Positions 1-58,290 of a stretch of DNA of 58,290 bases are shown piece by piece; the first letter of the stretch is position 1, and every line of letters begins with the position of its first letter. The notes below the pieces were generated by a model. The model saw only the letters and a program-made list of their open reading frames with translations. It did no database searches and was not told the DNA's origin. The stretch is from Elainella sp. Prado103 (GTDB lineage Bacteria; Cyanobacteriota; Cyanobacteriia; Elainellales; Elainellaceae): positions 1 to 58,290 of the forward strand of contig JALOOM010000048.1 of assembly GCA_025454395.1 (NCBI GenBank), written 5' to 3'. The position numbers and the translations under genes are program-made.

Positions 1-60
1 CTCTGGTCATTCTGGCTCTGGTCATTCTGGCTCTGGTCATTCTGGCTCTACTCACTGGAT
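1..60 (+). repeat. 15-bp tandem repeat, coding
   Basis: Three exact copies of ctctggtcattctgg (1-15, 16-30, 31-45) and a degenerate fourth copy to base 60. The repeat may continue left of the window. In the open frame it encodes Ser-Gly-His-Ser-Gly units that lie just before the membrane part of the large protein. Confidence 0.9.
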
Positions 61-3000
61 TGGGCGCAGCATCCAAACCTTGATGGCAGAAATCAGCGTG
101 ATTTGGCTACTCTGTCTGGGCGTATTCATGGTTGTGCTGTCTTCAGGGGTGCTAGCCGCTTCCCAATGGCAAAACTTTTCAGCCGTTGGACAATATGGTA
201 TTCTGCTCACCTACACGCTTGCCTTTGCGGTTGCGAGTATTTGGACAGGTCGCCAACCTGCCTTGCAACTGACTGCTCAAATGCTCCAGCTTGCGACCTT
301 ACTGATCATTCCAGTCAATTTCTGGATGATGGATGGTTTACAACTCTGGCGATCAACCATCGGGCTAGGAGTCTGTTTGCTATCCGGACTTCTGCTGAGC
401 GGAATGACTAGACAACAATTCTCTCGCTTACTCACTGGATTTCCTCCAATCATTCAACGTTATCTCGTACTCAACAGCTTTCTACTGAATGGATTACATT
501 GGGGCTGGAGCATCCCTGGGTTTCCGATCGCCGCAACCTATATCGGTACCATCAGTACTGCTTGGTTGATTTATCGAGTAACCCAAACGTTTACTTCTGC
601 TTCTACTTCAGCTTTTTCTCCATCTCCCGCTTTCTCTTCACCGACAGATATCGATCGCACTTCTGAATCTCCCCTCCAAATTACACCCGTTCGATCAGCT
701 CCCTCCTTCCCCTTACTCCCCTTATCGTTAATTATCAGTGCGGTCTTGCTGTTGATGGGTCGGGCAATTTTAGCCGCAGCAGTTCCCTTGTCTGATCTGG
801 GTTTGGCAGTTGGGATTTGCGGTTGGCTATTTTGCTGGTTGGGGCGTTTGGAATACAGGCAGAGAATTCCGTGGGGAATGCTAGGAGGCGGATTATTGGC
901 GATCGGCTGGGTTGCCTGCATCGGCAGCGATCCACCTATACAAGCCCTGGCAATCAGTGGATTAGCATTATGGATCGAGGGCGATCGGCTCTGGCGAGCA
1001 CAGCATAATAGTCATCAGAGAGATGGTCAGAGTAATTATCAAATCAGTCATCCGATTGATGAGCAAATTAATATTCAAGGCGGTAGTCAAAGTTATATTT
1101 CAAGTAATTATATTCACCATCAAGCTGCGATCGATTTGATCAGTAGTTTGGTCATCGGACTCCAGACCTACAGCTTACTCTGGAGACTGATTCCCGCAGC
1201 CACACGGCATGGCATTTTGACCGTCGCAGATGCTTGGTTTGGGGATGCCGGATTACCGATCGCCCTGTTAGGAGTTGCGGGCTTACCTTACCTCTGGCTC
1301 ATGCTGGGAGTGGGTGCATTTTGGCAACAGCAGGGGCAAACGCGCTTTGTAAAATTGACAGAAAGATGCGCGATCGGATTGGGTGCCATTTTGATCCTGT
1401 TCAGTTGGGCAAATCCCTGGCTACGGTTCCTGACGTTAACCGGAGTTGCCCTCACATTTTTACAACAACATATCCTGCCACGACAACGCCGTGCTCTGGG
1501 TTGGATTTACCTCTGCCATGGATTACTGTTAGCTGCGGTAATATCTGGGATTGCCGCATTTTGGCCAGATCTTGCCGGGTTAACCTGGGCCCAAATTTTG
1601 CTGGGATTGATGGCGATCGAATGGGGCATGAGTTTGGGACAGTCGGCTTGGCAACAGAGTGGTTGGCCATTTGGGCTGGGATTATCCGGACTCAGCTATG
1701 CTTTGCTGTTTGCGATGATGGCTCCGTCAGTGAGCAATCCCTCTGGGGAGGCTGACCTTTCTGCTGCCCTAGTCTGGTTGGTGACCCCGGCGCTACTGAC
1801 GGGTTTAGCAATGAGGTATCGCAGAACAGCCGTTGAACTGAGCAGTGGGGGGTTGTTTGCCCTCTTGTTTTTGCTCCATTCTCGTTCGAGCTGGCTATTG
1901 GCAGCGGGGGTAGCGGTAGGGCTGATGGCAATTAATACCTGGATTTTCTATCGCGATCGACCCAGCAATTCAGGTCGCTTGATGCGGCCGATCGGAGCGG
2001 CCGCCATCACAATCGGCTGGGGATTGGGGTTGGAAATCCTCGCTTTTTGGCAGTTTGGGTCAGACTGGCTCAGCTTCGATCGCAGCATTATCCTATTCGC
2101 GATCCACCTCTGGATCCTATGGCTGATTTGGGAGCGAACCGGCAAACCTCAACCTGGGGAACCAGATGGGCAATGGGCAGAAGACGCGGCGTTATCCCTG
2201 AGCAGTTGTTACGGAGTAGCGGCCAACAGTTGGGCGATCGGGCTCAATTTCATCAGCCTCAGTTGCTTGAGTTTATATGCAATCACTCACTATGTCTTCC
2301 CGGTGTTTTGGCCAATTTCTGGATGGTTGATCGGCGGGCTGATCTTGCTGGGATCTGCGATCGGCTATCGTCTTTGGCAGGCAGAAACCGAGTGGTGCTA
2401 CTACAGTGGAGCTTGGGCGATCGGCATTTTGGTTGGGCTTCTGGTGAGTTGGACAAACCTGGCAGGGACAGAGTCGATCGCAGTGTTGCAAAGGTTAGCC
2501 CTTGGCATGTTGGGCTTGGGTTTGGCCAGCCAATTAGCCGGAGATTGGGCCGTCAGACGATCGGGGCTGTACCGATCGAGTTGGCATGGGATCCCGTTAA
2601 TTTATGGCGGATTGGGGTTGGCCGTAACCTCTCAAACTTGGAGCCCCATGACTGGACTCTATACCCTGGCCGCTGCCCTGATCGCCTGTGGAGTCGGTAG
2701 CCGCTCGCCAGCCTTAAAACCGCTGACGGGGTTGGGGCTTCTCCTCCGTTCGATCGGACTATATGCAGGATTGCTATATTTTCTCAGGCAGTCCCAGGGA
2801 GAACCCGGAGATGGTTGGGCGATTCTGGCTGGGTTGGCGATCGGAATTGCTGCGGTCGATCGCTGCGGGCAAAAATGGTTACTTCCTTATTTACGCCTGA
2901 ATGCCCTCACTTTGCGGCAAGTCGCTCATTGCCACTGGCTCTTGGGTAGCAGTTTGGTCATCTTGTCTCCCCTGGGAGGGCTAAGCGATCAGGGAGCAGT

Positions 3001-3913
3001 GATCGGCTTAGGCATACTGGCCGTCAGTGCCGGTTACGCTTTGATGCAGGGGCGCACCCATCAACCCGGTACAGCGCCACAACAGGCTGGCTGGATCTAT
3101 GCCGGTCTGACGGAGGTGCTGTTGGGATTAGCCTATGGGCTCGATCGGTGGATTCCTGATGCCAGTTGGCTGTTGTCCTGGGCAGGTAGCCTAGCGGTGG
3201 GCGTAGGGTTGCTACTTTATTTTCTACCCTGGAACCGTTGGGGATGGATCCAAACCCCATGGTGTCGGATGGCGATCCTACTGCCTGGCACCGTGACCCT
3301 GCTTACCCTAACCCAAATTTCGCTACAAAGCCTGCTGATCGGGGCAACGTTTTATGCCTGGATCGCCAAAACGGAAGTTCGGCCACGCCTGAGTTACCTG
3401 AGTTTATTCCTGTTTGACTGGGCCGTCGTGCGGTTTTTGCTGGCTCAGTCTCTGCTCACTCTCCCCTGGCTAGGACTGCTACTCTCTGGATCACTACTGT
3501 TTGTCGTTCAAATTGATCCTGGGTTGCAAAGCGCAACCGCTAAGGAGAAACGACACGGGTTACGCTTTTTGGCGGTGCTGCTGTTGAGCGTGACTCTGTT
3601 TTATCAGGCAGAGTTGGAGGCCGATCCCGCCTTATTGATCCGGTTGCTCACTTTAGGTTGGGCAATGGGGCTAATTTTGGCAGGTTTAGGGCTGCGCATG
3701 CGGGCTTTCCTCTATGGGGGAACGCTGACTTTTGTAGGGCAGGTAATGAGAATTTTAGGTCTTTTTATTTGGACAGAAGCCCTGTTGTTGTGGGCGATCG
3801 GGATTATGATTGGGCTGTCGTTGATCTGGATCGCAGCTACCTTTGAGGCTCGTCGCAGCCAGGTGAATGCACTCATGCAATATTGGTTAAACGAGTTAGA
3901 GGATTGGGAATAA
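2..3913 (+). CDS. Very large polytopic membrane protein, 5' end outside window
   Basis: The reading frame is open from base 2 with no stop upstream of the first in-window start codons (TTG at 80, ATG at 83), so I read this as a gene whose beginning lies left of the window. The first in-window codons encode a (SGHSG)n linker made of 15-bp tandem repeats. The remaining roughly 1280 residues are a long series of hydrophobic helices (well over 25 candidate membrane segments) rich in Gly, Leu and Trp, with one hydrophilic Ser/Pro-rich loop near in-window residues 170-200 and another, Gln/His/Ser-rich, near 310-345. Large multi-spanning proteins of this style are common in cyanobacteria and usually uncharacterised. 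I do not recognise a catalytic motif. It is followed after 125 bp by a same-strand AAA-like protein; no functional link is evident. Confidence 0.75.
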   Translation, partial: SGHSGSGHSGSGHSGSTHWIGRSIQTLMAEISVIWLLCLGVFMVVLSSGVLAASQWQNFSAVGQYGILLTYTLAFAVASIWTGRQPALQLTAQMLQLATLLIIPVNFWMMDGLQLWRSTIGLGVCLLSGLLLSGMTRQQFSRLLTGFPPIIQRYLVLNSFLLNGLHWGWSIPGFPIAATYIGTISTAWLIYRVTQTFTSASTSAFSPSPAFSSPTDIDRTSESPLQITPVRSAPSFPLLPLSLIISAVLLLMGRAILAAAVPLSDLGLAVGICGWLFCWLGRLEYRQRIPWGMLGGGLLAIGWVACIGSDPPIQALAISGLALWIEGDRLWRAQHNSHQRDGQSNYQISHPIDEQINIQGGSQSYISSNYIHHQAAIDLISSLVIGLQTYSLLWRLIPAATRHGILTVADAWFGDAGLPIALLGVAGLPYLWLMLGVGAFWQQQGQTRFVKLTERCAIGLGAILILFSWANPWLRFLTLTGVALTFLQQHILPRQRRALGWIYLCHGLLLAAVISGIAAFWPDLAGLTWAQILLGLMAIEWGMSLGQSAWQQSGWPFGLGLSGLSYALLFAMMAPSVSNPSGEADLSAALVWLVTPALLTGLAMRYRRTAVELSSGGLFALLFLLHSRSSWLLAAGVAVGLMAINTWIFYRDRPSNSGRLMRPIGAAAITIGWGLGLEILAFWQFGSDWLSFDRSIILFAIHLWILWLIWERTGKPQPGEPDGQWAEDAALSLSSCYGVAANSWAIGLNFISLSCLSLYAITHYVFPVFWPISGWLIGGLILLGSAIGYRLWQAETEWCYYSGAWAIGILVGLLVSWTNLAGTESIAVLQRLALGMLGLGLASQLAGDWAVRRSGLYRSSWHGIPLIYGGLGLAVTSQTWSPMTGLYTLAAALIACGVGSRSPALKPLTGLGLLLRSIGLYAGLLYFLRQSQGEPGDGWAILAGLAIGIAAVDRCGQKWLLPYLRLNALTLRQVAHCHWLLGSSLVILSPLGGLSDQGAVIGLGILAVSAGYALMQGRTHQPGTAPQQAGWIYAGLTEVLLGLAYGLDRWIPDASWLLSWAGSLAVGVGLLLYFLPWNRWGWIQTPWCRMAILLPGTVTLLTLTQISLQSLLIGATFYAWIAKTEVRPRLSYLSLFLFDWAVVRFLLAQSLLTLPWLGLLLSGSLLFVVQIDPGLQSATAKEKRHGLRFLAVLLLSVTLFYQAELEADPALLIRLLTLGWAMGLILAGLGLRMRAFLYGGTLTFVGQVMRILGLFIWTEALLLWAIGIMIGLSLIWIAATFEARRSQVNALMQYWLNELEDWE

Positions 3914-3951
3914 CCATCAATCATGATCTAGGGAAACGACCTGACAAACCG

Positions 3952-3971
3952 GAATACCCTTTCAGGTATTC
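3952..3971. other. Inverted repeat after the large membrane protein
   Basis: GAATACC (3952-3958) and GGTATTC (3965-3971) form a perfect 7-bp stem with a 6-base loop, 39 bases after the stop codon at 3913. There is no U-run, so it is only a possible transcript end or processing signal. Confidence 0.35.
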
Positions 3972-4038
3972 AGATTAATATGCCATGATGAAAAAGCTGA
4001 TGCGTCCCCATTTTCCCGTCCTTCAGAGATGATCAGAA

Positions 4039-5562
4039 ATGATCGAACAGAATGTTGCTGATTCTGCTACCCACGCTACGCCCCATTCTGCCTATACCAC
4101 ATCTTATGGACAAGCAGCGATGGATATTCCAGGCGGCCCCGTGCCCCTGAATTCGCCTTTCTATATTGAACGGGTGGCTATTGAACAAGAAGCCTTTGCC
4201 CAACTAGAGCAGCCGGGTGGTTTACTGCGCTTGAAAGCACCCCAAAAGATGGGGAAAAGCACTCTGATGGTGCGGTTGATCGATCGATCGATCCAGCTCG
4301 ATTATCGCCCGCTTTATCTAGATTTACAGTTGGCCGATCGAGCCGTGTTAGCGGATGCCGATCGGTTCATGCGCTGGTTTTGTGCGGCTGCGAGTCGGGA
4401 GTTAGGTTTGCCATCCCAGGTAGAAGCCTATTGGAGCCAAGGCTTAAATAGCAAAATGAGTTGTCTGCTTTACTGGCAGCACTATTTACTCCCCCAGATT
4501 GATCGGCCAGTGGTGCTACTCCTAAATGAAGTCAATCGGCTATTTGATTACCCAGTGCTGGCGCAAGAGTTTTTACCCTTCATTCGATCGCTCTACGAAG
4601 CCGCACGCTATACGCCTATTTTGCAAAAACTACGGCTGGTGTTAGCTTACTCCACCGAAATTTATGTGCCCCTGCAACTCCATCAATCTCCCTTTAATGT
4701 GGGGGTGGCGATCGAATTACCTGAGCTGACTCTGCAAGAAATTCATACGCTGGTCGATCGCTATCAGCTACCCTGGCAGTTTCCAACCCGAATGCAGCGA
4801 GTAATCCGTATTTATGAATTAGTCGGTGGACATCCGTATTTGGTACAGCTCGCCCTACACCATTTAGCTCAAATCGTTCAAACGCATCTTGTTCAACCTC
4901 ATACGACTCAAGCTCACTCAGCCCAAACCCATTCAGCTCAGGACTATTTAAACGAAGCACCTTCAACCCAGATACCTTCAACCCAGATACCTTCAACTCA
5001 GATACCTTCAACTCAGGCACCTTCAGCGCTAACCCATCTCACCCCAGCCAAACCGACCTATCTAACTCAAGCGCACCTGCCGATTCCTCCCGGCTTTACA
5101 CCCACAACTCCAGCCCCACTTGGAGCAGAGGTTTTCCAACCACTGGCGAAAAATATTCATGCTCCTGAGCCTACCCACCCGATCCATCCCCATCAGACTC
5201 CAGAGGAATCCAATCTACCGCTAACGGATCAGCCCTCTCTAACGGATCAGCCACCCGCAGATCAACTCCTGATCTCCAATCTTGATGCAGCCCTCGCCCA
5301 ACTTCTTGAGCAGGCTCCAACCTTGCAAGGGATTTATCGCGATCATTTACAGCGTCATTTAGCCGTATTGCGAGTTCATTCAGATTTGGTGATCGCCTTA
5401 CAGCAGGTTCTTCAGATGGGCGCGATCGAGCTACCAGCAGCTCAATCCTATAAACTTCAAAGCCTGGGTTTAATTCGTTTACGGGGCAACGAAGCGATCA
5501 TTAGTCGTCGTCTCTACCAACTGTACTTTAGCCGTCATTGCCTGCAAGATCCGATGGGTTGA
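4039..5562 (+). CDS. AAA-like domain protein (AAA_35 type) with asparagines in the Walker B motif
   Basis: 507 residues. The N-terminal part (about 28-275) has the layout of the cyanobacterial AAA-like family: PGGPVPLNSPFYIER near the start, a P-loop-like APQKMGKSTL around residues 70-80, then VVLLLNEVNRLFDYP around 155-170. In the family as I know it, the last motif reads LDEVD, with two acids; here both are Asn (AAT codons), which should weaken or abolish ATP hydrolysis. Residues about 290-345 are low-complexity Thr/Gln/Ser/Pro/His repeats encoded by 15-bp tandem units. A helical C-terminal part (about 420-507) ends the protein. Family members are often fused to other modules or act in signalling, but the role of this stand-alone copy is unknown. 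The ATG at 4039 was chosen because the nearby ATG at 4029 is out of frame. Confidence 0.75.
   Translation: MIEQNVADSATHATPHSAYTTSYGQAAMDIPGGPVPLNSPFYIERVAIEQEAFAQLEQPGGLLRLKAPQKMGKSTLMVRLIDRSIQLDYRPLYLDLQLADRAVLADADRFMRWFCAAASRELGLPSQVEAYWSQGLNSKMSCLLYWQHYLLPQIDRPVVLLLNEVNRLFDYPVLAQEFLPFIRSLYEAARYTPILQKLRLVLAYSTEIYVPLQLHQSPFNVGVAIELPELTLQEIHTLVDRYQLPWQFPTRMQRVIRIYELVGGHPYLVQLALHHLAQIVQTHLVQPHTTQAHSAQTHSAQDYLNEAPSTQIPSTQIPSTQIPSTQAPSALTHLTPAKPTYLTQAHLPIPPGFTPTTPAPLGAEVFQPLAKNIHAPEPTHPIHPHQTPEESNLPLTDQPSLTDQPPADQLLISNLDAALAQLLEQAPTLQGIYRDHLQRHLAVLRVHSDLVIALQQVLQMGAIELPAAQSYKLQSLGLIRLRGNEAIISRRLYQLYFSRHCLQDPMG
4906..5029 (+). repeat. In-frame 15-bp tandem repeats in the AAA-like gene
   Basis: Degenerate 15-bp units at 4906-4935 (actcaagctcactca-like) and a clearer run of ccttcaacycagata from 4960 (4960-4974, 4975-4989, 4990-5004, 5005-5019, then decaying). 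They encode TQAHS/AQTHS and PSTQI pentapeptides in a linker. Confidence 0.85.
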
Positions 5563-5647
5563 TTAAACTCAGCGAGGTTACCACTCACCCCGCTGGTCTG
5601 CAAAACCGTGCTTGAACCTTGCAGTCCACACGACTCCTCAAAGTTTA

Positions 5648-7225
5648 TTACCGGATCAGAGCGGGTTGCGGCATCGTATGGGGCAGGGGAGATGGAGCCA
5701 AGGGCAAAGTAGCTAAGTTCGACTCCATTTGAGCTTTCACCTGATGCCGAAATGTGAAGAAGTGTTCACCGATCCCTAGAGCCGTGAAATAGTCATAGAA
5801 GAACTGTGGCTTCTGGAGTGCAATGAGTAGCATCTGTTTCCAGAACTGCCAACGGGTCGATCGCACGAAACCCTGTCGCCAACAGATTGCCAAAAACAGG
5901 CGAATCTCATGCATACTAATGGGGCGTTTACTCGGAGGACGCTTTCCTTCCATCATACTGAAATGACGAAAGGTACGTTTCAGATATGCCATTGGATCAT
6001 AAAGCTGCCAGAATGCTTGAATGTATTCGTTGACGATCGTTTCTACTGGGCGGGTAGGAATAAAGTTCATGAGCGATCGTTGAGAACCTAAATATTCATC
6101 AAACCCTTCCAGTAACCGTTGTTCTTCCTTGAGCCGTTGCCACATTGCCGTGTTGTGTAGGGCTTGCAATAAATTTAAGTGCGCCTGTGGAATGCCAGTT
6201 TCCTCAACAAATTCCTGGATCCGCTGTCCAGCCCCCGGTTTTTCACCGTCAAAACCCAAGATAAATCCAGACATGATCTGCAAGCCTGCTCGTGTAATTT
6301 TTTGACAGGACTCTACTAACGATTGCCGCATATTTTGTTCTTTGTTGGCGACCGCCAGACTATCAACATCAGGAGTTTCAATCCCCATAAAAATCATCGT
6401 AAAGCCGGCCTGTACCATCAGATCGATCAGCTCCTCATCTTCTGCCAAATTCAGCGAAGCTTCAGTCAACAAGATGAATGGGTAATTTTTAGCCTGCATC
6501 CAGGGAATGAGTTCTCGTAAAAACAGTTTGGCGTTACGCTTATTGCCGATAAAGTTATCATCCACCACAAACACCAAGCGTCGCCAGCCCGTTTGATAGA
6601 GCGCTTCAAATTCCCGTAACATCTGATCTGGAGTTTTGGTACGGGGCTTACGTCCGTATAAATTGATAATGTCACAAAATTCACATTGAAAGGGACACCC
6701 ACGCGAAAATTGCAAGGTTACCGCTAAATAGGCATCTAGATCGAGTAGATCAAAGCGTGGAATAGGCGTTGCCGTCACATCCGGTTTTTCAGCGGCTCGG
6801 AACACACCGCTTTCCTCTCCCCGTTCAAGGGCTGCCACAAACTGGGGAAGGGTGATTTCTCCTTCGTCTAGCACCAGATAATGGGCACCTGCCTCTAAAG
6901 CAAATTCAGGCACCGAGGTCGCAAATGGGCCGCCAACAGCTACTTTCTTACCCATCGCCACCCCTTTTTGAATCAAAGCCCGAAAATCTTGGCGTTGAAT
7001 CACCATCGCGGAAATCATGACGAGATCGCACCATTGCCAATCAGCATCCGATTCGAGTCGGACATTTCGATCGATTAACCGAAACTCCCAAGTTTGGGGT
7101 AAGAGCGCTGCAACCGTGATTAATCCAAGCGGGGGATTGGTTGATCGCAATCCAGCAATATCCAGGGTTTCCTGATAGGACCAAAATGAATTCGGCAGAA
7201 TTGGCCAAATCAACAGCACTTTCAT
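5648..7225 (-). CDS. B12-binding radical SAM protein with DUF4070-like C-terminus (HpnP-like family)
   Basis: 525 residues from the ATG at 7225, preceded by a GGAG ribosome site; the frame stays open to 7324 but the upstream 33 residues look non-native. Residues 1-150 resemble a cobalamin-binding domain (MKVLLIWP start, GLITVAALLP, AVGGPFATS). The radical SAM core follows with FSRGCPFQCEFCD, the CxxxCxxC cluster ligands, then VVDDNFIGNKRN and the GIETPD motif. The C-terminal third matches the DUF4070 pattern. The closest characterised relative I can name is the hopanoid C-2 methylase HpnP, which shares the same domain layout and many local motifs. Cyanobacteria often carry several paralogues, so the substrate is not certain. 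There are no hopanoid genes next to it here. It is convergent with the AAA-like gene. Confidence 0.8.
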   Translation of the reverse strand: MKVLLIWPILPNSFWSYQETLDIAGLRSTNPPLGLITVAALLPQTWEFRLIDRNVRLESDADWQWCDLVMISAMVIQRQDFRALIQKGVAMGKKVAVGGPFATSVPEFALEAGAHYLVLDEGEITLPQFVAALERGEESGVFRAAEKPDVTATPIPRFDLLDLDAYLAVTLQFSRGCPFQCEFCDIINLYGRKPRTKTPDQMLREFEALYQTGWRRLVFVVDDNFIGNKRNAKLFLRELIPWMQAKNYPFILLTEASLNLAEDEELIDLMVQAGFTMIFMGIETPDVDSLAVANKEQNMRQSLVESCQKITRAGLQIMSGFILGFDGEKPGAGQRIQEFVEETGIPQAHLNLLQALHNTAMWQRLKEEQRLLEGFDEYLGSQRSLMNFIPTRPVETIVNEYIQAFWQLYDPMAYLKRTFRHFSMMEGKRPPSKRPISMHEIRLFLAICWRQGFVRSTRWQFWKQMLLIALQKPQFFYDYFTALGIGEHFFTFRHQVKAQMESNLATLPLAPSPLPHTMPQPALIR

Positions 7226-7325
7226 AGGCACTCCGGGGCTAGAAGAACGAGTACACTTCTTCAAATTTACGGCCGAATTTTTAAAAAACCAGAATATTCT
7301 TTGTTTTGCTTCAATAATCGACACT

Positions 7326-7816
7326 TTGCTTTGCTTTTCGTAATTTTTCTCGGTGTAGTTTTTTAGTACCGCTCCTGGATATCCATTGGGAACACCGAGC
7401 TTAAACAGGCAAAAACGTTGCTCAAGATTGTTCTAGCAAAACATCGAAAGCAGTAAGAATAGAACTCGGAAACCAGAGCAATAAAAGATGCAATCACAGG
7501 CTGGTATAACAGATCTGGGGGATGCAATCTTCTCATTTAAGGGTGGATTGCCAATCAGCAGTAGTCCGATCGTAAGTGCGACCGCAGGGCAGAACCTCTC
7601 TCTTGAGCGGTAGAAAACTGTAATTCATAAAGTAAATTTGGGTCATTCGTAATCAACTATTCATCAAAGTGACCCGCAAAGCGATACAAACTTGGGATTT
7701 TCGGCTGGGCCCGATCGTTTATTTTGCAGTCGCTCGATCAATTACCTAGAATGACTGAGGATCAATGAAGGCTCAGGTTTCAATACTCAATCAGGATTAG
7801 ATAGGAATAGAATTAT
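7326..7816. other. Intergenic region upstream of the FetB-like gene
   Basis: About 490 bp between divergent genes, so it must hold promoters for both. I see no convincing RNA gene. A 41-codon open frame at 7488-7613 (plus) has an ATG but no clear ribosome site and no recognisable features; I do not call it a gene. Confidence 0.4.
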
Positions 7817-8596
7817 ATGAACAACTGGATCGAACTCGATCTATTTGGTATGGGCTGTGGGTTAGGACTGATCTTACTGAGCCTGGGATTAGCATCATGG
7901 CAACGTTTAGGCATAACCTGGAAGATCGGAGTCGCCACAGGGCAATCCATTATCCAACTCTTAGTACTGGGATATATCTTAGAGCTAGTCTTTGCACTCC
8001 AAAATCCAGTCATTGTCTTGCTTGCCATTATCGGCATGATTGCGATTAGCGCGATTGTCACCCGGAATAAAATTGGCAATAGAGTTCCGTATTTACTGCC
8101 GATCGTCGGAATTTCTCTCGTTATCAGTACTGCATTGACGCTAACATACACTCACCTCCTCATTTTGCGAGTTCAGCCCTGGTATACTCCCCAATATCTG
8201 ATTCCTCTGGCAGGAGTTTTATTAGGAAATGCCATGAATGCGGCTGTGATCGCAGGTGAGCGGTTTATCAGCAATGTCAATCAGAACCAAACCGCAATTG
8301 AAACCCACCTGAGTTTAGGCGCAACTCCTCGCCAGTCCACACAAGCCTATCGTCAGGAAGCAATCAGAGCCAGTTTGTTCCCGACTTTGAATTCGATGAT
8401 GGTAATTGGAATCGTCACATTTCCCGGATTTTTTGCCGGACAAATGGTGGCTGGTATGGATCCCCTCAATGCCTCTCTTTATCAAATGCTAGTCATGTTC
8501 ATTCTAGTGATCACCACCCTGATCACCACCAGTCTGCTAATTCAGGGAATCGATCGCCAGCTCTTTACCTCTGCTGCCCAATTCAAATCATTTTAA
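7817..8596 (+). CDS. fetB: FetB-type (UPF0014) ABC transporter permease, putative iron exporter
   Basis: 259 residues with about seven hydrophobic segments. The conserved core PLAGVLLGNAMNAAVIAGERF and the later TLNSMMVIGIVTFPGFFAGQM (seen here around 135-210) are hallmarks of the UPF0014/FetB family. In Escherichia coli FetB works with the ATPase FetA to export iron and aid peroxide resistance. No FetA-like ATPase lies next to it in this window, so the partner must be elsewhere or another ATPase is used. The ATG at 7817 gives a sensible N-terminus leading straight into the first helix. The gene stands alone: recR downstream is on the opposite strand. Confidence 0.85.
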   Translation: MNNWIELDLFGMGCGLGLILLSLGLASWQRLGITWKIGVATGQSIIQLLVLGYILELVFALQNPVIVLLAIIGMIAISAIVTRNKIGNRVPYLLPIVGISLVISTALTLTYTHLLILRVQPWYTPQYLIPLAGVLLGNAMNAAVIAGERFISNVNQNQTAIETHLSLGATPRQSTQAYRQEAIRASLFPTLNSMMVIGIVTFPGFFAGQMVAGMDPLNASLYQMLVMFILVITTLITTSLLIQGIDRQLFTSAAQFKSF

Positions 8597-8620
8597 GCAA
8601 ATGGTAAGCCGACTGTCCCT

Positions 8621-9220
8621 TTAATCTAATTCTCTGCGACCCTCCAAAGCCCGTGCCAGAGTAACCTCATCTGCATATTCCAGATCGCCACCCATTGGTA
8701 ATCCAAAAGCAATACGAGTTACTTTGGTAAATGGCTTGAGCAATTGCCCAATGTAAAGCGTGGTAGTTTCCCCTTCCACACTGGGGTTGATCGCTAAAAT
8801 GACCTCTTTAATATCTTGCTTACTGACCCGTCGCACCAGTTGAGTAATATAAAGCTGATCAGGGCCGATCCCATCCATTGGCGAGATTAATCCCCCCAGT
8901 ACATGATATTTCCCTTTATATTCACGAGTTCGTTCCAGAGCAATTACATCTCTCGAATCAGAAACCACACAGATAGTGTGCTGCTCTCGATTCGTGTCAC
9001 GACAAATTTCACAGACCGGCTCTGCCGATAGGTGAAAGCAAACCGAACATAACCCCACCTGCTGTTTTGCTTCCAAGAGAGCTTGAGCCAGGGCTTGTAC
9101 CTCAGCTTCCGGTCGTTTGAGGATATGGAGAGCCAATCGTTGTGCAGTTTTGGGCCCCACCCCAGGCAGGCGCTGTAGTTGCTCAATGAGTCGAGCGAGA
9201 GGGCGTGTGTAGACTGTCAG
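8621..9220 (-). CDS. recR: Recombination protein RecR, probable CTG start
   Basis: RecR with RecF/RecO loads RecA onto gapped DNA. The protein shows the helix-hairpin-helix start ([20 protein letters not shown]), a C4 zinc motif (CSVC...CEIC), a Toprim domain ([12 protein letters not shown]...INPSVEGE) and the expected end. Full length would be 199 residues, as usual for the family. The homologous N-terminus begins MTVYTRP in cyanobacterial relatives; here the codon at that place is CTG at 9220, preceded by a strong GAGGAGG four bases upstream and by an in-frame TGA just before it. No ATG, GTG or TTG exists in the open stretch before GTG at 9160, which would delete 20 conserved residues. An ATT directly before the CTG is the only other option. 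Confidence 0.9.
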
Positions 9221-9377
9221 AATGCCTCCTCAAGCAAATCAAACGATGAGAATCAATTTCATCTTGCTTCGATCCTAGCAATTTTACTGAATTTCGACTG
9301 ATTGGGCGACTGATTGGGCGATCGATTTTGCCATTTCCTGAAGACTGTTTCCCTCGCCTTTTTCTAGAAATACCCAT

Positions 9378-9407
9378 TCTAAACGGCTCTAAACGGCTCT
9401 AAACGAC
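9378..9407. repeat. 10-bp tandem repeat
   Basis: Three copies of tctaaacggc (9378, 9388, 9398; last copy ends gac) in the gap between divergent recR and the small lipoprotein gene. A nearby 12-bp duplication (tgggcgactgat-like, about 9296-9325) is of the same style. Confidence 0.75.
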
Positions 9408-9535
9408 CTCTGGTTACCCCCTAAATTCTCCTCATAAAGTTAGATAGCTCGCGTGCGCCGTTTCTTTCCTAGAGTGGAGGTTATTTGGGGTCACTTTTGC
9501 CATGCTATTGGAAAATTGAAGCGAGGCGCAAAGTG

Positions 9536-9739
9536 ATGAAATTACCACCAATCCTGATAGGGTTGCCCCTGCTCTTAGGGTTGTCGATCGCAATCGGTGC
9601 CTGTGAAAGCCGCGAAACTGAGATCGAAACTCCGGCGGATGCACCAGCGGTCACGCCCGATCCCACCCTCTCACCCAATCCCACCGTACCAGCTCCCGTA
9701 TCCCCAGCTCCAACCTCACCCTCACCCACTGCACCTTAA
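9536..9739 (+). CDS. Small putative lipoprotein, Pro/Thr-rich
   Basis: 67 residues from the ATG at 9536. The N-terminus has a short hydrophobic signal (PPILIGLPLLLGLSIA) ending in the lipobox-like IGAC, so Cys23 could be lipidated. The mature part is short and rich in Pro, Thr, Ser and Ala (TPDPTLSPNPTVPAPVSPAP), typical of an unstructured tether. No function is known. The open frame begins at 9485, but the upstream 17 codons do not fit a signal peptide. Confidence 0.6.
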   Translation: MKLPPILIGLPLLLGLSIAIGACESRETEIETPADAPAVTPDPTLSPNPTVPAPVSPAPTSPSPTAP

Positions 9740-9828
9740 ATTCCACTCAATGCCGATCAGCGACTAGATTGTGTCGCTTAAACAAGCCATGCAATCTAGC
9801 CGGTCGATAGCTGGAAGACGGGACTCGT

Positions 9829-10980
9829 TCAGCCTGCTGCGTTTGACTCGCTCTGTTCAGCTTGTCTCAAATAGCCTTCAATCAAATAGTCTGTCCCAAT
9901 CAGTTGACTCTGTACTTCTTCCAACATTAAAGCTTGCGTCATTGCTGTGAAGCCAAGCTCACCGATCGGTGAAGGAGCCATCTTGCCACCCACCAATTTG
10001 GGCGCAATAAAGGCATAAACTTTTTGGATCGATCCCGCCTGAATCGCTTCAGCACTCAATACGCCTCCCGATTCCCACAGAACCAGCAAGGCTCCTCGTT
10101 GGGCAAGGTTCTGCATAACGCGATCGGGAGTTAAGCTTTCTAGGGCAACCAGTTCAACCCCCTGATGCTCCAGCTTTTGCAGCAGCGGCCTCGCTTCTGG
10201 CAGATTCAGCCGTTCTGGCTCTGTGAAAACCACCGTAGGAGCCACTTCGGTTTGCCATAGTTGTGCTTCAAGCGGTAAATCGAGCGATCGACTCATTACC
10301 ACCCGGAGTGGGTTACGTCCTTGACCATGACTGGTAAGGGCAGGATGATCTTGACGCACCGTGTTCCCCCCAACAATCACGGCATCGCAACCGCTTCGCA
10401 ACTGATGCACCCAAGTTCGGGCCGGTGGAGCAGTTACCCAAGCGCTATGCCCAGTTGAAGTAGCAATCTTGCCGTCCAGGGTCATGGCATATTTCAAAAT
10501 GCCAAACGGACGTTGATATTTCATCCGATGCACAAAGCCTTCGTTCAGTTTCAGGCAATCCGCCTCTTCCACCCCCACAATCACTTCCACCCCCGCTGCT
10601 CGGAGTCGCTCAATGCCCTGCCCCGCCACTTGAGGATTGGGATCCACCATCCCCACAACGACCTTGGCAATCCCTGCGGCAATGACAGCATCCGCACAGG
10701 GGGGAGTGCGTCCATAGTGACTGCAAGGCTCTAAGTTGACATAAAGGGTTGCTCCTTGGGCTCGATCGCCCGCAGTTCGGAGAGCAAACACTTCGGCATG
10801 AGGGTCACCAGCTTTAGGGTGGAAGCCTTCCCCCACCACTTGATTAGCCTGAACAACAACCGCTCCCACCATCGGATTCGGCGCAGTATAGCCAGTCGCT
10901 TGACGGGCCAGGGAAAGACAGCGCTGCATCATCTGGCGATCGAATGAAGTGACTGGCAGAAAGGATTGAGGATCGGGCAT
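9829..10980 (-). CDS. ribD: Riboflavin biosynthesis deaminase/reductase RibD
   Basis: 383 residues from the ATG at 10980 (MPDPQSF); an in-frame start at 11025 would add 15 unconserved residues. The protein carries out the deaminase and reductase steps that turn the GTP cyclohydrolase II product into the ribitylaminopyrimidine precursor of riboflavin. The N-terminal zinc deaminase has HAEVFAL and PCSHYGRTPPC, giving the zinc ligands and catalytic Glu. The C-terminal reductase has the expected YAMTLDGKIAT and GGNTVRQDHP motifs. Length and domain order are usual for bifunctional RibD. It has no riboflavin gene neighbours here, which is normal for cyanobacteria. Confidence 0.93.
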   Translation of the reverse strand: MPDPQSFLPVTSFDRQMMQRCLSLARQATGYTAPNPMVGAVVVQANQVVGEGFHPKAGDPHAEVFALRTAGDRAQGATLYVNLEPCSHYGRTPPCADAVIAAGIAKVVVGMVDPNPQVAGQGIERLRAAGVEVIVGVEEADCLKLNEGFVHRMKYQRPFGILKYAMTLDGKIATSTGHSAWVTAPPARTWVHQLRSGCDAVIVGGNTVRQDHPALTSHGQGRNPLRVVMSRSLDLPLEAQLWQTEVAPTVVFTEPERLNLPEARPLLQKLEHQGVELVALESLTPDRVMQNLAQRGALLVLWESGGVLSAEAIQAGSIQKVYAFIAPKLVGGKMAPSPIGELGFTAMTQALMLEEVQSQLIGTDYLIEGYLRQAEQSESNAAG

Positions 10981-11742
10981 AGGGCAGTCCAGATAAAATA
11001 CAGCCAGATGGAGAGTATCAACCAAAAAGTAGAACTTTACAGGATCCTCAGCAAAGATTTATGGTTTCTTTGGGATCTTTGCTCGATAGTGAATAAACTG
11101 TCATCAACAGATAGGTTGCCATAATCAATTGCTGTAATCAATTGCCGTAATAAATTGCCGTAAATGGTCAAACCGGGTCTGCCAATGGCGACAAATGGGA
11201 CAGTATCCAAGCAAAATTGTCATTTTTTGTTTTTTCCTCTTGGCAGAATCACAAATTAGCGCTATCAATAGCTTCACGTTCTGATCGTTGACCGACTTCA
11301 AATAATCTGGATTTCAGACGATTGGATCGCGTTGCTTATCAGTCGCTCATCAACTGTGCAGTTCACTGTATAGTTTTGATCGGTCTTTTCACTTAGTATG
11401 ATCCGGAGGTTGACAAACTTCGTTATCAGAACTGCACGAGAGGATTTTCCTGAGCAAGGTGACCCCAGCAAGGTGACCCTTAGGAAGGTAGATCCTGGAA
11501 AACATTGCCAAATTGATCTAGCAATTATTTGGGCATTCGTTAGAATTTATCCCAAATGCAGTTGCCGCCATGCAGTTGCTTTGGCCGGTTTGGTCGTAAT
11601 ATCTCCACTCGAAGAACAGTTCAGCGGGTTATATGATTTAATCGCTGATTTCTCCTGAGTTTGTCTGTCTAGTGATTGCAACCTTGCGTTGCTGCAAATT
11701 CATTCTGGTCGGTCTTCATTTGTTGGATCTAAGGCTTTTTGA
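10981..11742. other. Intergenic region between ribD and the phosphatase gene
   Basis: About 760 bp between divergent genes. It contains a 13-bp tandem repeat (11122-11160) and a 13-bp duplication agcaaggtgaccc (11453-11465, 11467-11479). An 86-codon open frame at 11398-11658 covers the second repeat and has no ribosome site or familiar sequence; I treat it as chance. Confidence 0.4.
11122..11160. repeat. 13-bp tandem repeat
   Basis: Three copies of taatcaattgccg with single changes (11122-11134, 11135-11147, 11148-11160), upstream of ribD on its promoter side. Confidence 0.8.
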
Positions 11743-13191
11743 ATGACTGCTGTGCCTGCCCCTCGACAGCCCTCCCAACCCTCTGATTTTCCTGGTGCCA
11801 ACAACTCGTCACCAGACATTACGCCTGTGTTTGCGTTGAAGGAGCTGGTCTCGCGACTGCATCGAGAGCAGAATAAAATTCAAGATTTGCTCAGCTCCTT
11901 GGGGTTTGCCCTCCGCAGTTTCAAAAATTTGAATCAATTTCTAGAATTGACCCCACTGATTGCCAGTCGTGTCACAGATGCGGATGGGGGGGCTTTGGTG
12001 CTCTTTAAGCCCAATGGTCAGATGCGGCTAGAGCGACTGCATTGCCAAGATAATAGTTGCCAAGACATTCGAGTGGCGATCGAGACAGCAACTCGGCAAC
12101 TGACTGCGGCTGGAACGGGCATTCCGCCCTATGGCAAAATGGTGCCCCAGTTCAACAGTAATCGCACTGCGGCCCTGGATTATCATGTCAACGCTACCCT
12201 CGGTGCTTCGGTGCAGTTGTTTGGCACTGCCATTCTGACCAAGAATGTAGAACGCGGTCGGCTGTATGTATTCAGTCGCGATCCCGAATATACCTGGACA
12301 GAAACTCGCCAAAAGCTGGTGCGGCTGGTGGCCGATCAAACCGCAGTGGCGATCGAGAACGATGAACTCACAGTTGAACTACGCAAGAAAGAAAGGCTGG
12401 ATCGCGAGTTAGAAATTGGAGCCGAAATCCAGCTCCAGTTGTTGCCCCGCCAATGTCCCAACATCGAAGGAGTCGCGTTAGCGGCCCAGTGCAAAACAGC
12501 CAACCGGGTAGGGGGCGACTATTACGATTTCATTCCCGCCAACTATGATCAATTTCGCAAAAAGCCCGGTGCAACTGATCCCGGTAAGTGGAGCTTGGCG
12601 ATCGGCGATGTCATGGGCAAAGGTGTCCCAGCCGGACTGATTATGACCATGCTGCGGGGCATGTTACGGGCGGAAGTGCTGAACGCCCATTCTCCCTCAC
12701 GCATCTTGCAGCATCTCAACCATGTCATGTATGCCGATTTAGAAAACTCCAATCGGTTTGTCACCCTGTTTTACTCAGAATATGATGCTAAAACCCGCAC
12801 CTTGTCTTATAGCAATGCGGCCCACAACCCCCCCCTCCTGTGGCAGGCCGCAACCGGCACACTGAAACGGCTTGACACCCTGGGAATGCTGATTGGACTG
12901 GATATGGATAGCAAATATCATGAGGCGCAGGTACAACTCCAGCCCGGTGATACGATCATGTACTATACCGATGGCTTTACGGATGCCGCCAATCAGAGTG
13001 GTGAGCGGTTTGACGAAGAGAATTTAGCGCGTCATTTCCAATGGGCTTGTCAGCATTGTCAACATCCGCAGGCCATCCTGGAATACCTGTTTAGTCAAGT
13101 CCAAAAGTTTATTGGCTCGGATCGCCACAACGAGGATGACATGACCCTAATTGTGATGCAGATTAAGCCTGAGCCAGCAGAACTCAGCTAG
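11743..13191 (+). CDS. GAF-SpoIIE/PP2C serine phosphatase (RsbU/IcfG-like)
   Basis: 482 residues. A short N-terminal helix leads into a GAF-like sensor domain (about 50-210), then a PPM/SpoIIE-type phosphatase (about 225-475). Metal-binding motifs are visible: NRVGGDYYDF, AIGDVMGKGVPAG and the final DDMTLIVMQ. Such proteins dephosphorylate anti-anti-sigma-type partners in partner-switching signalling; the cyanobacterial relatives include IcfG and Slr2031-type regulators. The partner kinase and antagonist are not in this window. The gene reads toward the small protein gene and argH, so read-through is possible. Confidence 0.87.
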   Translation: MTAVPAPRQPSQPSDFPGANNSSPDITPVFALKELVSRLHREQNKIQDLLSSLGFALRSFKNLNQFLELTPLIASRVTDADGGALVLFKPNGQMRLERLHCQDNSCQDIRVAIETATRQLTAAGTGIPPYGKMVPQFNSNRTAALDYHVNATLGASVQLFGTAILTKNVERGRLYVFSRDPEYTWTETRQKLVRLVADQTAVAIENDELTVELRKKERLDRELEIGAEIQLQLLPRQCPNIEGVALAAQCKTANRVGGDYYDFIPANYDQFRKKPGATDPGKWSLAIGDVMGKGVPAGLIMTMLRGMLRAEVLNAHSPSRILQHLNHVMYADLENSNRFVTLFYSEYDAKTRTLSYSNAAHNPPLLWQAATGTLKRLDTLGMLIGLDMDSKYHEAQVQLQPGDTIMYYTDGFTDAANQSGERFDEENLARHFQWACQHCQHPQAILEYLFSQVQKFIGSDRHNEDDMTLIVMQIKPEPAELS

Positions 13192-13346
13192 TCTTGGAAT
13201 TGCATGAGAACCGGCTCCCAGGAGATTTGCTTGTACGAGAACCGTCCTGCCTAAAAACCGGGCGCAAAAAATCCTGACTCAAAGTGGAAGAACTATGGCA
13301 AACTAGGGTTCGATCGCCCCCTAGGTTTTGTTTGAGGTGTTTGGCA

Positions 13347-13610
13347 ATGGTGTGGATGGATTTAGTGCAACAGATCACGCCCTGGATGGCTGAAATGGGA
13401 TCGGGAACCGGCCTGCTCGGAGATCTGCATCAAAGTGGACTATGGCACTCGACCCTGGAATGGGGGGTGTTAGCACAACAGTTCGATACAGATGTCTTCA
13501 GAGGTACACGCACCATTTTGAATAACCTCATTAAATCAGGACAACTTTGGGCATTCCTGCTAGGGTTAGCGGCTGGCTATATCATTCGTAGCGCCACCAC
13601 CTACGGCTAA
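13347..13610 (+). CDS. Small conserved cyanobacterial protein with a C-terminal membrane segment
   Basis: 87 residues from the ATG at 13347, which has TGAGGTG seven to eight bases upstream; the open frame from 13284 has no better start. The C-terminus ends with one hydrophobic helix (LWAFLLGLAAGYIIRSATTYG). I recognise the C-terminal pattern from small uncharacterised cyanobacterial proteins, but no function is known. It sits 155 bp after the phosphatase gene and 115 bp before argH, all on the same strand. Confidence 0.6.
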   Translation: MVWMDLVQQITPWMAEMGSGTGLLGDLHQSGLWHSTLEWGVLAQQFDTDVFRGTRTILNNLIKSGQLWAFLLGLAAGYIIRSATTYG

Positions 13611-13725
13611 AGGTGCGTTCTGAGTCACCATTGATTAGCAACTCGCTTGTTAGCACCTGCCTTGGTCAGTTCTTAGAATCCTCTCTTTGTATTATCCATT
13701 CACCCTACTTCAGGAAGGCAGAACC

Positions 13726-15138
13726 TTGGTCAATCCCGCCTCTGTTTCAACTTGGAGCCAGCGATTTGAGTCCGCTCTTCATCCAGTCATTGCTCAGTTT
13801 AATGCCAGTATCGGTTTTGATATTGAGCTAATTGAATATGATCTAACTGGCTCCCAGGCTCATGCCCAAATGTTGGCTTATACCGGCATTATTACCCGAT
13901 CAGAAGGCGATCAACTGGTTCAAGGACTGGAACAAATTCGGCAGGAATATCGATCGGGCCAGTTTCAACCGGGCATTGAAGCAGAAGATGTCCATTTCGC
14001 CGTGGAGCGACGGTTGACAGAGTTAGTAGGCGATGTGGGTAAAAAACTGCACACAGCTCGATCGCGCAATGATCAGGTTGGCACTGATACGCGGCTCTAT
14101 TTACGCGAGCAAATCAGAACAATTCAACGACAATTACTCGACTTTCAAGCCGTATTGCTCCAACAGGCAACCCACCATGTAGAAACCTTGATTCCTGGTT
14201 ATACCCATCTACAACGGGCCCAACCTCTGAGCCTGGCCCATCATCTGCTGGCCTATGTAGAAATGACCCAGCGGGATTGGCAACGGTTGGATGAAATTTA
14301 TCACCGTGTCAACATTTCTCCCTTGGGGTGTGGGGCTTTAGCAGGAACAACCTTTGCCATTGATCGCCAATTTAGTGCCAATCTTTTACAGTTTGAGGCC
14401 ATTTATGCCAACAGTCTGGACGGTGTGAGCGATCGAGATTTTGCGATCGAGTTTCTCTGTGCCACCAGCCTGGTGATGATGCATCTGTCTCGTTTATCGG
14501 AAGAGGTGATTCTCTGGGCATCAGAAGAGTTTCGGTTTGTGACCCTCAAGGATAGTTGCGCCACCGGCTCAAGCATTATGCCCCAGAAAAAAAATCCGGA
14601 TGTGCCGGAATTGGTGCGGGGAAAAAGCGGACGTGTGTTTGGTCATTTGCAAGCCTTACTGGTGCTCATGAAAGGGCTCCCCTTGGCTTATAACAAAGAC
14701 CTGCAAGAAGATAAAGAAGCCCTATTTGATGCGGTTAAAACAGTGCAAGCCTGTCTTGCTGCCATGACCATTTTGTTAGCGGAAGGGTTAGAATTCCAAT
14801 CCGATCGACTCAACCAAGCAGTCACCGAAGATTTTTCTAACGCTACCGATGTGGCAGATTATTTGGCAGCCAAAGGAGTCCCATTCCGGGAAGCCTACAA
14901 TTTGGTGGGTCAAGTGGTCAAAACTTCACTGGCGGCCGGCAAGCTGCTCAAGGATTTATCGATCGAAGAATGGCAAGCGCTCCATCCCGCCTTTGCACCG
15001 GATATTTATGAGGCGATCGCCCCTCGTCAGGTAGTAGCGGCGCGCAATAGCCTGGGTGGCACAGGTTTTGATCAAGTTCGCCAAGCCCTGGCTGCGGCTC
15101 AACAACGCTGGAATTACTTAGCTGGTCAATCGAGCTGA
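13726..15138 (+). CDS. argH: Argininosuccinate lyase
   Basis: Splits argininosuccinate to arginine and fumarate, the last step of arginine synthesis. The signature [12 protein letters not shown] is present, with [12 protein letters not shown] and [13 protein letters not shown], the usual substrate-binding segments. I chose TTG at 13726 as the start: AGGAAGG lies seven bases upstream, and the product (470 residues) begins a few residues before the conserved [16 protein letters not shown] at 13687 in the same frame has no ribosome site. The enzyme is full length. Confidence 0.95.
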
Positions 15139-15492
15139 TGATAGGCTGATTATATTGAGCTGAATATGGACAGTGGAAGACTACTGACCCAATGCTAGCG
15201 CTGGCTGCCAATAGCACTCAGTACAAATAGCGCTGGGTGCAAATAGCGCTGGGTGCAAATAGCGCGCTCGGTACAGACAGATTTTCTCTCTCCCTCAGGC
15301 AGATAGTTTACTAAATCTTAAGCAATTTAAAGAAACATAACGAAAACTGGAAGAAATCAAGAACTGGTTATTGGTTTGGCAGGGAAAGTCGCTAGGATTC
15401 TTAGTATATATAGCTGACTTTTGGCAGAGTGCGATCGCTTAGCTCACTCTGAACATTTAGCCTGAAACCTATAAACCTGCCACTATTGACCT
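15139..15492. other. Intergenic region with 16-bp repeats
   Basis: About 350 bp after argH. Holds a 16-bp tandem repeat at 15224-15271 and AT-rich DNA with a GCGATCGC octamer near 15431. No gene or RNA was recognised. Confidence 0.45.
15224..15271. repeat. 16-bp tandem repeat
   Basis: caaatagcgctgggtg at 15224-15239 and 15240-15255, a diverged third copy after it, and a weaker copy just before (about 15209). Confidence 0.8.
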
Positions 15493-15762
15493 ATGATGAC
15501 CCAGGAACTTGATCGAGAAACCGAGCGCTATCTAGCTGACATTCTCCAACAACAGCAGATGACGACTGATGAATTGATCCGCCAACTGATTCACGATCGA
15601 TGGTTGATGTTACAGCAAGTTCCCACCTCGCCTGAGCGCCATGCTGAGTTGGAGTCTGAATTAGCGCTGGCGACTCCTAAGCCTAGAAATCAAAAACAGC
15701 CTAGAAATCAAAAACAGGTGATTGCCGATTTTGTCAGACGCAAACATCAGCGAGTGGTGTAA
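15493..15762 (+). CDS. Small hypothetical protein, possibly antitoxin-like
   Basis: 89 residues. The first 40 (DRETERYLADILQQQQMTTD and onward) look like two helices separated by a turn, similar in feel to ribbon-helix-helix or antitoxin-type N-termini, but this is weak. The C-terminus is basic (VRRKHQRVV). An 18-bp duplication (15684-15701, 15702-15719) encodes PRNQKQ twice. No toxin-like gene follows directly. There is no strong ribosome site before the ATGATG at 15493. A good terminator lies about 190 bp downstream. Confidence 0.45.
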   Translation: MMTQELDRETERYLADILQQQQMTTDELIRQLIHDRWLMLQQVPTSPERHAELESELALATPKPRNQKQPRNQKQVIADFVRRKHQRVV

Positions 15763-15835
15763 ACAGGGTCAGATTTTAGGGTCAGATTTTGAAGAGTTAG
15801 ACTGCGATCGAATTATTGAAATTCCCCCATCGGTA

Positions 15836-15926
15836 TCACTGTATATCGGTATCGCTGTATATCGGTATCGCTGTATATCGGTACCACTGTATATCGGTAC
15901 CACTGTATATCAGTATCACCGTATCA
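15836..15926 (+). repeat. 16-bp tandem repeat before a terminator
   Basis: Five copies of a unit like tcactgtatatcggta (15836, 15852, 15868, 15884, 15900) and a decaying sixth. The first bases vary tcact/tcgct/ccact in blocks, suggesting separate duplication steps. The array lies between the end of the small gene and its terminator, so it would be in the 3' untranslated RNA. Confidence 0.88.
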
Positions 15927-15954
15927 TGAGCTTCTTTCAGACCCGAAAGAATGA

Positions 15955-15981
15955 GCAGGCCTTAGCGGCCTGCTTTTTTTA
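15955..15981 (+). terminator. Rho-independent terminator
   Basis: GCAGGCC (15955-15961), a five-base loop, GGCCTGC (15967-15973) and seven T's. The T-run is only on the plus strand, so it ends transcription coming from 15493 or from argH. Confidence 0.88.
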
Positions 15982-15996
15982 GAACGAGTGTGAAAC

Positions 15997-16443
15997 CTAG
16001 CTCCAACCGCCGACTCGAATTCCGGCTCCCAAAGCTACAAATAGCACCGCCAAAGTTGTCACACCCAAAATGTGATAGGCCAAGCGATTCAGCGTTTCCT
16101 TGGTTAAATTAGGAATGATAAAAAAGCGAGCATGAATCGCCAGCGCTAAGGTGCCCAGTAGCAACAGTAATTTGATACCGATGTAAGTCGAGAGATAGGA
16201 ATCGAACGCTAGAAAATTTTGGAAGCCAGGGAAATAGATCCAGGTAAGCCATAAGCCAGTGATCACTTGCAGCGCCAAAGCCGCCAGTCCAAATCCTTCA
16301 AAATGTTCCTCAAACTGATGAATTCGATCAGGATCACGATTTTTCAGCGCTTGAGGTAAAACCGTAACCGCTAGCACCAGATGGCCACCTGTCCAGACTG
16401 TCGCCCCCAGGGTATGCAAAAAAATGAGGAGTTTGAATAGCAT
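15997..16443 (-). CDS. CopD-like integral membrane protein
   Basis: 148 residues with four predicted membrane helices (about 5-25, 50-70, 83-103, 122-142). The N-terminal HTLGATVWTGGHL pattern, with two conserved His in or near helix 1, is like the CopD/DUF2269-type membrane proteins linked to copper resistance or haem binding. Function here is inferred only from this resemblance. It is alone on the minus strand, with a repeat-rich promoter region. Confidence 0.65.
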   Translation of the reverse strand: MLFKLLIFLHTLGATVWTGGHLVLAVTVLPQALKNRDPDRIHQFEEHFEGFGLAALALQVITGLWLTWIYFPGFQNFLAFDSYLSTYIGIKLLLLLGTLALAIHARFFIIPNLTKETLNRLAYHILGVTTLAVLFVALGAGIRVGGWS

Positions 16444-16505
16444 AAGGTCACCTGCGTTGAAAAAGGGTTTGAACTCAGAAAAGTGATGTGATCACGGGCG
16501 ATCGA

Positions 16506-16557
16506 TTCAGCGTATTGGTTCAGCGTATTGGTTCAGCGTATTGGTTCAGCATATTAG
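16506..16557. repeat. 13-bp tandem repeat
   Basis: ttcagcgtattgg at 16506, 16519 and 16532, with a fourth variant ttcagcatattag at 16545; weaker relatives follow. Confidence 0.88.
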
Positions 16558-16620
16558 TTTAGCGATTAGTCTAACGCTCAGTTCAACCATCAATCCAGTC
16601 GGCGATTAGTCCAGCAATCT

Positions 16621-16690
16621 GGCAGTCAGTAATCCGGCAGTCAGTAATCTGGCAGTCAGTAATCTGGCAGTCAGCGATCCGGCAGTCAGA
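16621..16690. repeat. 15-bp tandem repeat
   Basis: ggcagtcagtaatcc-type units at 16621, 16636, 16651 and 16666 and a truncated fifth at 16681. Confidence 0.88.
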
Positions 16691-16954
16691 AGCAAGCGTA
16701 AATTGAGCAACCCTAGAGCGAACTGGAAGCCTGTACTACGGAAGATCGATACATTGATGCCGAAGGCTACTAACGATCAGTCCGTTCAGTTCTTCGAGCA
16801 AGCATGTCAGGATTTGTTAATTTATCCAGAAAAGCTGATCTCTCTCGGCCGTATTTTGTAAAAATGAATACAGAAATTATTTGATTTATTCCTCACTCCC
16901 AAAACTGAGGAGCGATCGGTTCAAACGTCATAGATTTGAGTACGGAGAACAGGT

Positions 16955-17224
16955 ATGTCCCTTCAAATAGCTGATTGGGTTGATTCACAAGTTGATTCAC
17001 CTGCCTTAGATTTATCCGATCTAGAAACAGCGATCACATCAGGTTGGTCTCCTGTTTGTCATATTACCTATACCCGTGACACCTGGGTTAAGCTATTGCA
17101 CTCGCCAAGTCAATATGCTTTAGACGAAGCCAAGCTGCTGTGTCAAGCTGCTCCTGATACCTGGATCGCCTGGGTGCCAGATTATGGTGAGATCTGGCTG
17201 GATAAAAGTCATTTTTACTGCTAA
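16955..17224 (+). CDS. Hypothetical protein
   Basis: 89 residues with a GGAGAACAGG ribosome site before the ATG at 16955. Acidic N-terminal half (DLSDLETAITSG) and an aromatic-rich C-terminus (WIAWVPDYGEIWLD). Not recognised. It is followed 125 bp later by another small same-strand frame of similar character. Confidence 0.5.
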   Translation: MSLQIADWVDSQVDSPALDLSDLETAITSGWSPVCHITYTRDTWVKLLHSPSQYALDEAKLLCQAAPDTWIAWVPDYGEIWLDKSHFYC

Positions 17225-17349
17225 AGGCATGGTAGGCAGAATGACAACTAGCTGAATATGGTTGCTCCAATCGAGCATCAATACAACTGAATATAAATCC
17301 AAAAATCGCTGTGAAATGCAACTGTTGATCATCCAGACAGATTAATGCA

Positions 17350-17595
17350 ATGAACAGAGAATTAGTCATTGATTGGGATGAAATGTTTGAGTATCTACCA
17401 GGTACAATTGTAGAACTCAAAGCCAGACCGGGAAGTCGCGATCGAATTGCATCTTATGAAGCAATGATCGTGCCTCCCATCTGGCTCGTTAATGATCCCT
17501 GTCCGCGCTATCCTCATGAGCTGTGGATCATATCGCGTCAAGAAGTCAAAGTTTGTGATGTCGAGTTTCAGCCTGGGGTAGTCCAGACTTGCTAG
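17350..17595 (+). CDS. Hypothetical protein
   Basis: 81 residues; contains IDWDEMFEYLPGTIVELKA and PHELWIISRQEVKVCDVEF, which look like genuine beta-rich protein sequence rather than chance translation. No ribosome site is obvious before 17350. No family recognised. Confidence 0.45.
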   Translation: MNRELVIDWDEMFEYLPGTIVELKARPGSRDRIASYEAMIVPPIWLVNDPCPRYPHELWIISRQEVKVCDVEFQPGVVQTC

Positions 17596-17666
17596 GTGAA
17601 CTCATGAACGGGTGCGGCACATCTTGTTCAGCGAGCACTTTCAGTAAGCATTACTTTGACGGACGT

Positions 17667-17696
17667 AAGAAGGACGACCCCACAGTCATCCTTCTT
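17667..17696. terminator. Possible terminator hairpin between convergent genes
   Basis: AAGAAGGA (17667-17674) pairs perfectly with TCCTTCTT (17689-17696) around a 14-base loop. The plus-strand flank is moderately T-rich. It lies between the small plus-strand frame and the end of the nitrite-channel gene. Confidence 0.45.
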
Positions 17697-17808
17697 GTTG
17701 TACATCTTTTCTTGCTGAGCATCTCTTCTTGCTAAGAGTCTCAGTATCCCTCAAATTTCAGGTGTTCTGTATCGATCGGAGGACATCACCGGAAGATCAG
17801 TGAGCAGG

Positions 17809-18678
17809 CTAGCCACCATTAGCCAGTGGGCTGCTTTTAGGGAACGGAGTGGATAGACCGTTGCCCTGATGCGTGACGCTTAGATCTTCCGGGATGGGCT
17901 TTGGGCGGCGAATATTGCTGGCAACATACCAGTAGGCAGCTCCCACAAACAGACCACCTCCAATCAAATTGCCTAACGTGACCGGAATCAGGTTATGCAT
18001 AAATCCTAACCAGGAAATCGTGTCTGGATGGGGTAGCAATAAGCCGATTCCCAGCAAAGTCATGTTGGCAACACTATGTTCGAATCCGGCTCCAATAAAG
18101 GCAAATAGGCACCAGAAGATCAAGATCAATTTAGCCGTATCATCTTGCAGCTTCAAGGCCAACCAGACTGCTAAACACACTAGGATATTGCAGAGAATAC
18201 CCCGAAAGAGTAACTCACTAAATGAGGCGTTAATTTTACTAGCAGCGACCTGTAAAACAAAATCACTAATAGGAGACTTTGCTGCCAAGCCAGATTGGAT
18301 CACAATTACTGCCAAGAGCAACGAACCGACCAAGTTACCGATCCAAGAAACGATCCAGATCCGCAGGGTGTTGAACCAGGAAACGCGCTGGCTGAGACTA
18401 CCGATCGTCATCACCAGGTTATTTCCCGTAAACAGTTCTGATCCAGCAAAGATTACCAACGACAGAGCCACTCCAAAGGAAGCTCCCATTAATGCTTTAG
18501 TGCCTGCCTCATGCGCCGCATTCAACGGTGCACCGATCGCAAAAATTAAAACAATGCCAAATCCTACATACATCCCTGCCAACATTGCCAAAACAAAATA
18601 GCGAGAGAGACTGGCATTCAATAACTCCACCTTAGACTTTGCCAGTTCAGCAATCTTATCAACGGTTGTTTCCAACAT
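17809..18678 (-). CDS. Formate/nitrite transporter family channel (NirC/FocA-like)
   Basis: 289 residues with about six membrane helices. The sequence around GASFGVALSLVIFAGSELFTGNN and the later HSVANMTLLGIGLL has the family's conserved features. Members are pentameric channels for formate, nitrite or similar anions. Placement 80 bp downstream of nirK on the same strand favours nitrite as the substrate (inference). The ATG at 18678 has GAGGAAG eight bases upstream. The last 45 residues are a hydrophilic tail. Confidence 0.85.
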   Translation of the reverse strand: MLETTVDKIAELAKSKVELLNASLSRYFVLAMLAGMYVGFGIVLIFAIGAPLNAAHEAGTKALMGASFGVALSLVIFAGSELFTGNNLVMTIGSLSQRVSWFNTLRIWIVSWIGNLVGSLLLAVIVIQSGLAAKSPISDFVLQVAASKINASFSELLFRGILCNILVCLAVWLALKLQDDTAKLILIFWCLFAFIGAGFEHSVANMTLLGIGLLLPHPDTISWLGFMHNLIPVTLGNLIGGGLFVGAAYWYVASNIRRPKPIPEDLSVTHQGNGLSTPFPKSSPLANGG

Positions 18679-18699
18679 ACATATTCTTCCTCTATTGCT

Positions 18700-18743
18700 T
18701 TGAGTACCTTTGCCTTGAGTACCTTTGCCTTGAGTCTCTTGCC
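18700..18743. repeat. 15-bp tandem repeat between nirK and the channel gene
   Basis: ttgagtacctttgcc at 18700-18714 and 18715-18729, plus a partial third copy. It fills the 80-bp spacer, so it would lie inside a nirK-channel transcript. Confidence 0.8.
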
Positions 18744-18758
18744 AAACTTTGCCTCAGC

Positions 18759-20318
18759 TTAGGTGCGAGGCTGTAGAGACGACAAGTTAGGAGCCGGTAT
18801 TTTGGGAGTTGCTTTTGTGGCGATCGCGGCATTATGGATGCCTTGATGATAAATTTCAGCATGTTCTGCACCTTCCACAACTAAGGTGCCAATTAATCCT
18901 TTCTCTAGCCGAGATAGGGCATGATCTACCAGCAAGAAATTGCCAGGTACATCAAGTGTCATTTCCACCATCGTGGCTCCTCCAGGTGGTACTGTAGTCG
19001 TCTGCACATCCGTCAGCGGCGGACTGGTGAGAGAGGCTTGTTCATAGACCCGATCCATAATTTCTCCAATTACATGGAACGACGAAGTATAGTTCGGGCC
19101 GCCCACCCCAAAATAGATCCGGATCGTTTCCCCGACTTTTGCCTGCAGAGGATGGTCTTTTTTCAGCGTTGCTTCCGCGCCATTAAACACAAAATATTCC
19201 GGCGCTTCACTGAGTAGTTTTTCTACGCTAAATTCGAGATTGCCCCGATTGCCGTGGGGTTCGACTGTATAGATCTCACCCTGCATCACATAGAACTCGC
19301 GATCGACCGGCGGTAGTCCCCCTTCCGGCTCCACCAGAATCATGCCATACATGCCGTTGGAGATATGGTGAGCCACCATCGGTGTTGCACAATGGTAAAC
19401 AAATAAACCCGGATTCATCGCCTTAAAGGTAAATACCTTTTCTTCCCCTGGAGAAGCCTGAGTCATCACTGCGCCGCCCCCTGGCCCCGTCACCGCATGA
19501 AAGTCCACCGAGTGAATCATCCGGCTAGTTTTATGATTTTTGAGATGAACTTCAACCGTATCTCCCACACGCACTCGTAGCATCGGGCCAGGAACTTTAT
19601 GATTAAAAGTCCAGTAGTTGTAGGTCGTATTGTCAGCTAATCGCCCTCGTTCTTCCACCGTTTCAAGATCGAGTCGGAGCAATTTAGTCGGGCGTTGGCC
19701 GATCGGTTTAGGCACATTAGTCGGCAGTTGGGCGATATCAACGGTTTTGATAGTATCTTCATCCACCTTCGCCGTAGTTTGCCCTTCCACAACCAGTTTG
19801 CCGATCATCCCTGCCTGCACATGGCCCGGGATCGAACAGAAATAGTCAAAAACCCCTTCCTTATCGGCGCGGAAGACAATGACTGAGCTAGAGCCCTGTC
19901 CCACCACCTTATCGGACTGAGTATTAAACTCAGGAACCGTGATATCGTGTTCAGCTCCATCCCCATCAATCAATGTAATCTGGACAACCTCTCCAACCTT
20001 CACTTTGAGATCGGGGTTGACTTGATGGTTAATTTTGCCCCCCACCCCTGCAAAGATCAGTTTGCCTTCGCCAATATCAGTACGAAGTTTAAATCGAACA
20101 TCAGGCTGCACAGAATGAATATTAGCCGAGAAAGCCAACGGTGTACGAAAAGGAAAGACGAGGAAGGCACACAGCAATACTATTGTGACTAAACATTGCA
20201 CCAGCCTGATCATCCCTGGTGGATGCTTGATCCATGGACATTTCGCCCTCAACCATCTTGCCCTCAACCATCTCGCCCTCAGCCATTTCGCCCTCAACCA
20301 CTGCCAGAGTTTCATCAT
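18759..20318 (-). CDS. nirK: Copper nitrite reductase NirK with an extra N-terminal cupredoxin domain
   Basis: 519 residues from the ATG at 20318, with GGAG seven bases upstream. NirK reduces nitrite to nitric oxide. After a basic N-terminus made of WLRAR/WLRAK repeats there is one signal/anchor helix (LVQCLVTIVLLCAFLVF). A first cupredoxin domain (about 70-170) has its own type 1 copper set (EHDITVP, DYFCSIPGHVQAGM). The catalytic two-domain NirK follows: HSVDFHA gives a type 1 His, the catalytic Asp and a type 2 His; FVYHCATPMVAHHISNGMYG gives type 2 His and type 1 Cys, His and Met; SFHVIGE holds the catalytic His and VDHALSR the last type 2 His. All ligands are present. A similar N-terminal cupredoxin fusion is known in Hyphomicrobium NirK. 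The gene follows the RIC gene after only 22 bp. Confidence 0.93.
   Translation of the reverse strand: MMKLWQWLRAKWLRARWLRARWLRAKCPWIKHPPGMIRLVQCLVTIVLLCAFLVFPFRTPLAFSANIHSVQPDVRFKLRTDIGEGKLIFAGVGGKINHQVNPDLKVKVGEVVQITLIDGDGAEHDITVPEFNTQSDKVVGQGSSSVIVFRADKEGVFDYFCSIPGHVQAGMIGKLVVEGQTTAKVDEDTIKTVDIAQLPTNVPKPIGQRPTKLLRLDLETVEERGRLADNTTYNYWTFNHKVPGPMLRVRVGDTVEVHLKNHKTSRMIHSVDFHAVTGPGGGAVMTQASPGEEKVFTFKAMNPGLFVYHCATPMVAHHISNGMYGMILVEPEGGLPPVDREFYVMQGEIYTVEPHGNRGNLEFSVEKLLSEAPEYFVFNGAEATLKKDHPLQAKVGETIRIYFGVGGPNYTSSFHVIGEIMDRVYEQASLTSPPLTDVQTTTVPPGGATMVEMTLDVPGNFLLVDHALSRLEKGLIGTLVVEGAEHAEIYHQGIHNAAIATKATPKIPAPNLSSLQPRT
20239..20298 (-). repeat. In-frame 15-bp tandem repeat in nirK
   Basis: Four units like catttcgccctcaac (20239, 20254, 20269, 20284), read on the minus strand as repeats of Leu-Arg-Ala-(Lys/Arg)-Trp. 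They lengthen the positively charged region before the signal helix. Confidence 0.9.
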
Positions 20319-20340
20319 CCCAATATCTCCTTGAGCAAAG

Positions 20341-21063
20341 CTAGATTGAGGCAGCTTTAACCTGTTCGAGCGCGATCGCTCTGGGGAACAGCACATTGTT
20401 TTCTTTATGAACATGCTGATGCATATCCAACTCAAAAGCCTGCATAGCATCCAACAGGGCACGATAGGTATTGCAAGCCCAGTCCGGCGGCGTATAGTCA
20501 TCCGTCAACTGTCGCAGTTGAACCAGATCGGCTCCTGCCTCATCATGCTCAAATTCCATCCGACCGATCGGATTGGACAGATTACCACAATAGAAAACCG
20601 GCAGGGTTGAGCTGGACTCTAGCTGACGGATCATCGGAAACAACACCTGCTCTTCCTTCATCAGGTGCGTAGCCAATTCCTGTGATAAAGCCAGAAAAAT
20701 ATCTCTAATCTGCATCAGCCGAGGTTCTTTGTCACCATGCACTGCTGCCACCTTGGTCACCATTTTTTCCAACCGTGGCAGTTCACGATGCAGATAAGCA
20801 TGGTGCAAACGTTCAATGTGATCCGCCAGTTCACTCAGCGATAGAGCTGCTAGATTCACCTCAGGCAGAGCTGCCGTTACCGCAAAGTCTTCTAACTGAG
20901 CCAGAAATGTCTGTGGATCGATCCCCCGTTGGCGACAGGCTGCTTCTAGCGTTTGTTGGCCACCACAACAGTAGTCTACATGGGCTTGTTCAAATAGCCG
21001 GGATAGGGCTGGATAATCACGGACGATCGAACCAACGGTATCGTTCATTGCAAAGGTTGTCAT
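20341..21063 (-). CDS. Iron-sulfur cluster repair di-iron protein (RIC/YtfE/ScdA)
   Basis: 240 residues from the ATG at 21063 (MTTFAMNDTVG), which has AAGGA about eight bases upstream; the longer frame to 21177 adds unconserved residues. The N-terminal ScdA-type domain has DYCCGGQQTLEAAC, and the C-terminal hemerythrin-like domain has the spaced His and Glu ligands (HHAYLHRELP, HLMKEEQVLFP, EFEHDEAG, HQHVHKENNVLFP). Such proteins restore iron-sulfur centres damaged by nitric oxide. Location directly upstream of nirK agrees with a role in coping with NO made by that enzyme. Confidence 0.92.
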   Translation of the reverse strand: MTTFAMNDTVGSIVRDYPALSRLFEQAHVDYCCGGQQTLEAACRQRGIDPQTFLAQLEDFAVTAALPEVNLAALSLSELADHIERLHHAYLHRELPRLEKMVTKVAAVHGDKEPRLMQIRDIFLALSQELATHLMKEEQVLFPMIRQLESSSTLPVFYCGNLSNPIGRMEFEHDEAGADLVQLRQLTDDYTPPDWACNTYRALLDAMQAFELDMHQHVHKENNVLFPRAIALEQVKAASI

Positions 21064-21350
21064 GACATATTCCTTCAATGCGTGAATGGTTGAAGTGTGT
21101 ATTGTTGGGGCAAGGATCTTTGGGGAATCTTTGGGGATGTTTGCCCGCCCCAAGCAGTAACCGGCATTATTCCCCACTTTAAATTGACTGGCAGTTTAAG
21201 ACCATCCGAGGAAAGACTGCCTCATTTCGAGCCATTGCGATGGCAAATCTATTGATTCAGCACATCTTTCTTGTGTTGGGGGGCAGCAGCAATCGCTGCC
21301 ACTTCTGAGCGTAGAGCTTCAGAAACTCCCATATCCTTTAGGGTTTCCAG

Positions 21351-23663
21351 TTAACCCACGGAAGATTCAGTCAACGAGGGTTCCGATGGCTGAGATTGCG
21401 TCGGCTGGTGGAAAATGGCCACCACCGATCGACCCACACAATACACCAGCATTAGCGCTCCCACGGTAAAGATAATGTCGCCCGGAATCCGGAGCCACAC
21501 CGTCCATTGCATCCAGGCAGAACCAATCACTTCCGCACTACGGGCATACCAAGTGCCATGATTGACCGACTGCACCAGTTGATAAAAGCCGTTAGGAATC
21601 AAGCCAAACACCATCATCACCACCAATCCAGCATTAATCCACCAGAAGGCGAAGTTGAGGTTTTTTTCATCCCAAGCGCGATCGGGCGTAATTTCCCGGA
21701 GGGCAAACAGCATCAGTGCGATCGCCAGCGAACCGTACACGCCATACAGCGCAGAATGGGCGTGAATGGGCGTGGTGTTAATGCCTTGAGAATAGTAGAG
21801 CACGATCGGCGGATTAATCAAAAAGCCAAACACACCAGCCCCGACCAAGTTCCAGAAACAGGTCGCAATAAAGAACTTGAGCGGCATCCGATAGAATCCT
21901 TGTGCCTCTTGAGAAAGCTTGAGCGATTTCACTACTTCAAAGCCGATCAGAGTCAAAGGAACCACCTCCAGAGCAGAGGCCACCGAACCCATTGCGGTGA
22001 TGAACACGGGAGTGCCAGTGAAATAGAGGTGATGCAGCGTACCGATCACACCACTGCCGAGATAGAGAATGGTAGTGATATAGGTTGCACGCAAAGCAGA
22101 AGAACGCTTAAGGAATCCTAATTCGCTACAGAGATAGGCGATCGCCACCGTCGCAAATACTTCAAAGAACCCTTCTACCCACAGATGTACCACCCACCAG
22201 CGCCAATACTCTGCCACACTTAAAGGGGTATGGTTGGTGTACATTAAGCCGGAAGCATAAAACAACGGAATTGTAATGGCGCTATAGAGAAAGAAATGAT
22301 TCAGCCCGGTTTTACTACCTTCCGCCTTCAGAGCCGGTTTTAGGGCCCGGAACATCAACCAGAGCCAGAACACCATGCCGCCGATCAGTAGCAACTGCCA
22401 GAGTCGTCCCAGCTCTACATATTCGTAGCCTTGATGACCCAACCAAAAGCTCTTGTCACCGAGATAACCCTGAACTCCAGCCCAAGCACCCACCAGAGAA
22501 CCCACCACCACGAGGGTCAACGCGATCAACAATCCGCCATTTCCCCAAGCTTGAAATTTGGGTTCATGCTTGCCAAAACGAGGCCCGAAATATAGTCCGG
22601 CGGCGAGCCAGCAAGTAGCGATCCAGAAAACAGCAAGCTGTAAATGCCAGGTACGCGAGGCCGCGTAGGGTAAATAGCTTTGAATGGGCACCCCATAAAA
22701 ACCATCCCCCTCAACCGCATAGTGGGCTGTCACCATCCCCATCAAAATTTGCACAAAGAACAGCGCCATGGCCACGCCAAAAAATAGGCTAGTCACCTTT
22801 TGACTGGGGGTCGCTAGCCGAATTGCTGGACGAGCGGTCACAGACTGCACCTCTTCAGCATCTTCCTGGGTTAAATACACAAACAGAAATAGGGCAATGG
22901 CCGCGATTAGGACGATTACAGAAACGATCGACCAAATCAGGAACTGAGCAGGAGCCTGATTGCCAATCAGATCATCATGGGGAAAGTTAGCCGTATAAGA
23001 AAAGGGTGCATTGGGACGATTGGCAGATGCAGTCCAAGCAGTCCAGGTGAAGAAAGCGGTCACATCCCGAATTTCAGTTGGTTCGGTAAACCAGCCGCTG
23101 GGAATCGAGTGGATCGCCGAACCGCGAGACAATAAAGTCTGATAGTCGGCAAACACTTGCTGTAGCCCCTGAGTTTGGGCAGTCGTCAATAGCAGCACCC
23201 CAGTCTCTGGATCGTAGCGGTTGGTTTTAAATTCCCGCTGCACTCTCACCTGTAAAGCCGCTCGATCGACCTCAGGCAGTGCTTCCCAATCGGACTGCTC
23301 AAAGTTGGGATCGCTGTTATATAGCACCCCAGCAGTTGCCAGTCCCCAACGGTGCAGCACATCTGCTGTCCAGTCGGGAGCCAAATAGCTGCCATGTCCC
23401 CAAATACTGCCAATATGCTGTCCCCCTCGCGCCAGATAGGTTTCCTGTCCGGCTTGAATGTTCGCTTGGGTCAAGATCACTTCTTGCTGCGGCGATACAA
23501 CCGTTGCTGGAATGGGCGGTGCATTTTTATAAATGGCTGCACCGGCCGAAATTAAAACGGTGAAGGTGACAATACAAATCAGCACTAGCCAGGCTGGTAG
23601 CCCAATCACTCGCCGAGTGCGCGATCGGGCAGTCATCGCGATATCAAAGGTTGGATTCGCCAT
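21351..23663 (-). CDS. norB: Quinol-type nitric oxide reductase
   Basis: 770 residues, the length of the single-subunit quinol-dependent NorB (qNOR). It reduces two NO to N2O using quinol electrons. After one N-terminal helix there is a large outer domain (about 50-240, GGQHIGSIWGHGSYLAPDW), the cytochrome-c-like extension without a haem motif; then a haem-copper-oxidase-like bundle of about 12 further helices. Conserved His-rich segments are present (AHYAVEG, VVHLWVEGFFEVFATV with the non-haem iron His and Glu, LHHLYFTGTP, IHAHSALYG). A homologue is known in Synechocystis 6803 (sll0450). Here it lies 287 bp upstream of the RIC-nirK-channel run, same strand. Confidence 0.94.
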   Translation of the reverse strand: MANPTFDIAMTARSRTRRVIGLPAWLVLICIVTFTVLISAGAAIYKNAPPIPATVVSPQQEVILTQANIQAGQETYLARGGQHIGSIWGHGSYLAPDWTADVLHRWGLATAGVLYNSDPNFEQSDWEALPEVDRAALQVRVQREFKTNRYDPETGVLLLTTAQTQGLQQVFADYQTLLSRGSAIHSIPSGWFTEPTEIRDVTAFFTWTAWTASANRPNAPFSYTANFPHDDLIGNQAPAQFLIWSIVSVIVLIAAIALFLFVYLTQEDAEEVQSVTARPAIRLATPSQKVTSLFFGVAMALFFVQILMGMVTAHYAVEGDGFYGVPIQSYLPYAASRTWHLQLAVFWIATCWLAAGLYFGPRFGKHEPKFQAWGNGGLLIALTLVVVGSLVGAWAGVQGYLGDKSFWLGHQGYEYVELGRLWQLLLIGGMVFWLWLMFRALKPALKAEGSKTGLNHFFLYSAITIPLFYASGLMYTNHTPLSVAEYWRWWVVHLWVEGFFEVFATVAIAYLCSELGFLKRSSALRATYITTILYLGSGVIGTLHHLYFTGTPVFITAMGSVASALEVVPLTLIGFEVVKSLKLSQEAQGFYRMPLKFFIATCFWNLVGAGVFGFLINPPIVLYYSQGINTTPIHAHSALYGVYGSLAIALMLFALREITPDRAWDEKNLNFAFWWINAGLVVMMVFGLIPNGFYQLVQSVNHGTWYARSAEVIGSAWMQWTVWLRIPGDIIFTVGALMLVYCVGRSVVAIFHQPTQSQPSEPSLTESSVG

Positions 23664-24133
23664 AATTGTCGGTCTAGCGTGGAAATAACATCAAGATCAA
23701 GAACATCGAAATAGATGAGAAAGAGAGCGGGCAGAAGGACGACAAGAGACATACTGTTTGTAAACATCTGTAAGGTTCAATCAAACAGAGCCTGCCGCAT
23801 CCCTTCGACTCATCAACGCTTTCCAGCGTAAGCGAACCATCTGAGAAACTCTTTGACTTAAGTCAAAATGAACCTTGAGAGATTCTTAATTTCGAGAGCT
23901 GTTTTAACTCTTATAAAGAAAGAAATATTTTCATGTTGAAAATACACAATGAATCAATTCTTTAAACAATTACTGAATCGCCAGTCAATCGTTAGAGTAG
24001 TAAGAAAAGTGCAGGAGGCAGAGGTTCTCTGATCGGGCAGATGGCGATAGAATTTCTCTAAAATCGGCGAATATGGGTTTCCAAAATATACTTCAACGGA
24101 ATCTAAAATTAATACAGTAGATAACGCTAATGG
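23664..24133. other. Divergent promoter region of norB and the Crp/Fnr gene
   Basis: About 470 bp. Apart from the palindrome at 23853-23866 it is AT-rich, with no gene. Long leaders are implied for both genes. Confidence 0.5.
23853..23866. promoter_or_regulatory. Perfect Fnr/Dnr-type palindrome
   Basis: TTGACTTAAGTCAA is a perfect 14-bp palindrome of the TTGAy-N4-rTCAA class bound by Fnr, Dnr and NnrR regulators. It lies between divergent norB and the Crp/Fnr gene. On the minus strand a TACGCT hexamer at 23830-23825 would place the palindrome centre about 41 bases before transcription start of norB, the usual class II distance. A T-rich TTAATT at 23886-23891 offers the same on the plus strand. 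Confidence 0.7.
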
Positions 24134-24874
24134 ATGGCTATGATGAATGAATCTAATATGAGTGATTGGTTGCAAACCACCCTGATTTTTGCAGGGCTTT
24201 CTCGACCCCAGCTCGTGTCTGTCCTGCAAATTGCCCAGTTACAGATCTTTCGTAAAGGTGAGCTGCTATTTAAACAGGGAGAAGTAGCCACGGGCTTTTT
24301 TATCGTTAAATCTGGGCGAGTCAAGGTATTTAAAGTCTCTCCAACGGGTAAAGAGCAGATTCTCAACATTTTTGAAACTGGCGAAAACTTTGCTGAGGTA
24401 GCAGCGCTTGATGGCAAACCATTTCCAGCCGCCGCCGCCACGCTGGAACCATCAGAGCTGATTTTCCTCCCCCGCATGGCTACTCTCGATCTACTCCGGC
24501 ATTATCCTGATATTTCTATTAACATGCTGATCAGTTTGTCAAAACATTTGCGCCATTTAACTGGTGTGATTGAAGACTTATCTTTCAGAGATGTACCACA
24601 GCGTTTAGCAACTTATCTGTTGCGGTTGAGTCGATCGAGTATCAGAGAGAGCAACGATCGCACTACCGCAAATCCGATCGTCACTTTGGATTTAACCAAA
24701 AGTCAACTTGCTGCCGCCCTAGGTACAATCCCTGCAACTCTTTCCCGTGCTTTTTATTACCTCAGCAATGAAGGATTAATTGCAGTGAATGGCTCCCAAA
24801 TTGAGTTATTAGATTGGGACAGGTTGCAACGCTTAGGACAATCCCTGGAAGAACATTCAAATACTTTTCCATGA
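24134..24874 (+). CDS. Crp/Fnr-family regulator, probable NO/denitrification regulator
   Basis: 246 residues: an N-terminal cyclic-nucleotide-type beta-barrel (about 20-135), a long dimer helix (ISINMLISLSKHLRHLTGVI) and a C-terminal winged helix (about 195-225) with LTKSQLAAALGTIPATLSRAF. There is no cysteine anywhere, so it cannot be an iron-sulfur Fnr; a haem-type or other NO sensor of the Dnr/NnrR kind is more likely by context. In Fnr the recognition helix reads E-x-x-S-R; here the acidic position is Ala (PATLSR). It is divergent from norB and faces mnmD. Several ATGs lie close together at the start (24134, 24140, 24143); I keep the first. Confidence 0.85.
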   Translation: MAMMNESNMSDWLQTTLIFAGLSRPQLVSVLQIAQLQIFRKGELLFKQGEVATGFFIVKSGRVKVFKVSPTGKEQILNIFETGENFAEVAALDGKPFPAAAATLEPSELIFLPRMATLDLLRHYPDISINMLISLSKHLRHLTGVIEDLSFRDVPQRLATYLLRLSRSSIRESNDRTTANPIVTLDLTKSQLAAALGTIPATLSRAFYYLSNEGLIAVNGSQIELLDWDRLQRLGQSLEEHSNTFP

Positions 24875-24910
24875 ATTTATTGATTGATCCATCGGTGCAA
24901 TGATCTGAGG

Positions 24911-25783
24911 TTAATGAATACCCCAGCGTCTGCGCCAGCTTGAGGTCGATTCTCGATCGGACTGTTGTTGCTCGATCTGATGTCGCGCCAAAATCTGCTC
25001 GGCTGAGTCAGTGAGGGTAGGATCGCGGTAAGGAATCGCCGCTCTCGTTTGTAAATGCTCTTGCTCCATCGCAGAAAGGGGAATTAGGGTGCTGGCATCA
25101 AAACTGGCAGTGGTGCCTTGCGACCATTCATGGGGCGATGCCCGACCGTCCAATGGAATCGTACCAATCTGTAATCCGGTGGACATGAGGGCCGATCGCA
25201 CTGAGGCTGAACGAGAGTAGGTGGCTAATTTGCCCGTTGGAGCCAGTCGAACCGCAACCTGTTGGAAAAACTCCACCGTCCAAAGCTGAGGACAGCGACG
25301 GGGCGAAAACGGATCAAATAAAATGGCATCTGCTTGAACGTGGGGAGCGAGTTGCTGAATGGTTTGGCGAGCATCACCGATCAACAAAGTCGCAGTCAGT
25401 TGGCTGGTTTGATAGTGATGATGGAGTGCTAACTGACGCAACATGGCTTGTACCGCAGGGATCCATGCATCAATTACGGGGGGATGGGTTGCAGCTATAG
25501 GAACCGAGGCATCTAACTCCAACCCATAGACTTCGATCGCGCAGTCGGGAACCGATCGCCAAATTGTTTCGATCGCTGCCGCCGTGTTGTAGCCCAAGCC
25601 GTAACAGACATCGAGCAACCGGATCTGCCCCCGTTCTGCCTGTTGAGCCAGTTCAGTGGCTTGGGCAAATTTCACAAAGGCCTCAGCCTTTGCCCCTTGT
25701 AGCGAATGAAAGGTTTCACCAAAGACTTCAGAATAGAAAGTAAAGGAGCCATCTGCGGTCGGTTGAGGTTGCCAGCTTATCAT
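24911..25783 (-). CDS. mnmD: tRNA 5-methylaminomethyl-2-thiouridine methyltransferase (MnmD, DUF752)
   Basis: 290 residues. Resembles the N-terminal methyltransferase half of MnmC, existing as a stand-alone protein: SAM-binding LLDVCYGLGYNTAAA, an acidic strand end (VYGLELD), GDARQTI, and DAILFDPFSPRRCPQLW, the typical catalytic segment. The FAD-dependent oxidase half of MnmC is absent, as in many non-proteobacterial genomes. It would complete the wobble-uridine modification of some tRNAs. The end is 36 bp from the end of the convergent regulator gene. Confidence 0.85.
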   Translation of the reverse strand: MISWQPQPTADGSFTFYSEVFGETFHSLQGAKAEAFVKFAQATELAQQAERGQIRLLDVCYGLGYNTAAAIETIWRSVPDCAIEVYGLELDASVPIAATHPPVIDAWIPAVQAMLRQLALHHHYQTSQLTATLLIGDARQTIQQLAPHVQADAILFDPFSPRRCPQLWTVEFFQQVAVRLAPTGKLATYSRSASVRSALMSTGLQIGTIPLDGRASPHEWSQGTTASFDASTLIPLSAMEQEHLQTRAAIPYRDPTLTDSAEQILARHQIEQQQSDRESTSSWRRRWGIH

Positions 25784-26206
25784 TGGTGCATCAACGGTTC
25801 AAAGGGGAGGATTGACTTGCAAGGATGGATCGAAAAGGGTCTCATCCGAACATTACTATATTATTATTGATGTTCGCCCTCTACGAATTTTCCATACTGT
25901 TATTCAGTATTCATGATTAAAGAAGTATCATTCCTGATCTATAGTCTCTACTATTCCAACCTGAATGGATACCTTTCTCTGCATCGAATTGGTGGAAAAT
26001 ACAATAGCTTACATGATTCTGAGATTAGTTTAGAATGACTCCTAGACAGCTTAGTATACTATCCCAAGAATAGAGCATAGTGAGGATAAAAATCAAAATT
26101 GGAATTCTAGCGATTCCCTTTCTGGCATACTTCGGCCAAGTTTTGTGTTTATCTCTGACTAATTTCTGACTAAAATCTAACTAATCTCTAACTAACACCA
26201 AATACT
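25784..26206. other. Intergenic region before msrA
   Basis: About 420 bp, AT-rich, divergent promoter region for mnmD and msrA. The end holds short ctaac/ctaat reiterations (26159-26197). No gene or RNA recognised. Confidence 0.4.
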
Positions 26207-26683
26207 ATGGAACAAGCAACATTTGGGGCAGGCTGTTTTTGGGGCGTTGAAGATAAATTTCGTCACGTTCCAGGGGTGATCGCGACCTCGGTAGGCTATA
26301 TGGGTGGGCATTTTGAGAATCCCTGCTATTTAGACGTGTTATCTCGTATCACCGGCCATGCCGAAGTAGCCCAGCTTACCTACGATCCCACCCTGATCCG
26401 TTATGCTGAGCTGTTAGAGAAATTCTGGCAGATTCACGATCCCACTAGCTTGAATCGTCAAGGGGCTGATCGAGGCGAGCAATATCGATCGGTGATTTTC
26501 TATCACACCGCCGAACAGCGTCAAATTGCCTTGCAATCGAAACAAGCCCTTGATCAATCAGGGCAGTATGATCGGCCGATCGTAACGCAAATTCAACCCG
26601 CTTCGACTTACTGGCTAGCAGAAGACTATCACCAGCAATATCTGGAAAAAAAACGGCAGGCATCTGAATCGAGAGGGGTTTGA
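26207..26683 (+). CDS. msrA: Peptide methionine sulfoxide reductase A
   Basis: 158 residues, starting just before the catalytic GCFWG (Cys10). Also shows GYMGG, TGHAEV and QYRSVIFYH of the family. It reduces methionine-S-sulfoxide in proteins. The only other Cys is at residue 40 (NPCY), and the family's usual C-terminal resolving cysteines are absent, so regeneration may use Cys40 or an external thiol. The gene is convergent with cheA. Confidence 0.93.
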   Translation: MEQATFGAGCFWGVEDKFRHVPGVIATSVGYMGGHFENPCYLDVLSRITGHAEVAQLTYDPTLIRYAELLEKFWQIHDPTSLNRQGADRGEQYRSVIFYHTAEQRQIALQSKQALDQSGQYDRPIVTQIQPASTYWLAEDYHQQYLEKKRQASESRGV

Positions 26684-26738
26684 ACTCTTCAGATAGTTGA
26701 ACCCAGAAGCCTGCAATTAACTATTGACTAATTATTAG

Positions 26739-26797
26739 CTAACTAATTGGCTAACTAATTGGCCAACTAATTGGCTAACCAATTGGCTAATTATTGG
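26739..26797. repeat. 12-bp tandem repeat reaching the cheA stop codon
   Basis: ctaactaattgg at 26739 and 26751, variants at 26763 and 26775, and a shorter copy from 26787 that contains the cheA stop codon (26787-26789) and its last codons. Confidence 0.87.
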
Positions 26798-29700
26798 CTT
26801 CCGGAACCATCACTTCTCCCTTCAACATGCGTTGAGCGGCATCCAGTAGCACTTCTTCCAAATAAGGCTTGGTAAAGTAGCCTTTAGCTCCCAGTTGCAC
26901 AGCCATCTGCCGGTGGCGATCGGCTCCTCTAGAAGTCAGCATGGCGATGGGGACTCTATTCAGATGGGGATCTTTCTGGATGCGAGAAAGGAGTTCTAAC
27001 CCGTCCATCCTTGGCATTTCGATGTCACAGAAGACTAAGTCACAGGGCAGTCCAGACCGCAATTTTTCCCAGGCTTCCTGTCCATCTCGCGCCTGTTCAA
27101 CCCGATATCCAACTTTACTGAAGGTCATCGATAGGAGTTCTCGTACCGTGATGGAGTCATCCACAATCAGTACGGTTGGTTCGGTTGCAGCCAGAGGTTC
27201 AGGCGGCAATTGATCCCCTTTATCCCATAGAGAAGCAGTTGGATCGCGGCGAATCCGACCTTGCCAGAGGTCAATCAACTCCAACACATCAGCGATCGGC
27301 ATAATCCGCCCATCTCCTAATACCGTTGCCCCAGCGACCCCAACCGGCTTGGGAGCGGGCCCTTCCAGTTGCTTGATGACAATCTCCTGTTCGCCCAAGA
27401 CCTGATCCACCTGAAGCGCCAGGAAATTACCTGCACTGCGCAACACCACGATCGAAATCATGTCCTCTTCCTGATTTCCACCGTAAACACTGCCTCGTCC
27501 CAACAGGCGGTTGTAGCGTAACAGCTCAGACAGCGGTTGGAAGGGCAGCAAAATATCACGCCAATGAATACAGGTGCGGCCCTGCTCATCGGTCTGAATC
27601 CGCTCTTTCGGCACATCTAACATATCCTCTACCCCATCCATCGGGAAGGCGATCCGAGCCCGATTGCTGATGCAGCAGAGTGCTTTTGAAATACTGAGAG
27701 TTAGCGGGAGCCGAATGGTAAAGGTGGTGCCTTTGCCAATGGTTGAGTCAATATTGATTGTGCCACGAATTTCATTCAGGTTGCTCCGCACAACATCCAG
27801 CCCAACGCCCCGCCCCCGCAAATCATCCACCTGATCTACAGTACTGAATCCATGGTGGAACAGTAAATCATAAACATCGAGGCGAGACAGATGCTGAGCT
27901 TGCTCCCGGGTGAACAGGCCTTTTTCCAGTGCCTTAGACTTGACGCGCTCTGGATCAATTCCAGCGCCATCATCACTCACAGAAATCACAGTCTGGTTGC
28001 CTTGGTGGAAAGCACGAATGGTAATACGACCGGCAGGAGCCTTACCAGCGGCAATTCGTTCTTCTGGAGTCTCAATTCCATGGGCGATCGCATTATTTAC
28101 CAAATGAGTCATCGGATCGTACAGCATCTCAACAATCATTTTGTCGATCAGCGTATCCCGCCCTTCGATCGCCAATTCTGCCTGCTTCCCGTATTTAATA
28201 GAATTATCGCGTACTCCGCGCGGCAATCGATCCGCCGTTTGAGAGAAAGGCACCATGCGAGAGCGAGTCAGTCCTTCTTGCAACTGGGTCGTAATTTGCC
28301 GGAAGTTGCGCGTCACCTGATCCGTTTCTTCCACCACAAAATCGATGTCTGATGCCGATTCTCGTACTCGCACGATCAGTTCGATCATCTCCTGCGAAAG
28401 GGTATGGAAGCCGGTGAATCGATCCATCTCTAAGGCATCAAAACTCATCCCCGTAGAATGGCTGGTGGGTTCAGAGTTAAAGCTACTTGCAGTCGAGGAT
28501 AGAGATTGACCACGACGGTTGGAGAGCAGGGAACTTTCGAGCAGGGATCGCTCATATAGATCGCGCATCCGTTGTCCTACATCGCTTAGCTGCTGCACCT
28601 GATAAAGCAGATTGTCCAGGAATTGCCGCAATCGTTCTTGGGCCTGTTCCAAAGTATTCCGATTCACCACCATTTCCCCAACCAAGTTATTGAGATTGTC
28701 CAGGTGTTTCACCGAAACCCGCATGGTTTGGTCGGTCAAGTTTCCTCGTCGGTTGGTGCGACGTGTCGCTGCGGCTGCATTGCGGCTAGGAGAAGACCCC
28801 ACACCCAAGGCTTGATCGGCATCTTGAAGAAGCGCTTCTAAATCACCAAATTCATCGTCTACTACCGCCATTGAGGGTGGACTGACAAAAGGCAAAGTCG
28901 TCGCAACAACAGGAACGATCGGTTGCACGATTTCAGGTGTATCTTCGAGCAATGCTTCTAGGTCAGCAAAGTCATTGTCTGCTAAGTCTGCCTCATCTTC
29001 ATGAATTGCCGTCACAGAAACATCATCTGCTAGCACCGCTTCAAGATCATCAAAGGCAACCGGCTCTGCTGCATCCTGTTCAGAGAGTAATACATCCAGG
29101 TCATCCATTTCTGAACCATCTGCTGCTGTTGCATGTTCAGAGGCTAACAATAGCCCATCTAGATCATCCAAATCATCCAAAGCAGCGACAGAACTATCAT
29201 CGGGCAGGGATGGAAAATCAGAGGTTGACCAGTCCAAATCATCTAATTCGGCTTCTGGAATAATAGGCTCTAGCAGGTCTGTGGGTTGAATTTCTACTGC
29301 TTCTGGAGCCAAATTCATTAGTCCAAAATCTAGTGAGAGTTCTGTATTATCTGCATCATTATCTACATCAAAATTGCCTGCATCAAAATTGCCTGCACTA
29401 AAATCCTGATCCAGATCAACAGCATTATTTAGCCCAGCATTGAACTCAGTATTAAACTCAGAATCATCGAAAGCTAACTCAGCATGATCGAACTGACCAT
29501 CGAGACTAAATTCATTTAGCTCAGATTCATCATTCACATTAGTATTGGCGTTGACGTTATCGCCGAAGCCCTCGCCAACGTTGCCAATATCATCAAAGGA
29601 GATTTCCTCAGCATTGCTGAGATTGTCGATCGAGTCTTCATTCAGCTCGGAAAAATCTAGAGAACTATCAAACGTGAGTTCATCATTTATTCCAATCTGG

Positions 29701-32700
29701 GTCTCTGCAAAATTCAGCACATCTAACTCCGAATCACCAAGCTCCAAGGATTCGGAAGATGGCGTGGTTGCTTCAAAGCCGAGATTGTCAAGTTCCAACT
29801 CATCAAAACCCGATGTAGAACTCGTTTCAAAATTTAGATCACCTGCATCTAGATCACTTACTTCAGGCGAGTCAAAATCAAACGCTTCAGCCGGACTATC
29901 TGCACTACCAAAGTCTAAACTACCGAAATCATCCATCTCAAAGTTGAGATCGCCCAACTCTGGCTCCTCGGCATCAGGGCTTTCAGAGGGAACATTAGGA
30001 GTCTCAAAGTTCAGATCATCAAATCCAGACTCCCCGAAATCCAAACTCTCAGAGGAGGGAACATTAGGAGTCTCAAAGTTCAGATCATCAAATTCAGACT
30101 CCCCGAAATCCAAGCTCTCAGAGGCAGTGTCGGTTTCGAGATTGAGATCGCCTAACTCAGACTCACCAAAATTTAAAGACTCGGCGAAAGACTCCGAATC
30201 AGTTTCAAAACTGAATTCACCCAATGATGCCTCAGGTTCCATCGGTTCGAAATTAAGCTCACCCAGTTCAGGCTCACCCAGTTCAGAGGCAGCATCAGTC
30301 ACAAAATTGAATTCGCCTGACTCAGCAATCCCAAAATCGATCGACCCAGAGGCAATATCAGTGGATTCAAAGTTGAATTCACTTAATTCCACTGAGGACT
30401 CGGTAGATTCAAAATCAAATTCGCTATTCAGCTCACTATTCAGTTCAGCATCCAATTCACTATTTGACTCAGGATTGAGTTCGCTCAACTCAGATACATC
30501 AAAATTAAGGGCTTCAGCATCTGCCTCGAAATTGACAGCAGCTAATTCAGAGCCATCGATCCCTACAGATTCAGAACCTGAAGCAAAGCTTAAATCATCC
30601 AATGATGCTTCAAATTCAACCGCTTCAAAGTTCAGAGTGCCTGACTCCGAGCTAGCAAAATCTAGGGTCTCAGAGGGAGTGTCGAAATCTGCAAAATTGA
30701 GTTCACTGAGTGCTGTTTCAGAGTCACTAATTTCTTCAAATCCACTAATTTCTTCAAATCCACTAATTTCTTCAAATCCACTAATTTCTTCAAATCCATG
30801 AATCTCTTCAGGTGGATTGATTTCAAAGTTCAATGGCTCTAATTCCGATCGATCTGGCTCGATCGCCTCAGATGATCGATCAGCCGGTAAATCAGGGTTG
30901 TCAAAGCTGAGTTCATCCAGCCCAGAACCATCAAAGTCAAATTCACGATCAGATTCAACCTCAAGTTGATGCAATTCAGGAGAACCAAAATCGAAAGACT
31001 CAGATGAAATTTCCGTTGATTCAAAAATTAATTCACTGGATGCCACTTCAGATTCATGGGATGCAAAGCGAATCTGATCCAACCCAGAGCGATCGAGATC
31101 GAGCTCTTCCAAGGCAGGATCCATCGCTCCAAAGTCCAATTCATCCAAAGATTCAGTATTTTCAAAATTTTCAAAATTTAAATCGCCCAACTCAGACGAA
31201 GCTTCGGGTGTTTCAAGATTTAGCTCGTTCCACTCGGAACGAGCTAAATCATCAGCTTCTGTCTCTGCAAAACTCAGGTCACCCAGAGCATCTATCTCCG
31301 GATTAGCAGCATCCGAGAACCCAAAACTTTGAATATCAAAATCGGCTCCGTCATTCAGTTGCAAATCTGCATCAGGCAGTCCTGCATCCAAACCTGCATC
31401 CAAACCTGCATCAGCAGAGTCATTTGTACTGGTGGGAAGGTCACTGAGCTGATCAGCCAACTCAAACTCAGCAAGATCCACTGAATCAGAGAGAGCCGCA
31501 TCAGAGATCAGATTGGCTTCCTCCCCCGTCACTGCAAACGGATTGTTGTCATCGTCCAGCCGGTCATCATCTAGCCTGCCATCATCAAATAGGGTTTGTG
31601 CTGGATCAAGCTCCATGCTGAACGGATCGTCCGTCGTAAATTCTAGAAGGACTTCCTGATCTGGAGACTCGGTCTGCTCTTCAGCATCAGCGAACAAATT
31701 GAGGTCAAAATCAGATGAAGATGCGAGATCGGGAGTAACAGATCCGGACTCCAACTGGGCTAATTCACCTTCGGATTCTTCCAGATGAAATTCAGCCAGA
31801 TCAATCTGCGAAGTCGAACTCAGGTCTGTGAGGCTGAGATCGGCTGTCTCGTCATCTAGATTCCAGTTTGACTCATCCTCCAAAGATAAAGCATCCAGAT
31901 TGAGGGCATCCAGTTCCTCAATACTGCTACCCGATTCATCTGCCGGATGATCGCCAATCCCAGCCTCAGTCGCCCAATTGAAACCTGAATCATCACCTGG
32001 ATCAGGGATGGCAACCGAACTGTCAAAGGACTCACTCCCTTCTACCGCCAGCTCCCAATTGAAATCAGACGACGGCGGCTCCGGAGCCATGAGAAAATCA
32101 GGCAATTGCTCTGAGGAATCTGGCTCTGCCAGAAAATCCATCGGATCGGGTTCTGAGAAATCTGGCGGGGAGACTATCTCAAGATTTTCTGTTTCTAGCC
32201 AGGGATCAGCAACTGGGGGTAACTCTCTATTGTCCGACAGCAACTCTAGCTCCGCCGATCCAGGTTCACTCAATTCCCGCTCGATCGACTCTGCTGGGGC
32301 TGGGGCTCCGAACAAATCGAAGTCAGCCTCATCGGCGGGAGCGCTATCCTCGATTCCACCAGCGAGATCCAATTCGGTTAAGTCCTCTGGCAACTGCGGA
32401 GATAGATCCAACTCCAGCGCAGCATCGAACTCAGCCTCATCCAGCGCCAATGGATCCTCCAGGGAATTATCCAGCTCAAACTGACTGATGTTGGATGGCT
32501 CAAGCTGTATGGAGTCTAAATCTGAGAGGTCAAAATCGAGTGAAGGCTCCGGTTGCGAAGAGTCCGAAACCTCAAGTGAGGAATCAAAATCAAAGGTAAG
32601 TTCAGCTTCAGATGGGACAGATGAATCCGCCAACTCAAGATCGAAATTTAATTCTTCAGCATCGGATGCTGCGAACCAATCGCCCTCCGTTCCTTCTGAT

Positions 32701-34871
32701 GCCTCGAATCCTGGCAAGTCAAATTCTGTCAGTTCTAGTTCTGGTGCCTCTAGTTCTGGTGTCTCTAGTTCTAGCGAATCCAGTTCTGGTGTCTCTAGTT
32801 CTAGCGAATCCAGTTCTAGCGAATCCAGTTCTGGTGTCTCTAGTTCTAGCGAATCCAGTTCTGACGAATCAAACATACTAGAGAAACCAAGTTCGGCGGA
32901 CTCTGTCTCGGTTGCCCCGGTCACAGCATCGATCGTGCCATTCAGGGCAGGATCATCCAATAGGTAATCGCTAGACGATAAATCCAGCGAGGCAGCCCAT
33001 TCGGTGGATGTTACTTCTTCGGATGTCTCGTCGCCTAGCAATGCAGAATCAATCCCAAAAATGGTTTCCTCGATCGAATCCTCTCCGTTAGTTGAAGCAG
33101 GAGTTGATTCAGCAGGAGTTGATTCAAATGTTGCTTCAAATATTGATTCAGGTGTTGACTCAAATGCCGAATCATCTAGTTCGGTCAGCAAAGAATCTAA
33201 ATCTGCCGCAGTCGCCTGATCGCGGATTTCAGCATCAATGGCTGGATCGATCGCCAGATCTACGGCTGAATCGATCGCCAAATCGGCTACACCCATTTCA
33301 TCTAAGCTCAATTGGAAATTCGCGGATTCTATCTGATCGGCCGCATTAGCATTCTCCAGATCGGCCATTGCATCCGCCGAGAAATCGAATTCAAGCCTAT
33401 TTGACTCGGACAAGTCTGGTTGGATCTCATCCAGCAAACCCGATAGATCGGCCGTGTCCTCTAACAGCAGATCCTCTGGATTGTCCTGCAACAAATCAGA
33501 AAAATCTCGATCGGGCTCAAATACCAGATCGGTGCTGGCTTCCTCAGAACGAATGGTTTCCTCTTGCCAATTTAATTCCAGATTCGAGTCTTCCCCTTCA
33601 AATAAATCCGCCAGACTATTTAGCTCTGCCGCCCCTACTTCCGGCCCAGAAGGTTGCCCCATGAAAATGGCATTGGCATCGTCTAAAGAATCCAATCCAA
33701 ATTCCAGGGAATCCAGATCGGCGTGGGGTTCGGCCATCTCGAAGCCCAAAGCATCAAACTCCAGATCGGTTCCTGCCTCATCTCCGTCTGCATTTCTATC
33801 CGCATTGATCGCCGCGTTGGGCAAGCTGAAATCTAATTCCGATCCAAAATCGGGGGGCAAATCCAGATTCGGTTCAAAGGAGAGCGTTTCACCGATCGCT
33901 GCCACATCTAAAGTCTCAGTTAAACTTTCAGTCAACGCAGGCTCAGGAGTAAGCTCATCAGCTTCGGCGAACAGATCAAATTCCGAGAGTTCAGGTTCAA
34001 GCAGCGGAGCCGTCAGCAAACTCTCTTCAGGGACTAACGCCAACAAATCAGCGCTAGCCTCAACTTGCACATTCCCGGTCAAGATCTGCTCTTGGGCATG
34101 TTTGATTTCTTTAATTAAGACAGGAGCCAAAGTGCGATAACTATTACCTGTCTCGGCGATCGCCTGTTCCGCCACCGCTAATAGGTCACACCAAGCCGGT
34201 AAATCAAGCTGTTCGCCGGATTGCGCCAAAGAACGACAGATCGCCTGTAGTTGCGATCGGCTATCCGCAGTATCTGCCTGTTTAAACAGTTGCAGCATTT
34301 CGCGCAGCCTAGCCGGAACATCATTTTGGAAGATGAACCGCAATGCACTCTCTTCGGTTGGAACTGCCATTGCAGCCGTGGGGATCGGTGGCGTTGGGAC
34401 AGCCGTGGGCACGACAAAATCAACATCCTGGGGCGGTTGGGCTCCACATTGACTGACCAATTGACCCAAGTATTGGTTTAATTCAGCAAATACAGGTTCA
34501 ACCCCTGCCATGGCTGCTTCTGCCTTATCGTCTGTCAAGCCAAACGGGCCTTGCAACTGTTCGATCAGCTCTTGCAGTGTGTCATATACCCGCAGTAGCA
34601 GGGTTTCCAGCCGTCGATCGATCTCGACTGGGCATTCTTTCAGCACTTTAAAGTAGTCTTCCAGCCGGTGTGCCGTGTGCTGAATACTGGTCAACCCCAG
34701 CATGGCAGCCCCCCCCTTCACCGAATGGGCTGCCCGGAAAACCTCATGCGCCATTTCTGGATCTGCAATCGTTGTCTGTAGGTTCAGTAAGCCCTGCTCA
34801 ATGGTGCCGAGGTGGTCTTTGGCCTCCTCAATAAAGTAGCCCATGATGCGCTGTTGTTGTTCCGACAGCAT
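26787..34871 (-). CDS. Giant hybrid CheA-type histidine kinase with an acidic repeat linker
   Basis: 2694 residues. Order: Hpt domain (about 1-125, phospho-acceptor His49 in AAHSVKGGAAML), a helical segment to about 260, an acidic repeat region of about 1750 residues (about 265-2020), a CheA dimerisation helix pair (about 2040-2110, LDNLNNLVGEMVV), a HATPase domain (HLVNNAIAHGIE, DDGAGID, GRGVGLDVV), a CheW domain and a C-terminal receiver (LIVDDSITVRELL; phospho-Asp about 2616 in FCDIEMP; later FTKPY). Apart from the linker this is the layout of cyanobacterial PilL/PixL-type kinases that control type IV pilus motility. The linker is built of short units such as SELGDLNFE and LELETPELDS, with almost no positive charge. 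GAGGAA lies before the ATG at 34871. No cheW, cheY or receptor gene flanks it. Confidence 0.9.
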   Translation of the reverse strand: MLSEQQQRIMGYFIEEAKDHLGTIEQGLLNLQTTIADPEMAHEVFRAAHSVKGGAAMLGLTSIQHTAHRLEDYFKVLKECPVEIDRRLETLLLRVYDTLQELIEQLQGPFGLTDDKAEAAMAGVEPVFAELNQYLGQLVSQCGAQPPQDVDFVVPTAVPTPPIPTAAMAVPTEESALRFIFQNDVPARLREMLQLFKQADTADSRSQLQAICRSLAQSGEQLDLPAWCDLLAVAEQAIAETGNSYRTLAPVLIKEIKHAQEQILTGNVQVEASADLLALVPEESLLTAPLLEPELSEFDLFAEADELTPEPALTESLTETLDVAAIGETLSFEPNLDLPPDFGSELDFSLPNAAINADRNADGDEAGTDLEFDALGFEMAEPHADLDSLEFGLDSLDDANAIFMGQPSGPEVGAAELNSLADLFEGEDSNLELNWQEETIRSEEASTDLVFEPDRDFSDLLQDNPEDLLLEDTADLSGLLDEIQPDLSESNRLEFDFSADAMADLENANAADQIESANFQLSLDEMGVADLAIDSAVDLAIDPAIDAEIRDQATAADLDSLLTELDDSAFESTPESIFEATFESTPAESTPASTNGEDSIEETIFGIDSALLGDETSEEVTSTEWAASLDLSSSDYLLDDPALNGTIDAVTGATETESAELGFSSMFDSSELDSLELETPELDSLELDSLELETPELDSLELETPELEAPELELTEFDLPGFEASEGTEGDWFAASDAEELNFDLELADSSVPSEAELTFDFDSSLEVSDSSQPEPSLDFDLSDLDSIQLEPSNISQFELDNSLEDPLALDEAEFDAALELDLSPQLPEDLTELDLAGGIEDSAPADEADFDLFGAPAPAESIERELSEPGSAELELLSDNRELPPVADPWLETENLEIVSPPDFSEPDPMDFLAEPDSSEQLPDFLMAPEPPSSDFNWELAVEGSESFDSSVAIPDPGDDSGFNWATEAGIGDHPADESGSSIEELDALNLDALSLEDESNWNLDDETADLSLTDLSSTSQIDLAEFHLEESEGELAQLESGSVTPDLASSSDFDLNLFADAEEQTESPDQEVLLEFTTDDPFSMELDPAQTLFDDGRLDDDRLDDDNNPFAVTGEEANLISDAALSDSVDLAEFELADQLSDLPTSTNDSADAGLDAGLDAGLPDADLQLNDGADFDIQSFGFSDAANPEIDALGDLSFAETEADDLARSEWNELNLETPEASSELGDLNFENFENTESLDELDFGAMDPALEELDLDRSGLDQIRFASHESEVASSELIFESTEISSESFDFGSPELHQLEVESDREFDFDGSGLDELSFDNPDLPADRSSEAIEPDRSELEPLNFEINPPEEIHGFEEISGFEEISGFEEISGFEEISDSETALSELNFADFDTPSETLDFASSESGTLNFEAVEFEASLDDLSFASGSESVGIDGSELAAVNFEADAEALNFDVSELSELNPESNSELDAELNSELNSEFDFESTESSVELSEFNFESTDIASGSIDFGIAESGEFNFVTDAASELGEPELGELNFEPMEPEASLGEFSFETDSESFAESLNFGESELGDLNLETDTASESLDFGESEFDDLNFETPNVPSSESLDFGESGFDDLNFETPNVPSESPDAEEPELGDLNFEMDDFGSLDFGSADSPAEAFDFDSPEVSDLDAGDLNFETSSTSGFDELELDNLGFEATTPSSESLELGDSELDVLNFAETQIGINDELTFDSSLDFSELNEDSIDNLSNAEEISFDDIGNVGEGFGDNVNANTNVNDESELNEFSLDGQFDHAELAFDDSEFNTEFNAGLNNAVDLDQDFSAGNFDAGNFDVDNDADNTELSLDFGLMNLAPEAVEIQPTDLLEPIIPEAELDDLDWSTSDFPSLPDDSSVAALDDLDDLDGLLLASEHATAADGSEMDDLDVLLSEQDAAEPVAFDDLEAVLADDVSVTAIHEDEADLADNDFADLEALLEDTPEIVQPIVPVVATTLPFVSPPSMAVVDDEFGDLEALLQDADQALGVGSSPSRNAAAATRRTNRRGNLTDQTMRVSVKHLDNLNNLVGEMVVNRNTLEQAQERLRQFLDNLLYQVQQLSDVGQRMRDLYERSLLESSLLSNRRGQSLSSTASSFNSEPTSHSTGMSFDALEMDRFTGFHTLSQEMIELIVRVRESASDIDFVVEETDQVTRNFRQITTQLQEGLTRSRMVPFSQTADRLPRGVRDNSIKYGKQAELAIEGRDTLIDKMIVEMLYDPMTHLVNNAIAHGIETPEERIAAGKAPAGRITIRAFHQGNQTVISVSDDGAGIDPERVKSKALEKGLFTREQAQHLSRLDVYDLLFHHGFSTVDQVDDLRGRGVGLDVVRSNLNEIRGTINIDSTIGKGTTFTIRLPLTLSISKALCCISNRARIAFPMDGVEDMLDVPKERIQTDEQGRTCIHWRDILLPFQPLSELLRYNRLLGRGSVYGGNQEEDMISIVVLRSAGNFLALQVDQVLGEQEIVIKQLEGPAPKPVGVAGATVLGDGRIMPIADVLELIDLWQGRIRRDPTASLWDKGDQLPPEPLAATEPTVLIVDDSITVRELLSMTFSKVGYRVEQARDGQEAWEKLRSGLPCDLVFCDIEMPRMDGLELLSRIQKDPHLNRVPIAMLTSRGADRHRQMAVQLGAKGYFTKPYLEEVLLDAAQRMLKGEVMVPEANN
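29986..30123 (-). repeat. 69-bp direct repeat in cheA
   Basis: A 69-bp unit (29986-30054) is repeated next to itself (30055-30123) with only a few changes. It adds 23 residues containing the FDDLNFETPNVPS element, showing growth of the linker by duplication. Confidence 0.8.
30727..30798 (-). repeat. 18-bp tandem repeat in cheA
   Basis: Four exact copies of ctaatttcttcaaatcca (30727, 30745, 30763, 30781), encoding (GFEEIS)n on the minus strand; a degenerate fifth copy follows. Confidence 0.92.
32737..32871 (-). repeat. 15-bp tandem repeat in cheA
   Basis: Nine 15-bp units, each starting agttct, in mixed order of two main types (ending ggtgtctct or agcgaatcc). On the minus strand they encode LELET-P and LELDS pentapeptides. 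Confidence 0.9.
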
Positions 34872-35203
34872 AGCAGTATTCCTCTAAAACTCCGGGCATC
34901 TGCCCACAACACAATGCAACTGACGCAAGCACCCTAGATCATCAATCTGGAATTTGGCACCCTGGTGAGACTGGGATGCAACCGCTCTTCCACATTAAAA
35001 CAACATAATGAAGCCTTAATGGACTTAATGTACCCGATTCCTCTCAAATCGACATCAAAATCGGCCGCCAACCCCTTGCCAAGGTAATCAAAGAACGATA
35101 GCAACCGATTTCAATCTCCTCATTAGCAAGTCTTCATTCAATGAGCGAGTCTATTGCACCACTGGCTTTTGGATACGGTGCGGGTGAAAAACTGAGGCAA
35201 AAT
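34872..35203. other. Intergenic region upstream of cheA
   Basis: About 330 bp between cheA and the end of the upstream minus-strand gene. AT-rich; no gene or clear regulatory motif seen. Confidence 0.35.
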
Positions 35204-35572
35204 TTAACGATCGTCTTCCCAATCAGGACAACGATCTTCCTCGACTCCATAAGGGTGCATGGCACAAATGAGGCGATTTCCGCCGTACACTTGCCCATGG
35301 TAATGACAGCAGCCTTGGCAAGTTTCGGGGATCGAGACCACCTCTGTTAATCGATCCTGATTAATTTGCCGTAGAAAGTCTAAATAGGCTTCTGCATCGG
35401 CTAAGCGAGTTTTGTGCTGCCGTTTGCACTCCAGCAGATAGCTTGTCGTGGTGTAGCTCAGCAAGCTTGCCGCCACTACAGTAGCAGTCACTTGAATAGA
35501 TTGATTGGGGGCACGCACTGCTACCAGTAAGGCAATGCCCGTACAAATCCCTCCCAATACTGTTTTACCCAT
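35204..35572 (-). CDS. Small membrane protein with a C-terminal cysteine motif
   Basis: 122 residues from the ATG at 35572 (a GTG at 35599 is in frame). Two short hydrophobic segments near the N-terminus (KTVLGGICTGIALLVAV and TATVVAASLLSYTTTSYLL) are followed by a charged helix and then the C-terminal motif CQGCCHYHGQVYGG...LICAMHPYG...CPDWE. The five Cys and two His could bind a metal. I recognise the motif style from cyanobacterial unknowns but no function. Confidence 0.6.
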   Translation of the reverse strand: MGKTVLGGICTGIALLVAVRAPNQSIQVTATVVAASLLSYTTTSYLLECKRQHKTRLADAEAYLDFLRQINQDRLTEVVSIPETCQGCCHYHGQVYGGNRLICAMHPYGVEEDRCPDWEDDR

Positions 35573-35747
35573 GCTGGTTCTAGACTCGATCGGCAGCACA
35601 TATGAAAACTTAACTTTAAACTAACTGACCGACCTGAAAATGTGCCATTAGAATCGCATTAAAAAATTCCCCTTGGATCATCAGCCTTGAGCTTTATCTA
35701 TCTTGACCAATCTTCATCAGTCTTAACTATTGCACTTAATTCCGGAC

Positions 35748-37412
35748 TCACGACAATGGCTGATTCAAGATGGGAGCCAGTTGCTGCACATAGGTAGACC
35801 AAGCAGCAATGGACTGGGGGTTGTCGGGAGCGCGGCGCTGCAAGAGTACAACCCCATCTTGAAAATCAATCAGCCCGTATTGGCGAGTGAGCAGATCTTG
35901 AGTTCGTTCAACCGTTTGCATCAAGCTTTTGCGATAGTCCGCAAAGGCAACTTGATACTGCTCCAGATACCAAAGATCGGCAATGGCATATTCGACACGA
36001 ATCACCTGATCGGCATCATTCCGCAACCGTAACAGGGGAAACCGCAATACTTCCCGGCGATTAGATAAGTGCGAGACAATATGATCGGTTGCAGTAACAG
36101 AGGCATCAGGTGGAATTTGCACTAATAGCGATCGAATGGCCTGGCTATGTTGAGCTTGCCGCATCGGAGAGACATACACCCAAGGCTGAAATGAATCGGG
36201 AATCAAAAACGACAATACCCGATTTGGATTGGATGTAATGGTGAAAAATAAAGATAGGACAATACAGAATGCCCAAAAGCGGCGGAAGCGAAGCCGCTGA
36301 AACAGCCTAGGATGGGTGTTCCACCACAAAATAGCACCGTAAAACAACCCTGGCACTAGGGTCATGGCGTAGCGCAAATGTAGAGATAAAGAAGTGATTG
36401 CTTCCCGTTGAATCAAAATTTTCAGGGTGGGAAATCCGGCCAGCAGCCAAGCCTGGGGTGAGATTACAGTCACAAAAGCCAAGGGTAGCCATTGACCTAG
36501 CAAATAACGTACCGTTTGACTAAAGGGGGTGAACAATTCCACAATCAATCGTCCAGGATTGCTCAGAATGCCCCAGAGGACTTGCAGGGTAGTTGCTTCT
36601 TCAGTCTCGACAAATTGGCCAAACTGTTCAATCATGAAACGTTCAGAGATATCTGCTGAGAACAGTGGCATGATCAAATTCGTTAGCAGCAGCATGTAGA
36701 GTAGGCTGAGGATACAAAGCCCCCCCCCTAAAATTACATGTCGCCGACTAGCGGCAAAATAGAATCCGATCCCAAACAGCACAACCCCACTATCTTCTCG
36801 TACTAACAAGGTGAGAATCGACAACAGCCCGACTAGCCACCAGTAACGTTTTTCGATCGCCCACAACAAGCCAAAGATAAATAACGGAATCTGGCAGATA
36901 TCGTGAAAGTTAGCCACCGTCGGGCTAATCACTGCGGTGGCAGCATAGAAACTAATCGTGATCCAAGCCGACAGTAGGGGCGGATGATAGTGTCGCGCTA
37001 AGGCATATAAAACAAAACCGGCGATCGTTACCAGTGTCACTTGCAACACGGAAAGTCCGGCTGGGGAAGGGAAGAGGGCATAAAAGGGGAGCCACAGCAG
37101 CAAAGCAGGCGTAAAATGCTGTCCTAACCGGCGATAGGAGACATCCGGCACCGCACCTTGCATCACCAAACTCGATTCAGTCGAAGACAGCGAACTTTCA
37201 AACCAGCGCCCATGTAGATTATTCCAGAACACCTGATTGAAGATGCCCTGATCGAACGACACATAAGTAGGATAAAAGTTGTAATACCGCTGGAGCACCA
37301 AGCCACAGCAAATAAGCCAAAAGAGAACTGCTGCCCCGATAACCCATCGGAATGGAGTGTTTGGAAGTGATCGTTTAGAAAGGGAAAACCGAAGATTACG
37401 CCAAGCTGCCAT
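35748..37412 (-). CDS. DUF2079 family membrane protein
   Basis: 554 residues from the ATG at 37412, with GAGG six bases before it; a TTG at 37463 is in frame but has a badly placed site. About ten membrane helices. The motif FDQGIFNQVFWNNLHGRWFE in the first outer loop and RRLGQHFTPALLLWLPFYAL are typical of DUF2079 proteins, which resemble membrane glycosyltransferases of the GT-C kind. The C-terminal about 150 residues are soluble. Substrate unknown. Confidence 0.8.
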   Translation of the reverse strand: MAAWRNLRFSLSKRSLPNTPFRWVIGAAVLFWLICCGLVLQRYYNFYPTYVSFDQGIFNQVFWNNLHGRWFESSLSSTESSLVMQGAVPDVSYRRLGQHFTPALLLWLPFYALFPSPAGLSVLQVTLVTIAGFVLYALARHYHPPLLSAWITISFYAATAVISPTVANFHDICQIPLFIFGLLWAIEKRYWWLVGLLSILTLLVREDSGVVLFGIGFYFAASRRHVILGGGLCILSLLYMLLLTNLIMPLFSADISERFMIEQFGQFVETEEATTLQVLWGILSNPGRLIVELFTPFSQTVRYLLGQWLPLAFVTVISPQAWLLAGFPTLKILIQREAITSLSLHLRYAMTLVPGLFYGAILWWNTHPRLFQRLRFRRFWAFCIVLSLFFTITSNPNRVLSFLIPDSFQPWVYVSPMRQAQHSQAIRSLLVQIPPDASVTATDHIVSHLSNRREVLRFPLLRLRNDADQVIRVEYAIADLWYLEQYQVAFADYRKSLMQTVERTQDLLTRQYGLIDFQDGVVLLQRRAPDNPQSIAAWSTYVQQLAPILNQPLS

Positions 37413-37675
37413 GCTCTGCCTCAATGCTTGCTCAAACGTCTCACGTCTTGGACGATTACTCAAGCCTCAATTTGAATCGAAAGGGCAGTCCGATACTGAT
37501 CAGGCTACCGCTGATCAAACTACTGCTGATCAAACTACTGCTGATCAGACTACACAGGCTCACACCAAAAGAGGCACGAAATCGATCGCGCCTCTGGCAT
37601 TTAAATAGACTTTGGATGAACGCTAGCCCGTTTTTCTCTAGAATTTTCAAATCTCTGATATTTCGGCAAGATCAG
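37413..37675. other. Spacer between psaX and the DUF2079 gene
   Basis: About 260 bp including the 15-bp tandem repeat at 37506-37550. No gene. Confidence 0.45.
37506..37550. repeat. 15-bp tandem repeat
   Basis: tactgctgatcaaac-type units at 37506, 37521 and 37536, each with at most two changes; a partial copy precedes them. Confidence 0.88.
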
Positions 37676-37786
37676 TTATTTGAGAATGCCAAAGTAAAAG
37701 GCCGAAACCAGGAGGTTCCCGACGAGCAACAGGAGGGCCCATCCAGTCCGGAACGTATAGGCAGGTTTGCCGGTTTTAGTCGCCAT
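37676..37786 (-). CDS. psaX: Photosystem I subunit PsaX
   Basis: A 36-residue protein too short for ordinary gene finding. The sequence starts MATKTGKPAYTFRTGWALLL and continues with a single membrane helix ending in AFYFGILK. It matches what I remember of PsaX from Thermosynechococcus (MATKSAKPTYAFRTFWAVLL), a one-helix peripheral subunit of photosystem I present only in some cyanobacteria. The ATG at 37786 follows an AGAG-type weak site; the stop is TAA at 37678-37676. It lies between lipA and the DUF2079 gene, all on the same strand. Confidence 0.9.
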   Translation of the reverse strand: MATKTGKPAYTFRTGWALLLLVGNLLVSAFYFGILK

Positions 37787-37898
37787 AAACAATCAGCTCT
37801 CTTTATGTTCAAAGGATGTGTCTCAGTATCATTAATTATCGAGCAGAGCGTACCCATCTCACGCTAGATTTGGAAAACTTTGCACCTTTTTATCTGAG

Positions 37899-38882
37899 CT
37901 AATGAATTTGCGTGGGAGTCTCATCTGCTTCACCCGCATGGTAAGAACTCCGCACCAGAGGAGCCGATCGAACATGGGAAAAACCCAATTCACGCGCCTG
38001 ATTCCCCAACTGTTCAAACTCTTCTGGAGTCCAGTATTTTTGGACAGGCAAGTGATCAAGCGAGGGACGCATATATTGCCCTAGGGTGACTCGATCGCAG
38101 CCGATCGTTCGCAAATCTCGCAGGGTTTCCAGGATTTCGGCCACCGTCTCGCCATGCCCCAACATCAATCCCGATTTGGTGGGGATGGTCGGATCAATTT
38201 GCTTCACCCACTTCAGCACTTGTAGCGATCGATCGTATTTTGCGCCCCGTCGCACCGAGCCCTGTAGTCGTCGTACCGTTTCAATATTGTGGTTATAACA
38301 GGCAGGACGAGCTTGCACCACCGTCTCAATCCGCTGATATTGACTCCGATCGCCTCCTGTTCCACCCCAAAAATCAGGAGTCAGCACTTCAATTTGCGTC
38401 TCAGGCATTTGAGCCCGAATGGCAGTCATAGTGGCTACAAAGCAGTCTGCGCCTTGATCGGGCAAATCATCTCTAGCCACGGAGGTCAAAACTACATAGC
38501 GTAATCCTAAAAGCTGAACGGCTTCTGCCACCTTGCGCGGCTCATCTGGATCAAGCGGCATGGGCGCATGGCCTTTATCCACCTGACAGAAAGCACAGGA
38601 TCGCGTGCAAGTTGGGCCCATTAACAAAAAGGTGGCGGTGCCGCGGGCATAGCATTCCCCTCGATTCGGACAACGCCCCTCTTCACAGATTGTATGGATC
38701 TGTCGTTGCTTAATAATTTGCTGCACCGTGGAAAGTTCGCTGGCTTTACCGATCGGGCGACGCAGCCAACTGGGTAATCCTTCCACTAATGTGCGTGAAG
38801 ATGGCGAAGGGGCGGTTGCATGAGGGGGGAGAGATGGAGCAGCAAGGGCATCTGGAGATGGGAAAGAACTAGAAGACTGCAT
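37899..38882 (-). CDS. lipA: Lipoyl synthase
   Basis: Inserts sulfur into octanoyl groups to make lipoate on dehydrogenase E2 and glycine cleavage H proteins. The auxiliary cluster motif [12 protein letters not shown] and the radical SAM motif CTRSCAFC are both visible, as is the C-terminal VRSSYHAGE with its conserved Ser. About 40 N-terminal residues are Ser/Pro-rich and not part of the usual domain. I chose ATG at 38882; a GTG directly before it is also possible. No ribosome site stands out. Confidence 0.94.
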
Positions 38883-39339
38883 CACAATATGGAAAGATTG
38901 TTATTTTTAACTTTTAGGGTAATTAGAAATGCTGAAGCTGGGTGGAAGAAACGCACCTCCTCGATCGGGATTTGAGTTGAATTGAGTTTTACGATTTTTT
39001 CAGCTTGCTCTAACGACATCAGGGTAAGTTTTAGCTCAAACTGGGCATAGTAAGACTGGTAATCGCTGGGCTCTCAAGTTAAGATTCAGACTACACAACT
39101 GTTCGATTGGCTTTGAAATGATCCCTATTTGTATGATCCCTATCTATGCCATATCTGCGCAAGTTGTATTCATTGGATCCTTTCAATTGCGGTTTCCAGC
39201 TTTAGCCAAGTGCCTAGCTTCATCTTCCTGAATTTATTTCGATCGAGCAATTCATCTTTTGCTTTCAGGAATTAATAATATTGAGTGTAAGCGAAGCTGA
39301 CATTCTTTATCGTTCCTACACCGACCTAAGGAGTCCACC
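38883..39339. other. Divergent intergenic region, lipA and response regulator
   Basis: About 455 bp. A short duplication (tatgatccctat-like, about 39117-39147) is present. No gene or RNA recognised. Confidence 0.4.
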
Positions 39340-39879
39340 GTGGCAAGTCATAAAATCCTGGTAATCGATGACAGTCGAGTCATCCGCAATATGGTACGGG
39401 ACATGCTGCCCAAAGGAAATTTTCAGGTTTTGGAAGCAAAAGATGGGGTCGAAGGGCTAAACTGCATCCGTCAAGAGCGTCCAAATCTGATCATGCTTGA
39501 TTTTCTGCTGCCTCGGATGAGTGGCTGGGAAGTATTTCAGCAAATTCAGTCTCAAGCTGAACTGCAAACCATCCCCCTAGTGCTCATGTCAGGGCGACGA
39601 GAAGAAGTCACCGAAAAAATTTCGGAGCCGTTCGAATTCTTCGAGTTCATTGAAAAACCATTTGAGCAGAAAGAGCTGATTGAAGCGATCAAGTCTGCCA
39701 TGGCTAAGTCCAGATTACCGCGTCCAAGGGCTGCGGCTCCTGCGGCTGTGGCTGCACCTACCGGCTCTGCGGATATGGAAGCCATGAATCAAAAAATGCA
39801 GAAAATGCAAGCTGAAATCGATCTGCTGAAGAAACAAATGGCGCAGCTCCTGGCCTTTGTTAAGCAGAAATTGAAGTAA
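39340..39879 (+). CDS. Single-domain response regulator with a coiled-coil tail
   Basis: 179 residues from a GTG at 39340 with AGGAG seven bases upstream. Receiver domain 1-125: acid pair in VIDDSRV, phospho-Asp in LIMLDFLLPRM, Ser in VLMSGR and Lys in FIEKPF. An Ala/Pro linker (about 128-145) leads to a short coiled coil (MNQKMQKMQAEIDLLKKQMA). There is no DNA-binding or enzymatic output, so it probably acts by protein contact. The kinase partner is unknown; the giant CheA is 4.5 kb away and not in the same operon. Confidence 0.85.
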   Translation: MASHKILVIDDSRVIRNMVRDMLPKGNFQVLEAKDGVEGLNCIRQERPNLIMLDFLLPRMSGWEVFQQIQSQAELQTIPLVLMSGRREEVTEKISEPFEFFEFIEKPFEQKELIEAIKSAMAKSRLPRPRAAAPAAVAAPTGSADMEAMNQKMQKMQAEIDLLKKQMAQLLAFVKQKLK

Positions 39880-39930
39880 GGCGATCCAGACAGAAATTAG
39901 GCGATTAGACAGAGCCAAGCCTTTTCGATC

Positions 39931-39963
39931 CCAAAAAATGGGCGTGAACCACGATCCACGCCC
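39931..39963 (-). terminator. Rho-independent terminator for rsmG operon
   Basis: Read on the minus strand, GGGCGTG (39963-39957) pairs with CACGCCC (39946-39940) and is followed by ATTTTTTGG. It lies 145 bp after the rsmG stop codon. Confidence 0.8.
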
Positions 39964-40107
39964 AAAACCCCCTTAACAAAACTCAAGGATAAATCTTGGA
40001 TTCTGTCTATTAAGTCCCAGGATCGCAAATCTGGACGGGGTTCGCCTTCCCTCATTTGGCTGATCCAGTCAGAAGGGTTCTGCTCCAATGGAAGGAAATC
40101 CCGTAAC

Positions 40108-40845
40108 TTACAGTGGCTTCTGGGCTGGGATACCGACAGGACGTGGATATTCCATAGGAGTGCAGGTCACTTTTTGAATATAAATACAGTGACGAGTATT
40201 CGCTGTTAGAGGGGTGACGAAAGCGTCAATGTGATCGATCCGACCACCCAGTAAGTCGAGTGCAACCTGTAACGCTTCAGTTTCGCGATCCGACCATTGC
40301 CCCCGATACAGCACCGCCGATCCTCCTAACTTCAGCAGAGGTAGGACATACTCAGCACATACAGATGCCGTCGCGACTGCCCGAATGGCTGCAATATCAT
40401 AAACCTCTCGATGCTGGGGTAAATGGCCAGCTTGTTCAGCCCGATCAACCCAAGTTTTCACGGTGGCTAAGCCTAACTCAGCCACTAAAGTGTCTAGAAA
40501 AACAATTTTTTTACGGGTCGAGTCCAGTAAGGTGATTGTCCAATCGGGACGGGCAATCGCTACTGGCAACCCTGGAAATCCTCCGCCTGTGCCCACATCA
40601 ATCAAGCGCAAGGCGGTTCGACGATCGGACAGCCAGGGCTGAACACCGCGCAAGGAATCCCACAGATGCTTTTCCCAAAAATCTTGCGGGTCGATGATCC
40701 GAGTCAAGTTTAACTGCTGATTGCCAGCCACGATCGCTTCGTATAGCCGTTGATATTGCTGTTGTTGTGCAGCGGCAGGCTGCCAGTTTAAAGTTTGCTG
40801 CCAAATATCGATCGGGTTGGGCAACGGGGATAAGGCTGGCATCAT
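40108..40845 (-). CDS. rsmG: 16S rRNA (guanine527-N7)-methyltransferase
   Basis: 245 residues. The SAM-binding motif DVGTGGGFPGLPVAIARP and the following LLDSTRKKIVFLDTLVAELGL are diagnostic of RsmG (GidB), with NLTRI...DFWEKHLWDSL before it. It methylates G527 of 16S rRNA. Its ATGATG start follows the stop codon (TAG) of the upstream ATPase gene with no gap, so the two are translated from one message. Confidence 0.93.
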   Translation of the reverse strand: MMPALSPLPNPIDIWQQTLNWQPAAAQQQQYQRLYEAIVAGNQQLNLTRIIDPQDFWEKHLWDSLRGVQPWLSDRRTALRLIDVGTGGGFPGLPVAIARPDWTITLLDSTRKKIVFLDTLVAELGLATVKTWVDRAEQAGHLPQHREVYDIAAIRAVATASVCAEYVLPLLKLGGSAVLYRGQWSDRETEALQVALDLLGGRIDHIDAFVTPLTANTRHCIYIQKVTCTPMEYPRPVGIPAQKPL

Positions 40846-41538
40846 CTAACTCACTCCACCCAATTCCACTTGAGCCGCAATTCGCTGGTGAGGCGGCACA
40901 AATATGGATGGATCAACAGTTGCCAGTTCGCCATGATTCAAAGTCCAACAGCGATCAGCAAGGCTCACCATTTCACCAGGCTCATGGGAAACAACCAGCA
41001 AAGTCCACTGTTTTTTCAGTTGGGTCAACAAATTGATCACCTGTTGCCGCATTGACCAGTCTAATCCTGCGGTTGGTTCATCTAACAACAGTAAATAGGG
41101 CTGGCGAATTAACTGCACTGCCAGTGCCAGCCGCCGCTGTTGCCCACCACTTAAGGATCGTGGAGAGGTCGTGAGGGGAAGATGGCCCAATCCCACTGCC
41201 GCCAACGCCTGATCGATCCGCTCCTTGTTTAACTCAGGATGCCCTAGTCGCAACTCTTCCAATAAGGTATGGCCACAAAAATGGCGCTCTGGAAATTGAA
41301 ACACTAACCCTGCTAATTGCTGAAGTTGATCGGGCGATAACTCTTGGTCGCGCCACAGGATTTTTCCGGCTGACTTTTGGGCTAACCCTGCCAATACTTC
41401 CAGCAAAGTACTTTTGCCTGACCCACTCGCACCAATCACTAGCCCCAATTGCTGAGGTGCTAGTTCAAGGTTAATATCTTTCAAAATCGCTAGGGGAGTT
41501 GCAGCCGGATGATAGGTCAAGTCTTTAAGCAGTAGCAT
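40846..41538 (-). CDS. ABC transporter ATP-binding protein, ECF/CbiO-like
   Basis: 230 residues with Walker A GASGSGKST (about 36-44), the ECF-like Q-loop VFQFPERHFCG, signature LSGGQQRR, Walker B LLLLDEPTAGLD and the switch His in VVSHEPGE. The Q-loop FPERHF is typical of energy-coupling-factor ATPases (EcfA/CbiO/BioM). No permease is adjacent. A bioY gene lies about 9 kb away on the other strand and might use an ATPase such as this, but nothing in the sequence proves it. Confidence 0.85.
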   Translation of the reverse strand: MLLLKDLTYHPAATPLAILKDINLELAPQQLGLVIGASGSGKSTLLEVLAGLAQKSAGKILWRDQELSPDQLQQLAGLVFQFPERHFCGHTLLEELRLGHPELNKERIDQALAAVGLGHLPLTTSPRSLSGGQQRRLALAVQLIRQPYLLLLDEPTAGLDWSMRQQVINLLTQLKKQWTLLVVSHEPGEMVSLADRCWTLNHGELATVDPSIFVPPHQRIAAQVELGGVS

Positions 41539-41674
41539 TCAGGCAGTTAAGCAAGTGAGTGAGGACAGTAAATATGAACTCATGCAGATCAGGCAACCAA
41601 TCCGCTCTCTCTTTATAACAGCTAGCCTGCCTCGACGGCGATCAGTCGGTATTGATTATCGTGTATTGTCCATA

Positions 41675-41719
41675 CCTATCTCAGTCACGCCTATCTCAGT
41701 CACGCCTATCTCAATCACA
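41675..41719. repeat. 15-bp tandem repeat
   Basis: cctatctcagtcacg at 41675 and 41690, with a variant at 41705. Confidence 0.87.
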
Positions 41720-41769
41720 CATTCGAATCAACTCGCCTTAGAATCGGAACTTGAGCCAGGTTGTCTCGT

Positions 41770-41799
41770 CAATTTATCTCATTGCAATTTATCTCATTG
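41770..41799. repeat. 15-bp direct duplication
   Basis: caatttatctcattg at 41770-41784 and again at 41785-41799. Confidence 0.85.
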
Positions 41800-41902
41800 C
41801 AAATTTATCCCGTCTCAATCGATCCCGCCCTTCTGCTGACGGTTTGTTCTTCCGATTGTTTTGCAGTTTGTTTCTCTACAGTTTGTTCCTTCACAGCCAA
41901 TC

Positions 41903-42862
41903 ATGATTCACTCAAAATCTGCTTTCTCTGTCGCTGGGGTTCGCCATTGGGCAACCATTGTCCTCAGTAGCATTACGATCGCTGGCAATCTATTCATCGA
42001 TCCAGTCCTTGCCGATCCTTTCCGCACGAACAACCCGCGACCAATCGGCACTCAAACTGAACAAGCTTTCAAACTGCTATTTGAACAGGGAAATTACGTG
42101 CAAGCCGCTCAGACACTACAGGCAGCAGAATCAAATGAGCCGCTGGCCTACGCCCTGAAAGCCGCACTCGCCTACATCGACCAGAATTGGGATGTCATGG
42201 GGGAAAATGCTCGTTTAACCCGTGAAACGGCCGAACAATTAGTGGCAACCGATCCGCTCAGAGGCAATCTTTACATCGCTGCAGGGCAATTTCTGGAAGG
42301 AGCCCACACCCTGTCAACCCAAGGCGCAGTGCGAGCCACACCGACTATTCTCGCCAAACTTCAGCAAATCTTTAACAGTTTGGAAAAAGCAGAAGCGATC
42401 GATGCTCAAGATCCTGAGCTGAATTTACTCAAAGGCTATATGGATCTGATGCTAGCCGTAAACCTCCCCTTTTCCAGCCCCGAACAAGCGATCGAACGGC
42501 TGCAAACCTATGGGGGACCCAGCTACCTGGCCCAACGGGGTATTGCGATTGCTTACCGCGATTTGGATCAGCCCGACCAGGCCCTAGCGGCAGTGGATAC
42601 CGCAATTCAACAGACCCCCAATAATCCGGAGTTGTACTATCTCAAAGCTCAGATTTTGCGGCTGCAAGGGAAGGGACAGGAAAGTCTGCGTTTTTTCCGG
42701 CAAGCCCTAGAGAAACAGAGCCAATTACCCCCTAACCTGGCCTATCAGATTGCCTGGGAGCAGTGTCGCACGGTCAATCAAGTCAGAAACCGCGATCGAG
42801 ATTGCTCAGCAGTGGCCCAACGGCGACTCCAACAACCGAATGCTTCCGCTGAAGATGAATAA
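41903..42862 (+). CDS. Exported TPR protein (Sll0314-like)
   Basis: 319 residues from the ATG at 41903. A signal sequence (about 10-35, ending PVLADP) suggests export to the periplasm. The rest is helical with tetratricopeptide-like pairs: QAFKLLFEQGNYVQAAQTL near the start and PDQALAAVDTAIQQTPNNPE late in the protein. The C-terminus contains two Cys (EQCRTV and DRDCSAV), possibly a disulfide. Synechocystis Sll0314 looks similar from memory. Function unknown. Confidence 0.72.
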   Translation: MIHSKSAFSVAGVRHWATIVLSSITIAGNLFIDPVLADPFRTNNPRPIGTQTEQAFKLLFEQGNYVQAAQTLQAAESNEPLAYALKAALAYIDQNWDVMGENARLTRETAEQLVATDPLRGNLYIAAGQFLEGAHTLSTQGAVRATPTILAKLQQIFNSLEKAEAIDAQDPELNLLKGYMDLMLAVNLPFSSPEQAIERLQTYGGPSYLAQRGIAIAYRDLDQPDQALAAVDTAIQQTPNNPELYYLKAQILRLQGKGQESLRFFRQALEKQSQLPPNLAYQIAWEQCRTVNQVRNRDRDCSAVAQRRLQQPNASAEDE

Positions 42863-42960
42863 ACAACCGGCTCTCTACCGAGGCTTGAAAAATCACCCGA
42901 TCCAAGCCTTAACCGCTTTTCATCATTCTGGGTTCTAGGATCAGCTTACTCAAACAGACA

Positions 42961-42984
42961 AGGGCGATCGAGATGGATCGCCCT
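42961..42984. terminator. Hairpin between convergent genes
   Basis: AGGGCGATC (42961-42969) and GATCGCCCT (42976-42984) form a perfect 9-bp stem with a 6-base loop containing HIP1-like cores. U-tracts are weak on both sides, so it is a possible terminator for either strand. Confidence 0.5.
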
Positions 42985-43055
42985 AACTTATACATTCAAT
43001 TCCCCTGAATTTTTCGGTCTGTTCCACCTGTCCAACTGACCGGACTAAAGCTGAA

Positions 43056-43724
43056 CTACCAGAGCGCTGGAACACTCCGGGGTGGTGTATTGGGGGCGGG
43101 GTTAGCTGGAGTTTCATCCAGTCGTGGATCAAATGGGATCGATTGGGAAGTCCCTTCTTCGCCTCCGGGGAGTTCCTGTAAGGGAATTTCTTCTCCTTGA
43201 GGAATAAAGCTAGGTAACACCTGACGAGGTCGGCGGGTTGCAGCAATACAGTTGGTCATCATTTCAGTGGTGGTATAAGCTGGAATTTGAGTGGCTAACC
43301 CTACCACACAGTTAGAAAAGCGGACAGGTAACAAGCTGCGACGGCAGAAATCTAACACATCAAGCGTGGCTGTACCTTCAGTTTTAATTCCATTGATACC
43401 AACCACACAGCTCGCCAATTCCTCAGGACGACGAACTCGACGGCAACCGGCAAGAGCATCTGCAGCAGTAATCTCCGTTTCGGCATCGATCGCCATCACA
43501 CAGGCAGAAAGAGATTGAGGATACAGGGCTCCCCCACAAGCGGCGGCGGCATCCTCATCAGAGAGCCCCGTTGCTAACAGTCCGGCGGCACAGGCATCGT
43601 AGTCAGCGGCTGAGCTACGGTAGGGTCTGGGATAATAATGCGAGGCAGCTTCCGCTGAAATAGGCGATCCAGCAACCAAACAGCCAGTCACCAGGGCAGG
43701 CAAAGCAATTCGAGTAATTTTCAT
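43056..43724 (-). CDS. Exported cysteine-repeat protein
   Basis: 222 residues from the ATG at 43724; 14 more residues are possible. A cleavable signal (ITRIALPALVTGCLVAG...SAEAA) is followed by four tandem units of about 37 residues, each with a pair of Cys: DACAAGLL...AAACGGA, SACVMAI...ALAGCRR, ASCVVGI...LDFCRR, SNCVVGL...TNCIAA. The C-terminus is a Pro/Glu-rich tail. The regular Cys spacing suggests disulfide-braced helical hairpins in the periplasm. The pattern occurs in unknown cyanobacterial proteins; no function is assigned. Confidence 0.65.
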   Translation of the reverse strand: MKITRIALPALVTGCLVAGSPISAEAASHYYPRPYRSSAADYDACAAGLLATGLSDEDAAAACGGALYPQSLSACVMAIDAETEITAADALAGCRRVRRPEELASCVVGINGIKTEGTATLDVLDFCRRSLLPVRFSNCVVGLATQIPAYTTTEMMTNCIAATRRPRQVLPSFIPQGEEIPLQELPGGEEGTSQSIPFDPRLDETPANPAPNTPPRSVPALW

Positions 43725-44182
43725 GCTGCGATCAAGACGAGGCGAAGACATATTAAAAATCTGCATATGGGAATCTGCATAGCGATCAAAACCGATTAGC
43801 AGAATCTGCCACTAGGTATACCTCAAAAATTGAGTTCTGCCTAGCCAAGTAAGAGCAGACTATCCCGATCGCGGTTCCCCCTCCCGGAGCATGGGCGCAA
43901 AATCTTGGTATTCGCTGTTGCGAAATCTATATAGGGCGTTCCCTCCATGCAATAATACTTCTAGAAGATCTGTAAATATGTCATCTAGGCACGATTGGGT
44001 TCGATCGGTAGCCCTAATGGCATTTCTACACTCAGATGGGCAAGACTCCGTTTGTCATCTCCTAAATTTGTCATCTCCTAAACCAGTCGGCAAACTTGAA
44101 GATTTTTGAGTGTAGAGTGATTCATACCTTAAGACTTCCTTTTCATTCAAACAACTGTCAAATTCCTACCTCTGCTTAGATC
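43725..44182. other. Promoter region of petC
   Basis: About 460 bp between divergent genes. Contains a 16-bp duplication (44051-44082). A 72-codon open frame at 43891-44109 covers this repeat, lacks a ribosome site and is probably not a gene. Confidence 0.45.
44051..44082. repeat. 16-bp direct duplication upstream of petC
   Basis: tttgtcatctcctaaa at 44051-44066 and 44067-44082, about 100 bp before the petC start. Confidence 0.88.
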
Positions 44183-44725
44183 ATGGCTCAACTTTCTGGA
44201 ACTCCTGATGTCCCTGATTTAGGGCGCCGCCAATTCATGAACCTGTTGACCTTCGGTGCCATCACAGGGACTGCGTTAGGCGCGCTCTATCCCATCGTGA
44301 AGTATTTTATTCCTCCTTCAAGCGGCGGTGCTGGTGGTGGTGTCACTGCCAAAGATGCGCTGGGCAATGATGTTGTGCTGAGTGAACTCCTGGCAGCTCA
44401 CAAACCTGGTGAGCGGGTTCTCGCTCAAGGGTTGAAGGGCGATCCGACTTATATTGTGATCGATACCGCAGAAGCCATCGCCGATTATGGACTGAATGCT
44501 ATCTGCACTCACCTAGGCTGCGTCGTGCCATGGAATGCCAGCGAAAATAAATTTATTTGTCCTTGTCACGGTTCTCAATACAATAGCCAAGGCAAAGTTG
44601 TGCGCGGGCCAGCCCCCCTATCGCTGGCTCTGGCTCACGCTAGTGTCAACGAAAACGGTAAGATTGCCTTCACTCCCTGGACTGAAACCGACTTCCGGAC
44701 GGGTGATGATCCCTGGTGGTCTTAA
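44183..44725 (+). CDS. petC: Cytochrome b6f Rieske iron-sulfur subunit
   Basis: 180 residues. One N-terminal membrane helix (about 20-42), a Gly-rich hinge (SSGGAGGG) and the Rieske domain with CTHLGC and CPCHGS, which supply the two Cys and two His ligands of the 2Fe-2S cluster. It passes electrons from plastoquinol to cytochrome f. Length and motifs are standard. petA follows after 106 bp, the usual petCA operon of cyanobacteria. Confidence 0.98.
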
Positions 44726-44831
44726 AAGCTTAGTTCTAGCCTGAATCTCGCTATTTTTGGCTCTCGTAATTGATTGATCTTGTGATCTCTCGTGACTGTC
44801 CGCATCCTTTGTTACTGAACACCCGTTAACA

Positions 44832-45818
44832 ATGAAGTCTACTGTTTGGTCAATTCGATTTCCTCAAGCCAGCGCACTGCTGAAGAGCGCTTTGGTGATT
44901 ACCACGGTGATCGCCCTCTGGGTGATGCCTGATTGGGTGATGCCTCAAGCAGCGAGTGCCTATCCTTTCTGGGCACAACAAAACTACGAAACCCCCCGCG
45001 AAGCCACTGGGCGGATTGTCTGCGCTAACTGTCACCTGGCAGCAAAACCGGTAGAAATTGAGGTACCTCAGGCGGTTTTACCGGATACCGTCTTCAAAGC
45101 TGTTGTTAAGATTCCTTACGATACGAAGGTTCAGCAAGTCCTAGGTAATGGTGAGAAAGGTTCGCTTAATGTTGGCGCAGTCTTGATGTTGCCTGAAGGC
45201 TTTAAGATCGCACCAGAAGATCGGATTCCGGAAGAGATGAAGGAAGAGGTTGGGCCTAGCTATCTATTCCAGCCTTACAGCGAAACCAAAGACAATATTT
45301 TGCTAGTTGGCCCCTTACCGGGCGATCAGTATCAAGAAATTGTTTTCCCGGTGCTCTCACCCGATCCCAACACCGACAAGTCGATCCATTTTGGTAAATA
45401 TCAGCTCCATTTGGGTGGTAATCGCGGTCGTGGTCAGGTTTATCCAACTGGCGAAAAGAGCAACAATGGCGTATTTAATGCTTCGATCGCCGGTACGATT
45501 GCCTCGATTGATAAGGCTGAAGATGGCAGCTACGCTGTGACTATTCAGTCGGATGCGGGTGATTCCGTCGTTGAGAAAATTCCGGCTGGCCCTGAATTGA
45601 TCGTTTCGGCAGGGCAGGACGTTGCCGCTGGAGCAGCCTTAACCTCGAACCCGAATGTCGGTGGGTTTGGACAACGGGATGCGGAAATTGTGCTCCAAAG
45701 TCCTAATCGAGTCAAAGGGCTAATTGCTTTCCTAGCCGCTGTAACCCTTTCGCAAATCATGCTGGTGCTGAAGAAGAAGCAAGTCGAGCGGGTTCAAGCA
45801 GCCGAAATGAATTTCTAG
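44832..45818 (+). CDS. petA: Cytochrome f
   Basis: 328 residues: signal peptide (to about residue 43, [10 protein letters not shown]), where the mature N-terminal Tyr is the axial haem ligand; haem motif CANCH; lumenal beta domain; and a C-terminal membrane helix ([18 protein letters not shown]). It transfers electrons from the Rieske protein to plastocyanin or cytochrome c6. Full length and typical. Confidence 0.98.
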
Positions 45819-45881
45819 ACTGCGATCGATTGAGCCACAAAGTTCGCTCCAAAGTTAGCCCCAAATTGGCTCTAAAGATAG

Positions 45882-45913
45882 AAGACACTCCAATTCGTCG
45901 GAGTGTCTTTTGC
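45882..45913 (+). terminator. Rho-independent terminator after petA
   Basis: AAGACACTCC (45882-45891) pairs with GGAGTGTCTT (45900-45909) around an 8-base loop, followed by TTTGC. Placed 64 bp after the petA stop. Confidence 0.85.
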
Positions 45914-46333
45914 TATGAACCCTTGCATACAGCAAATTATATTCTCTAGTCACTAAAAATTTACTCGTTTTCATCAAGAATTATGCAAGTGGGTTTTAGC
46001 AAAGGGGCATATTAGGGATAGAGGGATCATCCTCAGAGATTATGCCTGCGCATGGACACCTCAGTATCTAGAGGTCAGTCGTCTATGTCGCCTCAACATG
46101 AATGTCCGAAGATGTATGCCCAAAGATGTATGCCCGAAGAAATTGAACATCGCCCTGAAACTGTTGAACATAACCCTGAAACTGCCTGGCTAGGTTGGAA
46201 TAACTCTATAAGAAGAACTAACTTCCTCTTACTGTCTGTTTTACTCGTCTGCGGATTGCCCCCGACCCCAGATGAGTCAGGCGATCGAGAGCAGGTTGGA
46301 TCGTGAGGAATCCAAATGGGAGTAGGTTATTGC
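45914..46333. other. Intergenic region after petCA
   Basis: About 420 bp. An 84-codon frame at 46052-46306 contains short duplications (agatgtatgcccaa-like at about 46109-46138) and one hydrophobic stretch, but no ribosome site; I regard it as doubtful. No other feature seen. Confidence 0.35.
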
Positions 46334-47380
46334 ATGGCAGATCAGGAGCATATTACGCGACTTCAACAGGGGGTAGCCGTTTGGAATCGCTGGCGACAGC
46401 ACCACACTCATGTGCATCCCAACTTGAGCCAAATTACCCTAGAGCAAGTCAACTTGCGTGAAATCTGTCTGAGTCAAGCTGATTTACAAGAGGCAAACTT
46501 TACCGAGATTGACTGCTGCATGGCAAATTTGAGTCACGCTGACTTACGCCGCGCCCATTTGAATGCGGTTGTACTCTATACCGCAAACTTAGAGGATGCC
46601 GATCTGAGGGGAGCCAGCCTCATTGCAGCCGACTTACGAGAAGCCAATCTGCAGAGCAGTGACCTCCGTTACGCCAACCTTTCCCAGGCATCACTCTGTA
46701 CAGCAAATCTCAGACATAGTAATTTACGGGAAGCAGTGCTGAAGGAAGCCAATCTCAGCCATGCTTCTCTCTGTTATGTGGATGCCTGTCTGGCTGATTT
46801 CCGAGGGGCAGTCATGGATTATGCCGATCTACGATTTGCCCGACTCTACACTGCAAATTTGAGTCAAACCACCTTACATGCTGCCAACTTTAGCCAGGCT
46901 GACCTGCGGGAAGCCACCTTCAGTCAGGCGAATCTCCGCGAGTCCGACTTTCGGGAAGCTGATCTCTGTATGGCAGTTTTCTGCGTTGCCAACCTGATTG
47001 GAGCCACGTTGTATCGCAGCAATTTGACTCGCGCCAATTTGAGCATGGCCAACCTTTGTATGGCCAATTTGAGCTACGCCACCCTCCAGCGATCGATCTT
47101 GATCGGAGCCAATTTAATTGGGGCTAATTTGCACAATGCCTCTTTAGCGGAAGCGAACTTAGCCGAAGCCGATCTGCGAGAAGCCTCATTGCGGGGAGCG
47201 AACCTGAAAGGGGCGAACTTGAGCCGCACCAACTTTGGCATGGCCAATTTGTCAGGCGCTAACTTGGCTGGGGCCGATCTGAGCCAAGCTCATCTGCGGC
47301 AAGCCAACCTGTGGGAAGCCAATCTAGAAGGGGCTTGCTTAGCTGGAGCTGTGATGCCCGATGGCGAAGTCTATGACTGA
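46334..47380 (+). CDS. Pentapeptide-repeat protein
   Basis: 348 residues from the ATG at 46334 (an in-frame ATG at 46316 would add six). After an N-terminal helix (ITRLQQGVAVWNRWRQ), nearly the whole protein is built of A(D/N)LxxA pentapeptides, about 60 units, forming a right-handed square beta-helix. Several units carry Cys or Met (CMANLS). The N-terminal element LQQGVAVWNRWR is common in cyanobacterial members. Such proteins are abundant in cyanobacteria, and few have known roles. Confidence 0.88.
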   Translation: MADQEHITRLQQGVAVWNRWRQHHTHVHPNLSQITLEQVNLREICLSQADLQEANFTEIDCCMANLSHADLRRAHLNAVVLYTANLEDADLRGASLIAADLREANLQSSDLRYANLSQASLCTANLRHSNLREAVLKEANLSHASLCYVDACLADFRGAVMDYADLRFARLYTANLSQTTLHAANFSQADLREATFSQANLRESDFREADLCMAVFCVANLIGATLYRSNLTRANLSMANLCMANLSYATLQRSILIGANLIGANLHNASLAEANLAEADLREASLRGANLKGANLSRTNFGMANLSGANLAGADLSQAHLRQANLWEANLEGACLAGAVMPDGEVYD

Positions 47381-47459
47381 AATTTGACGATCGGATCGAT
47401 CGGATCACAAAAAGGCTTTAGGGAGAAGACGATTGTCCAATCTCCGGTCAGATCAGCGC

Positions 47460-48692
47460 TTATCGGACTTGAATTTTGGCGAGTGCCACCCCAGAATAGT
47501 AGTGCAGCAAAATTTGTTGATAGTTCCAGTTTTGCTGAGCCAAACGATAGGCCCCATACTGGCTCATGCCCACACCATGGCCATTTCCACTGCCAGTAAT
47601 CCGAAATCGGGTTGGAGCTGCACTCACACTGCCGCTGCTAGCCACGCGGTCTTGAGCCGCATCAATCGAAAATAATGTACTTTTGAGACCTAATAGATCG
47701 CGCACATCTTCACCTTCAACCGTCATCGCTCCGGCCGATCCTTCAATGTTGAGAGCAATGACTCGACCATGGGGATGGCGTTGCACGGTGATTGCGGAGA
47801 TCGCACCTTCGTAGCCAATCTGTGCTTCAATTTCGCTGGCAGTGAGGGTCAACGGCTCCCACTGGCATTGGGGCAAGTCTCGATCGGGACTCTCGACTCC
47901 GCGCAAATAGGGTAAAGGGCTCGACCAGACATCCTCGACATTTTCGGTATGCCCACCTGCACAAGAATGAAACACGGCGTTAATAATTTGTCCCTGGTAG
48001 GTCAACACCTGCCCAGCCGTTGCATCCACGGCTGCTCTGGTGCTCGGCGCTTCTTTCTCCAACCCACCATAAACTTGCCATCGGGTGGTGTCGCCGACAT
48101 CAAAAATGGCCGTTGCTCCATGCTGACGTTGGTAGAGGGCATAGGAACGAGCAGCCACAGCCTGGGATTTGAGCGCTTCCAAGCTCCAGCTCGTTGGCAT
48201 CTCGGCTCCAACCACACTGTAAAGGTACTGCTCTAGGTCAACATAGTTCACCGCCGTAATGCCCCCACTGGTGGGCACCACTAAAGTGCGGCCACGATAC
48301 CATCGATCGCCAATAAAGACATAGCCATCCTCGCTGACAGGCTCTACCCAGAGTTGGGCAGTCTGCATCTGATTCACCGAGACCTGTCCCGCTTCGGCTT
48401 CGGCTACCACCGCATTCATGGGAGGAAGCTCAGCTAAAACCTGACCCGATCCATCTCGCAGCACGGCTTCTGTCGAGCCGCCGACTTTCACCGATCCCAC
48501 ATCTTGCTCGATCGCCACCCGTAGCTCCAGGGCAGCCCCAGCCGGAGCCGCAGCGACCAACCAGAAGAACAAGACCATCCACCAGGATCGCCGATCTTGA
48601 GTCAACAAAAGCCGGATCGTAGGCTGAATTGAAAAAATCGGAGTAGGCGCGCCTTGCTTCAAACGACGTTCAGCAGGGGATCGACGGATCAT
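47460..48692 (-). CDS. SpoIID/LytB-domain protein
   Basis: 410 residues from the ATG at 48692, with GGAG upstream. A membrane/signal helix (about 35-55, WWMVLFFWLVAAAPAGAA) exports it. The SpoIID domain follows: YLYSVVGAEMPTSWSLEALK with the catalytic-type Glu, AVAARSYAL, HSCAGGHTENVEDVW and the terminal GNGHGVGMSQYGA. In sporulating bacteria SpoIID is a lytic transglycosylase acting on denuded peptidoglycan; cyanobacterial copies are probably cell-wall enzymes too. Confidence 0.88.
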   Translation of the reverse strand: MIRRSPAERRLKQGAPTPIFSIQPTIRLLLTQDRRSWWMVLFFWLVAAAPAGAALELRVAIEQDVGSVKVGGSTEAVLRDGSGQVLAELPPMNAVVAEAEAGQVSVNQMQTAQLWVEPVSEDGYVFIGDRWYRGRTLVVPTSGGITAVNYVDLEQYLYSVVGAEMPTSWSLEALKSQAVAARSYALYQRQHGATAIFDVGDTTRWQVYGGLEKEAPSTRAAVDATAGQVLTYQGQIINAVFHSCAGGHTENVEDVWSSPLPYLRGVESPDRDLPQCQWEPLTLTASEIEAQIGYEGAISAITVQRHPHGRVIALNIEGSAGAMTVEGEDVRDLLGLKSTLFSIDAAQDRVASSGSVSAAPTRFRITGSGNGHGVGMSQYGAYRLAQQNWNYQQILLHYYSGVALAKIQVR

Positions 48693-49153
48693 GTTGTATA
48701 GACTCCTCACACAGCACGCTGGATGGACAAAGCGGGTATTCAAGTGGCTACTCAGTAGAGACTCAGATCAGTAGAGACTCAGATCAGTAAAGACTCAATC
48801 AGTAAAGACTCAGGCAAATCGGGCATCGAACCGTACTTGGATTCACTCAACCGGCAAACCAGGTCAGTATCAGGGATAGTTACAGCAACTTTGCATTATA
48901 TTAATTTAATTTTTGTCAGTTTTTGAAAAACCGCTTTTGAAAAACCGCGATCCGGGCATGAATTCAAATTTTCTTTAATCACGAATTATTTCAGCATACT
49001 GGCTTTGCGGCGAAAAATCGAGAGGTTGGCTGGACAGGAAAGCTTGTTTCTCGGCAGGGTTGCAACATTCAATTCCGGCAATCCCAGCGCTAAGGGGGTC
49101 AGTTGTGTCAGTATAGTTGGGTAAAACGTTGCTTCAGGACTCTGAGGTTACCC
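48693..49153. other. Divergent region upstream of rnz
   Basis: About 460 bp. It holds the 16-bp array at 48753-48814, an AT-rich stretch, and a 14-bp near-duplication (ttttgaaaaaccgc, about 48924-48952). No gene recognised. Confidence 0.4.
48753..48814. repeat. 16-bp tandem repeat
   Basis: cagtagagactcagat at 48753 and 48769, followed by two 15-bp variants with cagtaaagactca. Confidence 0.87.
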
Positions 49154-50110
49154 TTGCAGATCACGTTTTTGGGAACTAGCTCTGGCGTTCCAACTCGATC
49201 GCGAAATGTTTCTAGCATTGCCTTGCGATTACCCCAACGAGCGGAGGTTTGGCTCTTTGATTGTGGTGAAGGCACGCAGCACCAGATTTTGCGCAGTGAG
49301 TTGAGAGTGAGCCAAATCACTCGCATTTTTGTCACCCACATGCATGGGGATCATATTTACGGCTTGATGGGCTTATTAGCAAGCTGTGGTTTAGCCGGTA
49401 ATCCTAGCCGGATTGATATTTATGGCCCTCCCAAGCTGGATGAGTATTTGAAGGCTTGTGGGCGCTACTCCCAAACCCATTTCTCCTATCCAGTCAAGGT
49501 TCATACGGTGCAACCAGGTCTGGTTTTTGAGGATGAAGATTTTGCGGTGATCTGTGGCGCGCTCACCCACCGGGTGCCTGCCTTCGGCTATCGGGTGATT
49601 GAAAAAGATAAGCCAGGGCGATTTGATGTCGATCGGGCTGTTGCACTGGGCATTCCACCGGGCCCAATTTATGGTCAACTGAAGCGGGGAAACGTCGTCA
49701 CCTTGCCCGATGGCCGAATCATCAATGGTCAGGAGCTCTGTGGCGAAACCCAAACTGGCCGGAAATTTGTTTACTGCACGGACACCATCTATTGCGATAG
49801 CGCAGTTGAATTAGCTGCGGATGCAGATGTTTTGGTGCATGAAGCCACGTTTGCCCATCAGGATGCGGAATTGGCTTATCAAAGACTGCACTCCACTTCC
49901 ACCATGGCCGCTCAGGTGGCTCTGGGAGCGCAAGCCAGGCAGCTCATTATGACGCATTTTAGCCCTCGTTATGCGCCAGGCAATGCGATCGAACTCGGTG
50001 ATCTGTTAGCAGAAGCCAAAGCTATCTTTCCCCACACGATCATGGCGCATGATTTCTTAACCTATGAAATTCCGCGTCGCCCTACCCCCGCCCTCGTCTC
50101 ATCCTCGTAA
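49154..50110 (+). CDS. rnz: Ribonuclease Z
   Basis: 318 residues from a TTG at 49154 with GAGG seven bases upstream; family members begin with [11 protein letters not shown], and here the same place reads (TTG)[17 protein letters not shown] at 49103 would add 17 unrelated residues. The metal-binding motif THMHGDH and later His/Asp ligands (CTDTIY, HEATFAH, LIMTHFS) are present. It trims the 3' end of tRNA precursors. Confidence 0.94.
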
Positions 50111-50195
50111 ACCAGGCTGATCGCCGAGTCTAGTCGGTCTCTCTCAGCCTCTCTGAGCCAGTCTTTCAGTTAGAGAGTATAATCTTGTCGATCGA

Positions 50196-50849
50196 ATGGC
50201 TGGGAATCTAACTTGGTTTGCGCCATGGCTGAATTTTTCTCCGCTGCAAACCTTTGAGGTGAAAGTGGCTGCTCCAACCCAATTAATGTGGGCGCTGATT
50301 GGTCTGATCTTGACGATTGGCGGCACCCTGTTAGAAGCATTTATTGTCAGTCCACCTTGGCATTGGGGGCAGGCCGGAGTTCAGGCCACCTCGTTGGGGG
50401 TGACGTGCCAAATTGCCGCCGTCCTCTTAGTCGGATGTTTGGGTGGTCGGAATGCTGCCGCGATCTCCCAGATTGCCTATCTGATTTTGGGTTTGACCTG
50501 GTTCAATGTCTTTACGTTAGGCGGTGGCTTAGATTATGTTCATCGCCCTAGTTTCGGCTACTTGTTGGGGTTTGTGCCAGGAGCTTGGATTTGTGGTTGG
50601 CTGGCATTCCGCTTCCCCAGACGGCTGGAATATTTAGCCTTAAGTTGTCTGATGGGATTAGCCACCATTCACGCTACTGGGATCGGTTACATTTTGATCG
50701 CTCATGCTGCCAAGTGGCCGGGCTTTGCCACACTGGTACTCTCAGACACGCTAACGACCTATTCGATCGAACCCTTACCTGGGCAACTCGTGCTGGTGTG
50801 TGCCGTCACAGTTTTGGCATCGTTTTTGCGGCGTTTAATGCTTTACTGA
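50196..50849 (+). CDS. bioY: BioY-family biotin transporter subunit
   Basis: 217 residues with about six membrane helices. The BioY pattern LGGRNAAAISQIAYLILGLTW and GGLDYVHRPSFGYLLGFVPG is clear. BioY is the substrate-binding S component of biotin ECF transporters. An adjacent ATPase or T component is missing. It is 65 bp upstream of lspA, an order I recall from other cyanobacteria such as Synechocystis (slr1365-slr1366). Confidence 0.88.
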   Translation: MAGNLTWFAPWLNFSPLQTFEVKVAAPTQLMWALIGLILTIGGTLLEAFIVSPPWHWGQAGVQATSLGVTCQIAAVLLVGCLGGRNAAAISQIAYLILGLTWFNVFTLGGGLDYVHRPSFGYLLGFVPGAWICGWLAFRFPRRLEYLALSCLMGLATIHATGIGYILIAHAAKWPGFATLVLSDTLTTYSIEPLPGQLVLVCAVTVLASFLRRLMLY

Positions 50850-50913
50850 GGGATGGAAACCTATTGGCTTGATTCTTTCACCCAGGTCGATCGCCCGATT
50901 TAGATAGAAGACT

Positions 50914-51411
50914 ATGATTTTGAGAAATCGCCTATTTTGGCTGTCGGCCTGCATCGGGTTAGTGGCTGACCAACTGACCAAGTTTTGGGTGATGCGCAGT
51001 TTTGAACTCAATGAAACCTTACCTTTATGGGAAGGGGTATTTCATTTCACCTATGTCACAAACAAGGGAGCCGCCTTCAGCCTATTCAGTGAGCGGGGAG
51101 AGTGGCTCCGCTGGCTCTCTCTCGCAGTCAGTCTGGGGTTAATTGCCTTAGCGCTTTTTTCACGCATGATCCGCTGGGAGCAGATTGGTTATGGTTGCAT
51201 CTTAGCAGGTGCTTTAGGCAATGGAATCGATCGCTTTTTGTTTGGCGAAGTGGTTGATTTCTTAGATTTTCGCCTGATTCAGTTTCCGGTTTTTAATCTA
51301 GCTGATGTCTCTATTAATATTGGTATCCTCTGTCTCCTGATTGCCGCCTTTGTCAGGCCTCCAACCAATGGCAATGGCAAACGCTCTACGGATGCACCTC
51401 CAACTCGTTAG
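50914..51411 (+). CDS. lspA: Lipoprotein signal peptidase II
   Basis: 165 residues with four membrane helices. Catalytic Asp residues lie in VVDFLDF and FNLADVSIN; the first helix carries ADQLTKFWV. It cleaves the signal peptide of lipid-modified prolipoproteins at the membrane. Its clients in this window would include Ycf48 and the small lipoprotein at 9536. Confidence 0.95.
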   Translation: MILRNRLFWLSACIGLVADQLTKFWVMRSFELNETLPLWEGVFHFTYVTNKGAAFSLFSERGEWLRWLSLAVSLGLIALALFSRMIRWEQIGYGCILAGALGNGIDRFLFGEVVDFLDFRLIQFPVFNLADVSINIGILCLLIAAFVRPPTNGNGKRSTDAPPTR

Positions 51412-51792
51412 GTCAGATGCAAATTGCCTGAGGATTGACTACTCTCAGGTTTATTTCCCGACGCATCTGTCGATCGGTCTGCCGATCAGAAGGAACACAG
51501 TATGTCATAATCTTTAACAGAGTTTTTAATATTCGCGATCGGTTGGCGATGGTCGAAAAGCGATCTGTGTTTGGGCAACTGGTTACAGCAAGCAACTGGT
51601 TACGGCAAGCAACTGGTTACGGCAAGCAACTGGTTACGGCAAGCAACTGGTTACGGCATTCGGCTTAACCTCGCCAACTGGTAACTCTCGGCTGGGCTGC
51701 CAAAGGCTGAGAGTGCCAAAAGTTTAAAGCTCCCAAAGTTCTAAAAACTCCCAGTTACGGACTCAAGTTTTGTTGTGTGAAGAGTACCTACC
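51412..51792. other. Intergenic region before rubA
   Basis: About 380 bp, largely occupied by the 17-bp array (51575-51659), with short duplications around 51690-51760 (cccaaagtt, ctcgg). No gene. Confidence 0.45.
51575..51659. repeat. 17-bp tandem repeat upstream of rubA
   Basis: Five copies of gcaactggttacggcaa (51575, 51592, 51609, 51626, 51643), the middle three identical. It lies about 130 bp before the rubA start. Confidence 0.93.
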
Positions 51793-52128
51793 ATGACTAC
51801 GGATGCACTTGATCCTGCAACGCTCGATCGGTACGAATGCAAGGCTTGTGGTTACGTCTACGAACCGGTCAGAGGGGATGACAGTAACGATATTCCCGCC
51901 GGAGTTGCCTTTGAGCAATTACCAGAGGCATGGCGTTGTCCCGTCTGCGGAGCTAGAAAAACAGCTTTCAGTAATCTTGGCCCTGTGGGCAATCCCTCTG
52001 GTTTCAAAGAGAACTTAGGCTACGGGTTAGGCGTGAACACCCTCACTCCTGGACAAAAAAACCTGCTGATTTTTGGTGGATTAGCACTGGCGTTTTTATT
52101 CTTTATCAGCCTGTATGGTTTGCACTAA
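51793..52128 (+). CDS. rubA: Membrane-anchored rubredoxin RubA
   Basis: 111 residues. Rubredoxin domain with CKACGYVYEP and CPVCGA giving the four Cys ligands of one iron, then a linker and a C-terminal membrane helix (LLIFGGLALAFLFFISLYGL). RubA is needed for photosystem assembly in cyanobacteria, algae and plants. The order rubA-ycf48-psbEFLJ is the conserved cyanobacterial arrangement. Confidence 0.96.
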   Translation: MTTDALDPATLDRYECKACGYVYEPVRGDDSNDIPAGVAFEQLPEAWRCPVCGARKTAFSNLGPVGNPSGFKENLGYGLGVNTLTPGQKNLLIFGGLALAFLFFISLYGLH

Positions 52129-52161
52129 ATGGGTTTAACTCGGTTTGTTGCGGTTTAATTC

Positions 52162-53184
52162 ATGGGTATCTTGAAGAGTTCGATGCGATCATTTCTGAAG
52201 TCCATTCAAACAATCGTTATTCTAGCTGTCGTAGTTTTGCTGTGCAGTAGCTGTTCTCGCAGTTTTCTGCCTTCTACGAGCTTTAATCCTTGGCATCCGG
52301 TGCCATTACCCACAGAGGAAACCCTCTCTGATCTGGCCTTTGCCGATCCAAATCATGGTTGGCTCGTGGGCAAAAATGCCACGTTGCTCGAAACGACTGA
52401 TGGGGGCAATACTTGGGAAACCCGATCGCTCGATTTAGGCGATGGTTATGCCTATAGCTTTCTGTCGGTTAGCTTTGCTGGAGATGAAGGTTGGATCGTT
52501 GGTCAGCCTGGTTTGCTGCTGCATACCACTGACAGCGGTCGTTCTTGGTCACGCATTCCCCTCAGTGAAAAGCTGCCAGGCTCACCCTATATGATTGTGG
52601 CCAAAGGCACAAAGTCAGCCGAAATGACGACTGATGTGGGTGCGATCTATGAAACCAAAGATGGCGGTAAAACCTGGAAAGCGCTCGTTCAGGAAGCGGT
52701 TGGGGTTTTACGCAACATTTATCGAGATCAGGACGGTCGTTATGTGGCAGTCTCTGCTCGAGGCAGCTTCTACTCCACTTGGGCACCGGGACAAACTGCT
52801 TGGGAACCCCATAATCGCAACAGTTCTCGCCGTTTGCAAAACATGGGATACGGCAAGGATGGTCGGCTTTGGCTACTCGCTAGAGGAGGAATCGTACAGT
52901 TCAGTCAACCCGATAGTGTGGAAGACTGGGATGATGCTTTCTCTCCAGAATATGCCACCAGTTGGGGACTGCTTGATCTGGCTTATCGCACCTCTGAAGA
53001 AATTTGGGTTTCTGGCGGCAGTGGCAATTTGTTAGCCAGTTTTGACGGGGGTAAAACCTGGCAGAAAGATCGAGGTGTGGAAGATACTCCTTCCAACCTT
53101 TATCGGATTGTTTTTGTCAACCCTGATCAGGGATTTGTGTTGGGTCAGCGCGGCACTTTACTCAAGTATGAGCAGGCCGCTTAG
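52162..53184 (+). CDS. ycf48: Photosystem II assembly factor Ycf48/HCF136
   Basis: 340 residues. Signal peptide with lipobox (VVLLCSSC), so likely a thylakoid-lumen lipoprotein. The mature part is a seven-bladed propeller with repeated GGNTWE/GGKTW-type Asp-box motifs ([33 protein letters not shown]). It binds newly made D1 and helps form the reaction centre. The gene begins 34 bp after rubA. Confidence 0.96.
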
Positions 53185-53306
53185 GCGAGGCGAACAATTA
53201 GAAATAAGCTGGATCGATGGGGAGCGGTAGATTTCGATCAATTGAAATTTTGGATAGAAATTGAGTCGAAAGATTGACCGTACAATCACCTTAAATCGCA
53301 GGTTAC

Positions 53307-53335
53307 TTGTGACTGTTTCCGCACTCTCGTATGAT
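53307..53335 (+). promoter_or_regulatory. Probable sigma-70-type promoter of psbEFLJ
   Basis: TTGTGA (53307-53312) and TATGAT (53330-53335) are separated by 17 bases, close to consensus, about 40 bases before psbE. Confidence 0.65.
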
Positions 53336-53373
53336 ATAAACTAGGGTTTCAACTAACATTCTGGGAGGAGATC

Positions 53374-53625
53374 ATGGCAGGAACAACTGGAGAAAGACCC
53401 TTTTCCGATATTGTTACCAGCATTCGCTATTGGCTGATTCACAGCATCACTATTCCTGCTTTGTTTATTGCAGGCTGGCTGTTTGTGAGCACTGGTTTGG
53501 CCTACGATGTATTTGGCACACCTCGCCCGAACGAGTATTTTTCCCAAGAGCGTCAGGCTGCACCGGTGGTCAGCGATCGTTTTGAAGCAAAACAGCAAAT
53601 CGAAGAATTTTTACAGGAAAATTAA
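53374..53625 (+). CDS. psbE: Cytochrome b559 alpha subunit
   Basis: 83 residues with one helix; the haem His is in [14 protein letters not shown]. With PsbF it forms the cytochrome b559 haem of photosystem II. A strong GGGAGGAG site precedes the ATG. Confidence 0.98.
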
Positions 53626-53778
<153 letters not shown>

Positions 53779-53800
53779 TTATCAACAGTAGGAGAAACAC

Positions 53801-53926
53801 ATGGCGTTAGAACGGTCTTCAAACCCCAATAAGCAGCCAGTTGAGCTGAACAGAACTTCTCTATATCTTGGCTTGCTACTGATCTTTGTGCTGGGCATTC
53901 TGTTCTCCAGCTATTTCTTCAACTAG
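53801..53926 (+). CDS. psbL: Photosystem II protein L
   Basis: 41 residues: [20 protein letters not shown] and a membrane helix ending in SSYFFN, the standard PsbL end. AGGAG lies nine bases before the ATG. It lies in the psbEFLJ operon. Confidence 0.97.
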
Positions 53927-53975
53927 ACAGCTTCAGCTTCACCATTCGGACGCACAATTTAGGAGGTAACTATCA

Positions 53976-54095
53976 ATGTTGCAGTCTGGCAGAATTCCTT
54001 TATGGGTCGTTGCAACGATCGCCGGTACTGGTGTTTTGGTCGTAGTTGGTCTTTTCTTCTACGGTGCTTACGCTGGGTTGGGTTCTTCGGTCTAA
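53976..54095 (+). CDS. psbJ: Photosystem II protein J
   Basis: 39 residues: [20 protein letters not shown] then a Gly-rich helix ending [11 protein letters not shown] perfect AGGAGGT site precedes it. Last gene of the operon. Confidence 0.97.
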
Positions 54096-54156
54096 TCAGA
54101 ACACTGGACTCAGTCAGCTATCCGTAAAATATTCACGTCACAGTAAAACCGCTTAA

Positions 54157-54196
54157 AAACCGCCCTTGATCCAATCGATCGAGAGCGGTTTTTTTA
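54157..54196 (+). terminator. Terminator of the psbEFLJ operon
   Basis: AAACCGC (54157-54163) pairs with GCGGTTT (54185-54191); the inner part contains a GATC-based stem. The T-run continues to 54195. Confidence 0.87.
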
Positions 54197-54539
54197 ATGA
54201 TCAATCTTAAGCTTTAAGCAGGGAACTTTTCAGCACAAACCAAACAATATTGCAGAGGCATTTCGCTATCGGATAGAGCGAGTTGGGTTTAAGTGATCAA
54301 GCTGAGCTATTTCAGCCCAACTGCAAACGGAGGGCTAACATTCCACACGAACTACAAGCCAATATTGCGCTCACTCTTCGTCAAAACCATCATCAATGCT
54401 CGAAATCGATCTCAAACTCACGTTCAGTTTAAGTTCGAGTTAACATCAATTAACAGTAAGTTGAATCCTTTAACAAGGAGTTCAATCCGTTCAATTCACC
54501 TTAGAACCGTAAAATCTGAGAACCTTTAGAAGGCTCAAT
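54197..54539. other. Intergenic region after the psb operon
   Basis: About 340 bp. A 78-codon frame at 54293-54529 lacks a ribosome site and looks random. Nothing else recognised. Confidence 0.35.
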
Positions 54540-54749
54540 TTAATCTACCTGAGCCAATTCTTTGACCGCTGCACTGAGGGGAATGACAGTTAATGACTGA
54601 GTATTGGGTCGCTGCTGGAACCAGTTTAACCCCACCACTGTAAAGGATTCTGCGTTTTTATTTTGGAAAGTATCACCTACTCCCAAAGTTTTTTCGCTGA
54701 TGAAAGTACCTAGGGGACGCTGATGGGTATCAATCAACAAATACTGCAT
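54540..54749 (-). CDS. Small conserved cyanobacterial protein
   Basis: 69 residues from the ATG at 54749 (MQYLLIDTHQRPLGTF); four more residues are possible from 54761. The sequence looks beta-rich (LGVGDTFQNKNAESFTVVGL, SLTVIPLSAAV). I have a sense of similar short proteins in other cyanobacteria but no family name or function. Confidence 0.6.
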   Translation of the reverse strand: MQYLLIDTHQRPLGTFISEKTLGVGDTFQNKNAESFTVVGLNWFQQRPNTQSLTVIPLSAAVKELAQVD

Positions 54750-55618
54750 ACAACACCTCAAAAAATGAAAAAGTGAATAACAACTATATAGCCAACAACT
54801 GCAAACAAACTCCGATCGATGAGTCGCTGAATCTGCTTAGTTTAACAATTCAACGCAATGGTTCAACGAGAGGAAACTATTTAATTTCATTCCAGGCGAT
54901 CGAAACTCAAACGAAATATTTTGAACGATCGGTGGAACACAATCACATAGGCTATGTCATGCAGGCTAACAATGTATCAGATCCAGTGTGAGATCAGAAG
55001 AGGCAACTTTAAACCAATTCATAACTTGACTCGATTTAAACTTGACTTAAATTCATCACCTGTAACACTTGATCGAGAAATTATCAGCAGGAAACCGATC
55101 GCATGAAATAGCGCAAACCATTCAATAGAACAGCCCAAACCACCCTTAGAGTGATCTCGAGCATCATCTAAGGTTTCACCAATTCAGAAGGCAAAATTAA
55201 TGATTAGGTTTATTGGCGACCTACTTTCTAAAATCCTAAGAGCTGGGATCGCTTCCACATCCTAAAACAACTGGACTAAATCTAATTTGCAGCTAGTAAT
55301 CAGTCATTTGAAGAGGAAAAATCACAACTTTAAAGATGCGTTAGAGAAGCGTTTGAATTAATTTCAACCTATCTGTTTAGCAACTCCAATTCTTATAACA
55401 TGCCTTTCTAAAAAATGAGCAGCTTTTAGCAAATTTCATTGAGTTTATTTTCCGTTAAGGATCGATTAAAGTTTCTGCTGCTGTAGGCTGGGAGCAATTC
55501 TTAAATACTCTGAAGAAAGAATATTCTCCGAGATGGAGATTGCTTCACTAGGATAGTGAATATAACAAGAAATAGATCCTGATACTCCTTTTTGTGGAGA
55601 GATGTGGAGAGATTTGGT
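54750..55618. other. Long AT-rich region without a clear gene
   Basis: About 870 bp with frequent stops in all frames. A 72-codon frame at 54773-54991 has no ribosome site. I found no tRNA, no known small RNA and, unusually for this window, no clear tandem array. Confidence 0.4.
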
Positions 55619-56224
55619 GTGTCTTCTTTATCTGTAAATGAGATGCTTCAGTTCGCCAGTGGTTTAGCTGCAAGTTTGGAAGCCTGCCACATTCAGTACT
55701 ATGTCAGTAAGCCTGTGGTTTGTTGCTTGTATGGGGATGCAACTAGACAAGACAAACTGGTGGTAGTCGCTGCGATCGATCCTTCCCATGTCCCAGACTT
55801 AACGACAGTGCTGTCGCAAGCATTCTACGTTTATCCCGACGATATTGTGCAGACCAGTCTAGGTGGCGGCGGGTTTGCCTTACGACACCCCCAAAATCAG
55901 CAAATTGCCGAAGTGTGGCAACATCAGTTAGATGCCTTTTCTGCCACCAAGATGGAGCGTCGCATGTTGTATCAGTCGGCTCTCCCGTCCCATCCCCGGA
56001 CTCTCCCGGCAACCGATCCATTTTGGATCTGTACGCTGGAAGATGCCATCCTCGATCGCTTGCTGTTTGAACCGAGTAGCCGCTCCAGTCTTCAGTGGCA
56101 GGGATTATTAGCGATATTACGAGCCCAGTCGCCCTATTTAGACTATGCCTATCTTGGCGAATGGGCTGGTCGGCTAGGGGTTTCTCGCACCCTGGGACAG
56201 GCACTCTTGGAAGCCGAAATCTGA
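55619..56224 (+). CDS. Divergent nucleotidyltransferase-fold protein
   Basis: 201 residues from a GTG at 55619 with GGAGAG five bases upstream; a TTG at 55592 or an ATG at 55643 are alternatives. The pattern of a predicted helix-strand start (SLEACHIQYYVSKPVVCCLYG), a strand with an acid (VVVAAIDPSHVPDL), and a later LEDAILDRLLFE...WQGLLAILRAQ resembles bacterial nucleotidyltransferase-like proteins near the AbiEii/MNT type. The expected GSxA and DxD residues are not clearly kept (SKPVV, VAAID), so activity is doubtful. A toxin or antitoxin partner is not visible. Confidence 0.55.
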   Translation: MSSLSVNEMLQFASGLAASLEACHIQYYVSKPVVCCLYGDATRQDKLVVVAAIDPSHVPDLTTVLSQAFYVYPDDIVQTSLGGGGFALRHPQNQQIAEVWQHQLDAFSATKMERRMLYQSALPSHPRTLPATDPFWICTLEDAILDRLLFEPSSRSSLQWQGLLAILRAQSPYLDYAYLGEWAGRLGVSRTLGQALLEAEI

Positions 56225-56299
56225 GGTTATCAGCCCTGGAGAGCTTGATCGCCCGAATCTCACCACTCTTGGGGTGGCAGGAGTAGATCATCTAATCAT

Positions 56300-57076
56300 C
56301 TAATAACCACTCAGCTTGCCTTGCCGCTTCACCTCGGTTTCAGCCCAGCGAAACAGCAGCACACCCGCACTAAAATAAATTAGCCCGTTCAGCAGGGCGA
56401 TCGACCAGATTCCCCAGTCCAAAGCTTCGCCTCGCGCCATCACTGATCGCATCAGTCCAGCTCCCGGTGCCATGGGTAATAGCCAGCCCAACCTCCGCAA
56501 GCCACCACTCCAGGTTTCAACCGGCACAGTAAACAAAAATAACAGGGCAAACTGAAACACGCTCAAAAGCTGCTGCACCTGTTTCAGGATTAACGCCAAG
56601 CTCCCCATGGCAAACGCCAACCCATAGGATGCCAACAGCACCGTCAACAGGGGGAGGAAGAGAATGGGCGGGAAGGCAAGCTGGCTGCCGGTTAAGGCGA
56701 TGATGATCAGCAGAATCCCCAGATTGATCCCCAGGTTCAGGAGCAGGCTGGCGATCGCCCGAGCCAAGAAAATCAGCGGAGCAGAATAGGGAGAGAGAAA
56801 AAGCTGCTCCAATGTTCCCGTGCGGGCTTCTTGCTGCAAGCCACCGGCAATATCACCCAGGATGAAAATCATCAACGTCCAAAGCACATAGCCGACAATG
56901 ATCGAGTCGAGTCGATCGCCCAACTGGAAGCCTGGGCCGGCAATATAGCGACTGCTGAGAAATAGTCCATAGAAAATAATCGTCGTGCCCACCATGCCGC
57001 CGATCACTTCTGAGGAGTAGCGAATGAGCTGAATCCAGCTTCGTTTGAGTTCGGCGAGAAAAAGAAAAATCATCAA
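56300..57076 (-). CDS. ABC-2 type transporter permease
   Basis: 258 residues with six helices. The cytosolic segment GGLQQEARTGTLEQLFLSP is the classic ABC-2 permease signature. It starts 28 bp after the ATPase gene upstream, forming a two-gene exporter. The substrate is unknown. Confidence 0.88.
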   Translation of the reverse strand: MMIFLFLAELKRSWIQLIRYSSEVIGGMVGTTIIFYGLFLSSRYIAGPGFQLGDRLDSIIVGYVLWTLMIFILGDIAGGLQQEARTGTLEQLFLSPYSAPLIFLARAIASLLLNLGINLGILLIIIALTGSQLAFPPILFLPLLTVLLASYGLAFAMGSLALILKQVQQLLSVFQFALLFLFTVPVETWSGGLRRLGWLLPMAPGAGLMRSVMARGEALDWGIWSIALLNGLIYFSAGVLLFRWAETEVKRQGKLSGY

Positions 57077-57104
57077 AAGATTCGAGTTGTTCTAAACTAA
57101 GGAC

Positions 57105-58022
57105 TTAAGTTCGATTAGACTGCACCAGCCGCAAAAAGATATCCGACAGGCTGGACTGGGTTTGCCCCATCTGCCGGATCGGGAGCGGTCTGAGAATATC
57201 GAGCACGGTATAAAGCACACTCGGATCGGGCAATATCACCTGCTGATCAGCCACTTGCCCCCCCAAGGCTGCCAGCTTGCTCGATCGCACCTCATCCAAC
57301 GGTTGTTCGAGTGTAATCAGGTAAGCCGCATCCGAGAACTGACGGATCAAGTCCGGTGTCGCGGCTTCAATGGCGATCTGACCCTGATCAATGATCGCCA
57401 CTCGATCGGAGAGTTCTTCGGCAATATCTAACTGATGAGTGGTGAGCAGGATCGCCCGTCCTTCGGCCGCAATTTCACGTACCAGCCGTTTGACGCTCTG
57501 GGTAGCTTCCACATCCAGCCCCAAGGTCGGTTCATCCAACAACAGCAAGAGCGGATCGTGGATTAATGCCACCGCAATAGCCAGCTTCTGCTGCATCCCA
57601 CGCGACAGGGTCTGAACCAGGGAGCGGCGTTTGTCTACCAACCCAAAGCGTTCCAGGAGATCCTGGCTGCGCTGCCGAGCCACTCGTTGAGACAAGCCCC
57701 GCAACACGCCAAAATATTCCAGATTTTCCTCCGGGGTAAGCCGCCAGTAGACATTGCGATTGCCTTCTAAGACGGCACCGATCGATCGCAACGCGCTGGT
57801 ATCTCGATGGGGATTGCGACCAGCGATCGACACCATGCCGCGATCGGGTAAGACGAGGCCAGCGATCATTTTAATCGTGGTGGTTTTGCCCGCTCCGTTG
57901 GGGCCGAGGAAGGCTAAGACTTCTCCGGCTGCAATTTGCAAAGAAACTGATTGAACGGCGGTAAAGGTTTGCTTGGCGGTTCGATAGGTTTTCTGGAGCT
58001 GCTGGGCTTCAAGAATCAACAT
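57105..58022 (-). CDS. ABC-2 type transporter ATP-binding protein
   Basis: 305 residues from the ATG at 58022 (MLILEAQQLQKTY). Walker A GPNGAGKTTT, signature LSRGMQQKLAIA, Walker B LLLLDEPTLGLD, and switch HQLDIAEELSD. The C-terminal 80 residues are the usual DUF4162-like extension of drug/polysaccharide-type exporters. Pairs with the permease downstream. The start lies in a 14-bp duplication (caacatacaagaat, about 58017-58044) that repeats the ATG region. Confidence 0.92.
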   Translation of the reverse strand: MLILEAQQLQKTYRTAKQTFTAVQSVSLQIAAGEVLAFLGPNGAGKTTTIKMIAGLVLPDRGMVSIAGRNPHRDTSALRSIGAVLEGNRNVYWRLTPEENLEYFGVLRGLSQRVARQRSQDLLERFGLVDKRRSLVQTLSRGMQQKLAIAVALIHDPLLLLLDEPTLGLDVEATQSVKRLVREIAAEGRAILLTTHQLDIAEELSDRVAIIDQGQIAIEAATPDLIRQFSDAAYLITLEQPLDEVRSSKLAALGGQVADQQVILPDPSVLYTVLDILRPLPIRQMGQTQSSLSDIFLRLVQSNRT

Positions 58023-58200
58023 ACAAGAATCAACATACAAGAATCAGAATCATGTTTAGTAGAGCAAAATTAGCCCCGGCAATCTTTCCCATTTCTTTCC
58101 CATTTCTGTCCTATTTTTGTCACATTAATGCCTAGAGACAAATCTGGCATCACCCGATCAACCCCATCACTCATCAGAATTACCCATCAGAACCTGATTG

Positions 58201-58290
58201 ACTGACAAATCTTTTCCCCTCATCCCTAAATCCCTTCTCCCACTAGGGGCGAAGGGACTTCCAATCCAATCCTGGTTTGAAAGCCCCTCG
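58201..58290. repeat. Part of a dispersed cyanobacterial repeat element
   Basis: The text cccctcatccctaaatccc followed by a hairpin (CCCTTC at 58232, GAAGGG at 58251) and a GGTTTGAAAGCCCC-like tail resembles a very common cyanobacterial intergenic repeat. It runs off the right edge. Confidence 0.5.

Follow-up and report, generated by a model that had tools for sequence, protein, structure and literature searches.

HcpR is described as a Crp/Fnr-type regulator that recognizes the site TTGACnnnnGTCAA and is encoded divergently from hcp or norB, and the available text of that work gives two cyanobacterial arrangements, HcpR-norB in Synechocystis (slr0449, norB) and HcpR-hcp in Anabaena variabilis, each with a divergent regulator and a TTGACnnnnGTCAA site (PMC1274295). 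In Thermosynechococcus TA-1 and CL-1 the iron-sulfur repair gene ric (norA) accompanies a quinol-type norB, which the parts of PMC9403480 available read as protection against NO. The original prediction for the present locus, that NorB alone was known, in Synechocystis 6803, was thus too narrow, as HcpR-norB in Synechocystis (PMC1274295) and ric-norB in Thermosynechococcus TA-1 (PMC9403480) had been published. Beyond these loci, a cupredoxin-tethered copper nitrite reductase is known from Hyphomicrobium denitrificans (PMC7201279), and NitM, a marine cyanobacterial member of the FNT channel family, is a function-tested nitrite uptake protein (PMC4390861).

The window analyzed here is the whole stretch of 58,290 nucleotides, a 58-kb contig from the draft genome (157 contigs, 5.84 Mb) of Elainella sp. 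Prado103. A single strand of it carries the genes for an FNT channel, NirK, RIC, and NorB, and a Crp/Fnr gene is divergent from norB; all five are intact open reading frames in the positions originally predicted:

15763 to 24910, about 9.1 kb: stretch bearing the cassette, between a small ORF (15493-15762, after argH) and an MnmC2-like gene
17809 to 18678, minus strand: FNT-family channel, NirC-like, 289 aa (PF01226, 257 bits)
18759 to 20318, minus strand: nirK, three-domain copper nitrite reductase, 519 aa; longest ORF to 20501
20239 to 20300, minus strand: within the nirK leader, 4.1 copies of a 15-bp tandem repeat that encodes a WLRA(R/K) repeat
20341 to 21063, minus strand: ric (YtfE/DnrN), iron-sulfur repair protein, 240 aa from the likely ATG; longer ORF to 21177
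21249 to 21350, minus strand: truncated hemoglobin stub, about 31 codons and a stop, directly after the norB stop, between norB and ric
21351 to 23663, minus strand: norB, quinol-type nitric oxide reductase, 770 aa (PF22085, 189 bits, and PF00115)
23853 to 23866, no strand: predicted HcpR operator TTGACTTAAGTCAA, a perfect palindrome in the region that separates norB from the regulator gene
24134 to 24874, plus strand: HcpR-type Crp/Fnr regulator, 246 aa, no cysteine (PF00027 and PF13545), divergent from norB

The identities proposed for these genes are borne out by family cut-offs for NirK, RIC, and the FNT family, and by Pfam domains for NorB and the regulator. The start of nirK was set at the ATG at 20318 because the longest ORF, from 20501, would overlap ric, whereas this ATG has AGGAG ahead of it and lies 22 bp past the ric stop. 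NirK comprises an N-terminal hydrophobic segment, a cupredoxin domain (PF13473 and PF00127), and a two-domain core, in that order; it scores 338.2 bits against a TIGR02376 cut-off of 296.3 bits (scored on the longer ORF), and is 61% and 60% identical to the solved Hyphomicrobium enzymes 6tfd and 2dv6. All nine copper and catalytic residues of the core are kept (H269, C310, H318, and M323; H274, H309, and H466; D272; H415), giving type 1 and type 2 copper ligands, AspCAT, and HisCAT, where the roles of residues other than D272, H415, and H318 are those we take them to have. NirK differs from laccase-like two-domain oxidases in having Asp where they have His at the AspCAT position; the window NirK and a second enzyme, from genome G094, have Asp. 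Of ten loci compared from among the many sub-cut-off TIGR02376 matches, one was that G094 NirK, one was set aside for its reading frame, and the remaining eight have His. We reject a laccase-like oxidase because of the family score and this Asp. The cupredoxin domain has its four ligands, of which H124, C161, and M171 are presumably copper ligands, alongside H166. In alignment, D272, H415, and H318 correspond to Asp225, His368, and His271, and H166 to His122, of the enzyme treated in the available text of PMC7201279. A Gln aligns where HdNiR has its nitrite-capturing His27. The protein is a predicted N-terminal cupredoxin copper nitrite reductase, a class that is periplasmic, and with its hydrophobic N-terminal segment it is probably exported.

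RIC has the expected ScdA_N and hemerythrin domains (PF04405, PF01814), exceeds the TIGR03652 cut-off (248.3 vs 204.7 bits, with the longer ORF to 21177 scored), and is 57-78% identical to RIC at nine other cyanobacterial norB loci. NorB has no match among the NCBIfam models, and is recognized by the fused cytochrome c-like domain and heme-copper-oxidase-like core of a qNor and by 606 bits to 28pn, a solved NO reductase subunit B. It falls inside a cyanobacterial clade in a tree, and NorB, RIC, and the regulator are 91%, 78%, and 75% identical to their counterparts in G183, a genome from another family of the same class. Eight relatives carry an intact truncated hemoglobin behind norB, one of them identified as PF01152. 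The stub found here, which we take to be group 1 and glbN-like, matches residues 94-124 of these intact globins (77% identity across 31 aa, E 3e-11); within this genome, the globin search took in the window plus two further stretches. The stub records the loss from the norB locus of a globin predicted to be able to destroy NO.

The exact palindrome TTGACTTAAGTCAA occurs twice in the 5.84 Mb genome, the second time between hcp and another Crp/Fnr gene. A scan allowing two mismatches gave 28 sites compared with 38 in a reversed control, so only exact copies were used as operators; one single-mismatch site was also seen. The two regulators are 53% identical, with no cysteine in the norB-linked protein and two in its hcp-linked paralogue. 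Against Ser/Pro 180 and Glu 181 in the recognition helix of HcpR1, placed by eye on CRP numbering, the hcp-linked regulator has PET and the norB-linked one PAT, and the operators at both loci are identical. Across other cyanobacterial norB loci the regulator is 52-75% identical to those at 12, and of the 31 that show the region upstream of norB, 14 have a TTGACnnnnGTCAA site there, less than 600 bp from the gene. All 12 of these 31 loci with an HcpR-like gene (at least 50% identity) have the site, compared with 2 of the 19 without; the gene adjoins norB in 11 of the 12 and is about 5 kb away in the other, L156. The norB-linked regulator has the marks of an HcpR regulon, in that it lacks FNR cysteines, has a TTGACnnnnGTCAA site, and is divergent from norB. 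The sensing role proposed for it holds as to kind, a regulator that responds to nitrogen oxides, because the exact palindrome is common only to the hcp locus in this genome and matches the HcpR site given in the available text of PMC1274295. Three features lie beyond the original prediction: the operator common to the hcp locus, the globin stub, and the fused cupredoxin.

The gaps between genes are 287 bp (norB-ric), 22 bp (ric-nirK), and 80 bp (nirK-FNT). No second good HcpR site was found within the norB-ric or nirK-FNT gaps, where the best candidates keep 6 or 7 of 10 half-site letters, and these gaps together with that result make an own promoter for nirK possible; the extent of the operon is one that we infer. 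The 9.1-kb stretch holds a CopD-like gene and tandem repeats besides the whole cassette. In the same-genus genome G138 the small ORF and the MnmC2-like gene stand about 116 bp apart, G118 has argH close to the MnmC2-like gene, and the cassette is absent from the matching place in both.

Co-conservation of the five genes elsewhere, which the original prediction had set as a check, was not observed. NorB has a match in 35 other genomes of the class, and norB loci were compared in 33 of them (all but G059 and G122); neither nirK nor the FNT gene was found at any of the 33, some of which end at contig ends; more than 1.5 kb behind norB is visible in 29, so that a few could hide nirK or FNT past a contig end. 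Around 80 NirK loci elsewhere, several of them incomplete, there was no FNT and one RIC match, while 21 had a NorB match (15 of these at no less than 40%, the other six at 24-26%). All five genes occur together nowhere else among these 33 norB and 80 NirK loci; by the test that the original prediction set itself, this weakens the idea of a long-standing five-gene unit, and the set has the look of assembly within a single lineage. The norB gene with its HcpR-type regulator and exact site, often with ric, is a predicted NO-defense locus of the ordinary cyanobacterial kind, and nirK and the putative NirC-like channel are its unusual part.

TIGR02376 has matches at E<=0.001 in 209 of 388 class genomes and only the window NirK passes the cut-off, a count of one that is a floor, since G094 carries a real but distant NirK below it. 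A protein search found NirK in 1 of 36 genomes of the order and in none of four of the same genus; none was found at E<=1e-20 in 63 genomes of the order of G082, mostly the same ones as in the class set and searched without a positive control. That NirK is uncommon in an oxygenic phototroph, as first suggested, stands on the class and order counts, with the qualification that the distant NirK of G094 means this is not the sole one in the class; that it is common in cyanobacteria is unsupported among the genomes examined. Like the window NirK, the G094 enzyme keeps all nine core residues, but it has no cupredoxin domain, scores 157 bits, below the TIGR02376 cut-off, and has an Rrf2-family gene, not norB, for a neighbor. 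Its nearest solved chain is 3x1e, presumably from Geobacillus. Our literature search, with most subscription papers outside its reach, recognized no report of a cyanobacterial NirK, and the word "cyanobacteri" is absent from the available main text of a survey of more than 250 NirK sequences (PMC4770552).

The closest NirKs among the matches listed are non-cyanobacterial (64-68%), and no cyanobacterium is among the best 80 listed, where the window's own genome may also be missing. In a quick tree NirK sits on a long branch beside a Chloroflexota/Bipolaricaulota set and a beta/gamma-proteobacterial set in unsettled order, a placement not clear enough to name a donor. Lateral gain from outside the cyanobacteria is the best reading of its sequence. 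That nirK is foreign sequence misplaced in a cyanobacterial genome is very improbable and we reject it: for all that the draft has 157 contigs, the listed relatives are non-cyanobacterial, and CGATCG density is lower in nirK than in the whole window (1.9 vs 3.0 per kb), the one contrary point that stays, the gene shares a single 58-kb contig with cyanobacterial genes on either side, three neighbors (ORF 11743-13191, argH, and the MnmC2-like gene) being 75-94% identical to same-genus G138, beside a NorB 91% identical to that of another class genome and within the cyanobacterial clade, with GC of 0.496 against 0.489 for the window and one HIP1 octamer, GCGATCGC. The sequences themselves point to a cyanobacterial host through a plastocyanin over its family cut-off, HIP1 octamers, and what the genomes of its class contain, a RuBisCO-like ORF read by eye among it.

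The channel passes a cut-off only at the general family level (TIGR00790, 243.7 vs 232.3 bits), scoring below both the NirC equivalog (NF008595, 212.7 vs 293 bits) and the FocA model, and among solved structures it scores highest with chains labeled only as formate/nitrite transporter (254 bits), with NirC behind (182 bits). It is 62-63% identical to proteins in three genomes, compared with 31-34% to six other class genomes and 44% to a broken copy. Three genomes of one genus have relatives, at 62-63% in one comparison and 57-62% in another, immediately upstream of nirA (nirA being named by NF007125 in one of them), and in a Paenibacillus record FNT and nirD annotations cover a relative at 55%; close relatives are thus linked to nitrite reductase genes, as expected of a nitrite channel. 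Its proposed task of feeding NirK by nitrite uptake is doubtful, given the hydrophobic N-terminal segment and periplasmic class of NirK, as nitrite outside the cytoplasm would reach an enzyme that is probably exported without being taken up. The channel may export nitrite from the cytoplasm or serve assimilation.

Taking these data together, we favor, with some confidence, the reading that a cyanobacterial NO-defense operon became a partial denitrification unit, nitrite to N2O, through a laterally gained nirK. Nitrite or NO would activate the HcpR-type regulator, which would in turn induce norB and, probably, the genes that follow. With its hydrophobic leader directing export, NirK would make NO from nitrite either beyond the cytoplasmic membrane or within the thylakoid lumen. 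Its electrons would come from plastocyanin or another such carrier, perhaps by way of the fused cupredoxin domain, and membrane-bound NorB would use quinol to reduce NO to N2O. RIC would mend iron-sulfur clusters damaged by escaping NO, and the channel would carry nitrite across the membrane, perhaps releasing excess from nitrate assimilation. The norB-ric-regulator core would be cyanobacterial and nirK would come from outside. The absence of nosZ was borne out genome-wide by a profile search that gave no NosZ above cut-off (best 29.2 vs 625 bits), so the pathway would fall short of complete denitrification and N2O would be the end product. This conversion of a defense operon is supported by the family cut-offs and domains, the intact NirK residues, the identities of NorB, RIC, and the regulator to G183 and the cyanobacterial clade of NorB, the exact operator at norB and hcp, the tie between site and HcpR-like gene at other norB loci, the 22-bp ric-nirK gap with its AGGAG, the non-cyanobacterial NirK relatives among the matches listed, the lack of NirK in four same-genus genomes and of the cassette at the matching place in G138 and G118, and the presence in the genome of plastocyanin (over its family cut-off) and a nirA-like gene. 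It is weakened by the absence of the five-gene set elsewhere, the Gln aligned with His27, an FNT recognized at family cut-off only and closer to chains of general name than to NirC, the lower CGATCG density of nirK, a draft genome in 157 contigs, and an operon whose extent is conjectural.

A bolder extension is possible but tentative, namely that the locus is a nitrite-respiring branch of the photosynthetic and respiratory chain, with hemoglobin lost and an NO-making NirK in its place, NorB on the plastoquinone pool, NirK on plastocyanin, and N2O as outlet; the lost hemoglobin could have turned NO back to nitrate with O2. Such a branch would give cells that are dark, anoxic, or over-reduced a nitrite-fed valve for electrons and would make the cyanobacterium a direct source of N2O.

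It is unlikely, though worth weighing, that the locus serves NO defense and nitrite relief, in which NirK clears toxic nitrite leaked from nitrate assimilation while NorB, RIC, and Hcp clean up, at small flux and with no useful energy. The core does correspond to the known cyanobacterial NO-protection locus, as far as the available text of PMC1274295 and PMC9403480 describes it, and a nirA-like gene is present in the genome along with an hcp locus that bears the identical site; yet making NO is an odd remedy for nitrite stress given NirA, and a quinol NorB and a NirK fused to a redox partner would seem to suit electron-transport chains. Improbable is a signaling role, with NirK as an NO source, for example in biofilm or redox control, and NorB and RIC limiting the dose. 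The adjoining regulator of nitrogen-oxide-responsive kind and the departed NO-destroying globin would fit it, but Pfam and NCBIfam profiles recognized no signaling gene among the cassette genes, and the adjoining NorB would remove the signal. We think it more improbable still that nirK and FNT are unexpressed, or are separately driven for assimilatory nitrite handling unrelated to norB: the 22-bp ric-nirK gap on one strand and the full set of catalytic residues speak against this, set beside the absence of the five-gene set elsewhere, the FNT relatives upstream of nirA in three genomes, and the lack of a second clear operator.

N2O is released from blooms and mats of cyanobacteria, some of which the cyanobacteria themselves may make. 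A norB alone depends on outside NO; with nirK at the same locus, a cyanobacterium could produce N2O from nitrite unaided, something unexpected of an oxygen-producing microbe. The locus suggests the steps from a defense operon to a metabolic one: loss of the globin, gain of nirK behind ric, and retention of the HcpR operator. The original interpretation is, overall, partly supported.

Set against the described systems, this genome has both the HcpR-norB arrangement of Synechocystis and the HcpR-hcp arrangement of Anabaena variabilis, but its norB locus also has ric, nirK, and FNT, and no cyanobacterial nirK is named in the available text of PMC1274295. It has RIC and a quinol NorB in common with the Thermosynechococcus TA-1 and CL-1 cluster, for which no nirK is described and the word nirK is absent from the available main text of PMC9403480. 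With NitM the channel has family and phylum in common (PMC4390861, available text), but it groups by identity with the three genomes at 62-63%. The domain order, 60-61% identity, and copper residues of NirK are common to the cupredoxin-tethered enzyme of Hyphomicrobium denitrificans (2dv6, and 6tfd by matching residue numbers; PMC7201279, available text), with two differences: the nitrite-capping His27 of Hd1NES1NiR aligns with Gln, and the host here is an oxygenic phototroph.

The five genes predicted from the DNA alone are all intact open reading frames, with families backed by Pfam and NCBIfam, and they lie with a gene remnant and several repeats in the order listed below.

Features of the cassette, and two related places in this genome and in one other
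15829-15924, 16506-16564 and 16612-16689: short tandem repeats of periods 16, 13 and 15, between argH and the cassette (about 116 bp there in G138, of the same genus)
17809-18678, minus strand: FNT channel gene
18759-20318, minus strand: nirK
20239-20300: 15-bp unit repeated in tandem within the leader of nirK, encoding a WLRA(R/K) repeat ahead of the hydrophobic segment
20341-21063, minus strand: ric
21249-21350, minus strand: truncated hemoglobin stub, C-terminal ~31 codons (77%, E 3e-11), directly after the norB stop and in the same direction
21351-23663, minus strand: norB
23853-23866: exact palindrome TTGACTTAAGTCAA, predicted operator
24134-24874, plus strand: Crp/Fnr regulator gene (HcpR-type)
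L038 11752-14346 (stretch of the same genome, contig 99): second exact TTGACTTAAGTCAA site, between divergent hcp and second HcpR-type genes
L039 6803-8660 (stretch of G094, same class): distant NirK, with an Rrf2-family gene nearby

The longest nirK reading frame runs into ric; the more likely start is the ATG at 20318, preceded by AGGAG and 22 bp beyond the ric stop, and 21063 is the most likely start of ric. The genome (5.84 Mb in 157 contigs, 99% complete, the window being contig 15) contains HIP1 octamers and encodes a plastocyanin scoring above its cut-off, and a RuBisCO-like reading frame was seen by eye in one genome of the same class; on these grounds the host is most probably a cyanobacterium. 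Elsewhere in the window, 26787-34871 (minus strand) encodes a 2694-residue protein that by eye resembles a hybrid kinase of the CheA type and whose acidic repeat region is very long.

NorB was found in 36 of 388 genomes of the class, and norB neighbourhoods were read in 33 of the 35 others. In a quick tree with five short rows omitted and two long outgroup rows, the window NorB falls within the cyanobacterial NorB clade. It is 91% identical to the NorB of G183, a genome of another family, against 77-78% to the two other NorBs of its own order, so the module may itself have been exchanged among cyanobacteria. RIC lies within 2 kb downstream of norB in 8 of 29 loci showing more than 1.5 kb downstream, and an intact globin stands just behind norB in 8 of the 33 other loci, in two of them (L153 and L167) between norB and ric, so that the ancestral order was probably regulator, norB, globin, ric. 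Globins of Synechococcus and Synechocystis protect from NO, and a NO dioxygenase function has been argued, according to a review, which also notes that Synechococcus GlbN is apparently induced by none of NO, nitrate and nitrite (PMC3820574). Loss of the globin at a locus gaining a NO-making enzyme would fit a shift from NO removal to NO making and reducing.

The NirK is of the three-domain kind, with a cupredoxin at the N-terminus, and over the aligned parts is 61% and 60% identical to the solved Hyphomicrobium chains 6tfd and 2dv6; to 6the the identity is 65%, with the core alone matched. In alignment every core copper ligand is kept, as are the two catalytic residues, and the cupredoxin domain has four ligands. 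Asp225, His368, His271 and His122, as named in PMC7201279, align with D272, H415, H318 and H166, whereas His27 of Hd1NES1NiR, described there as nitrite-capturing, aligns with a Gln. The same paper places the tethered copper ~24 angstroms from the core copper, a distance that makes an electron route through the cupredoxin itself a matter of debate. Residues 39-55, behind the repeat-rich leader, are hydrophobic, which makes export of NirK likely.

TIGR02376, the NirK family model, scores above its cut-off in 1 of 388 class genomes, and a NirK protein search of 36 genomes of the order was positive in the window's own alone, with no match in four genomes of the same genus. The original prediction that the full set with NirK is uncommon in an oxygenic phototroph stands for the genomes searched, but NirK itself is not a sole case, since G094 encodes a distant NirK with all nine core residues (214.6 bits to 3x1e, a chain named nitrite reductase) that reaches 157 bits with TIGR02376, under the cut-off. 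NirK in the class is accordingly rare but not unique, and the cut-off can overlook distant members. No report of a cyanobacterial NirK was recognised in the literature searched, whose coverage leaves out most subscription journals.

Informative flank comparisons came from G138 and G118; G220 gave no usable signal and G261 no match. The flanking genes, a small reading frame following argH on one side and the MnmC2-like gene on the other, are separated by 9.1 kb in the window but by ~116 bp in G138, and in G118 the MnmC2-like gene lies close to argH. Beyond the MnmC2-like gene, too, the gene order is different, so there may have been more than one event at this place. The closest NirKs among the matches listed (64-68%) come from Candidatus Fraserbacteria, Acetothermia, Chloroflexi and proteobacteria, and a quick tree did not settle the donor. 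The nirK GC content equals that of the host and its CGATCG density is lower; the gain was thus either not very recent or from a donor genome of similar composition.

The FNT protein scores above the family cut-off and below those of NirC and FocA, and matches at E<=1e-20 occur in 11 of 388 class genomes, the window's counted. Its nearest relatives (62-63%) belong to three genomes of one genus, with FNT just ahead of nirA, whose identity was confirmed in one of the three, and a 55% relative lies on a Paenibacillus plasmid record under FNT and nirD annotations. The best solved relatives are chains labelled just formate/nitrite transporter, with NirC ranking behind, and nitrite uptake by the FNT-family NitM has been proven in other cyanobacteria, as PMC4390861 reports. 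Together these make nitrite the likely substrate. The channel may take nitrite up, as originally proposed, or let it out, and uptake would not feed NirK if that enzyme is exported. In L199, a stretch of genome G371, a decaying channel gene of this family, with six stops in the matched stretch, lies ~2 kb from a nirA-like gene.

A site of pattern TTGACnnnnGTCAA lies less than 600 bp upstream of norB in 14 of the 31 loci where the start and more than 400 bp before it are visible: in all 12 with an HcpR-like gene (at least 50%) against 2 of 19 without. That gene is beside norB in 11 of the 12, the exception being L156, where it is some 5 kb away, beyond ric. The pattern occurs 15 times in 461 kb, 14 of these at norB. 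The exact palindrome has two copies genome-wide, one between norB and the regulator gene and one at hcp, whose product scores above its cut-off. With two mismatches allowed it is not enriched (28 sites in the genome, 38 in a reversed control), and hence only exact copies carry weight. A single-mismatch copy, TTGACTGAAGTCAA, at the overlapping ends of FolC and histidine kinase genes (L035 1501-1514; contig 16, position 32186), is likely due to chance. The two regulators are 53% identical, and at a recognition-helix position placed by eye the hcp-linked one has Glu, whereas 11 of 12 norB-locus regulators have Ala and one has Ser; the operator is identical for both despite Glu versus Ala. Rodionov et al. 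(PMC1274295) describe HcpR-norB in Synechocystis and HcpR-hcp in Anabaena variabilis, while this genome has both. With both arrangements present, regulation of norB by nitrogen oxides is our best guess; for ric, nirK and FNT we infer it, since the intergenic gaps of the cassette hold no clear second HcpR site.

As a possible unit of nitrite uptake, NO production, NO reduction, damage repair and sensing, the five-gene neighbourhood is not co-conserved: neither nirK nor FNT was found at the 33 other cyanobacterial norB loci read, and in the stretches examined around 80 NirK loci elsewhere, among the matches listed, 15 have a qNor-like match of at least 40%, one has RIC and none has FNT. Conversion of nitrite to NO and N2O under an HcpR-type regulator would follow from well-known enzymes; flux, channel direction, operon structure and use in light or dark we infer from the genes. 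A three-domain NirK inside a cyanobacterial HcpR-norB-ric locus with the globin lost is a combination found nowhere else among the loci examined, and yet each part of the cassette is of a known kind, with norB beside its regulator (PMC1274295) and ric-norB (PMC9403480) already in print for cyanobacteria.
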